Shown: piece by piece, positions 1 to 64,000 of the stretch
How the letters are laid out: each line of letters begins with the position of its first letter
Numbering within the stretch: the first letter of the stretch is position 1
From: Actinomycetes bacterium
GTDB taxonomy: Bacteria > Actinomycetota > Actinomycetes > Mycobacteriales > Mycobacteriaceae
Length of the DNA stretch: 64,000 bases
Assembly: GCA_022601135.1 (NCBI GenBank)
Contig: JAHZJB010000064.1
Span: 1-64,000 of the forward strand
Direction: 5' to 3'
Made by a program: the position numbers and the translations under genes
Notes under the pieces: model-generated
The model's input: only the letters and a program-made list of their open reading frames with translations
What the model was told of the DNA's origin: nothing
Databases searched by the model: none

Positions 1-1
1 C

Positions 2-3000
2 GCCGTGATCGGCCACTCCATGGGCGAGGTCACCGCCGCCGTCGTCGCCGGCGCCCTGAGCCTGGCCGACGGCCTACACGTCATCGCCCAACGCTCCACC
101 ATCATGTCCCGCCTCACCGGACAAGGCGCCGTCGCGCTCATCGAACTGGACCCTGATGCGGCGAAGGCATGTGTCGCGGAGTTCCCCGGCGTCGAGATCG
201 CCGGCTACCTCTCGCCACGCCAGACCGCGGTCGCCGGCCCGCCCGACCAGATCGACGCCGTCATCGCCGCGATCACCGCCCGGGACAGGTTCGCTCGCCG
301 GGTCAACATGCAGGTCGCCTCCCACACCGCGCTGATCGACCCGGTGCTACCGGATCTGCGCGACGCGCTCCAGGGGCTGGCGCTCAGGGCACCGAACATC
401 CCGTTCCTGTCCACGGTTATCGACCCCCTCGACGAGGATGGGTCCGAACCCGTCCTGGATGCCGACTACTGGGTGGCCAACGTCCGTCAGCCGGTTCACT
501 TCAGCCGGGCCGTCACGGCTGCGGCCCGCGAAATCGGCACCTTCATCGAGGTGAGCGCCAACCCGATCCTGACTTACGCGGTCACCGACACGCTGGGAAC
601 GGGGCAGTACCGCAGCTTCGGGACCCTGGCCCGCGACGCCGACGACACGCTGACCTTCCATACGGCGCTCAATGCGACATTCACCAACCACGCGCCCGAA
701 ACTCCGCACCTGGCCGAGCCGCATATTGGGCTGCCGACCACACCCTGGCATCACACCCGCCATTGGGCGATCCCCAAGCGCACGCCGCCGTCGGGAGCCT
801 CGGCCCCCCGGCCCGGCACCGTGCTGGGCGCCCACACCACCGTCGCCGGCTCCCGGCCGGGACATCTGTGGCAGGCGCGGCTGGCTCCGCAGGCCAAGCC
901 CTATCCGAATTCCCACCGGTTCGCCGGGGTCGAGATCGTTCCGCTGTCGGTGCTGCTGCACACGCTGGCACTAGCCGCCACCGAGTGCGGCGCAGCCACC
1001 GGCGCGGCCGTGACGGACGCACGGTTCGACCTGCCGATCACGCTCGACCGGCCGCGCGTGGTACAGGTCTTCACCGATGGCGACGTCATCACGGTGTCAT
1101 CGACTGCGGCGTCATCGACTGCGGCGTCGTCTTCGGGGACGAGCGGCACCTCCGACACCTCCTGGGTCCGGCACGTGTCGGCACGGATTTCGGAAGAACC
1201 GTCCGGCGACGGCGCCCACGCGGCGGTCACCGAGCCAGACGTGGCCGGCTACGAACTCGCGGCACTGGCGGAACTCCACAACGCCTGGGGCATCGAGGGG
1301 CAGGCCTACCCCTGGACGGTCGCGACAGACGACTCCCACGCAGCCGCGCCCGGCACCGTGCGCGCGGTTGTGGATCTGCCGGATCACTCCGCAACAGCAG
1401 CGCTCGATGCCGCGGTGAACCTGGGTCGGCTGGTCGACGCGTCCAGCCCTGGGCTCAAGGTTCCGGCCTCGGCGGGGGCTGTGTCCTTTCGGCCTGGACT
1501 CGCTGGCGCACAAGGCGTGATCGACGCACGCCTGGCGGGTCGAGAAGGGGACGACCTTCTGGTCGACATCGCGATTGCCGACACCGAGGGCACGGTGTGG
1601 GCAGATATTCGCGCGATGCGCTACGCCGCGGTGGAACCGGATACCGCGGCGCCGGCCGATCCGAGCCGGATCGCCCACGTCCTGGATTGGCGGCCGTGGA
1701 CGGCAGCCGCGCCCGACAGCGACACCCCGCCCACCGAGACCGGGGCGGTCGCCGTCATCGGTGACGGGGACGCCGCTGACGCAGTGCGTGAACGGCTAAT
1801 CGAGGCCGGCCGCCCAAGCGCCGAACCGGGCGATGCCCGCTACGTGATGTACGTCGCAGACCCGGGGTCCAACGACGCGGATACGGATGTCGACGTGTCC
1901 GTTCGCCTCACCACAGAGGTCTCCGCACTCGTCGCCCGTCTCGCCGAGCGCGATGTGCGTAACCCGGCAACGCTGTGGATCGTCACGCGCGGGGTGCATG
2001 AGTCGGCGTCCGTCGCGGCGGTGCGTCAGAGTTGCTTATGGGGCCTGGCCGGAGTGATCGGCGCCGAGCAGCCGCAACTGTGGGGTGGCCTGGTCGATCT
2101 GACGGGCAGCGAAGATCCCGCCGAACTGGACGACGGCGTGGCTGTGCTCGCCGCGACGCTGTCAACGCCCATCAAGTCCGTCGCGGCGCTCCGGGATCGA
2201 CAGATTCTCACGTCAACGTTGGCCCAGATCACCGCCGAACCGGCACGAGCCGCGGTGCGGTGCCGCCCCGACGCTGCCTACCTGATCACCGGGGGCATGG
2301 GTGCGCTCGGCTTGCTCATGGCGGATTGGCTCGCCGACCGGGGTGCCCGACGGGTCATCCTCGCCGGCCGCTCGTCGCTGCCGCCCCGGCGAGCTTGGGG
2401 CGCGAAGAACGGCCAGCGGACCTCGGCAACCCCGGCTGTCCCGGACCTGGATGCCGACACCAGGCGAAAGATCGCCGCGATCCGTGCACTCGAGATGCGG
2501 GGGGTGTCCGTCGAGACGGTGGCACTCGACATCGGCTCAGCCGCTGCGGTGCGCGCGGTGCTCGACAAGCGCGACGCCGACGGCGCTCCACCGATTCGGG
2601 GTGTCATCCATGCTGCCGGGGTCACCGAAGCGCAGCTGCTCACCGAGATCGAGGGGCAGCGGGTGCGCGACACGTTGTGGCCGAAGGTCGCCGGCGCCCA
2701 AGCGCTGCACGAGGTCTTCCCTCCGGGCACGCTGGACTTCCTCTATCTGACCGCCTCGGCGGGTGCAGTGTTCGGCATCCCGGGTCAGGGCGCCTACGCT
2801 GCCGCCAACGCCTACCTGGATGCGCTGGCTCGAGCCCGCCACCTGCAGGGCTGCAACACCGTCAGCCTGGACTGGGTGGCCTGGCAGGGCCTCGGCTTCG
2901 CCAGGGAGGCGCAGATCGTGATCTCGGAGCTGGATCGGGTCGGGTCGCGACCGGTCGCTGCTGCCGAGGCGTTGGCGGCCTGGGAGTTCGCCAGCCGTTT

Positions 3001-3451
3001 CGATGTCGATCAGGTGGTGATGGCGCCGATGCTGTCGTCCGAGGACGCCACGGCGGTCACCTCCGAGAGCCATCGCCCATCGGCACCGACAGTGGCCTGG
3101 TCGTCGCTGGCTCCGGCCGAATTGCTGACCGAGCTGCAGGCCGGGTTACGCAGCATATTGGCGACCGAGCTGCGCCTGCCGGAGAGCGACGTTCACACTG
3201 ATCGGCCGTTCGCCGAGATGGGGCTCAACTCCGTGATGGCGATGTCGATCCGGCGTGAGGTCGAGCGATTGGTGGGGCTGGAGTTGTCGGCCACGATGCT
3301 GTTCAACCATCCGACGATCGCGACGTTTGCGACCTACCTCGCCGACCAGTTGGTGCCCGACGTCGACGCCGGCGAATCGGCTAACGAAGCAGCCGAGGAG
3401 GCGGGCGACAGCCTGCTCGATTCGCTGTTCGACAGTGTTGAATCGAACTGA
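2..3451 (+). CDS. PpsB-like type I polyketide synthase, 5'-truncated by window edge (AT-DH-KR-ACP visible)
   Basis: AT motif GHSMGEV; VASH motif; DH-like HRFAGVEIVP (HxxxGxxxxP); KR YLITGGMGALG and AYAAANAYLD; ACP MGLNSVMAM; C-terminal DSLLDSLFDSVESN resembles the PpsB C-terminus. Frame is open to window base 2. Confidence 0.9.
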   Translation, partial: AVIGHSMGEVTAAVVAGALSLADGLHVIAQRSTIMSRLTGQGAVALIELDPDAAKACVAEFPGVEIAGYLSPRQTAVAGPPDQIDAVIAAITARDRFARRVNMQVASHTALIDPVLPDLRDALQGLALRAPNIPFLSTVIDPLDEDGSEPVLDADYWVANVRQPVHFSRAVTAAAREIGTFIEVSANPILTYAVTDTLGTGQYRSFGTLARDADDTLTFHTALNATFTNHAPETPHLAEPHIGLPTTPWHHTRHWAIPKRTPPSGASAPRPGTVLGAHTTVAGSRPGHLWQARLAPQAKPYPNSHRFAGVEIVPLSVLLHTLALAATECGAATGAAVTDARFDLPITLDRPRVVQVFTDGDVITVSSTAASSTAASSSGTSGTSDTSWVRHVSARISEEPSGDGAHAAVTEPDVAGYELAALAELHNAWGIEGQAYPWTVATDDSHAAAPGTVRAVVDLPDHSATAALDAAVNLGRLVDASSPGLKVPASAGAVSFRPGLAGAQGVIDARLAGREGDDLLVDIAIADTEGTVWADIRAMRYAAVEPDTAAPADPSRIAHVLDWRPWTAAAPDSDTPPTETGAVAVIGDGDAADAVRERLIEAGRPSAEPGDARYVMYVADPGSNDADTDVDVSVRLTTEVSALVARLAERDVRNPATLWIVTRGVHESASVAAVRQSCLWGLAGVIGAEQPQLWGGLVDLTGSEDPAELDDGVAVLAATLSTPIKSVAALRDRQILTSTLAQITAEPARAAVRCRPDAAYLITGGMGALGLLMADWLADRGARRVILAGRSSLPPRRAWGAKNGQRTSATPAVPDLDADTRRKIAAIRALEMRGVSVETVALDIGSAAAVRAVLDKRDADGAPPIRGVIHAAGVTEAQLLTEIEGQRVRDTLWPKVAGAQALHEVFPPGTLDFLYLTASAGAVFGIPGQGAYAAANAYLDALARARHLQGCNTVSLDWVAWQGLGFAREAQIVISELDRVGSRPVAAAEALAAWEFASRFDVDQVVMAPMLSSEDATAVTSESHRPSAPTVAWSSLAPAELLTELQAGLRSILATELRLPESDVHTDRPFAEMGLNSVMAMSIRREVERLVGLELSATMLFNHPTIATFATYLADQLVPDVDAGESANEAAEEAGDSLLDSLFDSVESN
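1096..1125. repeat. 15-bp tandem repeat (gtcatcgactgcggc)x2 in the DH region of the first PKS
   Basis: Two exact contiguous units; encodes SSTAASSTAASS. Confidence 0.9.
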
Positions 3452-3535
3452 CGACCAGCGACCCGCCGATTTCTGGATTCACCCGATTCGAGAGAACATG
3501 GAGATGTCGGGAGCCGATTCGAAAGGAATTCGCTG

Positions 3536-5281
3536 ATGCCAGCTGTGACGGCATTGTCTCAGACCTCTATCCCCGAGGTGCTTGCCGACCGTGCGCGGCA
3601 GCAGCCTGACGATATCGCGTACACGTTCATCGACTACGAGATCGACCCGGCGGGGGTTCCGGAGAGTCTGACCTGGTCCGAACTGCATGAACGCGCGCAG
3701 ATCGTCGCCGAAAAGCTGGCGGCGTGCGGCTCCCCGGGAGACCGGGTGGCGATCCTGGCCCCGCAATGCATGGAGTATCTCGTCGGCGTCTACGGCGCCA
3801 TCGCGGGTGGATTCATCGCAGTACCGTTGTCGATGCCGCAGTTGCGTCAACACGACGAGCGGGTCACCGGCGCGATGCAGGATTCGACGCCGGTCGCGGT
3901 GCTCACCACCTCAGCCGTGGTCGACGACGTGCGAAAGTACGGTCAGGTAGACCCGAGGCAGCGAGCCCCGAAGTTCATCGAGGTCGACACCCTGGATTAC
4001 GATTCCCCGCCCAAATCCAGCGCACCGGTCTCCTTGCCCAAGACGGCCTACCTGCAGTACACGTCGGGTTCGACGCGCAGACCTGCCGGCGTCGTGGTGT
4101 CCCATCGCAATGTCCTCGTCAACGTCGGTCAATTGCTGACCGACTACTACGAGGCGCACCCGGATGGACCGCCTGAAGACACCACAATCGTGTCCTGGCT
4201 GCCCTTCTATCACGACATGGGGCTCATCGTGGGGTTGTTCATTCCCCTGCTACTGGGCCGGCGAGCGGTCTTCATGAGCCCCATCGCGTTCATGCAGCGG
4301 CCGGCCCGCTGGATTCAGCAGCTGGCGTCAGCCACCGGCGCGTTCACCGCGGCACCCAACTTCGCCTTCGAGCTGGCGGTGAAGCGCACCACCGACGGGG
4401 ACCTTGCGGGCATGGACTTGGGCGGTGTGTCGGTGATGATCAACGGCGCCGAGCGGGTGCACGGGTCAACGGTGCGGCGCTTCAACGACCGATTTTCCGC
4501 GTTCAACCTGCCCGATCAGGCGTTGCGTCCGTCCTACGGACTGGCGGAGGCAACGGTCTATGTGTCCTCGTCGGCCGGCGGCCGTCCGGCGACAGCGGTC
4601 TGGTTCGATTACGAGAAGCTGGCTGCCGGCCATGCCGAACCATGCGAAGACGGCGGCGGTTCGGAACACATCGGCCTTGGCACCCCCCGGTCAACCACGG
4701 TACGGGTGGTCGATCCCGAGACGTGCGGAGAGAATCCGGCGGGCAAGATCGGCGAGGTGTGGCTTCATGGCGACCACGTGGCCGGCGGCTACTGGCACAA
4801 CCCGCGGCTGACCGAGCAGCTGTTCGCCGGCCAGTTGGGGGAGCCCACTGCAGGCACCCCCCGGGGGCCATGGCTGCGCACCGGCGACCTGGGTGTGATG
4901 TTCGACGATGAGCTCTACATCATCGGCCGGATGAAGGATCTGGTGATCGTCGATGGCCGCAATCACTATCCCGACGATATCGAGGCCACCGTCGCCGAGT
5001 TCACCGGCGGCCGAGTCGCGGCGATCTCGATTCCGGACGAGGCCAGCGAGAAGTTGGTGGTGATCGCCGAGCTGAAGAAGCAGCTGGAGGCTGCCGCGGT
5101 GGCATCGCTGAAGCAACAGGTGACGGCTGCGGTATCAATGACCCACAGCGTGCGGCTGGCCGACTTTGTGCTGGTCGGTCCGGGCTCACTGCCGTTGACC
5201 ACCAGTGGCAAAGTGCGCCGGGCGACGTCGGTCGAGCTGTACCTCGGTGAGAAATTCACTCGTCAGGATGTCTCTCCATGA
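3536..5281 (+). CDS. fadD26: Long-chain fatty-acyl-AMP ligase (FAAL), FadD26-like
   Basis: YLQYTSGSTRRPAGVVVSHRNV, SWLPFYHDMGLI, RPSYGLAEATVYV, WLRTGDLG, VDGRNHYPDDIE motifs; located directly before the PpsA-like gene; ATGA overlap with the next gene. Confidence 0.9.
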   Translation: MPAVTALSQTSIPEVLADRARQQPDDIAYTFIDYEIDPAGVPESLTWSELHERAQIVAEKLAACGSPGDRVAILAPQCMEYLVGVYGAIAGGFIAVPLSMPQLRQHDERVTGAMQDSTPVAVLTTSAVVDDVRKYGQVDPRQRAPKFIEVDTLDYDSPPKSSAPVSLPKTAYLQYTSGSTRRPAGVVVSHRNVLVNVGQLLTDYYEAHPDGPPEDTTIVSWLPFYHDMGLIVGLFIPLLLGRRAVFMSPIAFMQRPARWIQQLASATGAFTAAPNFAFELAVKRTTDGDLAGMDLGGVSVMINGAERVHGSTVRRFNDRFSAFNLPDQALRPSYGLAEATVYVSSSAGGRPATAVWFDYEKLAAGHAEPCEDGGGSEHIGLGTPRSTTVRVVDPETCGENPAGKIGEVWLHGDHVAGGYWHNPRLTEQLFAGQLGEPTAGTPRGPWLRTGDLGVMFDDELYIIGRMKDLVIVDGRNHYPDDIEATVAEFTGGRVAAISIPDEASEKLVVIAELKKQLEAAAVASLKQQVTAAVSMTHSVRLADFVLVGPGSLPLTTSGKVRRATSVELYLGEKFTRQDVSP

Positions 5282-8200
5282 CCTCAGCCCTCGACGAGGC
5301 TGCTGTTCGGAGATGGTTGGTCGACTACCTGGTCGAGAACAACGGCTGCAGTCCTGAGCACATCGACAGTGGTGCCTCGATGCACGATCTCGGTGTGGGC
5401 TCCAGGGACGCGGTGGTCCTGACGGGGGTGCTGTCGGAGTTTCTGGGCCGCGTGGTGTCTCCGGTGGACTTTTGGCAGTACCCGACGGTGGACGCGCTGG
5501 CGAGGTACCTGACCGGTGGCGAGGTCGAGCCGGTCACCGTGGCAACCGGCAGCGCCGGCCACGCGACGATGAACGAGCCGATCGCGGTGGTCGGGGTGGG
5601 CTGCCGGTTCCCGGGCGATGAGGGCAATATCGAAGGCCCAGAAGAGTATTGGGACTTCCTCACACAGGGGCGTTCGTCGATCGGTGAAATACCCGCGCAG
5701 CGGTGGACGTGGTGTGACGACGGCACCCCGGAGGGTGTCGCGGCTCTGACGGGTATCACGCGGTGGGGTTCGTTCCTGCGCGACATCGATGCTTTCGACG
5801 CCGAGTTCTTCGAGATCATGCCGCGCGAAGCGACCCGGATGGAGCCGCAGCAGCGGCTGCTGCTGGAGGTCACCCACGAAGCGCTGGAGCACGCCGGCAT
5901 CCCCGCCGATTCCCTGGCCGAGACTCAGACCGGCGTGTTTGCCGGGGCGAGCACTGGCGACTACGCCCACCTCGGGGGTATGGATCTGAACCAGGTCGAC
6001 GCGTGGTACAGCACTGGTGGGGCGTTGAGCATCATCGCCAACCGGGTGTCGTACTACTTCGATCTGCGCGGGCCGTCGGTCACGATCGACACGGCGTGTT
6101 CGTCGTCGTTGGTTGCGGTGCACCTGGCGTGTCAGAGCCTGCGCTCGGGCGACTCGAATCTGGCGCTGGCCGCCGGGGTGAACCTGCTGCTCTCCCCGGC
6201 CGCCACCAGGAGTTTCGACCAGCTCGAGGCGTTGTCGAAGACGGGGCAATGCCATAGCTTCGACGCCGCGGCCGATGGGTTCGTGCGCGGCGAGGGCTGC
6301 GGGGTCACCGTGCTCAAACGGCTCTGCGACGCAGAGCGCGACGGCGACCGGATCCTGGCGGTGATCCGCGGTTCGGCGGTCAACCAGGACGGGCGCTCCA
6401 ACGGCCTGATGGCACCCAACCCGGCCGCCCAGATGGCGGTTCTGCGGTCCGCCTACGCCGCGGCAGGGGTAGAGCCACGCGATGTCGACTACGTCGAAAC
6501 CCACGGCACCGGAACACTGCTCGGTGATCCGATCGAAGCCCGCGCACTGGGCTCCGTGCTCGGCAAGGGCCGCGCCGCCGACGCCCCCTTGTTGATCGGA
6601 GCGGTCAAGTCCAACCTGGGCCATCTGGAAGCCGCGGCCGGAATCGCCGGCTTCATCAAAGCCGTACTGGCGCTGCAGCACACCACGATCCCGGCCAACC
6701 TGGGCTACCAGAACCCCAACCCGCACATACCCTTCGACAAGTTGCGGCTGAAAGTGATTGCCGAGCATACGGATTGGGTGCCGGCAGGGCGGCCACGCCG
6801 GGCCGGGATCTCATCGTTCGGGTTCGGCGGCACCAACGCCCACGTGGTGATCGAACAAGCACCGGTGCCGGCACCCCCACCGGCCGAACAGAACGAGCCG
6901 GCGGTGACCACGCTGGTGATATCGGGCAAGACAGAAGAGCGCATCGCCGCACAGGCCGGCCGGCTCGCCGACTGGATGATCGGCCCCCAGGGCGCCCTGG
7001 CCTCGCTCTCCGAAGTGGCCCACACCCTCAACCACCACCGCTCCCAGCACCCCAAATTCGCCACCGTCGCCGCCCGCGACACAACCCAAGCCATCGCCGG
7101 CCTGCGCGCCCTGGCCAACGGCCAGACCGCACCCGGCCTCGTCGCTCCCCATACCGGTACCGGCAAGCGCGGCATCGTGTTCGTGTATTCGGGGCAGGGG
7201 TCGCAGTGGGCCGGGATGGCCCGCCAGCTACTGGCCGATGAGTCCGCTTTCCTCACCGCGCTCGCCGAGATCGAACCGGTATTCCTCGAGCAGGTCGGCT
7301 TCTCGCTCTACGACATCATCGCCAACGGCCAACCCATCGACGGCGACGCCCAGGTCCAGCCGGTCCTGATGGGCCTGCAACTGGCCCTCACCGAACTGTG
7401 GCGCTCCTACGGCGTCCACCCCGACGCCGTGATCGGCCACTCCATGGGCGAGGTCACCGCCGCCGTCGTCGCCGGCGCCCTGAGCCTGGCCGACGGCCTA
7501 CACGTCATCGCCCAACGCTCCACCATCATGTCCCGCCTCACCGGACAAGGCGCCGTCGCCCTCGCCAATCTCGACGCCGACGCCACCGCGGCCCTGATCA
7601 CAGACCATCCCGGCGTCGAGATCGCCGGCTACCTCTCGCCACGCCAGACCGCGGTCGCCGGCCCGCCCGACCAGATCGACGCCGTCATCGCCGCGATCAC
7701 CGCGCAGAATATCTTCGCTCGCCGGGTCAACATGCAGGTCGCCTCCCACACCGCGCTGATGGACGCGGTGCTACCCGATATCCGAACGGCCCTTGCCGAC
7801 ATCACGCCGAACGTTCCAACGCTGCCGGTGCTTTCCACCGTCACCGACACCGGATCGGCACCTGCTTTCGACGCCGACTACTGGGTGGCCAACGTCCGCC
7901 AACCCGTCCGGTTCAGCCAGGCCATCGCTGCGGCAGCCCAGGATCACGGTGTGTTCGTCGAGATCAGCCCGCACTCGACGCTGGGCCAGTCGATCAGCGA
8001 TACGGTGGCCGCACTGGGCGGCGACTCGGGTCACCGCACCATCGGGACGCTGGCTCGCGACGCCGACGACACGCTGACCTTCCACGCGAATCTGAACGCC
8101 ACCCACACTTCCCGCCCGCCGCACACCGGGCATCCCGCCGAACCGCACGTCGCGCTGCCGACCACACCGTGGCGCCACACCCACCACTGGGTTGATGTCC

Positions 8201-10128
8201 GGACGAAGAAGCGTGCCGGCAACGAACACGTCGGCGCACTCCCGGCGGGCAGCACGGTCCCCGCGGCGTGGTTCTGCGAACTGACCTGGCCGGTCCGGCA
8301 GCTACCGCCGGCTGCCGAAGTCCGGTTCAACGCTTCGCAGGCCCACTGGCTGGTCATCGCCGACACCGCCATCGCAGCAGAACTGGCTCGTCTACTCGGG
8401 GATGGCGGACCCACAGTCACCACGCTGTCGTCCCCGGACGACGAAGCGGCCCTCGCGCGGGCCCTCGACACGGCCACCCACGTGCTGTATGCACCGCCGG
8501 TGTGCGACCGCCAAGACCACCAAGACCACCAAGACCGTGGCTACCACGTCTTCGAAGCGGGCCGGGCTGTCGCGTTGGCGGCAGTCAAGGGTGCGCATTC
8601 GCCCAAGCTGTTTCTGCTGACGCGCAATGCGCAACCCGTCGCCGAGGGCGACCGGGCCAACCCGGCGCACGCCGTGCTGTGGGGCCTGGGCCGGACGCTG
8701 GCGCTAGAGCATCCCGAGATCTGGGGGGCGGTGCTCGACGTCGACGAATCGGTACCCGCGGTGGTCGCGGCCCGCTGGGTGCTGACCGAAGCCGAGGGCG
8801 CCGGCGGCGAGGACCAGATCGTGTACCGCGCAGGCACCCGCAGGGTCGCGCGCCTGATCCAGTCGCTACCACCGGCCACCCCGCTCGAGGCGGACACCCT
8901 GGATCTCGACGGTGCCCACCTGGTTATCGGCGCAACCGGCAACCTCGGTCCGCAGATCATCGAGCAACTCGCTGCCATGGGTGCGCGCACCGTCGTCGCC
9001 CTGTCCCGCAGCCCGGGTACCCGGCTCGACGAGGTCACCGCCCGGCTTTCGGCGACCGGCACCAGCGTTGTGACCGTGGCGGCCGACGCCTCCGACGAGC
9101 CGTCGCTGAGCGCGGTGTTCGACCGGTTCGGCGTCGACCTTCCGCCGCTGGCCGGAATCTACCTGGCGGCGATGGGCGGGGGGCCGGTGACGCTGACCGA
9201 GATGACCCAGGACGACGTCGTCGCCATGTTCCGCCCAAAAATCGACGCAGTAGCGCTGCTGGACAAGCTGTCGCTCGGGCATCCGGTGCAACAGTTCGTG
9301 CTGTTTTCATCGATCTCCGGAGTGCTCGGGTCGCGGTGGCTGGCCCACTACGCAGCGACCACCACCTACCTGGATACCTTCGCGTTCCGCCGCCGGGCCG
9401 CGGGTTTGCCCGCGTGCGCCATCGACTGGGGGCTGTGGAAGTCGCTGGCCGATGCCCAGACCGGATTCGAACGCCAGGCGACGATGGAATCCGGTTTGGA
9501 ACCTATGGACGATGCCGTTGCGATCACCGCGTTGCGGTCGTTCGTCGGGCCCCAGGCCCCGCCTCGGGCCACCGTGGTCGCCGCTGACTGGCCTCGACTG
9601 GCCACCGCCTACCGCACCCGCGCACAGCTGCACATCCTCGATGACCTGCTGGCGGCCGAATTTGGCGATGAACCGATTGCGCTTTCGGCGAACACGAAAT
9701 TCCGGGAGGAACTGCGGGAGTGTGACGCTGCGGAACGGATCGAGTTGCTGACCGATCACGTAGCCGCTCACGTTGCCGCCGCGATGGGCCTGGCCTCGGC
9801 AAACGCGCTGGATCCCACCGTCGGGTTCTTCCAGTTCGGAATGGATTCGCTGATGAGCGTCACCCTGCAGCGTTCGCTGAGTGAGAGCCTCGGAGAGGTG
9901 CTGCCCGCATCAGTGGTCTTCGATTACCCGACCCTGGAAGCCCTCACCGAGTATTTGGCTTCGATGCTTCCTGAGATAATCGGAACCGCCGGTGGTGGGC
10001 ACGGGGTTGGGGACCCGGCCGGCTCGGGTGGTACAGGTGAGGTAGGCCCCTCGGTGGACACCGAGAACACCTACGACGACCTGGCCGAGGACGAACTGCT
10101 TGCGCGACTGTCGGAAAGATTGAGTTAG
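5278..10128 (+). CDS. ppsA: PpsA-like type I PKS (ACP-KS-AT-KR-ACP)
   Basis: N-terminal [47 protein letters not shown]-terminal [12 protein letters not shown]. Domain order and N-terminus match recalled Mtb PpsA. Confidence 0.88.
8511..8537. repeat. 9-bp tandem repeat (ccaagacca)x3 in the PpsA-like AT-KR linker
   Basis: Two exact units plus one with a final-base change; encodes [11 protein letters not shown]. Confidence 0.9.
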
Positions 10129-10134
10129 AGCGAG

Positions 10135-13100
10135 ATGACCCAGCCATCGCCAGCATCGCCGGACCGCCGAGCGATCATCACCGAGGCTTTGCGCAAGATC
10201 GACGATCTGACCGCGAAACTGGATGCCGCGGAGAAGGCCGAGACCGAACCCATCGCCGTAGTGGGTATCGGCTGCCGGCTGCCCGGTGGGGTCGACGACG
10301 CAGACGAGTTCTGGCAGTTGCTCACCGATGGTGCCAGCGGAGTAATCCGGGTGCCCGCCGACAGGTGGGATGCCGACGAGTTCTATTCACCCGACCACAG
10401 CGTGCCCGGCACCATCTGCAATCGGGAGGGCGGCTTCCTGACGTCCTGGCAGCCCGACGAATTCGACGCGGAGTTCTTCACCATCGCCCCGCGCGAGGCC
10501 GCTGCAATGGACCCTCAACAGCGTTTGCTGCTCGAGGTGGCCTGGGAGGCTTTGGAGCATGCGGGAATCAACCCGCGGAGTCTGCGCGGTTCAGCGACCG
10601 GGGTGTTCGTCGGCCTGACCACCAACGACTACTACCACTCGGTGGTGGGCAGGCTGCGTCCGGAGGATATCGACCCCTACATCCCGTTCGGCAACGCTCC
10701 GAACTTCGCTGCCGGACGGCTCTCCTATTTCCTCGGCGTCCGGGGTCCAGCGGTCGTCAGCGACACCGCGTGCTCATCGTCCCTCGTGTCGATCCACCTG
10801 GCCTGCCAGAGCCTGCGCCGGCGGGAAAGTGACCACGCTCTGGCTGCCGGCGTCAACCTCATCCTGAGCCCCGATAACAACATCGCCTGCTCGCGCTGGG
10901 GAATGCTGTCTCCTGACGGGCTCTGCAAGACCTTCGACGCCGATGCCAACGGCTACATCCGCAGCGAAGGATGCGGCGTGGTGGTGCTCAAGCGCCTGAC
11001 CGATGCGATGCGCGACGGCGACCGGGTGCTGGCGGTGGTCCGCGGCTCGGCGGTCAACCAGGACGGGGCAAGCAGTGGTCAGACCGTGCCGAACGGGCCG
11101 GCTCAACAGGAGCTGATGCGTAGGGCGCTGGCGACGTCGCGGCTGGCCCCGTCGGAGATCGATTACGTCGAAGCGCACGGTACCGGCACCTCGCTGGGCG
11201 ACCCCATCGAACTGGATGCGCTGAGCGCGGTCTACGGCGACCGCGCCGACTCGGCGCCGCTGGTCCTGGGATCGGTGAAGACCAATCTCGGTCATCTCGA
11301 GTCGGCTGCCGGCGTCGCCGGATTCATCAAGACCGTGCTGAGCGTGCACCATGGCTTCATTCCCAAGCTGCTGCACTTCACGAAGCTGACACCCAAAGCG
11401 GGCGAGGCCGCATCCCGGTTCCACATCGCAGCGCAACCGCTGGACTGGCCGACGGTGACCCGCCCGCGCCGCGCGGCGGTGTCGTCATTCGGCGTCAGCG
11501 GAACCAACGCGCACATCGTGATCGAGCAGGCACCGGCGGCCGCGGGCGCAGAAGACGCGGCACCCCAGCCTGATCCGCCGGTGGTCACTCTGGTCGTCAC
11601 GGGCAAAACCGAGCAACGTATCGCCGCACTTGCCGGCCGCCTCGCCGACTGGCTCCAGACCCCGAACGGGGCCGCGGTAAGCCTTGCCGACGTCGCGGAG
11701 ACCCTGAACCACCGCCGCGCCCAGCACCCCAGGTTCGCCACCGTCGCCGCCTGCGATCACGTGCAGGCAATCGCCGGTCTGCGGGCACTGGCCGGAGGGT
11801 ATCCGGCGCCCGGCGTGGTAGCCGCGCACGAGGGCGTCTGCGGAACTGGCACCGGTCCAGGAGTTGTTTTCCTCTACTCCGGCCAAGGCTCGCAATGGGC
11901 CGGGATGGGTAGGCGCCTGCTGGCCGATGAGCCAGCCTTCGCCGCGGCCGTAGACGAATTGGAACCCGACTTCGTCGAGCAGGTTGGCTTCTCCCTACGC
12001 GACGTACTGACCTCTGGCGAGAACGTCGTCGGAATCGATCGCATCCAGCCGGTACTTGTCGGGGTGCAGCTGGCGTTGACCGAACTCTGGCGCGCCCAGG
12101 GGGTCAAGCCCGACGCGGTGATCGGGCACTCGATGGGCGAGGTGACCGCCGCGGTGGTCAGCGGCGCGCTGAGCCCGGCCGACGGCCTCAAGGTGATCGC
12201 CACGCGCTCGCGTCTGATGAAGCGGCTCTCCGGGCAGGGCGCGATGGCGCTGCTCGAACTCGACGCCGCCGCAGCCGAGGAACTGATCGCAGGCCATGCG
12301 GGCCTCACCGTCGCGGTGTATGCGTCGCCCCACCAGACCGTGATCGCCGGACCGCCCGATCAGGTCGACGCCGCGATCGCCGCGGTGGACGCGGCCGACC
12401 GCCTGGCCCGCCGGGTCGACGTCGACGTGGCCTCACACCACCCGATCATTGATCCGATCTTGAGCGACCTACGCGCCGAACTGGCGGCGCTGAGGCCCCG
12501 GCAGCCGAAGATCCCCATCATCGTCACCACCGACGGGCGCCCCACTGACGGTTCCTGCGCCTTCGACGCCGAGCACTGGGTGGCCAATCTGCGCAATCCG
12601 GTGCGCTTCGCCAGGGCGGTGGCCACCGCAGGCGACCGGCACACGCTTTTTGTGGAGGTGAGCCCGCATCCCTTGCTCGGCTACGCGATCAAGGACACGC
12701 TGGCCGATAAACACCACCACAGCATCGCCACACTGCAGCGGGACGCCAACGACACGTTGACTTTCCGCACCAATCTCAATGCCACCCACACGGCGCGCCC
12801 GCCCAAGGTGCCGCGCCGAAGCGGTCCGCGGGTGGCGATCCCGACCACACCATGGCACCACGGACATCATTGGATTCAGCCGGCGTCTCGTTCGGAACCT
12901 TTGCCGCACAACGGTTCTGGGGTGGGCAAGGCTCCAGCCGACGGGTCCTACCACGAGTGGTTCTATCGGTTGAGCTGGCCGGTGCGCGAGTTGGGCCCCG
13001 CCGAAACCGACGGCTCGTGGCTGGTCCTGGCCGACGAATCCGGCGCCGACCTCGCGCAGTTGCTGGGGCCGAACTCGCGCGCGCTGCCGTCCTCGGCGCT

Positions 13101-15645
13101 TGCCGACGACCAGAGCGCAGCCGGACCCGATTCGCTCGCCGGCCAACTCGACGGCGCCGACTATGTCGTCTACGCCCCGCCTGCGCCGGCACGGCCCCTC
13201 GACGCTGCCGCCAGCTACCGCGCATTCGGTGAGCTCCGCCGCCTGGTGGTGGCGATGGCGGAAGCGACCGGCACAGCGGAGCGGTGCGGCAAACCCGGCC
13301 CCACGTTGTTCGTCGTCACCCGCAACGCCCAGCCGATCGCCGATGGTGACCGGGCAAACCCCGCACACGCCGTCCTGTGGGGGCAGAGCCGCACCCTGGC
13401 CCTCGAGAATCCTGAATTCTGGGGCGGTGTCATCGATGTCGACGACACGGTCCCCCCTGAGCTGCTTGCTGGGTACCTGCGCGCCGAGGCGACCGTCGCC
13501 GACGCTGACCGCGACGACCAGGCGGGATACCGCAGCGGTGTCCGCCGGGTGCCCCGCTTGGAGCCACATCCACTGCCCGCCGCCCCGCTGACCAGGCTGG
13601 AAAGCGGCACCAGCCACCTGGTGATCGGCGCGACCGGCAACGTCGGGCCGTACCTGATCCGCCAGCTCGCCGACCTGGGCGCCACGACGATCGTCGCGGT
13701 GTCCCGGCGCGGCACCGGGTTGGCCGACCTCGCGGCCGAGCTCGCCACGGCCGGTACCACATTGGTCGAGATCTCAGCCGACGCGGCCGATGAGGTGGCC
13801 ATGACGGCGGTGTTCCAGCGATTCGGCGCCGACCTGCCTCCGTTGGAGGGCGTCTATCTCGCATCCCTGGCCGGCGGCGAGGCGCTACTCACCGACATGT
13901 CCGACGACGACCTGAACCCGATGTTCCGATCGAAGGTCGACGCGGCATCGGTGCTGCACAAGCTGTCGCTGACAACCCCGGTACGCCGTTTCGTGCTGTT
14001 CTCCTCGATCACCGGTCTCCTCGGCTCACGGGGAGTCGCGCACTACACGGCGGCCAACGCGTTCGCCGACGCATTCGCCTACGCGCGCCGTGCCCTCGGT
14101 CTGCCGGCGACGGTCGTGGACTGGGGTCTGTGGAAGTCGTGGGCGGATGCGCAACCCCAGATGCAGGCAGCGGGACTGGAACCCATGCCCAATGAGGTCG
14201 CGATACGGATGCTGCCGGCCGTGCTGAGCCCGGACGCCCGTGTTCACACCGTCGTGGCCGGCGCTGACTGGGGACGACTGGCCGATGCGTACCACATGCG
14301 GGCCCCGGTGAAGGTGCTCGACCGGTTGATATCCAGCACCACGCCGGCGCCGGAGGCGGGGGACTGCGGCGCGCTGCCCGCGCCCGTCTGGGGCACCCTG
14401 CTCGGCGAGGCGGTCACCAACACCACCCACAACCGGCACTGGCGCGCAGGGCTGCTACCGGAAGCGCGGCCGTATCCTGTTGCGCACCGGGTCCGTGGCG
14501 TCGAGGTTGTTCCCGTTTCGGTTCTGCTGCAGACACTTACGGCCGCCGCCGCCCAACTCGGCGGCGCGACGGTCGGCGATGTCCGTTTCGAGTATCCGAT
14601 CGTGGCCGATCAGCCCAAGGCAATCCACGTCGTAGCCGACAGTTCGACCGGTGCGGACCCGGTCGCCGAAACGGTGACGGTGTGGTCGTCGTCGGGCCCC
14701 GACACCCCGGAACTACGCTGGACCAGGCACGCAAGTGCTCGGCTCGTCGCGGCTCCGGGCGCTGCCCCGCACGGCGATCAGAGCCCTGGGGGCGAAAGGT
14801 TCGATGGTGCAGCGATCGCCGCACTGCAACAGGCCTGGGGAGTGGAAGGCCAGCCGTTCCCGTGGAAGGTCACCGACTGCGCCACCACCAGCGCGGGAGT
14901 GCGCGCCGACATCGAGCTGCCGGAGTCCGCCGACTTCCCCGCGGCGGCCTTCCTCGATGCCGCCGTGCATGTCGCGCGGCTCGCCGACGCCGCCAATGAC
15001 CAACTCCTGCTCCCGGCAGCCCTGGAGAGTATCGGCGTAGCCGCCGACGTTACTGCCACCCACGGCGTCGTCGAGGTGTACCGGCGCGACGGAACGGCCG
15101 ACGGGCTCGTGGTCGATGTCCTCGTCACGGGGGTCGACGGGGCATCCTACGTCGACATCCGCGGGCTCACCTACACCCCGGTGGAGTCGACGCCGGCGCC
15201 GGCGGCCGACGCTGCGACCCCGATTGCAGCGGACTCCGTCGACTGGTCGTCGATGACCCACCAGGAGTCGGTCGACGAGCTCCGGGTGCGCCTGCGGTCC
15301 ATCCTGGCCCGGGAATTGGGCATGCCGGCTGAGGCGGTCGACGTCGACATGCCATTCCCCGAGCTGGGCCTCGACTCGATGATGGCGATGAACCTGTTGC
15401 GTGATGCCAAGGCGCTCGTCCGCGTCGAGCTGTCCGCGACGATGTTGTGGAACCATCCGTCGATCTCGCAGCTGTCGGCGTACGTGGCCGAGCTGCTGGC
15501 GCCGATGCGGCAAGACCGGCAGAACCCGGTCGAACCCGAAGACGACGAACCCCAAGAAAGTTCCGATTCGTTCGGTGTTCTCGACGAGTTGTTCGACAGC
15601 ATCGAATCCGACTCGGCCACCGCCGGTAGTGAGGGCGCACGGTAG
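10135..15645 (+). CDS. Chimeric Pps-like type I PKS (KS-AT-KR-DH-ACP); PpsC-like start, PpsA-like KR, PpsB-like DH/ACP
   Basis: N-terminus [26 protein letters not shown] and [23 protein letters not shown] resemble Mtb Pps[44 protein letters not shown] and HYTAANAF; after the KR, DH-like [10 protein letters not shown] and [18 protein letters not shown]. No ER motifs. Confidence 0.85.
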
Positions 15646-18600
15646 ATGAAGACCACCTTCGACAGAATCGCGAGCATGTCCGCCGAACAGCGCGACAAGC
15701 TCTCCGAACAATTCGAAAAGGCCTCCCGGGTGGCGGGAGCCGAACCGATCGCGGTGGTCGGCATCGGCTGCCGGTTCCCGGGTGGCGTGACGGGCCCAGA
15801 CAGCTTCTGGAAGCTGCTCGAAAGCGGCACCGACACGGTGACCGAGGTGCCCGCGGACCGCTGGGACGCCGAGGCGTTTTACGACCCCGACGTCAGCGTG
15901 CCGGGTCGCATGCCCACCAAGTGGGGCGCCTACCTCGATGATGTGTCCGGTTTCGACGCCGACTTCTTCGGCATCACCCCGCGAGAGGCGATGTCGATGG
16001 ATCCGCAGCAGCGGGTGGCCCTCGAAGTCGCCTGGGAGGCACTGGAGAACGCCGGGTACGCCCCCGACCAACTCGGCGAATCCCGCACCGCGGTGATGAT
16101 GGGCGTGTACTACTCGGAGTACCAGAACGCCTCGGCGGACAACGCCGACTCCATCGACGCATACTCGGCCACCGGCAACGCACACAGCGTGACCGTCGGC
16201 CGCATCTCCTATCTGCTCGGGCTGAAGGGGCCGGCTGTCGCTGTCGACACCGCCTGCTCGTCGTCGCTGGTGTCGATCCACCTCGCCTGCCACAGCCTGC
16301 GCATGCGCGAGAGCGACCTCGCACTGGCCGGCGGCGTCAGCCTCAACCTGAGGCCGGAAACTCAACTGGCCCTTGCCAAGTGGGGCATGCTGTCGCCGCA
16401 CGGCAAGTGCCACGCGTTCGACTCACGGGCGGACGGGTTCGTACGCGGAGAGGGGGCGGGCGTCGTTGTGCTCAAGCGCCTCACCGACGCAGTGCGCGAC
16501 GGGGACCGCGTGCTCGGGGTGGTGCGCGGATCGGCCGTCAACCAGGACGGCCGATCCAATGGCCTGACCGCCCCGAACGCACCGTCGCAGCGTGACGTCA
16601 TCACCCGTGCGCTCCGCTCGGCCGACGTCGCGGCCGGCACGGTGCACTACATCGAAACCCACGGCACCGGAACCGCTCTCGGTGACCCCATCGAGTTCGA
16701 CGCACTGGCCGCGACGTACGGCAAGGGAGACGTGCCCTGCGCGCTGGGCACGGTCAAAACCAACATGGGCCACCTGGAGGCGGCCGCCGGCGTAGCCGGT
16801 TTCATCAAGACTGTGCTCACGCTGCAGCACGGCACCATCGCACCGAACCTGAACTTCGAGAAGTGGAACCCGCAGATCGACCCCAAACCGACGCGGTTGT
16901 TCGTGCCGACCGAGGCAGGCGAGTGGCCCGGGAGCGAGCACCCCCGCCGCGCGGCGGTGTCGTCATTCGGTTTCAGCGGCACCAACGCTCACGTCGTACT
17001 GGAGCAGGGCCCCGAGCCCGGCCCCGCCGGCGCACCGTCGCCGTCGGTGGTCACGCTGGTCGTGTCCGGCAAGAACACCGCACGTCTGGCCGCATCGGCG
17101 AAGTCGCTGGCCGACTGGCTCGAGGGCGGCGGCGCGGAGGTTCCGCTGGCCGATGTCGCGGCCACCGTCAACCACCACCGAAGCCGCTACGCCACGATCG
17201 CCACGGTGTGCGCACGCACACACACCGAGGCGGTCACCGGACTGCGCGCCCTGGCCGTGAGCCAGAGCGCACCCGGTGTGATCGGCGCCCACGACTCCCG
17301 CGTCGGCTCCGGCACGGTTTTCCTGTACTCCGGCCAGGGTGCGCAGTGGGCGGGGATGGGCAAAGCCCTGCTGGCCAAGGAGCCGGCGTTCGCCGCGGCC
17401 GTCGACGCGCTGGAACCGGCGTTCCTGGACAAGGTCGGTTTCTCGCTGCGCCAGACGCTGGAGTCCAGCGAGCCGCTGGTCGGTATCGACCGGATCCAGC
17501 CGGTGATCGTCGGCATGCAACTGGCGCTCACGGAACTGTGGCGTTCCTACGGCGTCGAGCCGGACGCGGTAATCGGTCACTCGATGGGGGAGGCGACCGC
17601 CGCCGTGGTGGCCGGTGCGCTGACCCCGGCCGAGGGTCTCGATGTCATCGCCACCCGCACCAGGCTGATGAAGCGGCTGTCCGGCCAAGGCGCGATGGCG
17701 CTGCTCGAACTCGATACGCAGGCCGCCGAGAAGCTGATCGCCGACCGGCCCGAGGTGACCATCGCCGTCTACGCCGCCCCGACGCAAGTTGTGATCGCGG
17801 GCCCACCCGATCAGGTCGACGAGCTCGTCGCCACCGTGGATGCCCAGGGCAAGCTGGCGCGTCGCATCGAGGTGGACGTGGCATCGCACCATCCCACCAT
17901 CGATCCGGTGCTGCCCGAGCTGCGTACGGCGCTGGCCGCCCTCAGCCCGGCGCCACCGAAGATTCCATTGGTGTCCACAGTCGCCTACACCGGCGAGTCG
18001 CCGCTGTACAGCGCCGACTACTGGGCCGCCAACCTGCGCAACCCGGTGCGGTTCAGCCAGGCGGTGCACGAAGCCAGCGCCGCGCACAGCAATTTCATCG
18101 AGATCAGCCCGCACCCCCTGCTGACCCACGCGATCTCCGACACGCTGGCCGCGCAGTCGACAAGCCGCAAATACCACGTCGGGTCGACCGTCAACCGGGA
18201 TCACCCCGAGACGCTGGCGTTCCACGCCCAGCTCGCGGCGGTGCGCCCGCCATCGGTCACGGTGCCCGAGGATGAGCAGGTCGGGTCGGCCAGGATTGTC
18301 TCCGCTCCATCGAACGCCTGGCAGCACGTACCGTTCTGGCAGTCGGATCGCGCGACAGGTCAACATTTCTCCGGCGCGCACCCGCTTCTCGGCCTGCACG
18401 TCGAGCTACCGGCGGGCGCCGGCCATGTCTGGCAGTCCGATGTCGGCGTCGAGCCGCACCCGTGGCTGGCCGACCACATCGTTCACGCCCTCGCGGTGCT
18501 GCCGGGTGCCGGCTTCGCCGAGATCGCCCTGGCCGCGGCGTGCCAGGCCCTCGGCCTGGCTCCGACCGAGGTTGAGGTCACGGTGGAGGTCGAGCAAATG

Positions 18601-21102
18601 CTGCCGCTGGATCCGCACACCAAGCTGACCACCCAGACGACCCATGACCAGGCCACCGGGGAGCTGCGGGTGGAGATCCACTCCTGCTCCGACGCGGGCA
18701 GCTGGACCCGCCACGCCGCGGGAACAGCGCGTGCTGTGCCGGCCGGCACACCGGAGAGGATGTCGCCGGCGGCCGACGGAACTCCGGTGTCGCCCGCCGA
18801 CTTCTATACCGCGCTGCGCCGCACCGGGGCCCATCACGGCCACGCCTTCGCCGCGTTAACCCGCATCGTGCGCAGCACCGGGGCCGCCGACACCGAGATC
18901 GTGCTCCCCGATGAGGCCACCCCGCACCGTGGTATCGTGCTGCATCCGGTCATGCTGGACGCCGCACTTCAAGGCCTCGCGGCTGCCATGAGCGACGAGG
19001 TGCTGGGCGGCACCCACTCGGATTCGACCGACGTCACCTATCTACCCGTCGGGTTCGGCTCGATCCGGGTGTTCGGCGAGATCGGTCGGCGCGCCCGGTG
19101 CCACGCCGAGCTGGTCAGTGTCCTCGACGACAGCGGCGACGCGACGGGCCGAGTGACTCTGACCGACGATACGGGCGCGGTGCTGGCCCGAGTCGACAAC
19201 GTGCACCTCAAACGCATCCAGCGCCGTACCGTGCCACTACCGTTGTCGCAGAAGATTTTCGATTCCGTTTGGGTCGAATCGCCCGCCCCCGCGAACACAG
19301 CGCCGACCGGAAGCTGGCTGGCACTGGCCGACACCACCGCGGCGCAGGCGGCGGCGCACGACTTCGCGAGCAGCTTCACGTCGCCGGAGCGACGAGTGAT
19401 CATCGCAGACCTGGGCGACGAGTCGGCCGTGCGGGAGGCATTCGCCACCGCGACCGCCGATCCGGACCTGCCACCGGCCGGGGTTATCGTCTTCGTCGAT
19501 CATCCCGGGTTCGACGGAACCGACGCTGCCGCCGGGCTTGCTCACGCGCGCAACGTGATCTGGGGCGTCGCAGGCGCCGTACGCGCCATCGCAGGAAGCT
19601 GGCACGGCAAGGCGCCACGGCTTTGGCTGGTCAGTCGGGGCGGCCTGGCCGTGGGCGGCAGCCCCGAGAACCCGGACAACCACGATGAGCCGGGCAACCC
19701 GGGCACGGCCAGCCTCAAGGGGCTGGTGCGAGTGCTCGCCTACGAGCACCCGGATCTACGCACCACGCTGCTGGACGTCGGCGCCGAGGCGGATAGCCAG
19801 CTTGTCGCCGGCAGGCTGTCGACCGAGCTCGCGGCCTCGGAAACGGGTTCCGCAATCGATGACATCATCGCCTGGCGGGGATCAAGGCGCTTCGTGGAGC
19901 GACTGTCGCGGGCCAAACTCCCGTCCGGCCGGGGCGAGTTGGTGGTGCGTGGCAACGGCTCTTACGTCGTTACGGGCGCCCTCGGCGGGGTCGGCATGGC
20001 CGTGGTCGGCTGGCTGGTCGACAACGGCGCCGGCCGGGTCGTGGTCAACGGCCGCAGCCAGCCCTCCGAAGAGGTCCAGGCCGCCCTCGACGACCTGTCG
20101 AGTCGGTCCGAGATCGTCACAGTCTTGGGTGATGTCGCGCAATCGGGCGTGGCCGAGCGGCTCATCGCTGCCGCGACGGAAACCGGCAAACCGTTGCGCG
20201 GGGTGATTCACTCTGCGGCCGTGCTCGAGGACGAGATCTTCGTCGGCCTCACCCGAGAAAGCCTGGACAAGATCTGGACGCCGAAAGCGGCCGGTGCGCT
20301 GCGTCTGCACGAGGCGACCATCGGTATGGACCTCGACTGGTGGGTCGGGTTCTCCTCGATCGTCTCGCTGCTCGGTTCGCCCGGACAGGCCGCGTACGCC
20401 TGCGCGAACGCGTGGCTGGACGGACTGGTCGCCTGGCGCAGGGCCGCGGGCCTGCCCGCCACCGCGATCAACTGGGGACAATGGGCAGATGTCGGCCTGG
20501 CCAGTTCGCTGCGCTTTTCGGTGTTGGACCCGATCACCCCGGCCGAGGGGGTCGATGCGCTGGGCGGTGTGCTGGCCGCGGGCTTCTCCCGAGTCGGGAT
20601 CGCCCGGCTACGGCTGGACCGCGCGGCCGCTGCCTTCCCGGAAATCCACCAGATCGGCTTTTTCGCCGATTTGGTGGGGGAGCTGGAGACCGACGACGCC
20701 GACGAGGACTGGGGCGGCCCCGAGGCCCTCAAGGACATGGCTGCCGCCGAGGTCAACCGCGTCGTCGTGGCACGGCTGCGGCGCCGAATCTCGGCGATCA
20801 TGGGCTACTCCGACGACGGTGCGGTGGACACCGAGCAGGCGTTGACCGAGCTGGGACTGGACTCGCTGATGGCCGTACGGATGCGCAACACCATCCGCGG
20901 CGACTTCGGGGTCGAACCACCGGTGGCATTGCTCCTGCAGGGCGCTTCGCTGGCCGACCTCGCCCTGGATCTCGTCCGCCAGCTGGGTCTGGCCGAGGAA
21001 GACACGTCGGAGCGCCCCAACGCACTGCGTGACCGGGCGCAGCAGCGGGCCGCGGCCCGCCAACGTGCCGCATCGCGGCGGAAAGTGGGACCACGATCGT
21101 GA
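15646..21102 (+). CDS. ppsD: PpsD-like type I PKS (KS-AT-DH-KR-ACP)
   Basis: [32 protein letters not shown] region [23 protein letters not shown] and [46 protein letters not shown]. Length and layout as in recalled Mtb PpsD. Confidence 0.88.
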
Positions 21103-24100
21103 CGAGCAGTACAGGGGATTCGCTGTCCGACGACGCGTCCGGAAACGCCATCGCCGTGATCGGGATGGCCGGACGTTTCCCGGGCGCGAACTCGGTGTCG
21201 GCGTTCTGGCGCAACCTGCGCAACGGAGTGGAATCGATCGTCGACCTGTCCGAGGAGGATCTGCTGGCCGCCGGCGTCACCGCACGCGCGCTGGCCAACC
21301 GGTCCTATGTGCGCCGCGCTGCGCTGATGTCGGGCATCGAGGAGTTCGACGCGGACTTCTTCGGTTTCACCCCCCATGCGGCCCGAATGCTCGACCCACA
21401 GCACCGACTGTTCTTGCAGACGACATTCCACGCTCTCGAAGAAGCCGGCTACGACCCGGCCGGCCTCGAGGCCACCGTCGGTGTCTTCGGAACCAGTTCG
21501 TCCAGTGGCTACCTACTGCACAACCTGATGTCGAATTACGACCCGATGCTGGTCATCGGGCAGGGCGCGAGCTTCGAGATGGTGAACCTGTCGCTGCAGA
21601 ACGACAAGGACCATCTGGCCACCCGGGTCGCCCATCAATTCGATTTCCGCGGTCCGGCTCTGTCCGTGGCTACCGCGTGCTCGTCGTCGCTGGTTGCCGT
21701 GCATCTGGCGTGCCAATCCATTCTCAACGGCGAATGCGATATCGCGCTGGCCGGCGGATCCTCGCTGCGGGTACCCCACCGCGTCGGGTACTGGTATGAG
21801 CAGGGCTCCATGGTGTCGCCCACCGGGCACTGCAGACCGTTCGACGTCCGCTCCGACGGCACAATCTTCGGCAGCGGTGTCGGTGTCGTCGTGTTGAAGG
21901 CGCTTCCGGACGCGATCGACGACGGCGACCACATTCACGCCGTGATCCGGGGTTCAGCGCTGAACAACGACGGTTCGACCAAGATGACCTATGCCGCACC
22001 CAACGCGATGGGGCAGGCCGAGGTCATCGCCGAGGCGCATGCGGTGGCCGGTGTCGACGCCGCGACGATCGGCTACGTCGAAAGCCACGGCACGGGCACA
22101 CCACTGGGCGACCCGATCGAAATCGAGGGGCTCCGGCAGGCTTTTGATCTTGCCGAGCAAACCCGAAGCGCCCCTTGCTACATCGGGTCGGTCAAATCCA
22201 ACATCGGCCACCTCGAGACTGCCGCGGGCATCGCCGGTCTCATCAAGGCCATCCTCTGTCTTGAGCACGGGGCGATCCCGGCCACCCTGCACTACACCAG
22301 CCCCAACCCCGAGTTGCATATCGACCGCGGCCCCTTCCGAGTGCGCGGTGCCGACGGGCCGTGGGAAGCTGATGGCCTCCGGCGGGCCGGCGTCAGCTCG
22401 TTCGGGGTGGGCGGCACCAACGCCCACGTCGTCCTCGAGGAGGCACCCGCCCGGTCCGGCCGACTGCAGCAGCCCCCTTCCTCACCGGGGCCGCAGGTAC
22501 TGGTGCTGTCCGCGAAAACCCAAGAGGCGCTTACCCAGTCACGTGAAGCGCTGGCCGATGAGCTCTCCGCGACGTCGGACATGGAAGGCTTCCGTTTACC
22601 CGACGCGGCCTACACCCTCACCCGGCGCCGCAAAGATTCCATCCGGCTGGCCGCCGTCGTACACGATCAGCAGGACGCGGCGGCCGCCCTGCGCGCCGCC
22701 GAGATGGACAATGTGTTCGTCGGCACCGGGCTTCCGGACTGGGACACCTCAGACACCCGGGAGGGGCGGGTCGCTTTCCTGTTTCCCGGGCAGGGCGCCC
22801 AACACATCGGGATGGCGCGCGGCCTCCACGACAGCGAACCGGTGTTCGCGCGCCATTTCGACGAGTGCGCGGCCGCGTTCAGCGACGAGATGGGCTACGA
22901 CCTGCGCGCGGAGATCTTCGATGGGGCCGGGCGCAACCTCGAGCACACCGACCGTGCCCAGCCCGCCCTGTTCACCGTCGAGTACGCCCTGGCCAAACTG
23001 ATCCAGTCCTATGGCGTGGCACCGGCGATAATGGCCGGGCACAGCATCGGTGAATACCCGGCAGCCACCCTGGCCGGCGTGTTCGACCTCGACACCGCCA
23101 TCAAGGTGGTGTCCATGCGGGCGCGCCTCATGCACGCCGCGCCGCGCGGCGCCATGGTGGCGGTCACGCTGAGCCCGGAGGCGATCGCCGAGCATCTCAC
23201 CGCCGACGTCGACCTCGCCACCATCAACGATCCCGGGAGCAGCGTGGTGGCGGGCAGCGAAGAGGCCATCCGCGTCTTCCAAGCCGAGCTTGCCGCCAAA
23301 GGCATTAAAGGCGCCGTCGCCCGACGGGTCCGTACGTCGCACGCCTTCCACTCACGATTGATGGATCCGGTGGTCGCGGAGTTCACCGCGTTCCTGTCCC
23401 GCATTACCTTGCACGAGCCGCAGATCCCGTTGCTGTCCAACGTCACCGGCACCACAATGTCGGCCGCCGAGGCAACCAACCCGGCGACCTGGGCGCGCCA
23501 GATTCGGGCTACCGTCCGCTTCGCCGACGAACTCGGCATGCTGCTGGAGCATCCGGACCGCGTGCTGGTGGAAGTCGGGCCCGGCGGCACCCTGACCTCC
23601 TCGGCGGGGCGCCACCCGCGGTGGTCGGACCGGCACCGCGCCGTGCGCTTGATGCGCCACCACGCACAGAACCGCAGTGACCACGACACGTTCTTGCTGG
23701 CGCTCGGGCAGTTGTGGGCAGCGGGGGTCGATGTCGACTGGGGCCCGGCCTGGAGGCGGGGTGCCGCCGAATCGGGGGGCCCACAGCTGATCACGCTCCC
23801 GGGTTACCCGTTCCAGAAGCAGCGCCACTGGGTCGAGCACAACGCGAGCGCCGGCTGGCTCGCCAGGAGCGGTGCGCCCGAGGGTGCCGCCGTCGGCGGC
23901 GGGGCAGCACAGACGTCCACGGCAACTGCGGCCGCCGGGGGCACCTCACAGGTGGAGACAGCCCTGCTGCGCATTTGGAGGCAGTGCCTCGGCCTGTCCG
24001 ACATCGACCGCAACGCCAACTTCTTCGAACTCGGCGGAGACTCGCTGATAGCCATCAGCGTCGCGATGACCGCCGGCCACGAGGGGCTCGATCTCACCCC

Positions 24101-25607
24101 GCAGGATCTCTACGAAAACCAATCGGTGGCCGCGCTGGCCAAGGTGCTGACCGCCCGCTACGCCGAGGGCGGCCTGGCTCGGCAATCGTTCGACGACTCC
24201 ACCAATCCGCCGTTGCCGCCCAACGTGGCGTATCTGCTGGAACACGGCCTGCGCGATGTGGGCCGCTGGCGGATTCCGGTGGTCCTGCAGCTGCGCGCCG
24301 ACATCGACGAGGAGGACGTCCGGGCGGTACTGACCGCCGTGACCACCGCGCACGACGCCCTGCGGGTGCATCTCGTGGCGCGCGCCGGTAATTGGGACCA
24401 GCAGATCGCCGAGGCGGGGGAGTTCACCGCACTGGTGACCAGGCAGCTCCCCACCGGTCCGGATGCCCCTGCGGCCGGCAGCCCCGACGAGCGCGAACTG
24501 GTACGGGCGATTCTCGAAGAACAGATCCGCGAACACCAGCTGCTGAATTCACCGCTGACGGCCACGTTCATCCGCAGGGCGGACGGCGGCGCCTCATACC
24601 TGGCGCTCGGTGTGCACGGGATCGCGGCCGACATGCCCAGTGATTCGGTCTCCCGCGACGTACTGCTCACCGACATATTCACCGCGTTCAACCAACGGAT
24701 GTCGGGAGAGGAGGTGGTGTTGGCACCGGTCTCGACGTCGTGGCGCGAGTGGTCGCAGCGGTGCGCGGGGCTGGCCAGCCATCCGGCGGTTCTCGCCAGC
24801 CGCGACTACTGGTTCGAGGCCGCCGCGAAGTCCACCTTGAGCGTGGCGGGCCCGGAGGCCGCGCAACCGCCGGGATCCGATGACTTCGTGCGACTGTCGT
24901 CAGCGCTGTCGATCGCCGACACCGGCGAGGTCGACGACGCACGGCGCAGGTTGCGGTTACCGGTCGAGGAAATCCTGCTCGCGGCACTCGGACGCACCGT
25001 CGCAGCCACCGTCGGCGACGGCTTCGTTGCCGTGGACCTGGGGGGCCGGGGCCGCTCGGTGCTCAAGCCCGACATCGACCTGCAGCGCACCCCTGGCCTG
25101 TTCACCGCGTTCCATCCGATCGCGCTGCCCAGCGCGTCGGTCCAAACCAGCAGTGCCAAGCAGTTGCTGGATGATGTTCGGGACACGCTGAAGGCCGTGC
25201 CGCACTACGGCATCGGATACGGCCTGCTGCGCTACCTGTACGCCCCGACGGCGCGCGCACTGGGCTCCGCGCGGCCCGCCGACATCCTGTTCTCCCATGT
25301 CGGAACCATTCCCGATGCGCCGGCCGATCAACCTGCGGACGCGCCGGTTCGGTTCGACTCCGACACGGCGATGCCGATTCGCGACGCCCTGCCCGGCCTC
25401 GGCCACGCCGTGGAGCTTCGGGTGTACCGGGCCGGCGGGGTCTTGCACCTGGACTGGTGGTACGACAGTCGTCGGCTCGGCCCCACCGACGCGGAGTCCT
25501 TCGCCCAGCAGTACTCGTCTGCCCTGCTCGAGATCGTGCGGGGCGCGCTGGCCGAGGAGGATTCCGATTCGGCCACCGACGATCTGGCGTTGGTCGATTT
25601 GTCGTGA
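21099..25607 (+). CDS. ppsE: PpsE-like type I PKS (KS-AT-ACP plus C-terminal condensation-like domain)
   Basis: KS ATACSSS; AT GHSIGEYPAATLAG and SHAFHS; ACP LGGDSLIAI; C-terminal condensation-like region (LEHGLRDVGRWRIPVVLQLRAD... AVPHYGIGYGLLRYLYAPTARALG). GTGA overlap with the previous gene. Confidence 0.9.
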   Translation: MTSSTGDSLSDDASGNAIAVIGMAGRFPGANSVSAFWRNLRNGVESIVDLSEEDLLAAGVTARALANRSYVRRAALMSGIEEFDADFFGFTPHAARMLDPQHRLFLQTTFHALEEAGYDPAGLEATVGVFGTSSSSGYLLHNLMSNYDPMLVIGQGASFEMVNLSLQNDKDHLATRVAHQFDFRGPALSVATACSSSLVAVHLACQSILNGECDIALAGGSSLRVPHRVGYWYEQGSMVSPTGHCRPFDVRSDGTIFGSGVGVVVLKALPDAIDDGDHIHAVIRGSALNNDGSTKMTYAAPNAMGQAEVIAEAHAVAGVDAATIGYVESHGTGTPLGDPIEIEGLRQAFDLAEQTRSAPCYIGSVKSNIGHLETAAGIAGLIKAILCLEHGAIPATLHYTSPNPELHIDRGPFRVRGADGPWEADGLRRAGVSSFGVGGTNAHVVLEEAPARSGRLQQPPSSPGPQVLVLSAKTQEALTQSREALADELSATSDMEGFRLPDAAYTLTRRRKDSIRLAAVVHDQQDAAAALRAAEMDNVFVGTGLPDWDTSDTREGRVAFLFPGQGAQHIGMARGLHDSEPVFARHFDECAAAFSDEMGYDLRAEIFDGAGRNLEHTDRAQPALFTVEYALAKLIQSYGVAPAIMAGHSIGEYPAATLAGVFDLDTAIKVVSMRARLMHAAPRGAMVAVTLSPEAIAEHLTADVDLATINDPGSSVVAGSEEAIRVFQAELAAKGIKGAVARRVRTSHAFHSRLMDPVVAEFTAFLSRITLHEPQIPLLSNVTGTTMSAAEATNPATWARQIRATVRFADELGMLLEHPDRVLVEVGPGGTLTSSAGRHPRWSDRHRAVRLMRHHAQNRSDHDTFLLALGQLWAAGVDVDWGPAWRRGAAESGGPQLITLPGYPFQKQRHWVEHNASAGWLARSGAPEGAAVGGGAAQTSTATAAAGGTSQVETALLRIWRQCLGLSDIDRNANFFELGGDSLIAISVAMTAGHEGLDLTPQDLYENQSVAALAKVLTARYAEGGLARQSFDDSTNPPLPPNVAYLLEHGLRDVGRWRIPVVLQLRADIDEEDVRAVLTAVTTAHDALRVHLVARAGNWDQQIAEAGEFTALVTRQLPTGPDAPAAGSPDERELVRAILEEQIREHQLLNSPLTATFIRRADGGASYLALGVHGIAADMPSDSVSRDVLLTDIFTAFNQRMSGEEVVLAPVSTSWREWSQRCAGLASHPAVLASRDYWFEAAAKSTLSVAGPEAAQPPGSDDFVRLSSALSIADTGEVDDARRRLRLPVEEILLAALGRTVAATVGDGFVAVDLGGRGRSVLKPDIDLQRTPGLFTAFHPIALPSASVQTSSAKQLLDDVRDTLKAVPHYGIGYGLLRYLYAPTARALGSARPADILFSHVGTIPDAPADQPADAPVRFDSDTAMPIRDALPGLGHAVELRVYRAGGVLHLDWWYDSRRLGPTDAESFAQQYSSALLEIVRGALAEEDSDSATDDLALVDLS

Positions 25608-25667
25608 TCATCGAATGCCACGGCCAGGCCGATCCGGTCGTGCTGAGTTCGGGATTAGGAGGAGCGC

Positions 25668-26675
25668 GTGGTCAGCTCTGACACGGCTGTGTTCGTCGCC
25701 GGAATCAAGAAGTCCTTTGGTGAGGTCACCGCGCTCCGCGACGTCAGTTTCGAGGTCGGCCGCGGCGAGGTGCTGGGCCTGCTCGGCCCCAACGGGGCCG
25801 GCAAGACCACGACGGTGAACATCCTGTCCACGCTGATCACACCCGATTCTGGCCACGCGATCATCGCCGGGCACGACGTCATGAACGACCCCGCCGGGGT
25901 GCGGCGCTCGCTGATGCTGACCGGTCAGCATGTCGCCCTCGACGACCTGCTGACCGGCCGCGAGAACCTGCTCATGTTCGGCCGCCTGCAAGGACTTAAG
26001 AAAAAGGTGGCCAAGGAGCGGGCGCAGGAGCTGCTCGAGCAGTTCGACCTCGTTGATGCCGGAGACCGCGCCGTCGGCAACTACTCAGGAGGCATGAAGC
26101 GCCGCATCGACATCGCGTGCGGATTGGTGGTCCGGCCCGAAGTGGTCTTTCTCGACGAGCCCACGACGGGACTGGATCCACGCAGCCGGCAAGCTATCTG
26201 GGAGCTGGTCACCGACTTCAAAGAGGCCGGGATCGCCACGCTGTTGACCACACAGTACCTCGAAGAGGCCGACCTGCTCAGCGACCGCATCATCGTGATC
26301 GACAAGGGCACCGTTATCGCCGAAGGGACAGCCGAGCAGCTGAAACAACGCACCGGCGGCACCTACTGCGAAATAGTTCCGAGCCGACCGGATGCCGTCC
26401 CGGCGATGGTCACGGCACTGGGATCAATGGTGCCCGACGCGGTCCGACGTGGCCTCTCGGAGACCTCGGGCCAGATCTCCATGCCGGCACCCGACGGTCC
26501 GGCGACCCTGATGGAGGCGCTGCGCCGGCTCAGCGAGGCCGATATCGAGTTGGCGGACATCGCATTACGCAGGCCCTCGCTCGACGAGGTGTTCCTCGCT
26601 CTGACCGGTGATCACAGCGGCGGGGCCGGGCAGGACCGGGCGGATAGCGTCGCGGCGGCGGACGCGCTCGCGTGA
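25668..26675 (+). CDS. drrA: Daunorubicin-resistance-type ABC transporter ATP-binding protein
   Basis: Walker A GPNGAGKTT; signature NYSGGMKRR; Walker B VVFLDEPTTGLD; directly downstream of the ppsE-like gene. Confidence 0.93.
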   Translation: MVSSDTAVFVAGIKKSFGEVTALRDVSFEVGRGEVLGLLGPNGAGKTTTVNILSTLITPDSGHAIIAGHDVMNDPAGVRRSLMLTGQHVALDDLLTGRENLLMFGRLQGLKKKVAKERAQELLEQFDLVDAGDRAVGNYSGGMKRRIDIACGLVVRPEVVFLDEPTTGLDPRSRQAIWELVTDFKEAGIATLLTTQYLEEADLLSDRIIVIDKGTVIAEGTAEQLKQRTGGTYCEIVPSRPDAVPAMVTALGSMVPDAVRRGLSETSGQISMPAPDGPATLMEALRRLSEADIELADIALRRPSLDEVFLALTGDHSGGAGQDRADSVAAADALA

Positions 26676-27490
26676 TCGACCAGTCCGCTGTTCCACACGC
26701 CGCGCGGCCCGCGGTCTCCACCGTCCAACAGTGGTGGGTGCTCACGGTTCGGATGATCACCCCAACGCTGCGCAACGGGGAGTTGGCCACCCAGGTCGTC
26801 GGTTCGATCGTCTTCACCATCGGGTTCTACCTGCCCCTCAAGCAGCTGATGGGCAATGCCCAGCCGCTGAGCAGCTACGCCCAGTACCTGACCCCATTGA
26901 TTGTGCTGCAGGCGATCTGGTTCGCCGCAGTGTCGGCCGCGTTCCGGTCGGCGACCGACTCCGTTCAGGGAATCAATCGCCGTTTTCGGGCCATGCCGAT
27001 CACCCCGCTGACCCCGTTGGCCTCCCGGATGACCGCCAGCATGTACCGCTGCTGCATCGCGCTGGTGGTCTCGATTGTCTGCGGCCATGTGATCGGATTT
27101 CGGTTCCACAACGGGATCGTCAACGCCATCGGTTTCGTCGCGCTGGCCCTGCTGATCGGTGCGGCGCTGGCATTCCTCGGCGATCTCATCGGCATCGTCA
27201 CCGAGAACCCCGAAGCGACCGCGCCCCTGATGCTGGTACCCCAGCTGACCTTGGGATTGGCCTCCGTCGGCCTGCAGCCCGTCGAAAACTTCCCGGACTG
27301 GATCCACGGCTTCGTCCGCAACCAGCCGCTGTCCCAGTGGGTCTATGGATTGCAGGCGCTGGCCGGCGACAGCACCGGCGCGGCACCTGAAGTGACCTGG
27401 TCGGTGATGGTGCCAGGGTTGGCGTGGGCGGCCGGCTTCATCGCGGTGGCGGTGTCGCTGCACGCGGTGGTGACCAGGAGACGACGGTGA
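26672..27490 (+). CDS. drrB: DrrB-like ABC-2 transporter permease
   Basis: Multiple hydrophobic segments, ABC-2 permease layout, GTGA overlap with drrA. Confidence 0.88.
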   Translation: MIDQSAVPHAARPAVSTVQQWWVLTVRMITPTLRNGELATQVVGSIVFTIGFYLPLKQLMGNAQPLSSYAQYLTPLIVLQAIWFAAVSAAFRSATDSVQGINRRFRAMPITPLTPLASRMTASMYRCCIALVVSIVCGHVIGFRFHNGIVNAIGFVALALLIGAALAFLGDLIGIVTENPEATAPLMLVPQLTLGLASVGLQPVENFPDWIHGFVRNQPLSQWVYGLQALAGDSTGAAPEVTWSVMVPGLAWAAGFIAVAVSLHAVVTRRRR

Positions 27491-28356
27491 CGACACCACC
27501 CACCGAACTGACCGGCGGTCTCGCGGCGCCGCGAGCGTCGGGCCGCCCCAGGGGGCGGCACCGCGTGCACAAAGCGCGGGAGAATTCCCCGAGGCGCCTG
27601 ATCCCGCAGACGGGGGTGCTCACCGCGCGGATCCTGCGTCGCTGGAGCCGGGATCCAGCGACGATGGTGCAGTCACTGGTGATGCCCGCCGGCTTTCTGG
27701 TGGCGCTGGACATCGTGCTCGGCGACGGCATCGAGAAAGTGACCGGTCATAGCGGACTGTACGGTCAGGTTCCGCTGGTTGCGCTGGTCGGCGGAATGAC
27801 CGGGTCCATCATCGGTGCCGTCAGCATCATGCGCGAACGTGACGCCGGCTTGCTGTCGCGGTTCTGGGTGGTTCCCGTGCATCGCGGTGCGGGCCTGCTG
27901 GCCCGGCTGACGGCCGACATCGTCCGCATCGTGGTGATCACGCTGGCGGTCCTCTGCGTGGGCGTGGCCTTGGGTTTCCGTTTCGAACAGGGCGTTCCCG
28001 CGGCCATCGCCTGGGTGTTCATGCCCGCCATCTTCGGTGTCGCACTGTCGGCGGCGGTGCTCACCCTTGCGTTGTACTCATCGAGCACGATCGTGCCGCA
28101 GGCCACCGAGATCATCATTGCCATGCTGATGTTCTTCTCCATCGGCTTCGTCCCGCTCGACCAGTACCCCGAGTGGCTGCAACCGGTCGTCGAACACCAG
28201 CCCGTCAGCTATACCATCGAGGCGATGCGGGGCCTGTCCCTCGAGGGGCCGATCGCCGAACCGGTCATGGGGACGGTCGCCTGGTCGGCGGGCATCGCCG
28301 CCCTGTGCGCCGTACCGTTGCTGATCGGCTATCGCAGGGCCAGCAAACGTGGCTGA
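27487..28356 (+). CDS. drrC: DrrC-like ABC-2 transporter permease
   Basis: Hydrophobic ABC-2 permease; GTG start at 27487 in a GTGA overlap with drrB preferred to the 27424 start in the track. Confidence 0.86.
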   Translation: MTTPPTELTGGLAAPRASGRPRGRHRVHKARENSPRRLIPQTGVLTARILRRWSRDPATMVQSLVMPAGFLVALDIVLGDGIEKVTGHSGLYGQVPLVALVGGMTGSIIGAVSIMRERDAGLLSRFWVVPVHRGAGLLARLTADIVRIVVITLAVLCVGVALGFRFEQGVPAAIAWVFMPAIFGVALSAAVLTLALYSSSTIVPQATEIIIAMLMFFSIGFVPLDQYPEWLQPVVEHQPVSYTIEAMRGLSLEGPIAEPVMGTVAWSAGIAALCAVPLLIGYRRASKRG

Positions 28357-28410
28357 TCATCGCTCGTTTTTTTCCGACGAGATCGTTTCCGACTGTGCAG
28401 GGAGTCTGAC

Positions 28411-29670
28411 GTGATGTTTCCTTCATCGGGTATCCGGAAGCTGGCGCGCAGCGAGGAGATGTTCGCCGAAACCCACAATTTCGTCGGGCTGGCGGCGCAT
28501 GCCGAGGGCCCGGTCGATCCCGACGCCCTGGCAGAGGCATTCGACGCGCTGCTGCAGGCTCATCCGGTATTGGGAGGCCACCTCGAGCAGGGCCCCGATG
28601 GCCGCTGGGAGATTGTCCTGGACGATCTGATGCATCCCGGTATCGAGGTCGTCGAACTCGACGGCGAGGCCGAGGCTCCTCCGCTGATCTTCGATCAGAC
28701 CGTGTCGTTGGTGCACCTGCGCTTGACCATCCGTGACGGGAAGGCGCAGCCCACGCTGTACATCCACCACAGCCTGGCAGACGGGCATCATCAGTTCAGC
28801 CTCATCGAAGAGTTGTTCTCCACCTACACCGACCTGGTCACGACGGGCACCGCCGGGCCGATGACGGTGCATTCGGCTCCTGAGCCGCTTGAGGTGATCC
28901 TGGCCAATCGGGGGGTGGAGAAGAAGACTCGGTCCGGGCTGGAGCGTCTGCTGGCCGCGATGTTCGTCTACGATCTCCCGCCCTCGCGGCGCGCCCCTGC
29001 CGAGGTGAATCCCGTTCTACCGCAGCGTGTCCCGATGGAGTACTGCACACTGTCCGAGCGAGACACCGAAAACATCATCGGCTTCTGCCGAGCCCACAAG
29101 CTCGGGTTGAACAGCCTGCTGTCGGCGGCCGTCCTGATGGCCGAGTGGCAGCTCCGCAAAACCCCGAACATCCCGGTGCCCTACGTATACCCGGTCGACC
29201 TTCGTTATCTGCTGTCGCCGCCGGTTTCCGCCACCGAGTCCACCAATCCGGTCGGCATCGCCACCTACCTGGCCGAGATCGACGGGAATACCGACGTCGT
29301 CGCGCTCGCCCGCGACATCAACGACACGTTCAAGAAGGACATTGCCGATGGCGTGATCCAGCAGAGCTTCCTGCACTTCAGTCCCCAGTACGTGGGCAAC
29401 CCGCCTGGACTGCCCGACGTCGTCATGTTCACCGACAACGGCATCGTGCCCCCGATGCGCACGCCGCCGGAGATGCGGCTGACGGCCAGTCACGGCGAGT
29501 TCTACTTCGCGGTGGGAGCCGGCATCGAAATCTACACCAGCAAGATTTTCAACGGCCAGCTGATGCTCGAGTATCACTCTCACGGACCGGAACCCGAGAA
29601 GTCCGTCGCCGCGATCGAAGCCCAGCTACGCCGCATTGCCGACGAGCAGGCAGCCGCCAGTGCCGGTTAG
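28411..29670 (+). CDS. papA5: PapA5-like phthiocerol/phthiodiolone acyltransferase
   Basis: HHSLADGHH (HxxxDG acyltransferase motif); condensation-fold N-terminus [17 protein letters not shown]; follows drrC as in the PDIM locus. Confidence 0.85.
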
Positions 29671-29674
29671 TGGG

Positions 29675-30514
29675 TCAGCTGCCGTGCGCCGGGGGGCCGA
29701 AGGCAAACCGGTGGTACTGCAACGCCTTGTTCAGCGGTGGAACCAACCGCACGGCGCGTTTTGCCGCCTGCAGGCCCGGCGAGGCCCGGCGGTACGTACT
29801 CGCGCTGAAAAACGTTGCAGCACAGAGCAATCGGAGTTCAGGCAGGTTTTCGAGTATGGCCTGCGGACTGTTGACGGCCCAATGCAGTGTCGAACCCGAA
29901 GTGCGGACGAGGGATTGGGTCTTCTGCGATTTGATCGCCAACCAGTTGAAGAAGTCGATCTGAACTTCACCGGTGCCGAAGCGGTCGATGAAACGCTGGA
30001 GCAGCGCGAGTCCTTCATCCTCGGTCAGGTACATGCTGATGCCCTCGGCGATGAGCAGCGTCGACCGATCAGCCGGAATCTGGTTCAGCCATTCCGGCTC
30101 GGTGGCCGGCGTGGCGATGAGTCCATAGTTCGGCCGGCTCGGGTAGATCTGCTCGCGCAGCGCGATCACCTGCGGGAAATCCACGTCGTACCAACGCACG
30201 TCGGCGCCAGGATTGATCCGGAAAACCCGGCAGTCCAGGCCACATCCGAGATGAACCACGGTGCACTCCGGGTGGGCCGCGATGAACTGACGCACCCAGA
30301 TGTCGTACTGGGCGGTGCGCACCGTGAACAGCGGGGCCCACTTCGGCGTGATCTCGAGCTCGCGCCAATCGAAATCGAGCTTGTCGATCGCTTCCCTGGC
30401 GAACCGGTCCCCCAGAATGGGTCTGTCGAAGTCGGCGTCGAGAGCCTTCAGATACAAGGTCGACAGCATCGTCTTCGCCGGACCGCTGAGGTTGACCGAC
30501 ACTTTCCCGCTCAC
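29675..30514 (-). CDS. LCMT-family class I SAM-dependent methyltransferase
   Basis: FDRPILGDRFA, VVHLGCGLDCRVFRI, WYDVDFPQVIALR, LLIAEGISMYL motifs; GTG start at 30514 preferred because the 30682 start overlaps the next gene. Confidence 0.8.
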   Translation of the reverse strand: MSGKVSVNLSGPAKTMLSTLYLKALDADFDRPILGDRFAREAIDKLDFDWRELEITPKWAPLFTVRTAQYDIWVRQFIAAHPECTVVHLGCGLDCRVFRINPGADVRWYDVDFPQVIALREQIYPSRPNYGLIATPATEPEWLNQIPADRSTLLIAEGISMYLTEDEGLALLQRFIDRFGTGEVQIDFFNWLAIKSQKTQSLVRTSGSTLHWAVNSPQAILENLPELRLLCAATFFSASTYRRASPGLQAAKRAVRLVPPLNKALQYHRFAFGPPAHGS

Positions 30515-30600
30515 GTATGTGAGGCTAAGCGCAAGGCCCCTTCTACGGCACGCCGGGGCAAGGTTCACCAGGGAGTCACCAAGGACGAGGAGCGCGAACC

Positions 30601-31299
30601 ATGACCAACGCCAGCGCCGACGAGCTGCGGGAACGGGCGCCGCGGGTGCTGCTGTTGTATTACAGCTACACAGGGCAGTCACGGAAAGTCCTCGAGGCCG
30701 CCGGAGAGGTGTTCCGCGAGCGCGGATACGACGTCACCGAGGCGCCGATAGAGTTCACCGACCCGCGGTACGCCGAACGATTCTCGCGATTCCCGATGCG
30801 CAAGGTTTGGCCGGATTTTCTTGGCATGCTGCCCGCTCAGACGCTGCAGCGCACCGGGGACATCCGAACCCCCGATGCGGTGCGCACCGGTGACTACGAC
30901 CTGATCTGCATCGGTTCGCCGACCTGGTGGCGAACGGTGTCGATGCCGCTACGCTCCTTCCTCAAATCCCACGAGGCGCGGAACCTGTTGGACGGCAAGC
31001 GCTTCGCGGTGTTCGCCGTGTGCCGCAGGTACTGGCGGGAGAACCTCACCGGGGTACGCAAGCTTGCCGAGAAGAAAGGGGGTCGTTACGTGGACGGCAT
31101 CCACTTCACCTACCCCGGCGGCCAGCTGCCGTCGATGCTGTCGCTGACCAGCTATCTGGGTTCGGGGGAGTACAAGGACCGCTACCTCGGTGTCAGACTG
31201 CCGCCGACCAACATCAACGACGAGCAGATCGAGGAATCCCGGCGATTTGCCGCTCGTATCGCCGACAAGGTCTTCGGCAAGCAACCACAGGGGAAGTAA
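30601..31299 (+). CDS. Flavodoxin-fold NAD(P)H:FMN-type oxidoreductase
   Basis: YYSYTGQSRKV FMN phosphate loop; ICIGSPTWW. Confidence 0.75.
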   Translation: MTNASADELRERAPRVLLLYYSYTGQSRKVLEAAGEVFRERGYDVTEAPIEFTDPRYAERFSRFPMRKVWPDFLGMLPAQTLQRTGDIRTPDAVRTGDYDLICIGSPTWWRTVSMPLRSFLKSHEARNLLDGKRFAVFAVCRRYWRENLTGVRKLAEKKGGRYVDGIHFTYPGGQLPSMLSLTSYLGSGEYKDRYLGVRLPPTNINDEQIEESRRFAARIADKVFGKQPQGK

Positions 31300-31304
31300 C
31301 CGCC

Positions 31305-31826
31305 GTGCCGTGCTCATTCGACGTGACCGCCGAGGCCGTTGCGGGAGTAGCCGAAGTGCAGAAAGCGCTCCGGGACAGGGCCTACTGGCTGGCCAGGCTG
31401 GCCAAGTACGGCGGGGATTCGATGACGTTGGAATCGCTCGAGGTCGGTGACGACGGCACCACCGTCGTGCACACCATCCAGGATCTGCGCGGGCACATGC
31501 TGCCCGGCGGGATCGGCCGGTTGCTGCCGGGCGACACGCAGATCATGCGCACCGAATCGTGGCGGTCTGCGACCGACGGTGGGCAGGTGCATGGCCACTT
31601 CACCATCAGTGCTCGCGGGGTGCCCAGTTCCGGGTCGGGCACCATGGTGCTGAAACCCACCAGAGCCGACCCCGCGCTCGGTTCCAGCCTGCGTATCCGC
31701 GGCACGATCGAGGTCAGGGTTCCGTTGGTGGGCGGCAGGATCGAGCGCTACATCACTGATCTGGTCGCCGAGGAAGTTCCGCAGATGCATCGGTTCACCG
31801 CCGAATGGATCGCCAGAGAGGCCTAG
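31305..31826 (+). CDS. DUF2505-like (SRPBCC-type) protein
   Basis: GTG start with upstream ggggaag; small single-domain protein co-directional with its neighbours; family call from recall. Confidence 0.6.
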   Translation: MPCSFDVTAEAVAGVAEVQKALRDRAYWLARLAKYGGDSMTLESLEVGDDGTTVVHTIQDLRGHMLPGGIGRLLPGDTQIMRTESWRSATDGGQVHGHFTISARGVPSSGSGTMVLKPTRADPALGSSLRIRGTIEVRVPLVGGRIERYITDLVAEEVPQMHRFTAEWIAREA

Positions 31827-31828
31827 TC

Positions 31829-32545
31829 ATGCCCGCAGCGATGCCGACCCCGATTCCGAGCGCGGCCGAGGCGCTCGCCCGCCTCGAGATGCCCCTGATC
31901 GAGGCGATGATGACGCAACGTGCGATCCGCCGGGTTCTGCCGGACCCGGTCGACGACGAGATCGTGCTGAAGTGCATTGAGCTGGCATTGCGCGCACCGA
32001 CCGGTGCCAACGGCCAGAACTGGGAGTTCATCGTCGTCAAGGATCGGCGGATCAAGAAGAAACTGTCCCGCCGCTACCGGCTGGCGTGGCGAGTGTTCTA
32101 CCGCACCTCGATCCGCGATATCGCGTCCTACGACGAGGAGATGGCCAAGAGCGTGCGCGCCATCCAGTGGCAGGTCGATCACTTCGCCGAGATCCCCGTC
32201 CTGGTCGTGGCGTGCCTGCGGCTGACAGCCAGGGAGGGCCGCGTTCCGTATCTGCCGATGCCGCACGCGGCGGCGTCGGCATTCTTCGGTTCGATCTATC
32301 CCAGTGTGCAGAATCTGTTGCTGGCGGCGCGGTCCATGGGCTTGGGAGCGTCGCTGATCACGTTGCCGCTGTGGAATCTGACGTCCGCCAGACGAGTGCT
32401 CGGGCTTCCGACGTCGGTGACGCCGTGCGCAGTGGTGCCGCTGGGCTGGCCGCGGGGCCGGTACGGCCCGACAACACGCAGGCCAGTGGATGAGGTAGTG
32501 CACCTCGACCAGTACGGGAACCGGGCCTGGTTCGGCCCGAAATAA
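31829..32545 (+). CDS. Nitroreductase-family protein
   Basis: MMTQRAIRRVLPDPVDDEIVLKCIELALRAPTGANGQNWEFIVV nitroreductase N-terminus; SVQNLLLAARSMGLGASL. Confidence 0.85.
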   Translation: MPAAMPTPIPSAAEALARLEMPLIEAMMTQRAIRRVLPDPVDDEIVLKCIELALRAPTGANGQNWEFIVVKDRRIKKKLSRRYRLAWRVFYRTSIRDIASYDEEMAKSVRAIQWQVDHFAEIPVLVVACLRLTAREGRVPYLPMPHAAASAFFGSIYPSVQNLLLAARSMGLGASLITLPLWNLTSARRVLGLPTSVTPCAVVPLGWPRGRYGPTTRRPVDEVVHLDQYGNRAWFGPK

Positions 32546-32560
32546 GCCCCCATCAGCCGA

Positions 32561-33349
32561 TCAGCGGCGGCGGGCGGCTGCCCGACGGAGAGCAGGCAAC
32601 AGTAGCGCCCGCGGAGTGAAACGCCCGCCGATGCCGGTCAGCGTGGGTACCAGCCCGGGAACGACGACGCGCTTGCCGCGCAACATGGCCGTGATCCCCG
32701 CCTCGGCGACCACCTCGGCAGACACCTGGGCCGTTCGGCCGGGCACCTGCTCGCCGGCCACCTCCCACCATTCGGTGGGTACCGGCCCCGGGCACAACGC
32801 GGTACACGACACCCCCGTACCGCGCAATCCCTCGTGGACCGCCTCGGACAATGTCTGGACGTAGGCTTTGGTCGCCGAGTACACCGCCGCGCCCGGCAGC
32901 GGCTGGAATCCGGCGGTCGATCCGAGGTTGAGCACTGCGCCTGATCCGCGGGTGATCATCGACGGCAAGGCGGCATGGGTGAGTTCGGTCAGCACGAGGA
33001 CGTTGAGAATCACCTGATCCCGCTCGCGGTCCCACGGCAGCGACTGAAATAGGCCACTGGTGCCGAATCCCGCGCTGTTGACCAGGCCGCCGAGTGGCCT
33101 GTCACGCAGCCTCTCGAGCAGTTCCCCGCGAGCCACGCTGTCGCTGAGATCAAGTGGCAAAACGTCCACGGCGACGCGGTGGGCGCGACGTAACTCGGCG
33201 GCGAGCTCGCGCAGGCGGTCACCGCGTCGCGCGACCAGCGTCAACGGGTAGCCGCGCCCGGCGAGCCCGCGGGCGATCTCAAGACCGATTCCCGAGGAAG
33301 CGCCGGTGATGACGACAGCGGCATCCGCGCTCGGCGCAGCAAGGCTCAT
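32561..33349 (-). CDS. Short-chain dehydrogenase/reductase
   Basis: VVITGASSGIGLEIARGL; VNSAGFG; YSATKAYVQ; internal ATG at 33349 preferred. Confidence 0.85.
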   Translation of the reverse strand: MSLAAPSADAAVVITGASSGIGLEIARGLAGRGYPLTLVARRGDRLRELAAELRRAHRVAVDVLPLDLSDSVARGELLERLRDRPLGGLVNSAGFGTSGLFQSLPWDRERDQVILNVLVLTELTHAALPSMITRGSGAVLNLGSTAGFQPLPGAAVYSATKAYVQTLSEAVHEGLRGTGVSCTALCPGPVPTEWWEVAGEQVPGRTAQVSAEVVAEAGITAMLRGKRVVVPGLVPTLTGIGGRFTPRALLLPALRRAAARRR

Positions 33350-33389
33350 GGGCGCCGATAGTACGAGACGGCCGTATACCCTGATCGCG

Positions 33390-34172
33390 ATGCTCGAGGT
33401 TATCGACAAGGGCGCGCTGAGTGAATCCCATCCCGCCCCATTGTTGTTCGTTCACGGCGCCTGGCATGCCGCGTGGTGTTGGGATGAACACTTCCTGGAT
33501 TTCTTCGCCTCGCGTGGCTACCGCGCCGTTGCGGTCAGCCTGCGCGGCCACGGCGGCAGCCCCTCCGACAAGAGGCTGCGTGATTTGTCGTTCGCCGATT
33601 TCGTCTCCGACATCACCACCGTCGCCGACGAGCTGGCGGTGCCCCCGGTCGCCATCGGGCATTCGATGGGCGGGGTGCTGGTACAGAGGTACTTGGAGTC
33701 CCGGACGGCACCTGCCGGTGTGCTGTTGGCCTCGATGCCGCCGCAGGGTTACCTGCGTTCCGGCCTGCGCTGGATCAGGCGCCACCCGTGGCACTTCGCG
33801 AAACTGTCGGCGACCGGGAAATCGTTGCCCTATGTGAGCACCCCGGAGCTCGCGCGGGAGCGGTTCTTCTGCGCGCACACCCCCGATTCCGTGGTCCAGC
33901 GCTGCGCCACCCGGCTGCAGGAGGAAAGTGCGCGCGCCGGCCTGGACGGCCTGGTCAAACTACCGCGCACCTCGCGGGTGGATGCGCCACTGCTGGTGCT
34001 CGGGGCCCGGGAGGACGGTGCCGTTACTCGCGCCGAAGTGCGAGCGACAGCCCGCGCGTACGGCACCACCGCGGAGTTCTTTCCACAAATGGGACACAAC
34101 ATGATGCTCGAGCCGGGGTGGCAGGCGGTCGCAGAACGCATCGACGCCTGGTTGGGGTTTCGTGGGCTGTGA
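33390..34172 (+). CDS. Alpha/beta hydrolase
   Basis: LLFVHGAWHAAWCWD; nucleophile elbow GHSMGG; MGHNMMLEPGW catalytic His region. Confidence 0.88.
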   Translation: MLEVIDKGALSESHPAPLLFVHGAWHAAWCWDEHFLDFFASRGYRAVAVSLRGHGGSPSDKRLRDLSFADFVSDITTVADELAVPPVAIGHSMGGVLVQRYLESRTAPAGVLLASMPPQGYLRSGLRWIRRHPWHFAKLSATGKSLPYVSTPELARERFFCAHTPDSVVQRCATRLQEESARAGLDGLVKLPRTSRVDAPLLVLGAREDGAVTRAEVRATARAYGTTAEFFPQMGHNMMLEPGWQAVAERIDAWLGFRGL

Positions 34173-34703
34173 CTGCCGCGGGATGGATAGCCACAGCCCC
34201 GCTTCCCCCGGGGTCAGCAAATCTATCCGAATAGCTGCAGCGCACACCCCGGGCGCCCGCAGAATTACTCTCATCGCCGTCCGCCGTTACCGGAACTCGA
34301 TGTTGCGCTGTGGGGGGCGAGGAGCGCCCGCCGCGGTGAGCGCGCGAACAGCTGCAATCTGATGCGCTGATGATCGAGACCTCAGCAGGGCGACCCGTCC
34401 GCTGCCCAACCTGCACGAACAGCGGCCTGTGCCCCGAATCTGACGCGTGCATGAGACACCGGATCACCGTCACGCAGTCGATCGTCGGCTCCTGCGCGCA
34501 ACGGCGTGGCCGGCGCGAAGGAGTTTGCTGATCGGTTCCACTATTACCCAATTGTGATGTATTCTTCGTGACAGATCGACTAGCAAGGCCAGGGCTTGGG
34601 GAGCCCCTTAATTTCATTCTGCGCGGTCGCGGTTGCTCTGGATCTGAGTCGCCGATTGTCAGAAGCGCACAGTAAGGTGCTGCTCTTCAGGAAAGGGACG
34701 TTA

Positions 34704-37010
34704 GTGAATCGAGCGACAAAGGCCGCAATGACGGCGGCGCTGCCCTTCATGGCGCTGCCCCTCACTTTAGCCGGGCCGCTACCTACCGCGGCGGCTGCGG
34801 CGAACGCCTCGGCTGCCTCGGAGCTCATTCCGCCGGGACCGGCGACCGTACTGCACACCAGCCCGACACCCTGGTCGGTACCGCACCACCTCGGCGGCGT
34901 ACTGTGCGCGGACACCTTGGCCTGCCAGGAGGTCTACTACCAGGCGATCCAATCCTACGGCCCCATCGAGCTGGGTCTGGCTGAGAACGTCCGCAGGCTG
35001 GACTTCGCCATCAACAACACGTCCGGCGACAGGGTCGCCTATGGCTTCAGCGGCGGCGCACGAGTGGTTTCGGCCTGGCTGCAGCAGCAGGCCGAGTCCG
35101 GTGCGCCAGCCGAAGACACCAACATCGTGCTGCTCGGCAACAGCGGCCGCAAGTACGGCGGCATCAACGGCTTCTTCTGGGGCAACCTCTTCAACATGCT
35201 GATGACGCCCACCGACACCGGGTACGACGTGCTCGACGTGGCCCGCGAGTACGATCCGATCGCCGACTTCCCGGACAACCCCTTCAACCTGCTCGCCCTG
35301 GCCAATGCATGGGCCGGGTTCAACAGCATTCACTTGAGCTACTCGCAGGTCGATCTCGACGCACCGGGTAACTACGTGTGGAAAGAGGGCAACACCACTT
35401 ACGTCCACATCCCCACCCAGCACCTGCCGATCTTGCAGGGGCTACGCAATGTAGGGCTGGGCGCGCTCGCCGACCAGTGGGAAGCCCCGCTGCGCGAGAT
35501 CATCGATCGGGGTTACGACCGCGACTACCTGGAAAACGCGACCGTCATCCCCGAGACAATCGCCGAGGAAGAGTCCATCGATTCCGTGCAGCCGGCGAGT
35601 TCCACGGCTGCGGCGGTGACCGGCGAGGCCTGCTCTGGCTACAACACCGACGGATGCGACATCCTCGCCCGCCAGAGCTACCAACCTGTGACCGCGCCAG
35701 ACCTGGAGAACCCGGCGTGGCAGAACATCCTGCCGAACTTGTTCAACGCCGTCGCCGGCATCCCGCGGGCCTACCTCGACGGGCTCAACGACCTGTCCCA
35801 CGCACTGGAGGTCACCGGCAGCTGGTGGGTCTACACGCCGACCAATGTGCTCGGCTACGACCCCGCCGACCCGCCGAAGATCACCTCCATCACGAACCTG
35901 ACGATCCCGTTCAAAGCTCTGTCGAACCCGTTGGGCGAGCACCTGTCGTGGTGGGCGAAGGGCAACCTGCCGATGAACGCCGGCTGCACCGGCACCGCGC
36001 CACCGACCTGTCAAGACGCGAACGGAATTCTGAGCGAGATGTTCCAGGCGCCGATCTGGGACTTCATCAACGGCTACCAGTTCCCGGAACTGATCAACCC
36101 TGTCAGCGATGCTGAAGGCGCTGCCGGCGAAGAAATCCCGGGCGAAGAAGGTGCCGCGGTGCCCTGGTCGGAGGAAGCAGTCCAACTCAATCCGATGGAT
36201 CCGGTGTACAGCGTCATCAACTATCTGTTGGCGCCGCCCGAGCAGAACATCCCGGAGCCCATCACTTTCGACGAGGTCGTCCAGGCGCTTGCCCGGTTCG
36301 GTGCTGCCGCGTGGCTGAACTTCAACCCCTTCGTCCCGGGGAGCTTCCTGTGGAAGGGCGCCCCGTATACGTTGGTCACCCCACTGCTCAAGCCGTTCGT
36401 GGGTATCCTGTGCCCGCAGTGCGACCCGGAGCATCCGGAGGATCCGACGCCGTTCGAGGACGACGGTCTTCCACCCAGCAGCCAACCCACGGACCCGACG
36501 GTGACCACTCTCGTGGCGTCGGCCACCGAGGCGGTTGACGGGGGGAACTCCGCGAAAGCCACCCTCGTCGAGGCGACCGCGGCGGAGCCCGCGCCGGCGG
36601 AGCCCGCGCCGGCGGAGCAGGCACCCGCCGAGGAAGCCGCCGCGGACGAGACCGTGCTCGACGAGAACGCTGTCGAGGAGACGGTTGAGCAAGACACGGA
36701 TTCGGCACCTGCGGTGGACCTTGAGACGACCGACGGCCACGACGAGGGCGTTCTCGATGATGAGCTCGGTGCGGACGACACCCTCACCGAGGCGCAGATC
36801 GACGACGACGAGGCCGCCGAAGACCTCGCCGAGCAGGAGATGGTCGCCGAATCCCAGGACGAGTCGGAGGACGCCGACCAGAGTGCGGCGATCGGGAACA
36901 CCGACGCCGACAGCGCCACGGAGGAATCCACCTCACCGGACCCGGCCGGCGAGTCCGAGACCGACAGCGCTACGAGCACCACGGACGCCAGCAGCGGCGG
37001 CGATGACTAG
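34704..37010 (+). CDS. Secreted PE-PPE-domain serine hydrolase with acidic low-complexity C-terminal tail
   Basis: RBS-like AGGAAAGGGA before GTG 34704; signal peptide-like start; VAYGFSGGARVVSAWL; IVLLGNSGRKYGG; GNYVWKEGNTTYVHIPTQHLPIL; Glu/Asp/Ala/Pro tail. Confidence 0.85.
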   Translation: MNRATKAAMTAALPFMALPLTLAGPLPTAAAAANASAASELIPPGPATVLHTSPTPWSVPHHLGGVLCADTLACQEVYYQAIQSYGPIELGLAENVRRLDFAINNTSGDRVAYGFSGGARVVSAWLQQQAESGAPAEDTNIVLLGNSGRKYGGINGFFWGNLFNMLMTPTDTGYDVLDVAREYDPIADFPDNPFNLLALANAWAGFNSIHLSYSQVDLDAPGNYVWKEGNTTYVHIPTQHLPILQGLRNVGLGALADQWEAPLREIIDRGYDRDYLENATVIPETIAEEESIDSVQPASSTAAAVTGEACSGYNTDGCDILARQSYQPVTAPDLENPAWQNILPNLFNAVAGIPRAYLDGLNDLSHALEVTGSWWVYTPTNVLGYDPADPPKITSITNLTIPFKALSNPLGEHLSWWAKGNLPMNAGCTGTAPPTCQDANGILSEMFQAPIWDFINGYQFPELINPVSDAEGAAGEEIPGEEGAAVPWSEEAVQLNPMDPVYSVINYLLAPPEQNIPEPITFDEVVQALARFGAAAWLNFNPFVPGSFLWKGAPYTLVTPLLKPFVGILCPQCDPEHPEDPTPFEDDGLPPSSQPTDPTVTTLVASATEAVDGGNSAKATLVEATAAEPAPAEPAPAEQAPAEEAAADETVLDENAVEETVEQDTDSAPAVDLETTDGHDEGVLDDELGADDTLTEAQIDDDEAAEDLAEQEMVAESQDESEDADQSAAIGNTDADSATEESTSPDPAGESETDSATSTTDASSGGDD
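36582..36626. repeat. In-frame ~15-bp tandem repeat (gcggagcccgcgccg) encoding AEPAP units
   Basis: Two exact units plus a diverged third, read directly. Confidence 0.85.
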
Positions 37011-37031
37011 GAATCGCCGTAGTATCGCCCC

Positions 37032-38516
37032 GTGAACATGGAGCAGTTAGACGCCGTCATCGTCGGCGCCGGGTTCGGCGGAATGGGTTCCGCCATTCAG
37101 TTCAACCGCCTCGGCTATCAGAAGATCGCGATCGTCGACCGCGAGGACGACCTCGGGGGCACCTGGCACGTCAACCGCTATCCCGGGTTGACCGTCGACG
37201 TACCGTCTACTACCTACTCCTACTGGTTCGAGCCCAACCCGTACTGGTCGCGCCTCTATGCGCCGGGGAACGAGCTCAAGACCTACGCCGAGCACGTCGC
37301 CGACAAGTACGACCTACGCCGTTTCATGCGGTTCAATACAACGGTCGAAGGTGCGCGTTGGGATGAGGACGCACAACTCTGGCTGGTGTCGCTGGCTGGT
37401 GGGGAGACCCTTCGCTCGCAGTTCCTGATCCTTGCCACCGGTTATCTGTGCCAGCCGAAGAAGCCCGAGATTCCGGGCATCGACGACTTCGCGGGCAACG
37501 TGCTACACGCCCAGGAATGGGACGACAACTACTCGCTACAGGGAAAGCGGGCGGCGATCATCGGCACCGGCTCCACCGGCGTGCAGCTGATTCCCAAGCT
37601 GGCCGAGGACGTCTCCGAGCTCACGGTGTACCAGCGCACCCCGATCTGGGTGATGCCCAAGTTCGACCTCCCGTTCGGACCCGCTGCCCAGCGGTTGTTT
37701 GCGAGGTTCCCTGCGACCCAACGACTCTTGCGGATGTCCAGCGACCTTTTCATGGACGTCATGGTGACGCTCGCGATGTGGAAATTCCGCCAGTTCAGGC
37801 CGGTCAACAGCGCGGCGGCACGCATCGGCGCCCTGCACAGATTCCTGGCGATCCGGGACAAGGGGCTGCGCCGCAGGCTCACACCGAACTACGACTTCGG
37901 CTGTAAGCGTCCGACGCTGTCCAACAATTACTACCGCACCTTCAACAAGGCGCACGTGCACCTGGAAACGGCTGGCATCGAGCGGATCGAGTCGGACGCA
38001 ATTGTCGCCAAGGACGGCACCAGGCAGATCATCGACACGCTCGTCCTGGCTACCGGATTCGACGTGTGGGAGTCCAACCTGCCAGCCATCGAGGTGATCG
38101 GCCGGGAGGGGCGGGACCTCGGTAAGTGGTGGCGGGAGAACAAGTTCCAGGCATACGAAGGCATGACAGTCCCGATGTTTCCGAACCTGCTGACCCAGGC
38201 CAGCCCGTATGCATGGGTCGGAATGTCGTGGTTCGACACCGTCGAGTACCAAATGCGCCACATGAACCGCTTGCTCGGCGAACTGCAGCGCCAAGGCGCA
38301 CGCACCTTCGAGATCACCGAGTCGGCCAACGCCCGGTTCCTGGATCGGATGCTGACGCTACTCGACGACTCGGTGTTCCGACTGGGTGACTGCGCCAACT
38401 CGCGTTCGTACTGGTTCAACAGTTCCGGAGAAGCCCCGCTGTTCCGGCCCACGTCGGTGCGTCAGGCGGTCAAGGAGCAGGACAGGTTCCCGCTGGCGGA
38501 CTACGACATAGCCTGA
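37032..38516 (+). CDS. Flavin-containing monooxygenase (Baeyer-Villiger type)
   Basis: GAGFGGMG Rossmann motif; FAGNVLHAQEWDD (FxGxxxHxxxW fingerprint); GTGSTGVQLIP second nucleotide site. Confidence 0.88.
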   Translation: MNMEQLDAVIVGAGFGGMGSAIQFNRLGYQKIAIVDREDDLGGTWHVNRYPGLTVDVPSTTYSYWFEPNPYWSRLYAPGNELKTYAEHVADKYDLRRFMRFNTTVEGARWDEDAQLWLVSLAGGETLRSQFLILATGYLCQPKKPEIPGIDDFAGNVLHAQEWDDNYSLQGKRAAIIGTGSTGVQLIPKLAEDVSELTVYQRTPIWVMPKFDLPFGPAAQRLFARFPATQRLLRMSSDLFMDVMVTLAMWKFRQFRPVNSAAARIGALHRFLAIRDKGLRRRLTPNYDFGCKRPTLSNNYYRTFNKAHVHLETAGIERIESDAIVAKDGTRQIIDTLVLATGFDVWESNLPAIEVIGREGRDLGKWWRENKFQAYEGMTVPMFPNLLTQASPYAWVGMSWFDTVEYQMRHMNRLLGELQRQGARTFEITESANARFLDRMLTLLDDSVFRLGDCANSRSYWFNSSGEAPLFRPTSVRQAVKEQDRFPLADYDIA

Positions 38517-38584
38517 TCGGACAGCGCGACAGCAGTTCCGACGCCGAACAATTCCACCGCGCACAAGCATGAAGGACTGACAAC

Positions 38585-39952
38585 ATGGCCACGGCCACCA
38601 CCGATCCGGTGCGGCTCCCACCGGGCCCTCGGGCACCGAAGCTCATCCAGGGTGTCGCCGTCTTGACCGCGCGCTACGGTGCGATCGCCGCGTTGGGTCG
38701 GCGGTATGGATCCACCTTCACCCTCAACCTCCCGGTGTTCGGCGAAACCGTGGTGATCAGCGATCCTGTCCTGGTCAAGGACCTGTTCAGCACCAGCCGC
38801 GAGCTGATCGGCAGGCCCAAGAACAACCTTGGCGGCAACGTGCTCGGCCCTGGATCGATATTCAACCTCGATGGCGATGCGCTGCTGGCACGCCGCAAAC
38901 TTCTGCTGCCACCGTTCAGCGGCAAGAGCATGCGTAGCTACGCCGATATCACCGAGCAAGAAGTGCTGCGCGAAATGCGAACCTGGCCAGAGGGCGTCGA
39001 GTTCAAGACGCTGGAACCGATGATGCGCATCACGCTGAACACCATCCTGCGCGCTGTGTTCGGCGCGGAGGGCGACGAGCTCGATGAGTTGCGCTCGCTG
39101 ATGCCCGCGGCAGTCGAGTTCGGCTCCAAGATCGCGCTCATGCCCTCGGTGGTACGCCGCGACTTCGGACCGTGGAGCCCGGGCGGGAAGTTCGGCGCCT
39201 ACCGGCGTCGGATGGACGAGCTGCTCAACTCGCTGATGTCCGCTGCCCGTTCGGACCCCAACTTCACCGAACGCGGCGATGTCTTGTCGCTGCTCCTGCA
39301 GGCCCGCTACGACGACGGCGAACCCCTCCCGGACGCGTACATTGTCGACGAACTGTTGACGATGCTGGTGGCCGGTCACGAGACGACCTCAACTCAGCTG
39401 GCCTGGACGATCGAACGAATCCGCCGTCATCCGGAACTCTTGACTCGCCTGACCGAAGAGGTCGACGCGGGAGGTTCGGAACTGCTGCTGGCCACGATTG
39501 CAGAGTCACAGCGCACCCGACCCGTGCTGACGGCCGCGCTGCGCCGAACAAAGACCCGACTCAAGTTGGGGGAGTGGGTCATTCCAGAAGGTGACACGAT
39601 CATGGCCAGCACCCAACTGGCGATGGCTGCGGAGTCGAGCTTCCCGGACGCAGAGACGTTCAATCCCGATCGTTTCGTCGGCAACCCCCCCAACCCATTC
39701 GCCTGGATTCCGTTCGGCGGCGGCATGATGCGCTGTATCGGCGCCTCGTTCGCGACGATGGAGATGGAAGTCACACTGAGGACGATGCTCCGCGAGTTCC
39801 GGCTGGAGCCGACGAGCGAGCCCGATGAGAAGCCACACAGCCGCGGCGTCACCGTTACCCCCGCCCGGGGCGGCAGGGCGGTGGTGCACCGCAGAGATCA
39901 CGGCAGGCCGAGTGATGCCGATTCGGTGTCGGTGGCCGAGAACGGCGGCTAA
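38585..39952 (+). CDS. Cytochrome P450
   Basis: Heme-binding FGGGMMRCIGASFA; I-helix MLVAGHETTSTQL; PDRF motif. Confidence 0.93.
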   Translation: MATATTDPVRLPPGPRAPKLIQGVAVLTARYGAIAALGRRYGSTFTLNLPVFGETVVISDPVLVKDLFSTSRELIGRPKNNLGGNVLGPGSIFNLDGDALLARRKLLLPPFSGKSMRSYADITEQEVLREMRTWPEGVEFKTLEPMMRITLNTILRAVFGAEGDELDELRSLMPAAVEFGSKIALMPSVVRRDFGPWSPGGKFGAYRRRMDELLNSLMSAARSDPNFTERGDVLSLLLQARYDDGEPLPDAYIVDELLTMLVAGHETTSTQLAWTIERIRRHPELLTRLTEEVDAGGSELLLATIAESQRTRPVLTAALRRTKTRLKLGEWVIPEGDTIMASTQLAMAAESSFPDAETFNPDRFVGNPPNPFAWIPFGGGMMRCIGASFATMEMEVTLRTMLREFRLEPTSEPDEKPHSRGVTVTPARGGRAVVHRRDHGRPSDADSVSVAENGG

Positions 39953-40803
39953 AACCGGTACTGCAACACTCTGGCCTTGCGGGCGATGGATGGCACGCGG
40001 CGGGATAGCCGGCTCGCCAACCGTAGCCCGGCAGGAAACAGTTGGGATTCGGGCTGTTGCAGCACGCTGGCCTCCTCGATGAGAGCCAGGCCGCTGTGCC
40101 AGCCCTCCGGGTGCCGGGCATCCTTGAAACCCGGGAATCGCCATTGACTGTGCGGTGAGTTGGTCTTGCGCGAGGTGGCCAGTCTGCCAACCAGCTGATT
40201 CGCTTTGCTGACCGAGCCATAGTCGTTGAACGCGATCACACCCGAGCCGAAATGTCCGGTGATGTCGCGCACGATCGCGACGACCTCCTCCTCACTCAGA
40301 AAGGCGACCAGCCCGTCCGCGAACACCATTGTCGGGCGACCTGGGGGAATCGAGTCGGCCCATCCCGGCTCGAGCAGCGACGCCGCCACTGTCTGGTCGG
40401 CGGTGCCAGCCGGCAACAGAGCCTCGCGCATCGCGATGACCCTGGGCAAGTCGACGCTGTACCAGGCCACAGTTGGCGGGGGATCGACGCGAAGGACGGC
40501 TGAGTTCAGGCCCGCGCCGATGTCGACGATCACGGCTGCGGGGTTTTCGACGAGGAACCGACGGATCCGGTGGTCGAGCATTCTCGCCCGCAACGCCACC
40601 AGCGCTACCACGCTGGGCGTGGCGGCAAGCCGAGAAAAGTCGAAGTCGATCCTGTTGACCGTGTTATCGGCCTGCGGATCACCCAGGATCGGGCGCGCCG
40701 CCCGGCTGTCGAGCGCGCGGCAGTACTCGGTGAGCAGCGCGGTCTGTTCTATGGGTCCAAGGGCGCCGGCGTCCATACCGCCAGCCAAGCACACCAAGCC
40801 CAC
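39949..40803 (-). CDS. LCMT-family SAM-dependent methyltransferase (second copy)
   Basis: LDSRAARPILGD; AVIVDIGAGLNSAVLRV; WYSVDLPRVIAMREALLP; related to the 29675-30514 product; start may be internal. Confidence 0.8.
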   Translation of the reverse strand: MGLVCLAGGMDAGALGPIEQTALLTEYCRALDSRAARPILGDPQADNTVNRIDFDFSRLAATPSVVALVALRARMLDHRIRRFLVENPAAVIVDIGAGLNSAVLRVDPPPTVAWYSVDLPRVIAMREALLPAGTADQTVAASLLEPGWADSIPPGRPTMVFADGLVAFLSEEEVVAIVRDITGHFGSGVIAFNDYGSVSKANQLVGRLATSRKTNSPHSQWRFPGFKDARHPEGWHSGLALIEEASVLQQPESQLFPAGLRLASRLSRRVPSIARKARVLQYRF

Positions 40804-40865
40804 GGCGACACACCGGGGTTGCCGCGATCACGAGTCGCGCCAGCCAAAAGCGTTGCCCAGCTTGG

Positions 40866-42200
40866 CTACTCGCCGTTGTCGGCCGAATCCCCACTGTCCG
40901 AAGACCCCGCACCGCCCGAGTCCGTGTCATTGCCCGCGGACGCAGAATCCGCGCTCGACGAGCTTGCCGGCGAATCGCCGTCTTCCGATACGGCCGCAGC
41001 AGCCGCGCCGTCCTGATCCTCGGCTACCTCAGACTCGAGCGCGTCATCTTCGAAGTCATCAGGTTCCGTGCCGTCGGCTGCTAGGTCACCGGACTCCGCA
41101 CCTTCGCCTTCGGAGCCACCCGACTCGGTGCCATCGCCGTCGGAGCCCGCCTGTGTGCCGCCGGCTTCGAGTTCAGCGTCGACCTCCGCGCCCTCGGCCG
41201 CCGACCCGGACCCGTCCTGAGAAACTGCACCGTCCTGCACCGAGGCCTGGTGAGAAGTCTCGTCGGCAGCCGGCGCGCCGTCAGCCATGGCCAGGGCAGC
41301 CGTTGGCGGCTGTTCCGCCCCCGCCAACGGCTCTTCAGGCTCAGACTCGGGCTCAGCCGGTGGCCACCCGGGCTCGGCCGGCAGATAGCTGCGGTCGTAG
41401 GCCTTCTCGATTTGCGGCCTCAGGAAAGTGTCGAGTGAGTCGGCGAACCCGGCCAGCCCCAGCGAGTACAGGAAGCCGAGCATCGGCAGGCGCTCGGTCG
41501 GCACAAAGACGTAAGTGGTGTTCCCCTCCTTCCACACATAATTGGCCGGATCGTAGATGTCGACATCCTCGTAGTCCACGTGAATCGAGGAGAATCCAGC
41601 GTAGGCGTTGATCATGGCCAGCAGATTAAGGGGATTGTCCGGAGTGTCGGAGGACAGATCATATTGCCGTGACACGTCCAGCACGTTGTACTCGGCATCG
41701 GGCGTCATCTCTCCCAATTTCACCCGCGAACCGCCGTACTTTCGGCCGGGATTCCCGATCAGGATGAAGCTCAACGCACTCGGCGACAGAGCGTCTTCGG
41801 TTCCGGCATATTGGTCAAGCCAGTCTTTGGCTACCCGCGCGCCCTGACTGTAGCCGTAGACGATCTGCTGCTCGGATGCATAAGTGCGCAGTGCCCCGTC
41901 GAGTGCGACCACACCGGCCGGTCGGTTCAAATACGGATAGGGCACGGCCGTACAGACACGGGGCGCCGCGCACACCACGCCCCTCAAGTCGTCGGCGTTG
42001 CCGCCCGCAGTCAATGTGTCCACGGTCAGTACCCGGGCGGCACCGGGCGGTAACGCGTCGAACACAGGGACGTCAGCCGCCGCCGTACCGACAGCCGGTA
42101 AGACAAGAAGCGGCACGGAGACGACGGCCGCGGCGAGGCACTTTGCGCGCTGGCCACCTTTTCGGGCATTGCCTGCCTCGACCTCGTTGCCTATGCTCAT
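40866..42200 (-). CDS. Secreted PE-PPE-domain hydrolase with acidic Ser/Gly/Asp/Glu tail
   Basis: Signal peptide-like start; IVYGYSQGARVAKDWL; FILIGNPGRKYGG; NYVWKEGNTTYVFVPTERLPML; low-complexity acidic C-terminus. Confidence 0.85.
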   Translation of the reverse strand: MSIGNEVEAGNARKGGQRAKCLAAAVVSVPLLVLPAVGTAAADVPVFDALPPGAARVLTVDTLTAGGNADDLRGVVCAAPRVCTAVPYPYLNRPAGVVALDGALRTYASEQQIVYGYSQGARVAKDWLDQYAGTEDALSPSALSFILIGNPGRKYGGSRVKLGEMTPDAEYNVLDVSRQYDLSSDTPDNPLNLLAMINAYAGFSSIHVDYEDVDIYDPANYVWKEGNTTYVFVPTERLPMLGFLYSLGLAGFADSLDTFLRPQIEKAYDRSYLPAEPGWPPAEPESEPEEPLAGAEQPPTAALAMADGAPAADETSHQASVQDGAVSQDGSGSAAEGAEVDAELEAGGTQAGSDGDGTESGGSEGEGAESGDLAADGTEPDDFEDDALESEVAEDQDGAAAAAVSEDGDSPASSSSADSASAGNDTDSGGAGSSDSGDSADNGE

Positions 42201-42275
42201 GTGCCGCCGCTCCCGTCTCGGAAGGTTTGCTGACTGAAAGTCAGATTACTACCGAGTCGGGCAGAAAATCTGCCG

Positions 42276-42941
42276 TTATTGCAGCCGACCCGCCACGAAG
42301 TTCGCCGCTTCTTCGACCATCCCGTTTTCGATGTAGGCGAAGTGCGCCGGCAGGTTGAAGCCGGTCGAGCAAAACGGATCCCCTGCCCCGCAAAGGTCGA
42401 TCGTCCTCGACCCATAGGTGGAGCTCATCTGGGGCAGGGGACCGCCGCCGCGAATGTCGCGGAGCGGATTCCCGAAGACGGCGACCGCCGCGACGTGGTC
42501 AGCTACCTGAGACGGCAGCGGGGTAGGGGTGAAGCGACCCAGCGGCCGCGGGTCCACGGTGATGAGATCGATCACCCCCGCACCCTGGGAATTGCCACCG
42601 AGCACCAGTTTGGTGTCCGGACAATTGTCAGCCATCCACTGCACTCGTGCAGCGGCATCGCTGGCACCCTGCGGCGCGGAGGCATCGAAGTTGAAGCCGG
42701 CCGGATAGTTGACGCCATACGCGCCCACAGATCGGTCACCGACCTTGGCGCGCAAGGAGTCGACGAACGCCTCTCCGAGCCAGCCGAGCCCGGGTGGGGC
42801 ACCGGTCCCACGCGCGAAGATCACCTCGATGTCAGGGCAGGGGTCAGCCGCGGCCAGCGGCATCGCGATAGCAGCCTGCGCCATCGCCGCCGGTAGCGCG
42901 ATCGTGGCACCCAGCAGTCCGAGAACTCGCCTCACCAGCAT
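42276..42941 (-). CDS. Cutinase-family serine esterase, secreted
   Basis: CPDIEVIFARGTGAPPGLG; LVLGGNSQGAGVIDL; signal peptide from ATG at 42941. Confidence 0.88.
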   Translation of the reverse strand: MLVRRVLGLLGATIALPAAMAQAAIAMPLAAADPCPDIEVIFARGTGAPPGLGWLGEAFVDSLRAKVGDRSVGAYGVNYPAGFNFDASAPQGASDAAARVQWMADNCPDTKLVLGGNSQGAGVIDLITVDPRPLGRFTPTPLPSQVADHVAAVAVFGNPLRDIRGGGPLPQMSSTYGSRTIDLCGAGDPFCSTGFNLPAHFAYIENGMVEEAANFVAGRLQ

Positions 42942-43000
42942 GTACCCATGCTGACACATCGCTGCGGGTAGACCGCCGAGACCACACCTGAACTGCAGGT

Positions 43001-44491
43001 TCAGCTGATCCGGTAATCGCTCAGCGGGAACGTATCGTTCTCTCGGTTGGTCTGGTTGGTCGACGCGGGCCGCACCAGCGTCTCCCCGCTGGGGCTGAAG
43101 TAGTAGGACCGCGCGCGGCTGCAATCGCCCGTTCCGAAGACCGTCTTGCCGAGGAGACCCGACATGCGTTCGCGGAACTTGGCATTGGCGTCATCGGTTA
43201 CCTCGAACGTGGTCGCATCGCGACGCTGCACTTCGCTGAACAACCGGTCCATGTGCCGCATCTGATACTCAACGGTGTTGAAGAACGACAGCCCACTGGA
43301 GGCGTAAGGTCCGGCCAGGCTGAGGAAGTTCGGAAACGCCGGAATCGACACACCTTGATAGGCTTGAAAACCGTTGTCGCGCCACCACTTTCCAAGGTTG
43401 CAGGCATCGCGGCCGATGATCTCGATCGCGGGGATATTCGCCTCCCAGAGGTCAAAACCTGTAGCCAGAACCAGCGTGTCGATTTCCGACTTCGTCCCGT
43501 CACACGCGACGATTCCGTCCGCCTCGATCCGCGCGATGCCCGCAGATTGCAGATGCACGTTCGGCCTGCTGAACATCCGGTAATACGAATTCGAGTACGT
43601 CGGCCGCTTACAACCGAAGTCATAGTCGGGCGTCAGCTTGGCGCGTAGTTCTTTGTCGCGGATCGACACAAAGCGCAGAGCCTGCGACAGATAGGACGCG
43701 CCCACATTGAGGTGTCTGAAGTACTTGAAGTTCAGCACCGACAGAATCATCATCGCTTCGAGGTTGATGTCGGTGGTGAAGCGGAACGCACGCTGCACCA
43801 GGGGCATCCGGGCAAACAGTCGACGCAGCCATACCGGAATCGCGAAATCGAGCTTGGGTACGACGTGAATGGGCGTGCGCTGGTAGACGATGAGGTCCGC
43901 GGCCGTCTTGGCCAGCTGCGGAATCAGCTGCACCGCTGTTGCGCCGGTGCCGATCAGCCCGATCCTCTTGCCCCGGGGTGAGTAGCTGTCATCCCAGTCG
44001 GTGCTGTGGATGACGCGGCCCGAAAAATCGCCGATGCCGGGGATGTCAGGTGTATGGGGCTGCGAGAGGTAGCCGGTGGCGGCGATGAGGAATCTGGCGG
44101 ACACCGTTTCGCCGTCCGAGAGCGCCACTTGCCAGGCCTGCGAGTCTTCATCCCAGCGAGCGCCGTCGACCGGGCTGTTGAACCTCATGTGTCGCCGAAC
44201 GTCGTACTTGTCGGCGACATGGTCGGCGTAGACCTTCAGCTCAGCGCCCGGCGCGTACAGCCGCGACCAGTAGGGGTTGGGTTCAAACCAGTACGAGTAG
44301 GTAGGCGACGGGATGTCCACGGCCAACCCCGGGTAGTGGTTGACGTGCCATGTCCCGCCCAAGTCATCTTCACGGTCCAGGATCAGAATGTTCTGGTAAC
44401 CCAGCCGTTTGAGCTGGATCACAGCCCCCATTCCGCCGAACCCGGCGCCCACGACGATCACGTCGAATTGCGGCTTGCTCATGGCACTCAC
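43001..44491 (-). CDS. Flavin-containing monooxygenase (Baeyer-Villiger type), paralog of 37032-38516
   Basis: GAGFGGMG; FSGRVIHSTDWDD fingerprint; long near-identical stretches with the other copy. Confidence 0.88.
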   Translation of the reverse strand: MSAMSKPQFDVIVVGAGFGGMGAVIQLKRLGYQNILILDREDDLGGTWHVNHYPGLAVDIPSPTYSYWFEPNPYWSRLYAPGAELKVYADHVADKYDVRRHMRFNSPVDGARWDEDSQAWQVALSDGETVSARFLIAATGYLSQPHTPDIPGIGDFSGRVIHSTDWDDSYSPRGKRIGLIGTGATAVQLIPQLAKTAADLIVYQRTPIHVVPKLDFAIPVWLRRLFARMPLVQRAFRFTTDINLEAMMILSVLNFKYFRHLNVGASYLSQALRFVSIRDKELRAKLTPDYDFGCKRPTYSNSYYRMFSRPNVHLQSAGIARIEADGIVACDGTKSEIDTLVLATGFDLWEANIPAIEIIGRDACNLGKWWRDNGFQAYQGVSIPAFPNFLSLAGPYASSGLSFFNTVEYQMRHMDRLFSEVQRRDATTFEVTDDANAKFRERMSGLLGKTVFGTGDCSRARSYYFSPSGETLVRPASTNQTNRENDTFPLSDYRIS

Positions 44492-44569
44492 GCTACCTCA
44501 CAGCAAATCGAACATCGGTGCCCGTCGCGCTACCCGGCCGGCCCTGGCCCCGGCGATGTCCCGACGCCA

Positions 44570-44600
44570 CGAAGCCCCGGAGCGGGGCGCCGGGGCTTCG
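44570..44600. terminator. GC-rich hairpin just downstream of the minus-strand PE-PPE gene
   Basis: Perfect 11-bp inverted repeat CGAAGCCCCGG / CCGGGGCTTCG with 9-nt loop; no U tract. Confidence 0.6.
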
Positions 44601-44631
44601 CGGTGTGCGTCGTTGGGCGATCGACCGTGGA

Positions 44632-46014
44632 CTACTCCGAGTCGGACGAGTCAGCCGACCCGGAATCGCTCGACGGCGCATCGTCGGCAGCCCCCACGTC
44701 GGCTGCGTCGGTGTCATCAGCAGCCTCGGCTTCCGCAGCCTCCGCCTCGGCGGCCTCGGCCTCCGCAGCCTCGGCCTCCGCAGCCTCAGCCTCCGCGGCC
44801 TCCGCCTCCAAAGCTTCCGCTTCCGCGGCCTCAGCCTCAGCCGCCGCAGCCTCCGCCTCCACAGCCTCAGCCTCCACAGCCTCAGCCTCCACGGCCTCGG
44901 CCTCCGCGGCCTCGGTGGCCTCTGCGGTCTCCGTGGTCTCAGCCTCAGCAAACTCGGCGTCGTCCTCGTTCACCGACGCTGTCTCGTTGGCCGTGTCGTT
45001 CGCTGTGTCGTTGCCCGCCTCGGCGTCGTCCTCGTCTGTGCCGTTGCTCTCATCCACTGGTGCAGACTCAACGGGTTCGGCCGCCGGGGCCGCGACCTTC
45101 GTCTCGGCGGCTGGGGAGTCATCGACGTCTTCGGCGACGGCGGGCGCCGCTAGCGCTGCAGCTTGCACCGCGCTGGGCTTGTTGTCGTAGCGGCTATATC
45201 CCCTTTCGACCGCTCTCCTGAGCGATGCTTCCGACGACTTGAGGAAGGGGAACAACTTCACCAGCGGAAGTTCCTCGGCGGGTACCAGGTAGGTGGTGGT
45301 TGTGCCGCCCTTGCTGTTCACATCCACTTCGATGTTCGTGACGGGTACCTCGGAGAGGTCGGCGAACATCACCGGAAGATGTCCGACGATCGCACCGGCG
45401 ATCGAGTTGATAACCGCGGTGAAGTGCCACCAGCGATCCGGGAAATCGTGCGTCCCGTCGAACTCGGCAACAACCACGGAGACGTCGTACTTCACCTCCG
45501 GCGCCGGCTGGTAGGTGTAGTCGTATTGGGAGTTGTACTTCGCCTTGTCGATCACATCTTGGCGGCTCGAGTCGGCCACCACGACGAAAGTGACTTGGTC
45601 TTTACCGGGCGCGTTGGCATCATTGACCAGATCCCGGAGAACCTCGTTGACCACCAGCGAGCCTGCGGACAGGCCGACCACGGTCACCTGCTCACCCGGC
45701 CCGGAGAGCCTGCTGAGCGCCGCGTCCAGCTCGGCGTCGAGATTGTCGACGCCGACAGCGATCGACTCGCCCAGGCTCAGGCCATTCGAAGGCTTGTGCT
45801 CTGCCGGCCAGTTGACACTGACCCACTGCTGCCCCTGCAGCGCGCCGCCGAGCAGCTGCGACATCACCACGTCGTGCAGCGTGGAGGTCTCCAATCCGCC
45901 CACGACGAGCGCGGAGCTGCTGGCCCATGCCCCGTTCGCGGTGCTGACGGTCAAGGCGGTAGAGGCGAGGAGGGCGCCACAGGCAACCCCTGCTTTTCGA
46001 ATCGCTGTGCGCAT
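44632..46014 (-). CDS. Secreted PE-PPE-domain hydrolase with (EAEAA)n C-terminal tail
   Basis: ATG at 46014 starts a signal peptide-like region (MRTAIRKAGVACGALLAS); VTVVGLSAGSLVVNEVL; TTTYLVPAEELPLVKLFPFL; pentapeptide tail. Confidence 0.82.
   Translation of the reverse strand: MRTAIRKAGVACGALLASTALTVSTANGAWASSSALVVGGLETSTLHDVVMSQLLGGALQGQQWVSVNWPAEHKPSNGLSLGESIAVGVDNLDAELDAALSRLSGPGEQVTVVGLSAGSLVVNEVLRDLVNDANAPGKDQVTFVVVADSSRQDVIDKAKYNSQYDYTYQPAPEVKYDVSVVVAEFDGTHDFPDRWWHFTAVINSIAGAIVGHLPVMFADLSEVPVTNIEVDVNSKGGTTTTYLVPAEELPLVKLFPFLKSSEASLRRAVERGYSRYDNKPSAVQAAALAAPAVAEDVDDSPAAETKVAAPAAEPVESAPVDESNGTDEDDAEAGNDTANDTANETASVNEDDAEFAEAETTETAEATEAAEAEAVEAEAVEAEAVEAEAAAAEAEAAEAEALEAEAAEAEAAEAEAAEAEAAEAEAAEAEAADDTDAADVGAADDAPSSDSGSADSSDSE
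44723..44935. repeat. Degenerate ~15-bp repeat coding for EAEA(A/V) pentapeptides on the minus strand
   Basis: Repeated gcctc(c/g)gcctc(c/g)... units; minus translation AEAEAAEAEAAEAEA. Confidence 0.85.
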
Positions 46015-46594
46015 GAGAACTCCAAGATCGACGCAGACAAATTGGCCGTGATCGGCGTGAGATAAATCATATGACGTCGCAGAAGCGAAAGATAGCAAAT
46101 CATCGACTGTTCATTGGCTGGCGATTTTGGCAAAGGCTCAAATACTTGCTGAAAATCAACCCCGAGGGCAAAAACGTGACCTCGCAGACCTCTGCCAGTG
46201 GTGCAGCCAGGCCTATGGCGCCACCGATTGATCACTCAATTGTGTGCTGCTAAAGACTATATTTAAGCGCGTGTAACGACTGTGCTTACGTCGAATCACT
46301 ACTAATGACAAATATGTAATTAAATGCCGAAATAGGCGTTTGCCAGAAGGCACATTCGTTGCTGTAGTACACCACGCAAAAAATAATTTGTGATCTGGGC
46401 CACACAACTCAGCACATATTTTCGCCGAGCAAATCGACCGCCGCACAAACCGATATGCCCCTCGCCTCCGTCTCCCGATGGTGGCCGGCGTGACCGCCCC
46501 AGAACCGATGGGATGCGCGCTGGGCAAAGCGCCGCCAGGCCCGGTCCGGTTAGCTGATCACACGCACGTACCCGGGGACATTACGAATCCGAAG

Positions 46595-46618
46595 CCGGAG
46601 GGCCGGAGGGCCGGAGGG
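46595..46618. repeat. 8-bp tandem repeat (ccggaggg)x3 upstream of the SDR gene
   Basis: Three exact contiguous copies. Confidence 0.95.
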
Positions 46619-46648
46619 GAACAGTCACTCGGAGGCTATTCTGCGCGG

Positions 46649-47506
46649 GTGGCACCCAAAGGCACGTCTGATCTGTCCGGCAAGGTCGCCTTCATCACCG
46701 GGGGAGCGTCCGGTATCGGCGCCGCGTTGACGACGACACTGGTTGACTCCGGCGCGGAGGTCTGGATCGCCGACCGCCAGGTCGCGGCAGCCGAGCGGCT
46801 CGCCGCGCAACTCCAGTACGCCGGCGCCGCCGCGCATGCCGTCGAATTGGATGTCCGCGACCATTCGGCGTTCGAGCGGGCCGTCGCCCACACCGTGGAG
46901 GTATCCGGACGGATCGACTATCTGTTCAACAACGCCGGAATCGGCATCGGCGGCGAGGTGGCCTCCCTCACCGTCGAAGACTGGAACGACATCATCGACG
47001 TGAATCTGCGGGGGGTGATCCACGGCGTCCTGGCCGCGTACCCCGCGATGATCAGGCAGGGCAGCGGCCACATCGTCAACACCGCGTCGATGGCCGGGCT
47101 GGTCAGCACCTCGGCGCAGGCCGGCTACTCGGCAACCAAGCACGCGGTTGTCGCCCTGTCCAAAACCATGCGGGTAGAGGCGGCCGCGCACGGCGTACGG
47201 GTGTCGGTGCTGTGCCCGGGGGTGGTTCGCACCCCGATCCTGGTCGGCGGCGAGTACGGCCGCAACCGCGACGTCAATCGGGAGGATCTGCTCGCGCTGA
47301 GTGAGGCGTTGCGTCCGATGGAACCCGCTCCCTTCGCCAAGCTGGCGCTGCGGCAGGTAATGCGGAACAAGGCGATCATCGTGGTCCCCAGGCGCTGGAA
47401 AGCACTGTGGTATCTGGAACGTATTTCGCCCGCCCTGTCGATGCGTCTGGCCGGTGAGTCACTGCGACGTACCCGCCAGGTGCAGTCAGGAGTACCGCCG
47501 CGCTAA
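46649..47506 (+). CDS. Short-chain dehydrogenase/reductase
   Basis: VAFITGGASGIGAALTTTL; NNAGIGIGG; YSATKHAVVALSKTMR; GTG start at 46649 preferred to 46478. Confidence 0.82.
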   Translation: MAPKGTSDLSGKVAFITGGASGIGAALTTTLVDSGAEVWIADRQVAAAERLAAQLQYAGAAAHAVELDVRDHSAFERAVAHTVEVSGRIDYLFNNAGIGIGGEVASLTVEDWNDIIDVNLRGVIHGVLAAYPAMIRQGSGHIVNTASMAGLVSTSAQAGYSATKHAVVALSKTMRVEAAAHGVRVSVLCPGVVRTPILVGGEYGRNRDVNREDLLALSEALRPMEPAPFAKLALRQVMRNKAIIVVPRRWKALWYLERISPALSMRLAGESLRRTRQVQSGVPPR

Positions 47507-48745
47507 ACGCCGAGCCTTGCGGGGGCTCAACGCGGCGAGTCGCATATCGCCCCCGTAATGGCTGAGTACCCGCCGGTCCATCACGCGGCGCCACAATGGC
47601 GGGACCAGCGCCAACATCATCATCGTGGCGTAGCCGGCGGGCAACTGCGGAGCCTCGTCGGCGTGGCGCAGCGCTTGGTACCGCCGCTGCGGGTTCGCGT
47701 GGTGGTCCGCGTGGCGCTGCAGATGGAACAGGAACACGTTGGAGATCACCGAGTTGCTGTTCCAACTATGCGCCGGAAGCACCTGCTCATAGCCTCCATC
47801 AGACCGCCGTTGGCGACGTAGCCCGTAATGCTCGAGGTAGTTGATGGTCTCCAGCATGAAGATCCCGATGACCGCTTGGCCGAGCAGCCAGGGCAGCACC
47901 TCCACACCAAAGCCCGCCACCAGGGCCGCGAACAGCACGATGGTGATGAGCCATCCGTTGAGCACGTCGTTGCGCAGCGTCCACACGGGCTTGTCGAGGC
48001 GCGCCAGCCGGCGGCGTTCGATCCGCCACGCCGACCGCAAGCTGCCGAAGATGGACCGGTAGTGAAAGAAATAGAGGTTCTCGCCCAACCGGGAACTGGC
48101 CGGGTCCTCCGGGGTGGCGACGCGGACGTGATGTCCGCGATTGTGTTCGACGAAGAATTGCCCGTAGCCGGTCTGTGCGAGCGCCACCTTGCTGAGCCAG
48201 CGCTCCGACTGCGCCCGCTGGTGACCCATCTCGTGGGCGGCGTTGATCGCGACGCCGCCCACGCCGCCGACGGTCAGCATCAGGCCCAACTTGTCGATGT
48301 CACTCAGCGTGACCCCACCGCCACCACTCCACAACCAGCAGGCAAGCACCAACGCCAGGTACTGCGCGGGCAGGTAGAGATAGGTCGCCCACCGGTAGTA
48401 GCGGTCCTGCTCCAGCCAGGCCAGCGCGCTGTCGGGCGGGTTCTCTGAGTCCAGGCCGACCACATAATCCAGCACCGGGATGACGACGAGCATCAGCAGG
48501 GGCCCGGACCACCACAGGATGCCCCAGCCGGTCAGCGCGACGGCAGCCCACGACACCGGGACAAGGGTGGGCACGACCAGACCTGCCAGCCACAGGTAGC
48601 GCTTGCGATCTCGCCAACCGCGAACGGACGGGTGATGCTGGGCCGCACCTGTCGTTGCCGGAGGCTGCTCGCGCACGGTAGCTGCTTGCACCCCCTCGGA
48701 AGCGAACGGCGCTCCCAGTTTGCAGTTCGATAAGTCACAGTTCAA
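47486..48745 (-). CDS. alkB: AlkB-type alkane 1-monooxygenase
   Basis: His boxes HEMGH, EHNRGHH, NYLEHYG, LQRHADHH plus hydrophobic segments. Confidence 0.9.
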   Translation of the reverse strand: MNCDLSNCKLGAPFASEGVQAATVREQPPATTGAAQHHPSVRGWRDRKRYLWLAGLVVPTLVPVSWAAVALTGWGILWWSGPLLMLVVIPVLDYVVGLDSENPPDSALAWLEQDRYYRWATYLYLPAQYLALVLACWLWSGGGGVTLSDIDKLGLMLTVGGVGGVAINAAHEMGHQRAQSERWLSKVALAQTGYGQFFVEHNRGHHVRVATPEDPASSRLGENLYFFHYRSIFGSLRSAWRIERRRLARLDKPVWTLRNDVLNGWLITIVLFAALVAGFGVEVLPWLLGQAVIGIFMLETINYLEHYGLRRQRRSDGGYEQVLPAHSWNSNSVISNVFLFHLQRHADHHANPQRRYQALRHADEAPQLPAGYATMMMLALVPPLWRRVMDRRVLSHYGGDMRLAALSPRKARRLARRYS

Positions 48746-48770
48746 TCAACGGAACCGTCACGCCCTTATA

Positions 48771-48796
48771 CCATTGCCGCGGCGGAGCGGCAATGG
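48771..48796. terminator. Hairpin downstream of the minus-strand VWA gene
   Basis: Perfect 10-bp inverted repeat CCATTGCCGC / GCGGCAATGG with 6-nt loop; 2 bp past the stop at 48799. Confidence 0.65.
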
Positions 48797-48798
48797 CC

Positions 48799-50616
48799 TC
48801 AGGACAGCAGCGTCGCGATCGCCGAGGTCAATTCCGGCGATGCCGAGCTCGCCAGGTTTCGATAGCTACCGCCGGTGATCTGCGCTACCGACTCCCAGGT
48901 AGCCCGATCGGAATCTTCGCCGAAGTCGATGACATTGACCGCCACCGGACGGGCCGGGTCGAATGCACCCCGAATGTACTCCTGGAGACCGTCGGCGCCC
49001 AGCGACCGATCAGTGTGCGGTCCCGCGGTGATGACCAAGACAGAGTTTTTCTGGCCTTCGCGGTAGTTGGCCGACGCGTCGGTGTAGACGAGGCGCAGCG
49101 TGGTGAAAGACACCGCGCCGCCGCCCGACGCGATCTGGCCGTCCAGCGCAGCAGCCAGGGCATCGGACCGTGGCCGGCCCTCGAGTGGTTCGGGCAGCGG
49201 GCCCACCGCGATCACCGAACGCCCCGCTACCCCGTCGAACGTCCACAGTCCGACGGCAGCATCGGGCGGGAGCACCCGCAGTCGCGCCGTCAGCGCTTCC
49301 ACCACATTGGTCAGGCGTGTCTTGCCGCCCTCGTCGGTCGGCATCGACTGATCGAGCATGATCGTGACAGCCGGGCCGGCGACCGGTGTGGTCAACGCGT
49401 CGGCGATCGTCACCCGCAGCGCGTCTTCGCCGAGGTCCAACGGTGCGGCCACCGGCCCGAAGTCGACGACGTCGCTGGCCGGAGGTGTGTCGTCACCGAC
49501 CCGGAACCCGGCGTTGAGGAGTTCGCCAAGCTGCTCGGGTTTGCGCATGAATCGGGAAAGCTCGCTCGCGGCGGTGATCTGTTCCCCCGTCAGCCAATCG
49601 CCGTCGAGTAGCACGGTGGGGAAGTCGGCCGTCGCGGGCGGCCCCGGCGGCAACCAGGCCGCGAGCTTGGACCCTGCATCCGGCAGCGACGACGCCCGCT
49701 GGAAGAGTCGCTGCTCCGTCGTCACCACGGCGTGAACCGGGGCGGTGGCCGGATCTCCGGCATCCACCAGGGCCTGCAAGGCGGTGTCGGCGTTGGTGTC
49801 GGCGAGCTCCGGAGCTCCGCCCACCAGAGCGCTGACAGCCCCCAGTCCAGCGCTGGCCGGCAGGCCGGGCGGTGCGGCCGCGGCTGCCACCGCCTCGGCC
49901 GCCAGCAGCGAGGCGTCGCTGTCCTGGGCCAGGGGTACCGCCAGGCGAAGACCGCCCCAGCCTGGTAGCCCCAGCCCGTCAAGGGAAACCGGATCGGCCT
50001 GCAGCCGCGGGAGCGTGCCCCAGTTTTGGTCATCCAGCGCGTCGGTCAGCTGGGGAGACACCGCGAGCAGCACCGGGGAAGTCACCAGTGAGCGGCTGTC
50101 GCTGACGGTTTCGGTCCCGACTGCGGCTTCCAGTCGGGCTACCGATACCGAGCTACCCGGGATCCACAGCGCCGGTCGGGCACCGAGGTCGGCGGGCCAC
50201 GGACCAAGGAATCCGTTGACCACCCGACCCGAATCACCAGCCTCGACCTGGACGACGACGCATCGGTCACCCACTGGGGCGGCCGTCTCGTTGTAGCGCT
50301 GCGCCAGCGCCGACACGGGTTCGGCGATCGCTGGATCCGCGATGACGGCAACATTGACTTCGCCGTCCACGCATCGCTTGGTCGCGACATCGGATCGGTC
50401 CGACAGCGCGGCTCCGAAGAAGCGCCACAGAATCACCACGCCGACAACAACGACGACGCTGACCAGGGCGACGATCACGCCGAGGCTGATGCCGCGCCGT
50501 CCCGCCGTCACCGCGCGGTGGCTGCCGGTCCATTCGCCGCTGTCCCCGCCGTGCCCGAACTGCTTGGTGCGCGGCTCGTCGGCTGGATCCGGGCCCGAGC
50601 GGCTATGGCGTCCCAT
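48799..50616 (-). CDS. Membrane-anchored VWA/substrate-binding-like protein (Rv1836c-like)
   Basis: N-terminal TM after a basic segment; VWA-like VTIMLDQSMP and VGLWTFDG; adjacent to glcB as in Mtb. Confidence 0.75.
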   Translation of the reverse strand: MGRHSRSGPDPADEPRTKQFGHGGDSGEWTGSHRAVTAGRRGISLGVIVALVSVVVVVGVVILWRFFGAALSDRSDVATKRCVDGEVNVAVIADPAIAEPVSALAQRYNETAAPVGDRCVVVQVEAGDSGRVVNGFLGPWPADLGARPALWIPGSSVSVARLEAAVGTETVSDSRSLVTSPVLLAVSPQLTDALDDQNWGTLPRLQADPVSLDGLGLPGWGGLRLAVPLAQDSDASLLAAEAVAAAAAPPGLPASAGLGAVSALVGGAPELADTNADTALQALVDAGDPATAPVHAVVTTEQRLFQRASSLPDAGSKLAAWLPPGPPATADFPTVLLDGDWLTGEQITAASELSRFMRKPEQLGELLNAGFRVGDDTPPASDVVDFGPVAAPLDLGEDALRVTIADALTTPVAGPAVTIMLDQSMPTDEGGKTRLTNVVEALTARLRVLPPDAAVGLWTFDGVAGRSVIAVGPLPEPLEGRPRSDALAAALDGQIASGGGAVSFTTLRLVYTDASANYREGQKNSVLVITAGPHTDRSLGADGLQEYIRGAFDPARPVAVNVIDFGEDSDRATWESVAQITGGSYRNLASSASPELTSAIATLLS

Positions 50617-50675
50617 GGCAAGCCGCCCCGTCCCGGTGGTCGATTCCCACGCCTGCCAGCCCTGATTTCACCACG

Positions 50676-52889
50676 TCAGCCAACGGTACTGGCTGCCTTG
50701 AACTCTCGGCGCCGCCGGTGCAGGATCGGCTCGGTGTAGCCGTTGGGCTGCGCACCGCCCGACAAGATCAACTCCTGTGCCGCCTGGAAGGCGATGTTGT
50801 TGTCCGGATCGGGTGCCATCGGACGGAATTCGGGGTCGTCGGCGTTTTGCTCGTCCACCACCGCGGCCATCCGCCGCAGGCTGGTCTTGACGTCCTCTTC
50901 GGTGATCACGCCGTGGCGCAACCAATTGGCCAGCAGCTGGCTGGAAATCCGCAACGTTGCGCGATCCTCCATCAACGCGACGTCATGAATGTCGGGCACC
51001 TTCGAGCACCCGACGCCGGCGTCGATCCAGCGCACCACGTAGCCGAGGATCGACTGGCAATTGTTGTCGACCTCCTCGCGAATCTCCTCCGGCGCCCAGG
51101 CCAACTCCTCGGACAGCGGGATGGTCAGCAGCTCCTCCAGAGTGGAGCGCTTCTTGCCCGCGAGGTTCTGTTGCACCGCATGGACATCGACCTGGTGGTA
51201 GTGCATGGCGTGCAGCGTGGCCGCTGTCGGAGACGGCACCCAGGCGGTGGTGGCACCGGCTCTGGGTTGACCGATCTTCTGTTCGACCATGTCGCCCATC
51301 AGCTCGGTCATCGCCCACATGCCCTTGCCGATCTGAGCCCGGCCGGAGAAACCGGTCGCCAGCCCGACATCGACGTTCTGATTCTCATAGGCCTGGATCC
51401 ACGGCTGCGACTTCATCGCACCCTTGCGGATCATCGGACCCGCCTGCATCGAGGTGTGGATCTCGTCGCCGGTGCGGTCCAGGAATCCGGTGTTGATGAA
51501 CACCACCCGGTCGGCGGCGGCCTGGATACAGGCTTTCAAATTGAGCGTCGTGCGCCGCTCTTCGTCCATGATGCCGACCTTGATCGTGTTCTGCGGCAGC
51601 CCGAGGAGGTCCTCGACGCGGCTGAACAACTCGCACGTGAAAGCGACCTCGTCCGGACCGTGCATCTTGGGTTTCACGATGTAGATCGAGCCGGTGCGAC
51701 TGTTGACCAGAGGCCCGGTCGATGCGCCGTCCTCCGACCCGGCCCGCAGTCCGTGAATGCCGATCAGGCTGGTGAACACCGCGTCCTGGATTCCCTCCGG
51801 CACCTCGGCACCATCGGCTCCGTCGTCATCGAGCACGATTGCGTCGTTGGTCATCAGGTGCCCGACATTGCGCACGAACATCAGGCTGCGGCCCGGTAGC
51901 TCGAGCTCGCCCCCGTCCGGCGCGGTGTAGGTGCGATCTTCGTTGAGCACGCGGGTGAAGGTCGTCTCACCCTTGGCGACTTCCTCGCTCAGGTCGCCAC
52001 GATTGAGTCCGAGCCAGTTGCGGTAGCCAAGCACCTTGTCGTCGGCGTCGACAGCGGCCACCGAATCCTCGAAGTCCATGATCGTGGTGACGGCGGATTC
52101 CAGCACGACATCCTTGATCCCAGCCCTGTCGGTGGATCCGATCGGGGAGTGCGGGTCGATCAAGATTTCGATATGCAGGCCGTGGTTGACCAGTAGCAGG
52201 CATTCCGGGCTGTCGGCCTCGCCGGTGTAGCCGGCGAACTGCCCGGGGTCGACCAAAGCGACGGACCCACCGTCGTCGAGGGTGGCGCGCACGTGCCCAT
52301 CCTTGACGAGGAGCCCAGTGATGTCCGACCACGATCCGGACTCCAGCGGCACGGCGCCGTCAAGGAAGCGACGGGCATAGGCGATGACTTTGTCGCCGCG
52401 AATCTTGTTGTAACCGCTGCCCTTCTGCGCACCATCCTCCTCGGAGATGACATCGGTGCCGTAGAGCGCGTCATAGAGCGAACCCCAGCGCGCGTTCGCC
52501 GCATTCAAGGCGAACCGCGCGTTGAGAATCGGGACCACCAGCTGCGGACCCGCCGTGGTCGCGATCTCGCCGTCGACACCGGCGGTGGTGATCGTGAAGT
52601 CGGCCGGTTCGGGCTGCAGGTACCCGATGTCGATCAGGAACTGCTGGTACTCCTCGGCGTCGAACGGCCCGATCACCCGGGCCCGGTGCCACTTGTCGAT
52701 CTGCGCCTGCAGATCGTCACGGCGGGCGAGCAGTTCCTCGTTTTTCGGGGTCAGATCGGCGACGACCTTGTCGACGCCGGACCAGAACGTATCGGGCTCG
52801 AGTTCGGTGCCCGGCAAAACCTCGGTGTTGATGAATTCGTACAACACGGGGGCGACGCGCAGGTTACCCACCGTTACGCGTTCGGTCAT
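50676..52889 (-). CDS. glcB: Malate synthase G
   Basis: [68 protein letters not shown]. Confidence 0.96.
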
Positions 52890-52966
52890 GGTTACTCCCT
52901 CGTCTGCCCGTGCGCCGCGGGGCGCACTTGCCCTGTCAGATCCCTATGCAGCAGTGTCGGCCTAGC

Positions 52967-53860
52967 TTACCCAGCGCTAACAGGCCTCACCCCGGGTACG
53001 TGCTGCACGAGCGCCGCGCAGCGATCCAGCAGCCTGGCCCGCAGCGGCGCGGCCCGGTCAGTGATCACCTTCTGGGCCCTCGCGTACTCGACCCGCCCGC
53101 CGGCGGTTTCGACCGCGATCGGCTCAAACCCGAGTCCGCGCAGGTCGTAGGGGCTGGCACGCATATCCAGCACGCGGGCGTCCGAGGCCAACTCGAGGCA
53201 GTCCAGGACCAGGCCGGATTCGATCAGCGGCCCCAACTTGAACGCCCATTTGTACAAATCCATCCCCGCGTGCACACATCCGGGTTGCTCCTGAACGATC
53301 TGGGATTGCCTGGTCAGGTGCACGGCGTTCTGCCGGGCTGCCGCGTCGGTAAAGAATCTGTAGGCGTCGAAGTGACTGCAGCGCAACGGCATCGAATCGA
53401 CAACCGCGTTCGTCGCGGCAGCGCTGAGACGTAACGGCAGGTCAACGTGGCGCACCGTCGGCGACCTGTACACCATTGCCCACTCGTGCAGACCGAAGCA
53501 GTTGAATCGTGCGGGCCGCGATGCGGTCGCGCGTAACAGGGCGGCCACGAAGGTCACTGTGCCCAGCCTGTTCTGCAGATGGTCCCGGCTGACGGTCACC
53601 CCGTCGCCCTGCCGGGTATACCCGGCGCGTCCGAGATAACGTCGCGCCGATGCGCCCGTCAGAACGACGCCATAGCCGGGATGCCAGACCCGCAGCTGAC
53701 TCGGCCGAAGACGGTAGTAGGTGAACAGGAAATCGAAGATCGGGTGCGCCATTCCGGCTCTGCGGCGCGCGAGGTGAGGTTCGAGGAATTCGTCGGCGCG
53801 TCGGCGGTGCGCGGCCTCCAGGTCATGCCAGTCAGCGGCGGCGGACCGCTGTTCAGACAC
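52967..53860 (-). CDS. Conserved mycobacterial protein often annotated as 3-methyladenine DNA glycosylase
   Basis: Continuous ORF from GTG 53860; HPIFDFLFTYYRLRPSQLRVWHPGYGVVL; annotation from recall. Confidence 0.6.
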   Translation of the reverse strand: MSEQRSAAADWHDLEAAHRRRADEFLEPHLARRRAGMAHPIFDFLFTYYRLRPSQLRVWHPGYGVVLTGASARRYLGRAGYTRQGDGVTVSRDHLQNRLGTVTFVAALLRATASRPARFNCFGLHEWAMVYRSPTVRHVDLPLRLSAAATNAVVDSMPLRCSHFDAYRFFTDAAARQNAVHLTRQSQIVQEQPGCVHAGMDLYKWAFKLGPLIESGLVLDCLELASDARVLDMRASPYDLRGLGFEPIAVETAGGRVEYARAQKVITDRAAPLRARLLDRCAALVQHVPGVRPVSAG

Positions 53861-54914
53861 GGTGGGTGCCGTCCCGGACTGTTCCCACCAGGTCCTCGAC
53901 CAGACCCTCCAGCGCGACCACCGCGGTGACCTTTCCATCGGCGCCGGTGACCAGGGCGAGATGGCTGTTGCTGCGCCGCAGTCGGGACAACGCGTCGGGC
54001 AGCGGTAGCGAGGCAGGCACTCGCGGGAGCGGCCGAACCATCGACGAGTCCACCACCGCGGTCTGGTCGTGCGGGTCATCGACCATCGGCAGCACGTCCT
54101 TGATGTGCAGATAGCCGATGAACTCACCCCCGGCGTCCGCCACCGGAAACCGCGAGTACCCGGTCTCGGTCAGTGCCTGCTCGAGGACACCGACGGTGGG
54201 ACCGGCACCCTCGTGCGCGACCGGGACGGCCCGGATCTGCTGCAACGGTATTGCCACGTCGCCGACGACCCGGTTACGGATTTGCAGCGCCCTGGTCAGC
54301 CTGCTGTGCTCCTCGGGGTCGAGTAGCCCCTCCGACAGCGACTCGGCGATCATCTCGGAAAGCTCCACGGTCGATACGGTGACGTCGAGTTCGTCCTTGG
54401 GCTCTACGCCGAACGCGCGCAAGGTGACATTGGCGCACCAGTTGTAGAACGCGATGAACGGTCCGGCCGCACGAATGAACACCAGGTAGACGGGTATCAG
54501 CAGCATCGCAGTCGACTCCGGGCCGGCAATGGCGATGTTCTTGGGCACCATCTCCCCGAGCAACACATGCAGCGTCACGACGATGGACAGCGCCACCAGA
54601 AACGACACCGTGTGCACTAACGCGTCCGGGATACCCAGGACACCGAACGGAACCTCCAGCAGATGCGCGACGGCGGGCTCGGCGACCCTGCCCAGCAAGA
54701 TCGAACAGACCGTGATGCCCAGTTGCGCACCCGCCAACATCAGCGAGAGATTCTCACTGGCCCTGATCACTGTGACGGCGCTCTTCTTGCCCTGCTCGGC
54801 CAGTGCCTCCAACCGGTCGCGACGTGCGGAGATCAGCGCGAACTCCGAAGCCACGAAGAACGCGTTGGCGCCCAACAGCAACACCGTCAGCAAGACCCCG
54901 AAAATATCTCCCAT
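53853..54914 (-). CDS. CNNM/HlyC-CorC-type membrane protein with CBS domains (Rv1841c-like)
   Basis: ANAFFVASEFALISARRDRLEAL; LGEMVPKNIAI; CBS-like YSRFPVADAGGEFIGYLHIKDVL. Confidence 0.88.
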   Translation of the reverse strand: MGDIFGVLLTVLLLGANAFFVASEFALISARRDRLEALAEQGKKSAVTVIRASENLSLMLAGAQLGITVCSILLGRVAEPAVAHLLEVPFGVLGIPDALVHTVSFLVALSIVVTLHVLLGEMVPKNIAIAGPESTAMLLIPVYLVFIRAAGPFIAFYNWCANVTLRAFGVEPKDELDVTVSTVELSEMIAESLSEGLLDPEEHSRLTRALQIRNRVVGDVAIPLQQIRAVPVAHEGAGPTVGVLEQALTETGYSRFPVADAGGEFIGYLHIKDVLPMVDDPHDQTAVVDSSMVRPLPRVPASLPLPDALSRLRRSNSHLALVTGADGKVTAVVALEGLVEDLVGTVRDGTHRV

Positions 54915-56275
54915 CAGCTCGGCCCGGTCTCGTCGCCGCCGCGCCCCAGCGAGGTGAGCTCGAGCAGGTCGATTCGGCGGCCATCCATCCGCAGCACGGT
55001 CGCCAGCCAGTACACCGGATCCTTCATCACACTGTCTGGCTCGAAGGCCCTCAGTTCGACCGATTCACCTTCCTCCGGGATGTGGCCCAGCGTCTCCAAC
55101 ACCAGCCCGCCGATGGTTTCGTAGTCGCCTTCCGGTGCCCGGAACGCGGTGCTCTCGGCCACCTCGTCGATGCGCAACAACCCCGAGACCTGCCAGCCGC
55201 GTCCTGCGGGCACCACATCCGGCGGTTCATCGTCGTGCTCGTCGCGCACGTCTCCGACGATCTCCTCGATCAGATCCTCCAAAGTGACCATGCCGGCGGT
55301 GCCGCCGTACTCGTCGACCACCAGCGCGGTCTGCAGTCCGTTGGCCCGCACTTCCGACATCACCGCGTCGCCGTCCAGCGTCGAGGGCACTGTGGCGACC
55401 TGTTGCGCGATGTCGGCCAACCGAGTCGATGAGCGCGTTGGGTGCGGCACCGCGAAAACCTGCTTGACGTGCACCACACCAATCGTCTCGTCGAGGTCGC
55501 CGAGGATCACCGGGAAGCGCGAATGCCCGGTTCTGACGGCTGCCTCGCTGAGATCGGCCACTGTTTCGTCGGCTTCCAACGTGACGATCTTCGATCGTGG
55601 AGTCATCAGTTCCTCGGCGGTGCGCTCGCCGAACTGCAGGGAACGGTCCACGAGGACCGCGGTGAGTGGGTCCAGCGAGCCACTGCGCGCAGACGTGCGC
55701 ACCAGCGATACCAGCTCCTGAGGTGAGCGTGCGGAACGCAGTTCCTCCGCCGGTTCTATGCCCAGCGCACGCAGGATTCGGTTCGCGGTGCCGTTGGTCA
55801 GCTTGATCAGGGGGGTGAACACGAAGGAGAAGAACAGCTGCGGACCCGACGACCACCGCGCGGTCGGCACCGGCAGCGCGACCGCAAGATTCTTGGGTAC
55901 CAACTCACCGAAGACCATCGAGAGGGACGTTGCGATCAAGATGGCCAGCGCCAGCGCCAAACCGGCGGTGAAGCGCCCAGGTATCCGCATGGCGGTCAAC
56001 CCTGGTTCGATGAGCCGTGCGACGACCGGTTCGGCGAGGAATCCGGTGGCCAGCGTGGTGATCGAGATGCCCACCTGGGCACCTGACAACTGGGTGGAAA
56101 GCGTGCGGTGAGCCTTCTGCACCATCCGGTCGCGACGATCACCGGTGCGCACATTGGAGTCGACGGTGCTGCGTTCCAGCGCGGTCAGGGAGAACTCCGC
56201 GGCCACGAAGACCGCCGTTCCCGCGGTGAGCAGAACGATCGCGATCACGGGCAACAACGACAGGACGACGTTCAC
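54914..56275 (-). CDS. CNNM/HlyC-CorC-type membrane protein with CBS domains (Rv1842c-like)
   Basis: [64 protein letters not shown]. Confidence 0.9.
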
Positions 56276-56473
56276 CGAAGCGCTCCCGCGACTACGCCAC
56301 TCCGGCGTCGGCCGATCGAGTGACCGGAGAAGCCGGCCTGCGGCACCTGATCCCTTTCGTCTTCGTGCGACGACTCATGACAGGCTGCAGCACCCGAAGG
56401 AGCACCCGAAATCGTCTGATGGTCGACACATGCTAGCCGAATCAGCGCACGCTCCCAGCAGGGCGGCAAACAG

Positions 56474-56492
56474 TAAGGATAACCTCACCTAA
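56474..56492 (+). promoter_or_regulatory. Candidate IdeR/iron box
   Basis: taaggataacctcacctaa matches the recalled consensus TTAGGTTAGGCTAACCTAA at 14 of 19 positions by hand; 72 bp before the start of a ferric-iron ABC transporter gene. Confidence 0.6.
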
Positions 56493-56564
56493 TGGTAGGT
56501 TGGGCGCCAGATCGATCAGGCGGCACCCGGCCGAGGTCGGTTCACCGGAAGGGGTTTCCACGCA

Positions 56565-57617
56565 ATGTCCGTATCGAGGTCCGTATCGAGGTCCGTATCG
56601 AGGTCACGGGTGGCCGGCGTGGTCGGAGCAGTCGCGACAATGCTGGCTCTGAACGCCTGCGGATCAGGGACCGGTACCGAGGCCGCCGACCAGATCGTCG
56701 TGTACTCGGGCCGCAGCGAAGCCCTGGTCGGGCCTCTGATCAAACAGTTCACCGCCGACACCGGCATCGAGGTCGAGGCTCGGTACGCCGGTTCGGGCGA
56801 GTTGGCCGCCCAACTCGTCGCCGAGGGGGACAAGTCGCCCGCCGACGTGTTCCTGTCTCAAGACGCAGGCGCGCTGGGCGCGGTGTCCAAGGCTGGACTG
56901 CTGGCTCCTGTCGACACCGCGACGTTGCAGGCGGTCCCCAAGGCGTACTCGGCGGCCGACGGCACCTGGGTCGGCGTATCCGGTCGCGCCCGGGTAGTGG
57001 TCTACAACCCGACCCTGGCGCCCAATCCGCCCGACACGATCGACGGCCTACTGGCCCCCGAGTGGAAGAACAAGATTGGTTTTGCCCCCAGCAATGCCTC
57101 CTGGCAGGCCTTTGTGACCGGGCTGCGCGTCATCCGCGGCGAGGACGGCGCCGAGCAGTGGTTGCGTGCGTTCAAGGCTCAGAATCCGCGGGCTTTCGAG
57201 AACAACGTGGCGGTCCGCGATGCCGTCGACTCCGGCCAGATCGCGCTCGGCCTGGTCAATCACTACTACCTTTACGAATTGATCCACACCAAAGGCGCCG
57301 ACGCAGTCGCCGCGAAGAACCAATTCATGGCCCCGGGGGATCCAGGCGGACTAATCAACGTCGCCGGCGTCGGGATACTGAAGTCGGCACCGAATCCCGA
57401 AGGGGCACAAGCATTTGCTGCGTATCTGGTAGGCGAATCCGCCCAGAAGTACTTCGCCGGGGAGACGTCGGAATATCCACTGTTGGCGGGCATCGCCACC
57501 TCGCCCGAAATGCCGCCGTTGAGCGATCTCCAGCCGCCCGAGGTGGACCTCTCGCAGCTCGACGACATCGAGGCGACGCAGGAACTGCTCGTCGAGACCG
57601 GCTTGCTGACCAACTGA
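56565..57617 (+). CDS. Ferric iron ABC transporter substrate-binding lipoprotein
   Basis: Lipobox LNAC; VVYSGRSEALVGPLIKQFTADTGIEVEARYAGSGELAAQL; NHYYLYEL. Confidence 0.88.
   Translation: MSVSRSVSRSVSRSRVAGVVGAVATMLALNACGSGTGTEAADQIVVYSGRSEALVGPLIKQFTADTGIEVEARYAGSGELAAQLVAEGDKSPADVFLSQDAGALGAVSKAGLLAPVDTATLQAVPKAYSAADGTWVGVSGRARVVVYNPTLAPNPPDTIDGLLAPEWKNKIGFAPSNASWQAFVTGLRVIRGEDGAEQWLRAFKAQNPRAFENNVAVRDAVDSGQIALGLVNHYYLYELIHTKGADAVAAKNQFMAPGDPGGLINVAGVGILKSAPNPEGAQAFAAYLVGESAQKYFAGETSEYPLLAGIATSPEMPPLSDLQPPEVDLSQLDDIEATQELLVETGLLTN
56567..56602. repeat. In-frame 12-bp tandem repeat (gtccgtatcgag)x3 in the leader region
   Basis: Three exact copies; encodes SVSR repeats in MSVSRSVSRSVSRSR. 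Confidence 0.95.
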
Positions 57618-57627
57618 CGGGGTTGCG

Positions 57628-59158
57628 GTGAGCACCGGTCGCAGCCGCCCGCCGGTACTGCTGCTGATACCGGCGGTGCTGGTGGCGACGGGCACCCTGA
57701 TCCCGCTCGGCTACCTGGCAGGTCGAGCGCTGCAGCGCGGCTGGCCTTTCGTCGTCGAGGAACTGATTCAACCGCGCACCGCGGCCCTGGTGGGCCGGTC
57801 GCTGCTGCTGGTGGTCACGGTCACCGCAGCATGTGTGGTGCTCGGTGTGGGCATGGCCGTGCTTGTCAGTCGCACAGACCTCACGGCCCGACGTGCACTG
57901 GCGGTGGCACTCACGCTGCCGTTGGCCATGCCGAGCTATCTTCTGGCCTATCTGTGGGTGTCCCGCTATCCCACAGTCGCCGGATTCTGGGGTGCCTGCC
58001 TGGTGCTGACCCTGGTCAGCTATCCCCTGGTCATGCTGACCACGATGGCGGCGCTGGCCCGGGCCGATTCGGCTCAGGAGGAGGTGGCGCGATCATTGGG
58101 CCTCGGCGGGTTCGCCGTGCTGTTCCGGGTCACCCTGCGCCAGGCACGCGCCGCGATCGCGGCGGGCGCCCTGCTGGTCGCTTTGTATGTGCTCAGCGAC
58201 TTCGGCGCGGTGGCGGCGATGCGGTTCGAGGCGTTCACCTGGGTGATCTACGGGGCGTACCGCTCAGGTTTCAACCCGGCGCGGGCAGCGGTTCTTTCGC
58301 TGGTGCTGATGGTGTTCGCCGTGGTCCTGGTGATCGCCGAAGGCCGCGCCCGAGGACTGGCAGCCTCGACTCGGGTCGGCAGCGGCTCCCCACGACCGGC
58401 CCCGTTGAACCGTCTCGGATGGTGGAACGGGGTCGCGCTCCTGCTTCCGGCTGCCGTCCTCATCGCCGCGATCGTGGTGCCCGGCGCAGCGCTCGCGGAC
58501 TGGCTGCTGACCGCCGGCCCTCGGTGGAACGCCGCGGAATGGGTTGGGGCACTCGGCTCCACACTGTGGCTTTCGGTCGCCGCGGCGCTGGCCGCGACGG
58601 CAGCAGCCTTACCGCTCGGCGTGCTCGCCGCTCGCTACCGCGATCGTGCGACGCGGACCCTGGAGGGCGCAAGCTATGTGGCGCACGGACTTCCGCCGAT
58701 CGTCATCGCGATCTCGATGGTGTCACTCGGCGTTCTGTTGCTGCGTCCGATCTACCAGCGCGAGCCACTGCTGATCCTGGCCTATACGGTTCTGTTCGTG
58801 CCGTTGGCAATCGGATCGATCCGTACGGCGGTCGAGGCTGCGCCGATTCGGTTGGAGGAGGTGGCCCGCTCCCTCGGCCGGCCGCCACTGCGGGCTTTCA
58901 GCACGGTGACCGCGCGGGGGGCGCTGCCCGGGATCGCGGCCGGAGCAGCACTGGTGCTGTTGACCTGCATGAAGGAGTTGCCGGTCACCCTGCTGCTACA
59001 TCCCAACGGCACCGACACCTTGGCCACGCGTCTATGGAGCTACAGCTCGGTAAGCGACTACGCGGCGGCAGCACCGTACGCGGCGGCACTGCTGCTGTTC
59101 GCGGCCGTCCCGACCGCGGTGCTGGGCATGTGGAGTACGGGCGCGGTGAGGGTTCGGG

Positions 59159-59166
<8 letters not shown>
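57628..59166 (+). CDS. Ferric iron ABC transporter permease (FbpB-type, fused)
   Basis: Two EAA-like loops (SAQEEVARSLGLGGFAVLFRVTLRQAR; IRLEEVARSLGRPPLRAFSTVTARGALPG); many TM segments. Confidence 0.9.
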
Positions 59167-61654
<2,488 letters not shown>

Positions 61655-61824
61655 CTAGGTGCCCGGCGGGCGCCCCCTGGTCGGACTGGGCGCGAGTCCT
61701 CCCGAGGACGCGGTGTATCCACTACTCGTCACGGACTCCGACGGGCAGCAACTTCCCGGCGAGAACGACTACATCCTCGTTCGGTGCCGGATGTTTCGCG
61801 CGACCTGCAGGCAGCTGCTGTGGG

Positions 61825-63327
61825 CTACCCGCCGCTGACCAATGTCGGCGTGAATCGGGGCGGGGTTCGCAGCCGAGTCGCGCGCTCGAACGCGTACGCA
61901 TAGCCGATGATCTTCGCCTCCTGATACGCGCCCGCGAAGAACGACAAACCCACCGGCAGTCCGCTCAGGTAGCCGACCGGGACGGAGATGTGCGGGTAGC
62001 CGGCCACTGCGGGGGCCGTCGAGCAACCACCGGGAAGCAGATTGTCGCCAACGATGGGGTCAATGACAAATGAAGGCGAGCCCTCGGTGGGGGCGATGAT
62101 CGCGTCGAGCCGGTGGACACGCAGGGCCATATCGATTCCATGGGTCCGGCTCTGGCGCCGTAGCGCCGCCTGGATTCGTTGACAATCCGCGTCGGCGGGG
62201 TCACCCTTCTCCCGCGCCTGTTCGAACAACTCCTGCCCGAAGTACGGCATCACCCGATCGGCATTGGCCACGTTGAACGCGATGAGTTCGTCCAGGCTCC
62301 GCACTCCCGCCAGCGGGTGGGAAGCGAAATAGTCGTTGAGGCTCGCCTTCAGGCCGTACAGCAGGAGTTCGAGCTCGAGGTCGCCGAAGAAAGGAAGTGA
62401 ACTCGCCCGGACCGGATCGACGATCTCGGCCCCGAGCCCTGCCAGCTGAGCTATTGCCGCCTCGATGAGCGAGTCGGTTCCCTCATGCTGACCGAAACAC
62501 TCCCGGGCCACTCCCAACCGAGCCCCCCGCAGGGAACCCGGGTCCAGAAAACGGCCGTAATCCATCGCCCGGGGCGCCTCGCGGGTCGCAGGATCATCCT
62601 CATCGGCACCGGCCATCGCCGTCAGGAGGGTCGCGGCGTCGGCGACCGTGCGCGTCATCGGGCCCGCCGTGTCCTGTTGTGCCGCAACGCCGATCACTCC
62701 AGAGCGGCTGACCAGCCCGACAGTCGGCTTCACACCGACGATCGAGTTGCTGGAAGCCGGCCGCACGATCGAGCCGTCGACCTCCGCGCCGACCGCGGCG
62801 ACGCAGAGGTTGGCCGCCACCGCCACCGCCGACCCGGAACTCGACCCTAGGGGGCTGCGATCCAGTACGTAGGGGTTGCGGACCTGACCGCCCCGACTGC
62901 TCCACCCGCTGCAAGGCCGGGTAGAGCGCAGGTAGCCCCATTCGCTCATGTTGGTCTTGCCCAGAATCACCGCACCGGCGGCCCGCAAGTTCCTCACCAG
63001 ATAGGCATCGCGTGGCGCGACGTTGTGTTCGAGGGCCAGCGAGCCTGCCGAGGTCACCATCTTGTCACCGGTGTCGATGCTGTCCTTGACGACTATGGGT
63101 ATGCCGTGAAGGGGTCCTCGCAGCCGTCCCCGCAGACGCTCGGCATCGAGCGCTTCGGCGATTGGCACCGCGTCGGGGTTGATCTCGATGATCGACCGTA
63201 GCCGAGGTCCGGCCCGGTCGATTTCCGAGATTCGCCGGAGATAGCCTTCAGTCAGACTCGCGGCGGTCCACTCACCACGCTCGAATGCGGCTTGGGCTTC
63301 GGCGATGGTGAATTCCGGCACATCCAT
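61825..63327 (-). CDS. Amidase-signature-family protein
   Basis: [74 protein letters not shown]; start at 63327. Confidence 0.9.
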   Translation of the reverse strand: MDVPEFTIAEAQAAFERGEWTAASLTEGYLRRISEIDRAGPRLRSIIEINPDAVPIAEALDAERLRGRLRGPLHGIPIVVKDSIDTGDKMVTSAGSLALEHNVAPRDAYLVRNLRAAGAVILGKTNMSEWGYLRSTRPCSGWSSRGGQVRNPYVLDRSPLGSSSGSAVAVAANLCVAAVGAEVDGSIVRPASSNSIVGVKPTVGLVSRSGVIGVAAQQDTAGPMTRTVADAATLLTAMAGADEDDPATREAPRAMDYGRFLDPGSLRGARLGVARECFGQHEGTDSLIEAAIAQLAGLGAEIVDPVRASSLPFFGDLELELLLYGLKASLNDYFASHPLAGVRSLDELIAFNVANADRVMPYFGQELFEQAREKGDPADADCQRIQAALRRQSRTHGIDMALRVHRLDAIIAPTEGSPSFVIDPIVGDNLLPGGCSTAPAVAGYPHISVPVGYLSGLPVGLSFFAGAYQEAKIIGYAYAFERATRLRTPPRFTPTLVSGG

Positions 63328-63358
63328 TCCGCTACCTCCGAGGGCCGCGCGGCAACCG

Positions 63359-64000
63359 TTAGGCCTCGACCTCGCTGCGGTCCCCACCCCACAGCGTATG
63401 GAACCGCTTGGCCGGATCGGCGTCGGTGCGGCCATAGGTGTGCGCACCGAAGAAGTCGCGCAATCCCTGTGTCAGGGCAGCCGGCAACCTTTCCGTGCGT
63501 AGCCCGTCGTAGTAGGACAGCGCGGAGCTGAATCCCGGTATCGGGATGCCCAGCTCGGTGGCCATGACCACGACTCGCCGCCAACTGTCGATCGCATTCT
63601 CGACCGCGCTGCGGAAATATGGCGCCACGATCAGCGTGGGCAGATCCGGGTCTTCGTCGAAGGCGTCTTTGATGCGGTTGAGGAATTTCGCTCGGATGAT
63701 GCAGCCGCCGCGCCAGATGGTCGCAAGGTCCCCCGGGGTGATGCCCCAGCCGTATTCCGCCGATCCGGCCTGAATCTGATTGAAGCCTTGAGCGTAGGCG
63801 ACGATCTTGGACGCGTACAACGCTCGGCGAACGTCCTCGGTGAACTGAGCCGAGGCGCTCGGGCCGGATAACGGATTACCGAGCTTGCCCGACGCCAGCC
63901 CTGTCGTCGCTCGGCGTTGGGCCACCGAACCCGACAGCGCTCGAGCGAAAACGGCTTCGGCGATACCGGTGACCGGAACACCCAGATCGAGTGCTGATTT
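63359..64000 (-). CDS. gnd: 6-phosphogluconate dehydrogenase, truncated by window edge
   Basis: YAQGFNQIQAGSAEYGWGITPGDLATIWRGGCIIRAKFL; SYYDGLRTERLPAALTQGLRDFFGAHTYGR; frame open to the window end. Confidence 0.93.
   Translation of the reverse strand, partial: KSALDLGVPVTGIAEAVFARALSGSVAQRRATTGLASGKLGNPLSGPSASAQFTEDVRRALYASKIVAYAQGFNQIQAGSAEYGWGITPGDLATIWRGGCIIRAKFLNRIKDAFDEDPDLPTLIVAPYFRSAVENAIDSWRRVVVMATELGIPIPGFSSALSYYDGLRTERLPAALTQGLRDFFGAHTYGRTDADPAKRFHTLWGGDRSEVEA

Follow-up and report, generated by a model that had tools for sequence, protein, structure and literature searches.

Putative Baeyer-Villiger monooxygenases and PE-PPE hydrolases at the end of a PDIM-family lipid locus in mycobacteria

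The 64,000-nucleotide stretch of mycobacterial DNA analyzed here (the window) carries eight genes at positions 34704 to 46014 which, judged from domain content and homology, form the terminal part of a lipid locus of the PDIM family (phthiocerol-dimycocerosate-like) that occupies the left part of the window. PDIM, a tuberculosis virulence wax, is regarded as belonging to slow-growing pathogens, and we know of no lipid product of this locus from the species that carry it. On balance we favor the reading that the block provides tailoring and export functions at the end of the locus, with a Baeyer-Villiger monooxygenase (BVMO) that tailors a PDIM-like ketone wax. A more specific version, which we put forward tentatively and consider somewhat more apt to be wrong than right, is that a dedicated BVMO turns the phthiodiolone-type ketone of an environmental mycobacterial wax into an in-chain ester, followed by remodeling by exported PE-PPE hydrolases and a cutinase, an undescribed branch of PDIM tailoring. 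If true, relatives of the locus would offer a system for PDIM-type chemistry in harmless hosts, the phthiodiolone ketone would have an alternative fate, and PE-PPE hydrolases would gain a testable role in lipid remodeling.

The order, strands and coordinates of the eight genes are as the first-pass annotation gave them. The plus strand encodes a PE-PPE-domain serine hydrolase with an acidic tail (PP1, 34704-37010), a type I BVMO (BV1, 37032-38516) and a cytochrome P450 with the heme-Cys motif (38585-39952). Read from its 5’ end, the minus strand encodes a further PE-PPE-domain serine hydrolase (PP3, 44632-46014), a second type I BVMO (BV2, 43001-44491), a cutinase-like serine esterase (42276-42959), the remaining PE-PPE hydrolase (PP2, 40866-42200) and an LCM-type methyltransferase identified by Pfam (MTb, 39949-40803). 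Pfam E-values are 7e-32, 2e-28 and 6e-36 for the PE-PPE domains, 7e-49 for the cutinase and 7e-54 for the P450. The plus-strand genes are separated by 21 and 68 bp and those of the minus strand by 140, 41, 75 and 62 bp, and the two sets of genes meet in a convergent overlap of 4 bp. This spacing suggests two convergent operons, PE-PPE/BVMO/P450 on the plus strand and PE-PPE/BVMO/cutinase/PE-PPE/methyltransferase on the minus strand, each pairing a BVMO with one or more PE-PPE genes.

Both BVMOs have the type I fingerprint FxGxxxHxxxW (FAGNVLHAQEWD in BV1 and FSGRVIHSTDWD in BV2), and the GxGxxG pattern matches at two sites in BV1 and at one in BV2. Among PDB entries, BV1 matches solved BVMOs best, all of them distantly (best E=3e-70, in a split alignment), and we regard both proteins as putative ketone-oxidizing type I BVMOs. 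In a tree of 113 BVMOs they fall in separate clades, and almost all block-bearing species have an ortholog in each; a more careful tree of 52 BVMOs gives these clades support of 100/100 and 98/97 with an unresolved backbone, and a topology test did not reject an ancient sister relation of BV1 and BV2, that is, an old duplication (p-AU 0.37). The region had been described as a duplicated block with a mirrored layout. A segmental duplication is not supported, since BV1 and BV2 are only 61% identical and belong to clades that predate the species; with the PE-PPEs just 25-41% identical to one another, we reject a segmental mirror duplication as a recent event. The host genomes have many BVMO-like genes each. 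Relatives of the BV2 type are widespread in genomes without PapA5, so the BVMO family has further roles too, and the named genomes whose BVMOs are only of the non-block BV2 type often lack papA5.

The same genome assembly contains the whole locus, from the PKS to the PE-PPE genes, a second time in divergent form, on a 40-kb contig whose end lies shortly beyond it (C132:1-39650). Amino acid identity between the copies is 66-92% over the eight block genes and 58-92% over the locus. Because sister genomes have one BV1 each, and because the C132 BV2 branches outside the group formed by the window, HKST-UBA38 and O_S4.2, co-binning (contamination) or transfer may be at least as likely as an old duplication. 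Malate synthase G is single copy in the source genome, and the flanks on C132 do not extend far enough to distinguish a paralog from a contaminant.

To the left of the block, the window opens within a PKS (AT-DH-KR-ACP, 5-3451) cut off by the contig start, at a place where M. parafortuitum has a full-length PKS of 1844 aa. There follow, also on the plus strand, a FadD23/FadD28-like fatty-acyl-AMP ligase (FAAL, 3536-5281), a PpsA-like PKS (ACP-KS-AT-KR-ACP, 5278-10128), a PKS module with KS-AT-KR-(DH-like)-ACP (10135-15645; this and the two preceding PKS assignments are from Pfam), a PKS module with KS-AT-DH-KR-ACP (15646-21102), a PpsE-like PKS with KS-AT-ACP-condensation domains and no reducing domain (21099-25607), three genes for a DrrA-, DrrB-, DrrC-like ABC exporter (25668-28356), and an acyltransferase with a PapA_C domain (28411-29670) that matches the M. 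tuberculosis PapA5 structure 1q9j over its full length (E=1e-129). Thus the FAAL, Pps-type PKSs, PpsE-type terminal module, DrrABC and PapA5 that are hallmarks of a PDIM locus are present in the window. Between PapA5 and the block lie an LCM-type methyltransferase (MTa, 29675-30514, minus strand), a nitroreductase-fold oxidoreductase (31805-32545, plus strand), a mycolate-reductase-like SDR that scores below the family cut-off (32561-33409, minus strand), and an alpha/beta hydrolase conserved upstream of PP1 and BV1 (33306-34172, plus strand). The five-protein PpsA-E set in the same domain order is absent from the window: four Pps-like proteins follow the FAAL, and one has its KR before the DH-like region. 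That region (in the PKS at 10135-15645) has the motif HxxxGxxxxP, and the protein has an ortholog of similar length in M. parafortuitum. The complete M. parafortuitum locus is bounded by gcvP and a thioesterase gene and by malate synthase G; no mas/mmpL7-like gene was recognized in the stretch read upstream of it, and the contig of the window starts at base 1. M. vanbaalenii PYR-1 has been reported to lack ppsC-E, mas and mmpL7 (PMC3089613).

The linkage of BVMO and lipid locus is conserved in relatives, so that the synteny check which the first-pass annotation had called for, and on which its reading could have failed, came out in its favor. We sampled 119 genomes of the genus, with identity cut-offs for PapA5 and BVMO that were set after the data were seen. 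A BV1-type BVMO lies 6-18 kb from PapA5 on the same contig in 20 of the 22 PapA5 loci at or above 62% identity, the other two being split contigs, and BVMOs of at least 67% identity are in PapA5-bearing genomes in 21 of 22 cases. The eight-gene order is identical in about 20 Mycolicibacterium loci, and relatives of the locus are found in M. vaccae, M. parafortuitum, M. iranicum, M. austroafricanum, Mycolicibacter and others. A PE-PPE gene is within 10 kb of 33 of the 43 locus-linked BVMOs versus none of the 31 unlinked ones; the species are related, so all of these linkage counts are non-independent. Divergent (canonical-type) PapA5 loci mostly lack a BVMO (20 of 25), and in five of the 25 a second, well-supported BVMO clade is found 2.1-2.4 kb start-to-start from papA5, with three of these five loci, or close relatives, placed in the tree. 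Candidatus M. methanotrophicum has two PapA5 genes 18 kb apart (G084:C1:2944695 and 2963104), FAAL, PKS, drr and LLM genes both between the two and in their surroundings, and a BVMO elsewhere in the genome.

The sister loci also point to the substrate. Between the nitroreductase and hydrolase genes is a slot that holds either an LLM protein (16 loci) or an SDR (10 loci, at least 70% identity), never both. The slot LLM is 71-74% identical to an LLM located about 0.2 kb from an Rv2952-type methyltransferase in three canonical PDIM-bearing genomes, which is the Rv2951c/Rv2952 arrangement of M. tuberculosis; this orthology is based on identity and neighborhood rather than a tree, and the slot LLM had no match to a ketoreductase-specific family model. 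Four class-A genomes (G142, G111, G022 and MYC340) have two NF045823-type (Rv2952-type) methyltransferase genes between papA5 and BV1. The window itself has no Rv2951c-type phthiodiolone ketoreductase, the SDR standing in the slot where sister species have the ortholog, and the source genome has no above-cut-off match to the phthiotriol methyltransferase model NF045823. Rv2951c and Rv2952 act on phthiodiolone dimycocerosates, by ketone reduction and methylation (PMC12802322; PMC8498797). Given orthologs of both types in sister loci, a phthiodiolone-like ketone would most likely be the substrate made by this locus class, with the BVMO as an added enzyme that could act on it. These orthologs and the conserved linkage support the suggestion in the first-pass annotation of keto-lipid remodeling tied to the adjacent phthiodiolone-type locus. 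The AT of the PpsE-like PKS has the motif HAFH, which we take to be malonyl-type and which would make a methyl ketone a possible release product. A point against the proposal is that a ketoreductase or SDR co-occurs with the BVMO, so that the ketone may be reduced before the BVMO acts.

All four esterases (PP1-PP3 and the cutinase) have GxSxG and candidate Asp and His residues, and the PE-PPEs match PF08237 at 100-124 bits against a cut-off of 21. A catalytic triad has been described for the PE-PPE serine hydrolases (PMC3037379). Against NF041570 (PE acyltransferase) the PE-PPEs score 29-123 bits (E=1e-35 for PP3), and the curated cut-off of 580 bits is not reached. The start codons at 34704 and 46014 yield signal-peptide-like N-termini, and the PE-PPEs and the cutinase as a group appear signal-peptide-like there by hydropathy scan and inspection only. 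They are thus probably exported and outside the compartment of the BVMO, and would act on exported lipid, not directly on the cytosolic BVMO product. The three PE-PPEs all end in acidic low-complexity tails with a net charge of -45 to -59, and PP3 contains AEAE(A/V) repeats.

The pathway we envisage would begin with the FAAL and the Pps-like PKSs, whose domain content and homology predict a long-chain polyol chain on which the PpsE-like last module, having no reducing domain, would leave a phthiodiolone-type ketone. PapA5 would then acylate the hydroxyls. Gene context suggests that the slot enzyme could reduce the ketone (an Rv2951c-type enzyme in some species, an SDR in others including the source), or alternatively that cytosolic BV1, together with BV2 where present, could insert an oxygen beside the carbonyl to give an ester, with the P450 and the LCM methyltransferases adding further decoration. 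After export, the PE-PPEs and the cutinase might act on the wax as esterases or, by comparison with Chp2, as trans-acylases.

The BVMO could instead serve to trim the polyketide. Here the ester it forms would be cleaved by the neighboring alpha/beta hydrolase, a cytosolic candidate for acting on the BVMO product, shortening the ketone end to an alcohol and leaving a final wax without the ester. Most class-A loci conserve this hydrolase gene upstream of the PE-PPE and BV1 genes, but it is missing next to the second BVMO clade (G144, M. aquaticum), and we think trimming unlikely. Another alternative, in our judgment decidedly improbable, gives the BVMOs a different lipid substrate: they might, for instance, turn ketomycolates into wax-ester mycolates, and their closeness to the PDIM-like locus would mean only that cell-envelope genes share this region. 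Both keto- and wax-ester mycolates are known from the fast-growing vaccae group, and the slot SDR has a sub-threshold resemblance to the mycolate reductase family. M. avium is a wax-ester mycolate producer. BV1, however, tracks the PapA5 class, and papA5 is missing from M. avium and similar producers (PMC3089613). The open-licence literature yielded no paper making this link, and nothing relevant on BVMOs together with phthiodiolone or wax-ester mycolates, or on PDIM in fast growers.

The right flank bears on the catabolic role that had been proposed for the region, in which the BVMO and esterases degrade ketones from subterminal alkane oxidation and AlkB and the P450 supply oxidized alkanes. 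Next to the block is a conserved SDR (SDR2, 46478-47506, plus strand, true start possibly 46649), followed by an AlkB-family alkane hydroxylase (47486-48745, minus strand) which, as had been noted, is genuine by Pfam and its histidine motifs, and whose membership in the module is uncertain. AlkB is a conserved right neighbor of the block in several species, and beyond it a 605-aa protein with no Pfam or NCBIfam match (48799-50616) is conserved beside malate synthase G. AlkB and malate synthase G flanking the block, and the BVMO/esterase ketone pathways that exist in other bacteria, would fit degradation. Against it, BV1 remains linked to the PKS genes even in lineages where the loci retrieved contain no AlkB, the BVMOs outside the locus have no adjacent PE-PPE and just two have a cutinase beside them, and the PE-PPEs and cutinase look exported, which favors lipid remodeling over cytosolic ketone breakdown. 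We therefore hold the degradation pathway to be very improbable, and return to tailoring of a PDIM-like ketone wax as the preferred reading.

BV1 and BV2 share the fingerprint of the known type I BVMOs (cyclohexanone and phenylacetone monooxygenase) and are only distant relatives of them. As in the BVMO/esterase ketone-degradation pairs of actinobacteria, a BVMO here is near ester-acting enzymes. The operon spacing would fit such a pair; unlike in those pairs, the esterases look exported and the linkage is to lipid biosynthesis rather than ketone catabolism. A PE-PPE serine hydrolase beside a PKS/Pap lipid locus recalls Chp2 (Rv1184c), a periplasmic trans-acylase acting on acyltrehaloses (PMC4183827), and the PE-PPE acyltransferase of the trehalose polyphleate locus. 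The catalytic domain of the PE-PPEs here is likewise predicted to be exported, whereas these proteins are only distantly similar to those enzymes and have long acidic tails. With the M. tuberculosis PDIM/PGL locus (fadD26-ppsA-E-drrABC-papA5-mas-fadD28-mmpL7, Rv2951c, Rv2952) the present locus has in common the FAAL, Pps-like PKSs with the PpsE-like KS-AT-ACP-C protein last, DrrABC and PapA5, and sister loci match it also in Rv2951c- and Rv2952-type orthologs. The locus described here differs in having four rather than five Pps-like proteins after the FAAL, and in its additional BVMOs, P450s, LCM methyltransferases, PE-PPEs and cutinase.
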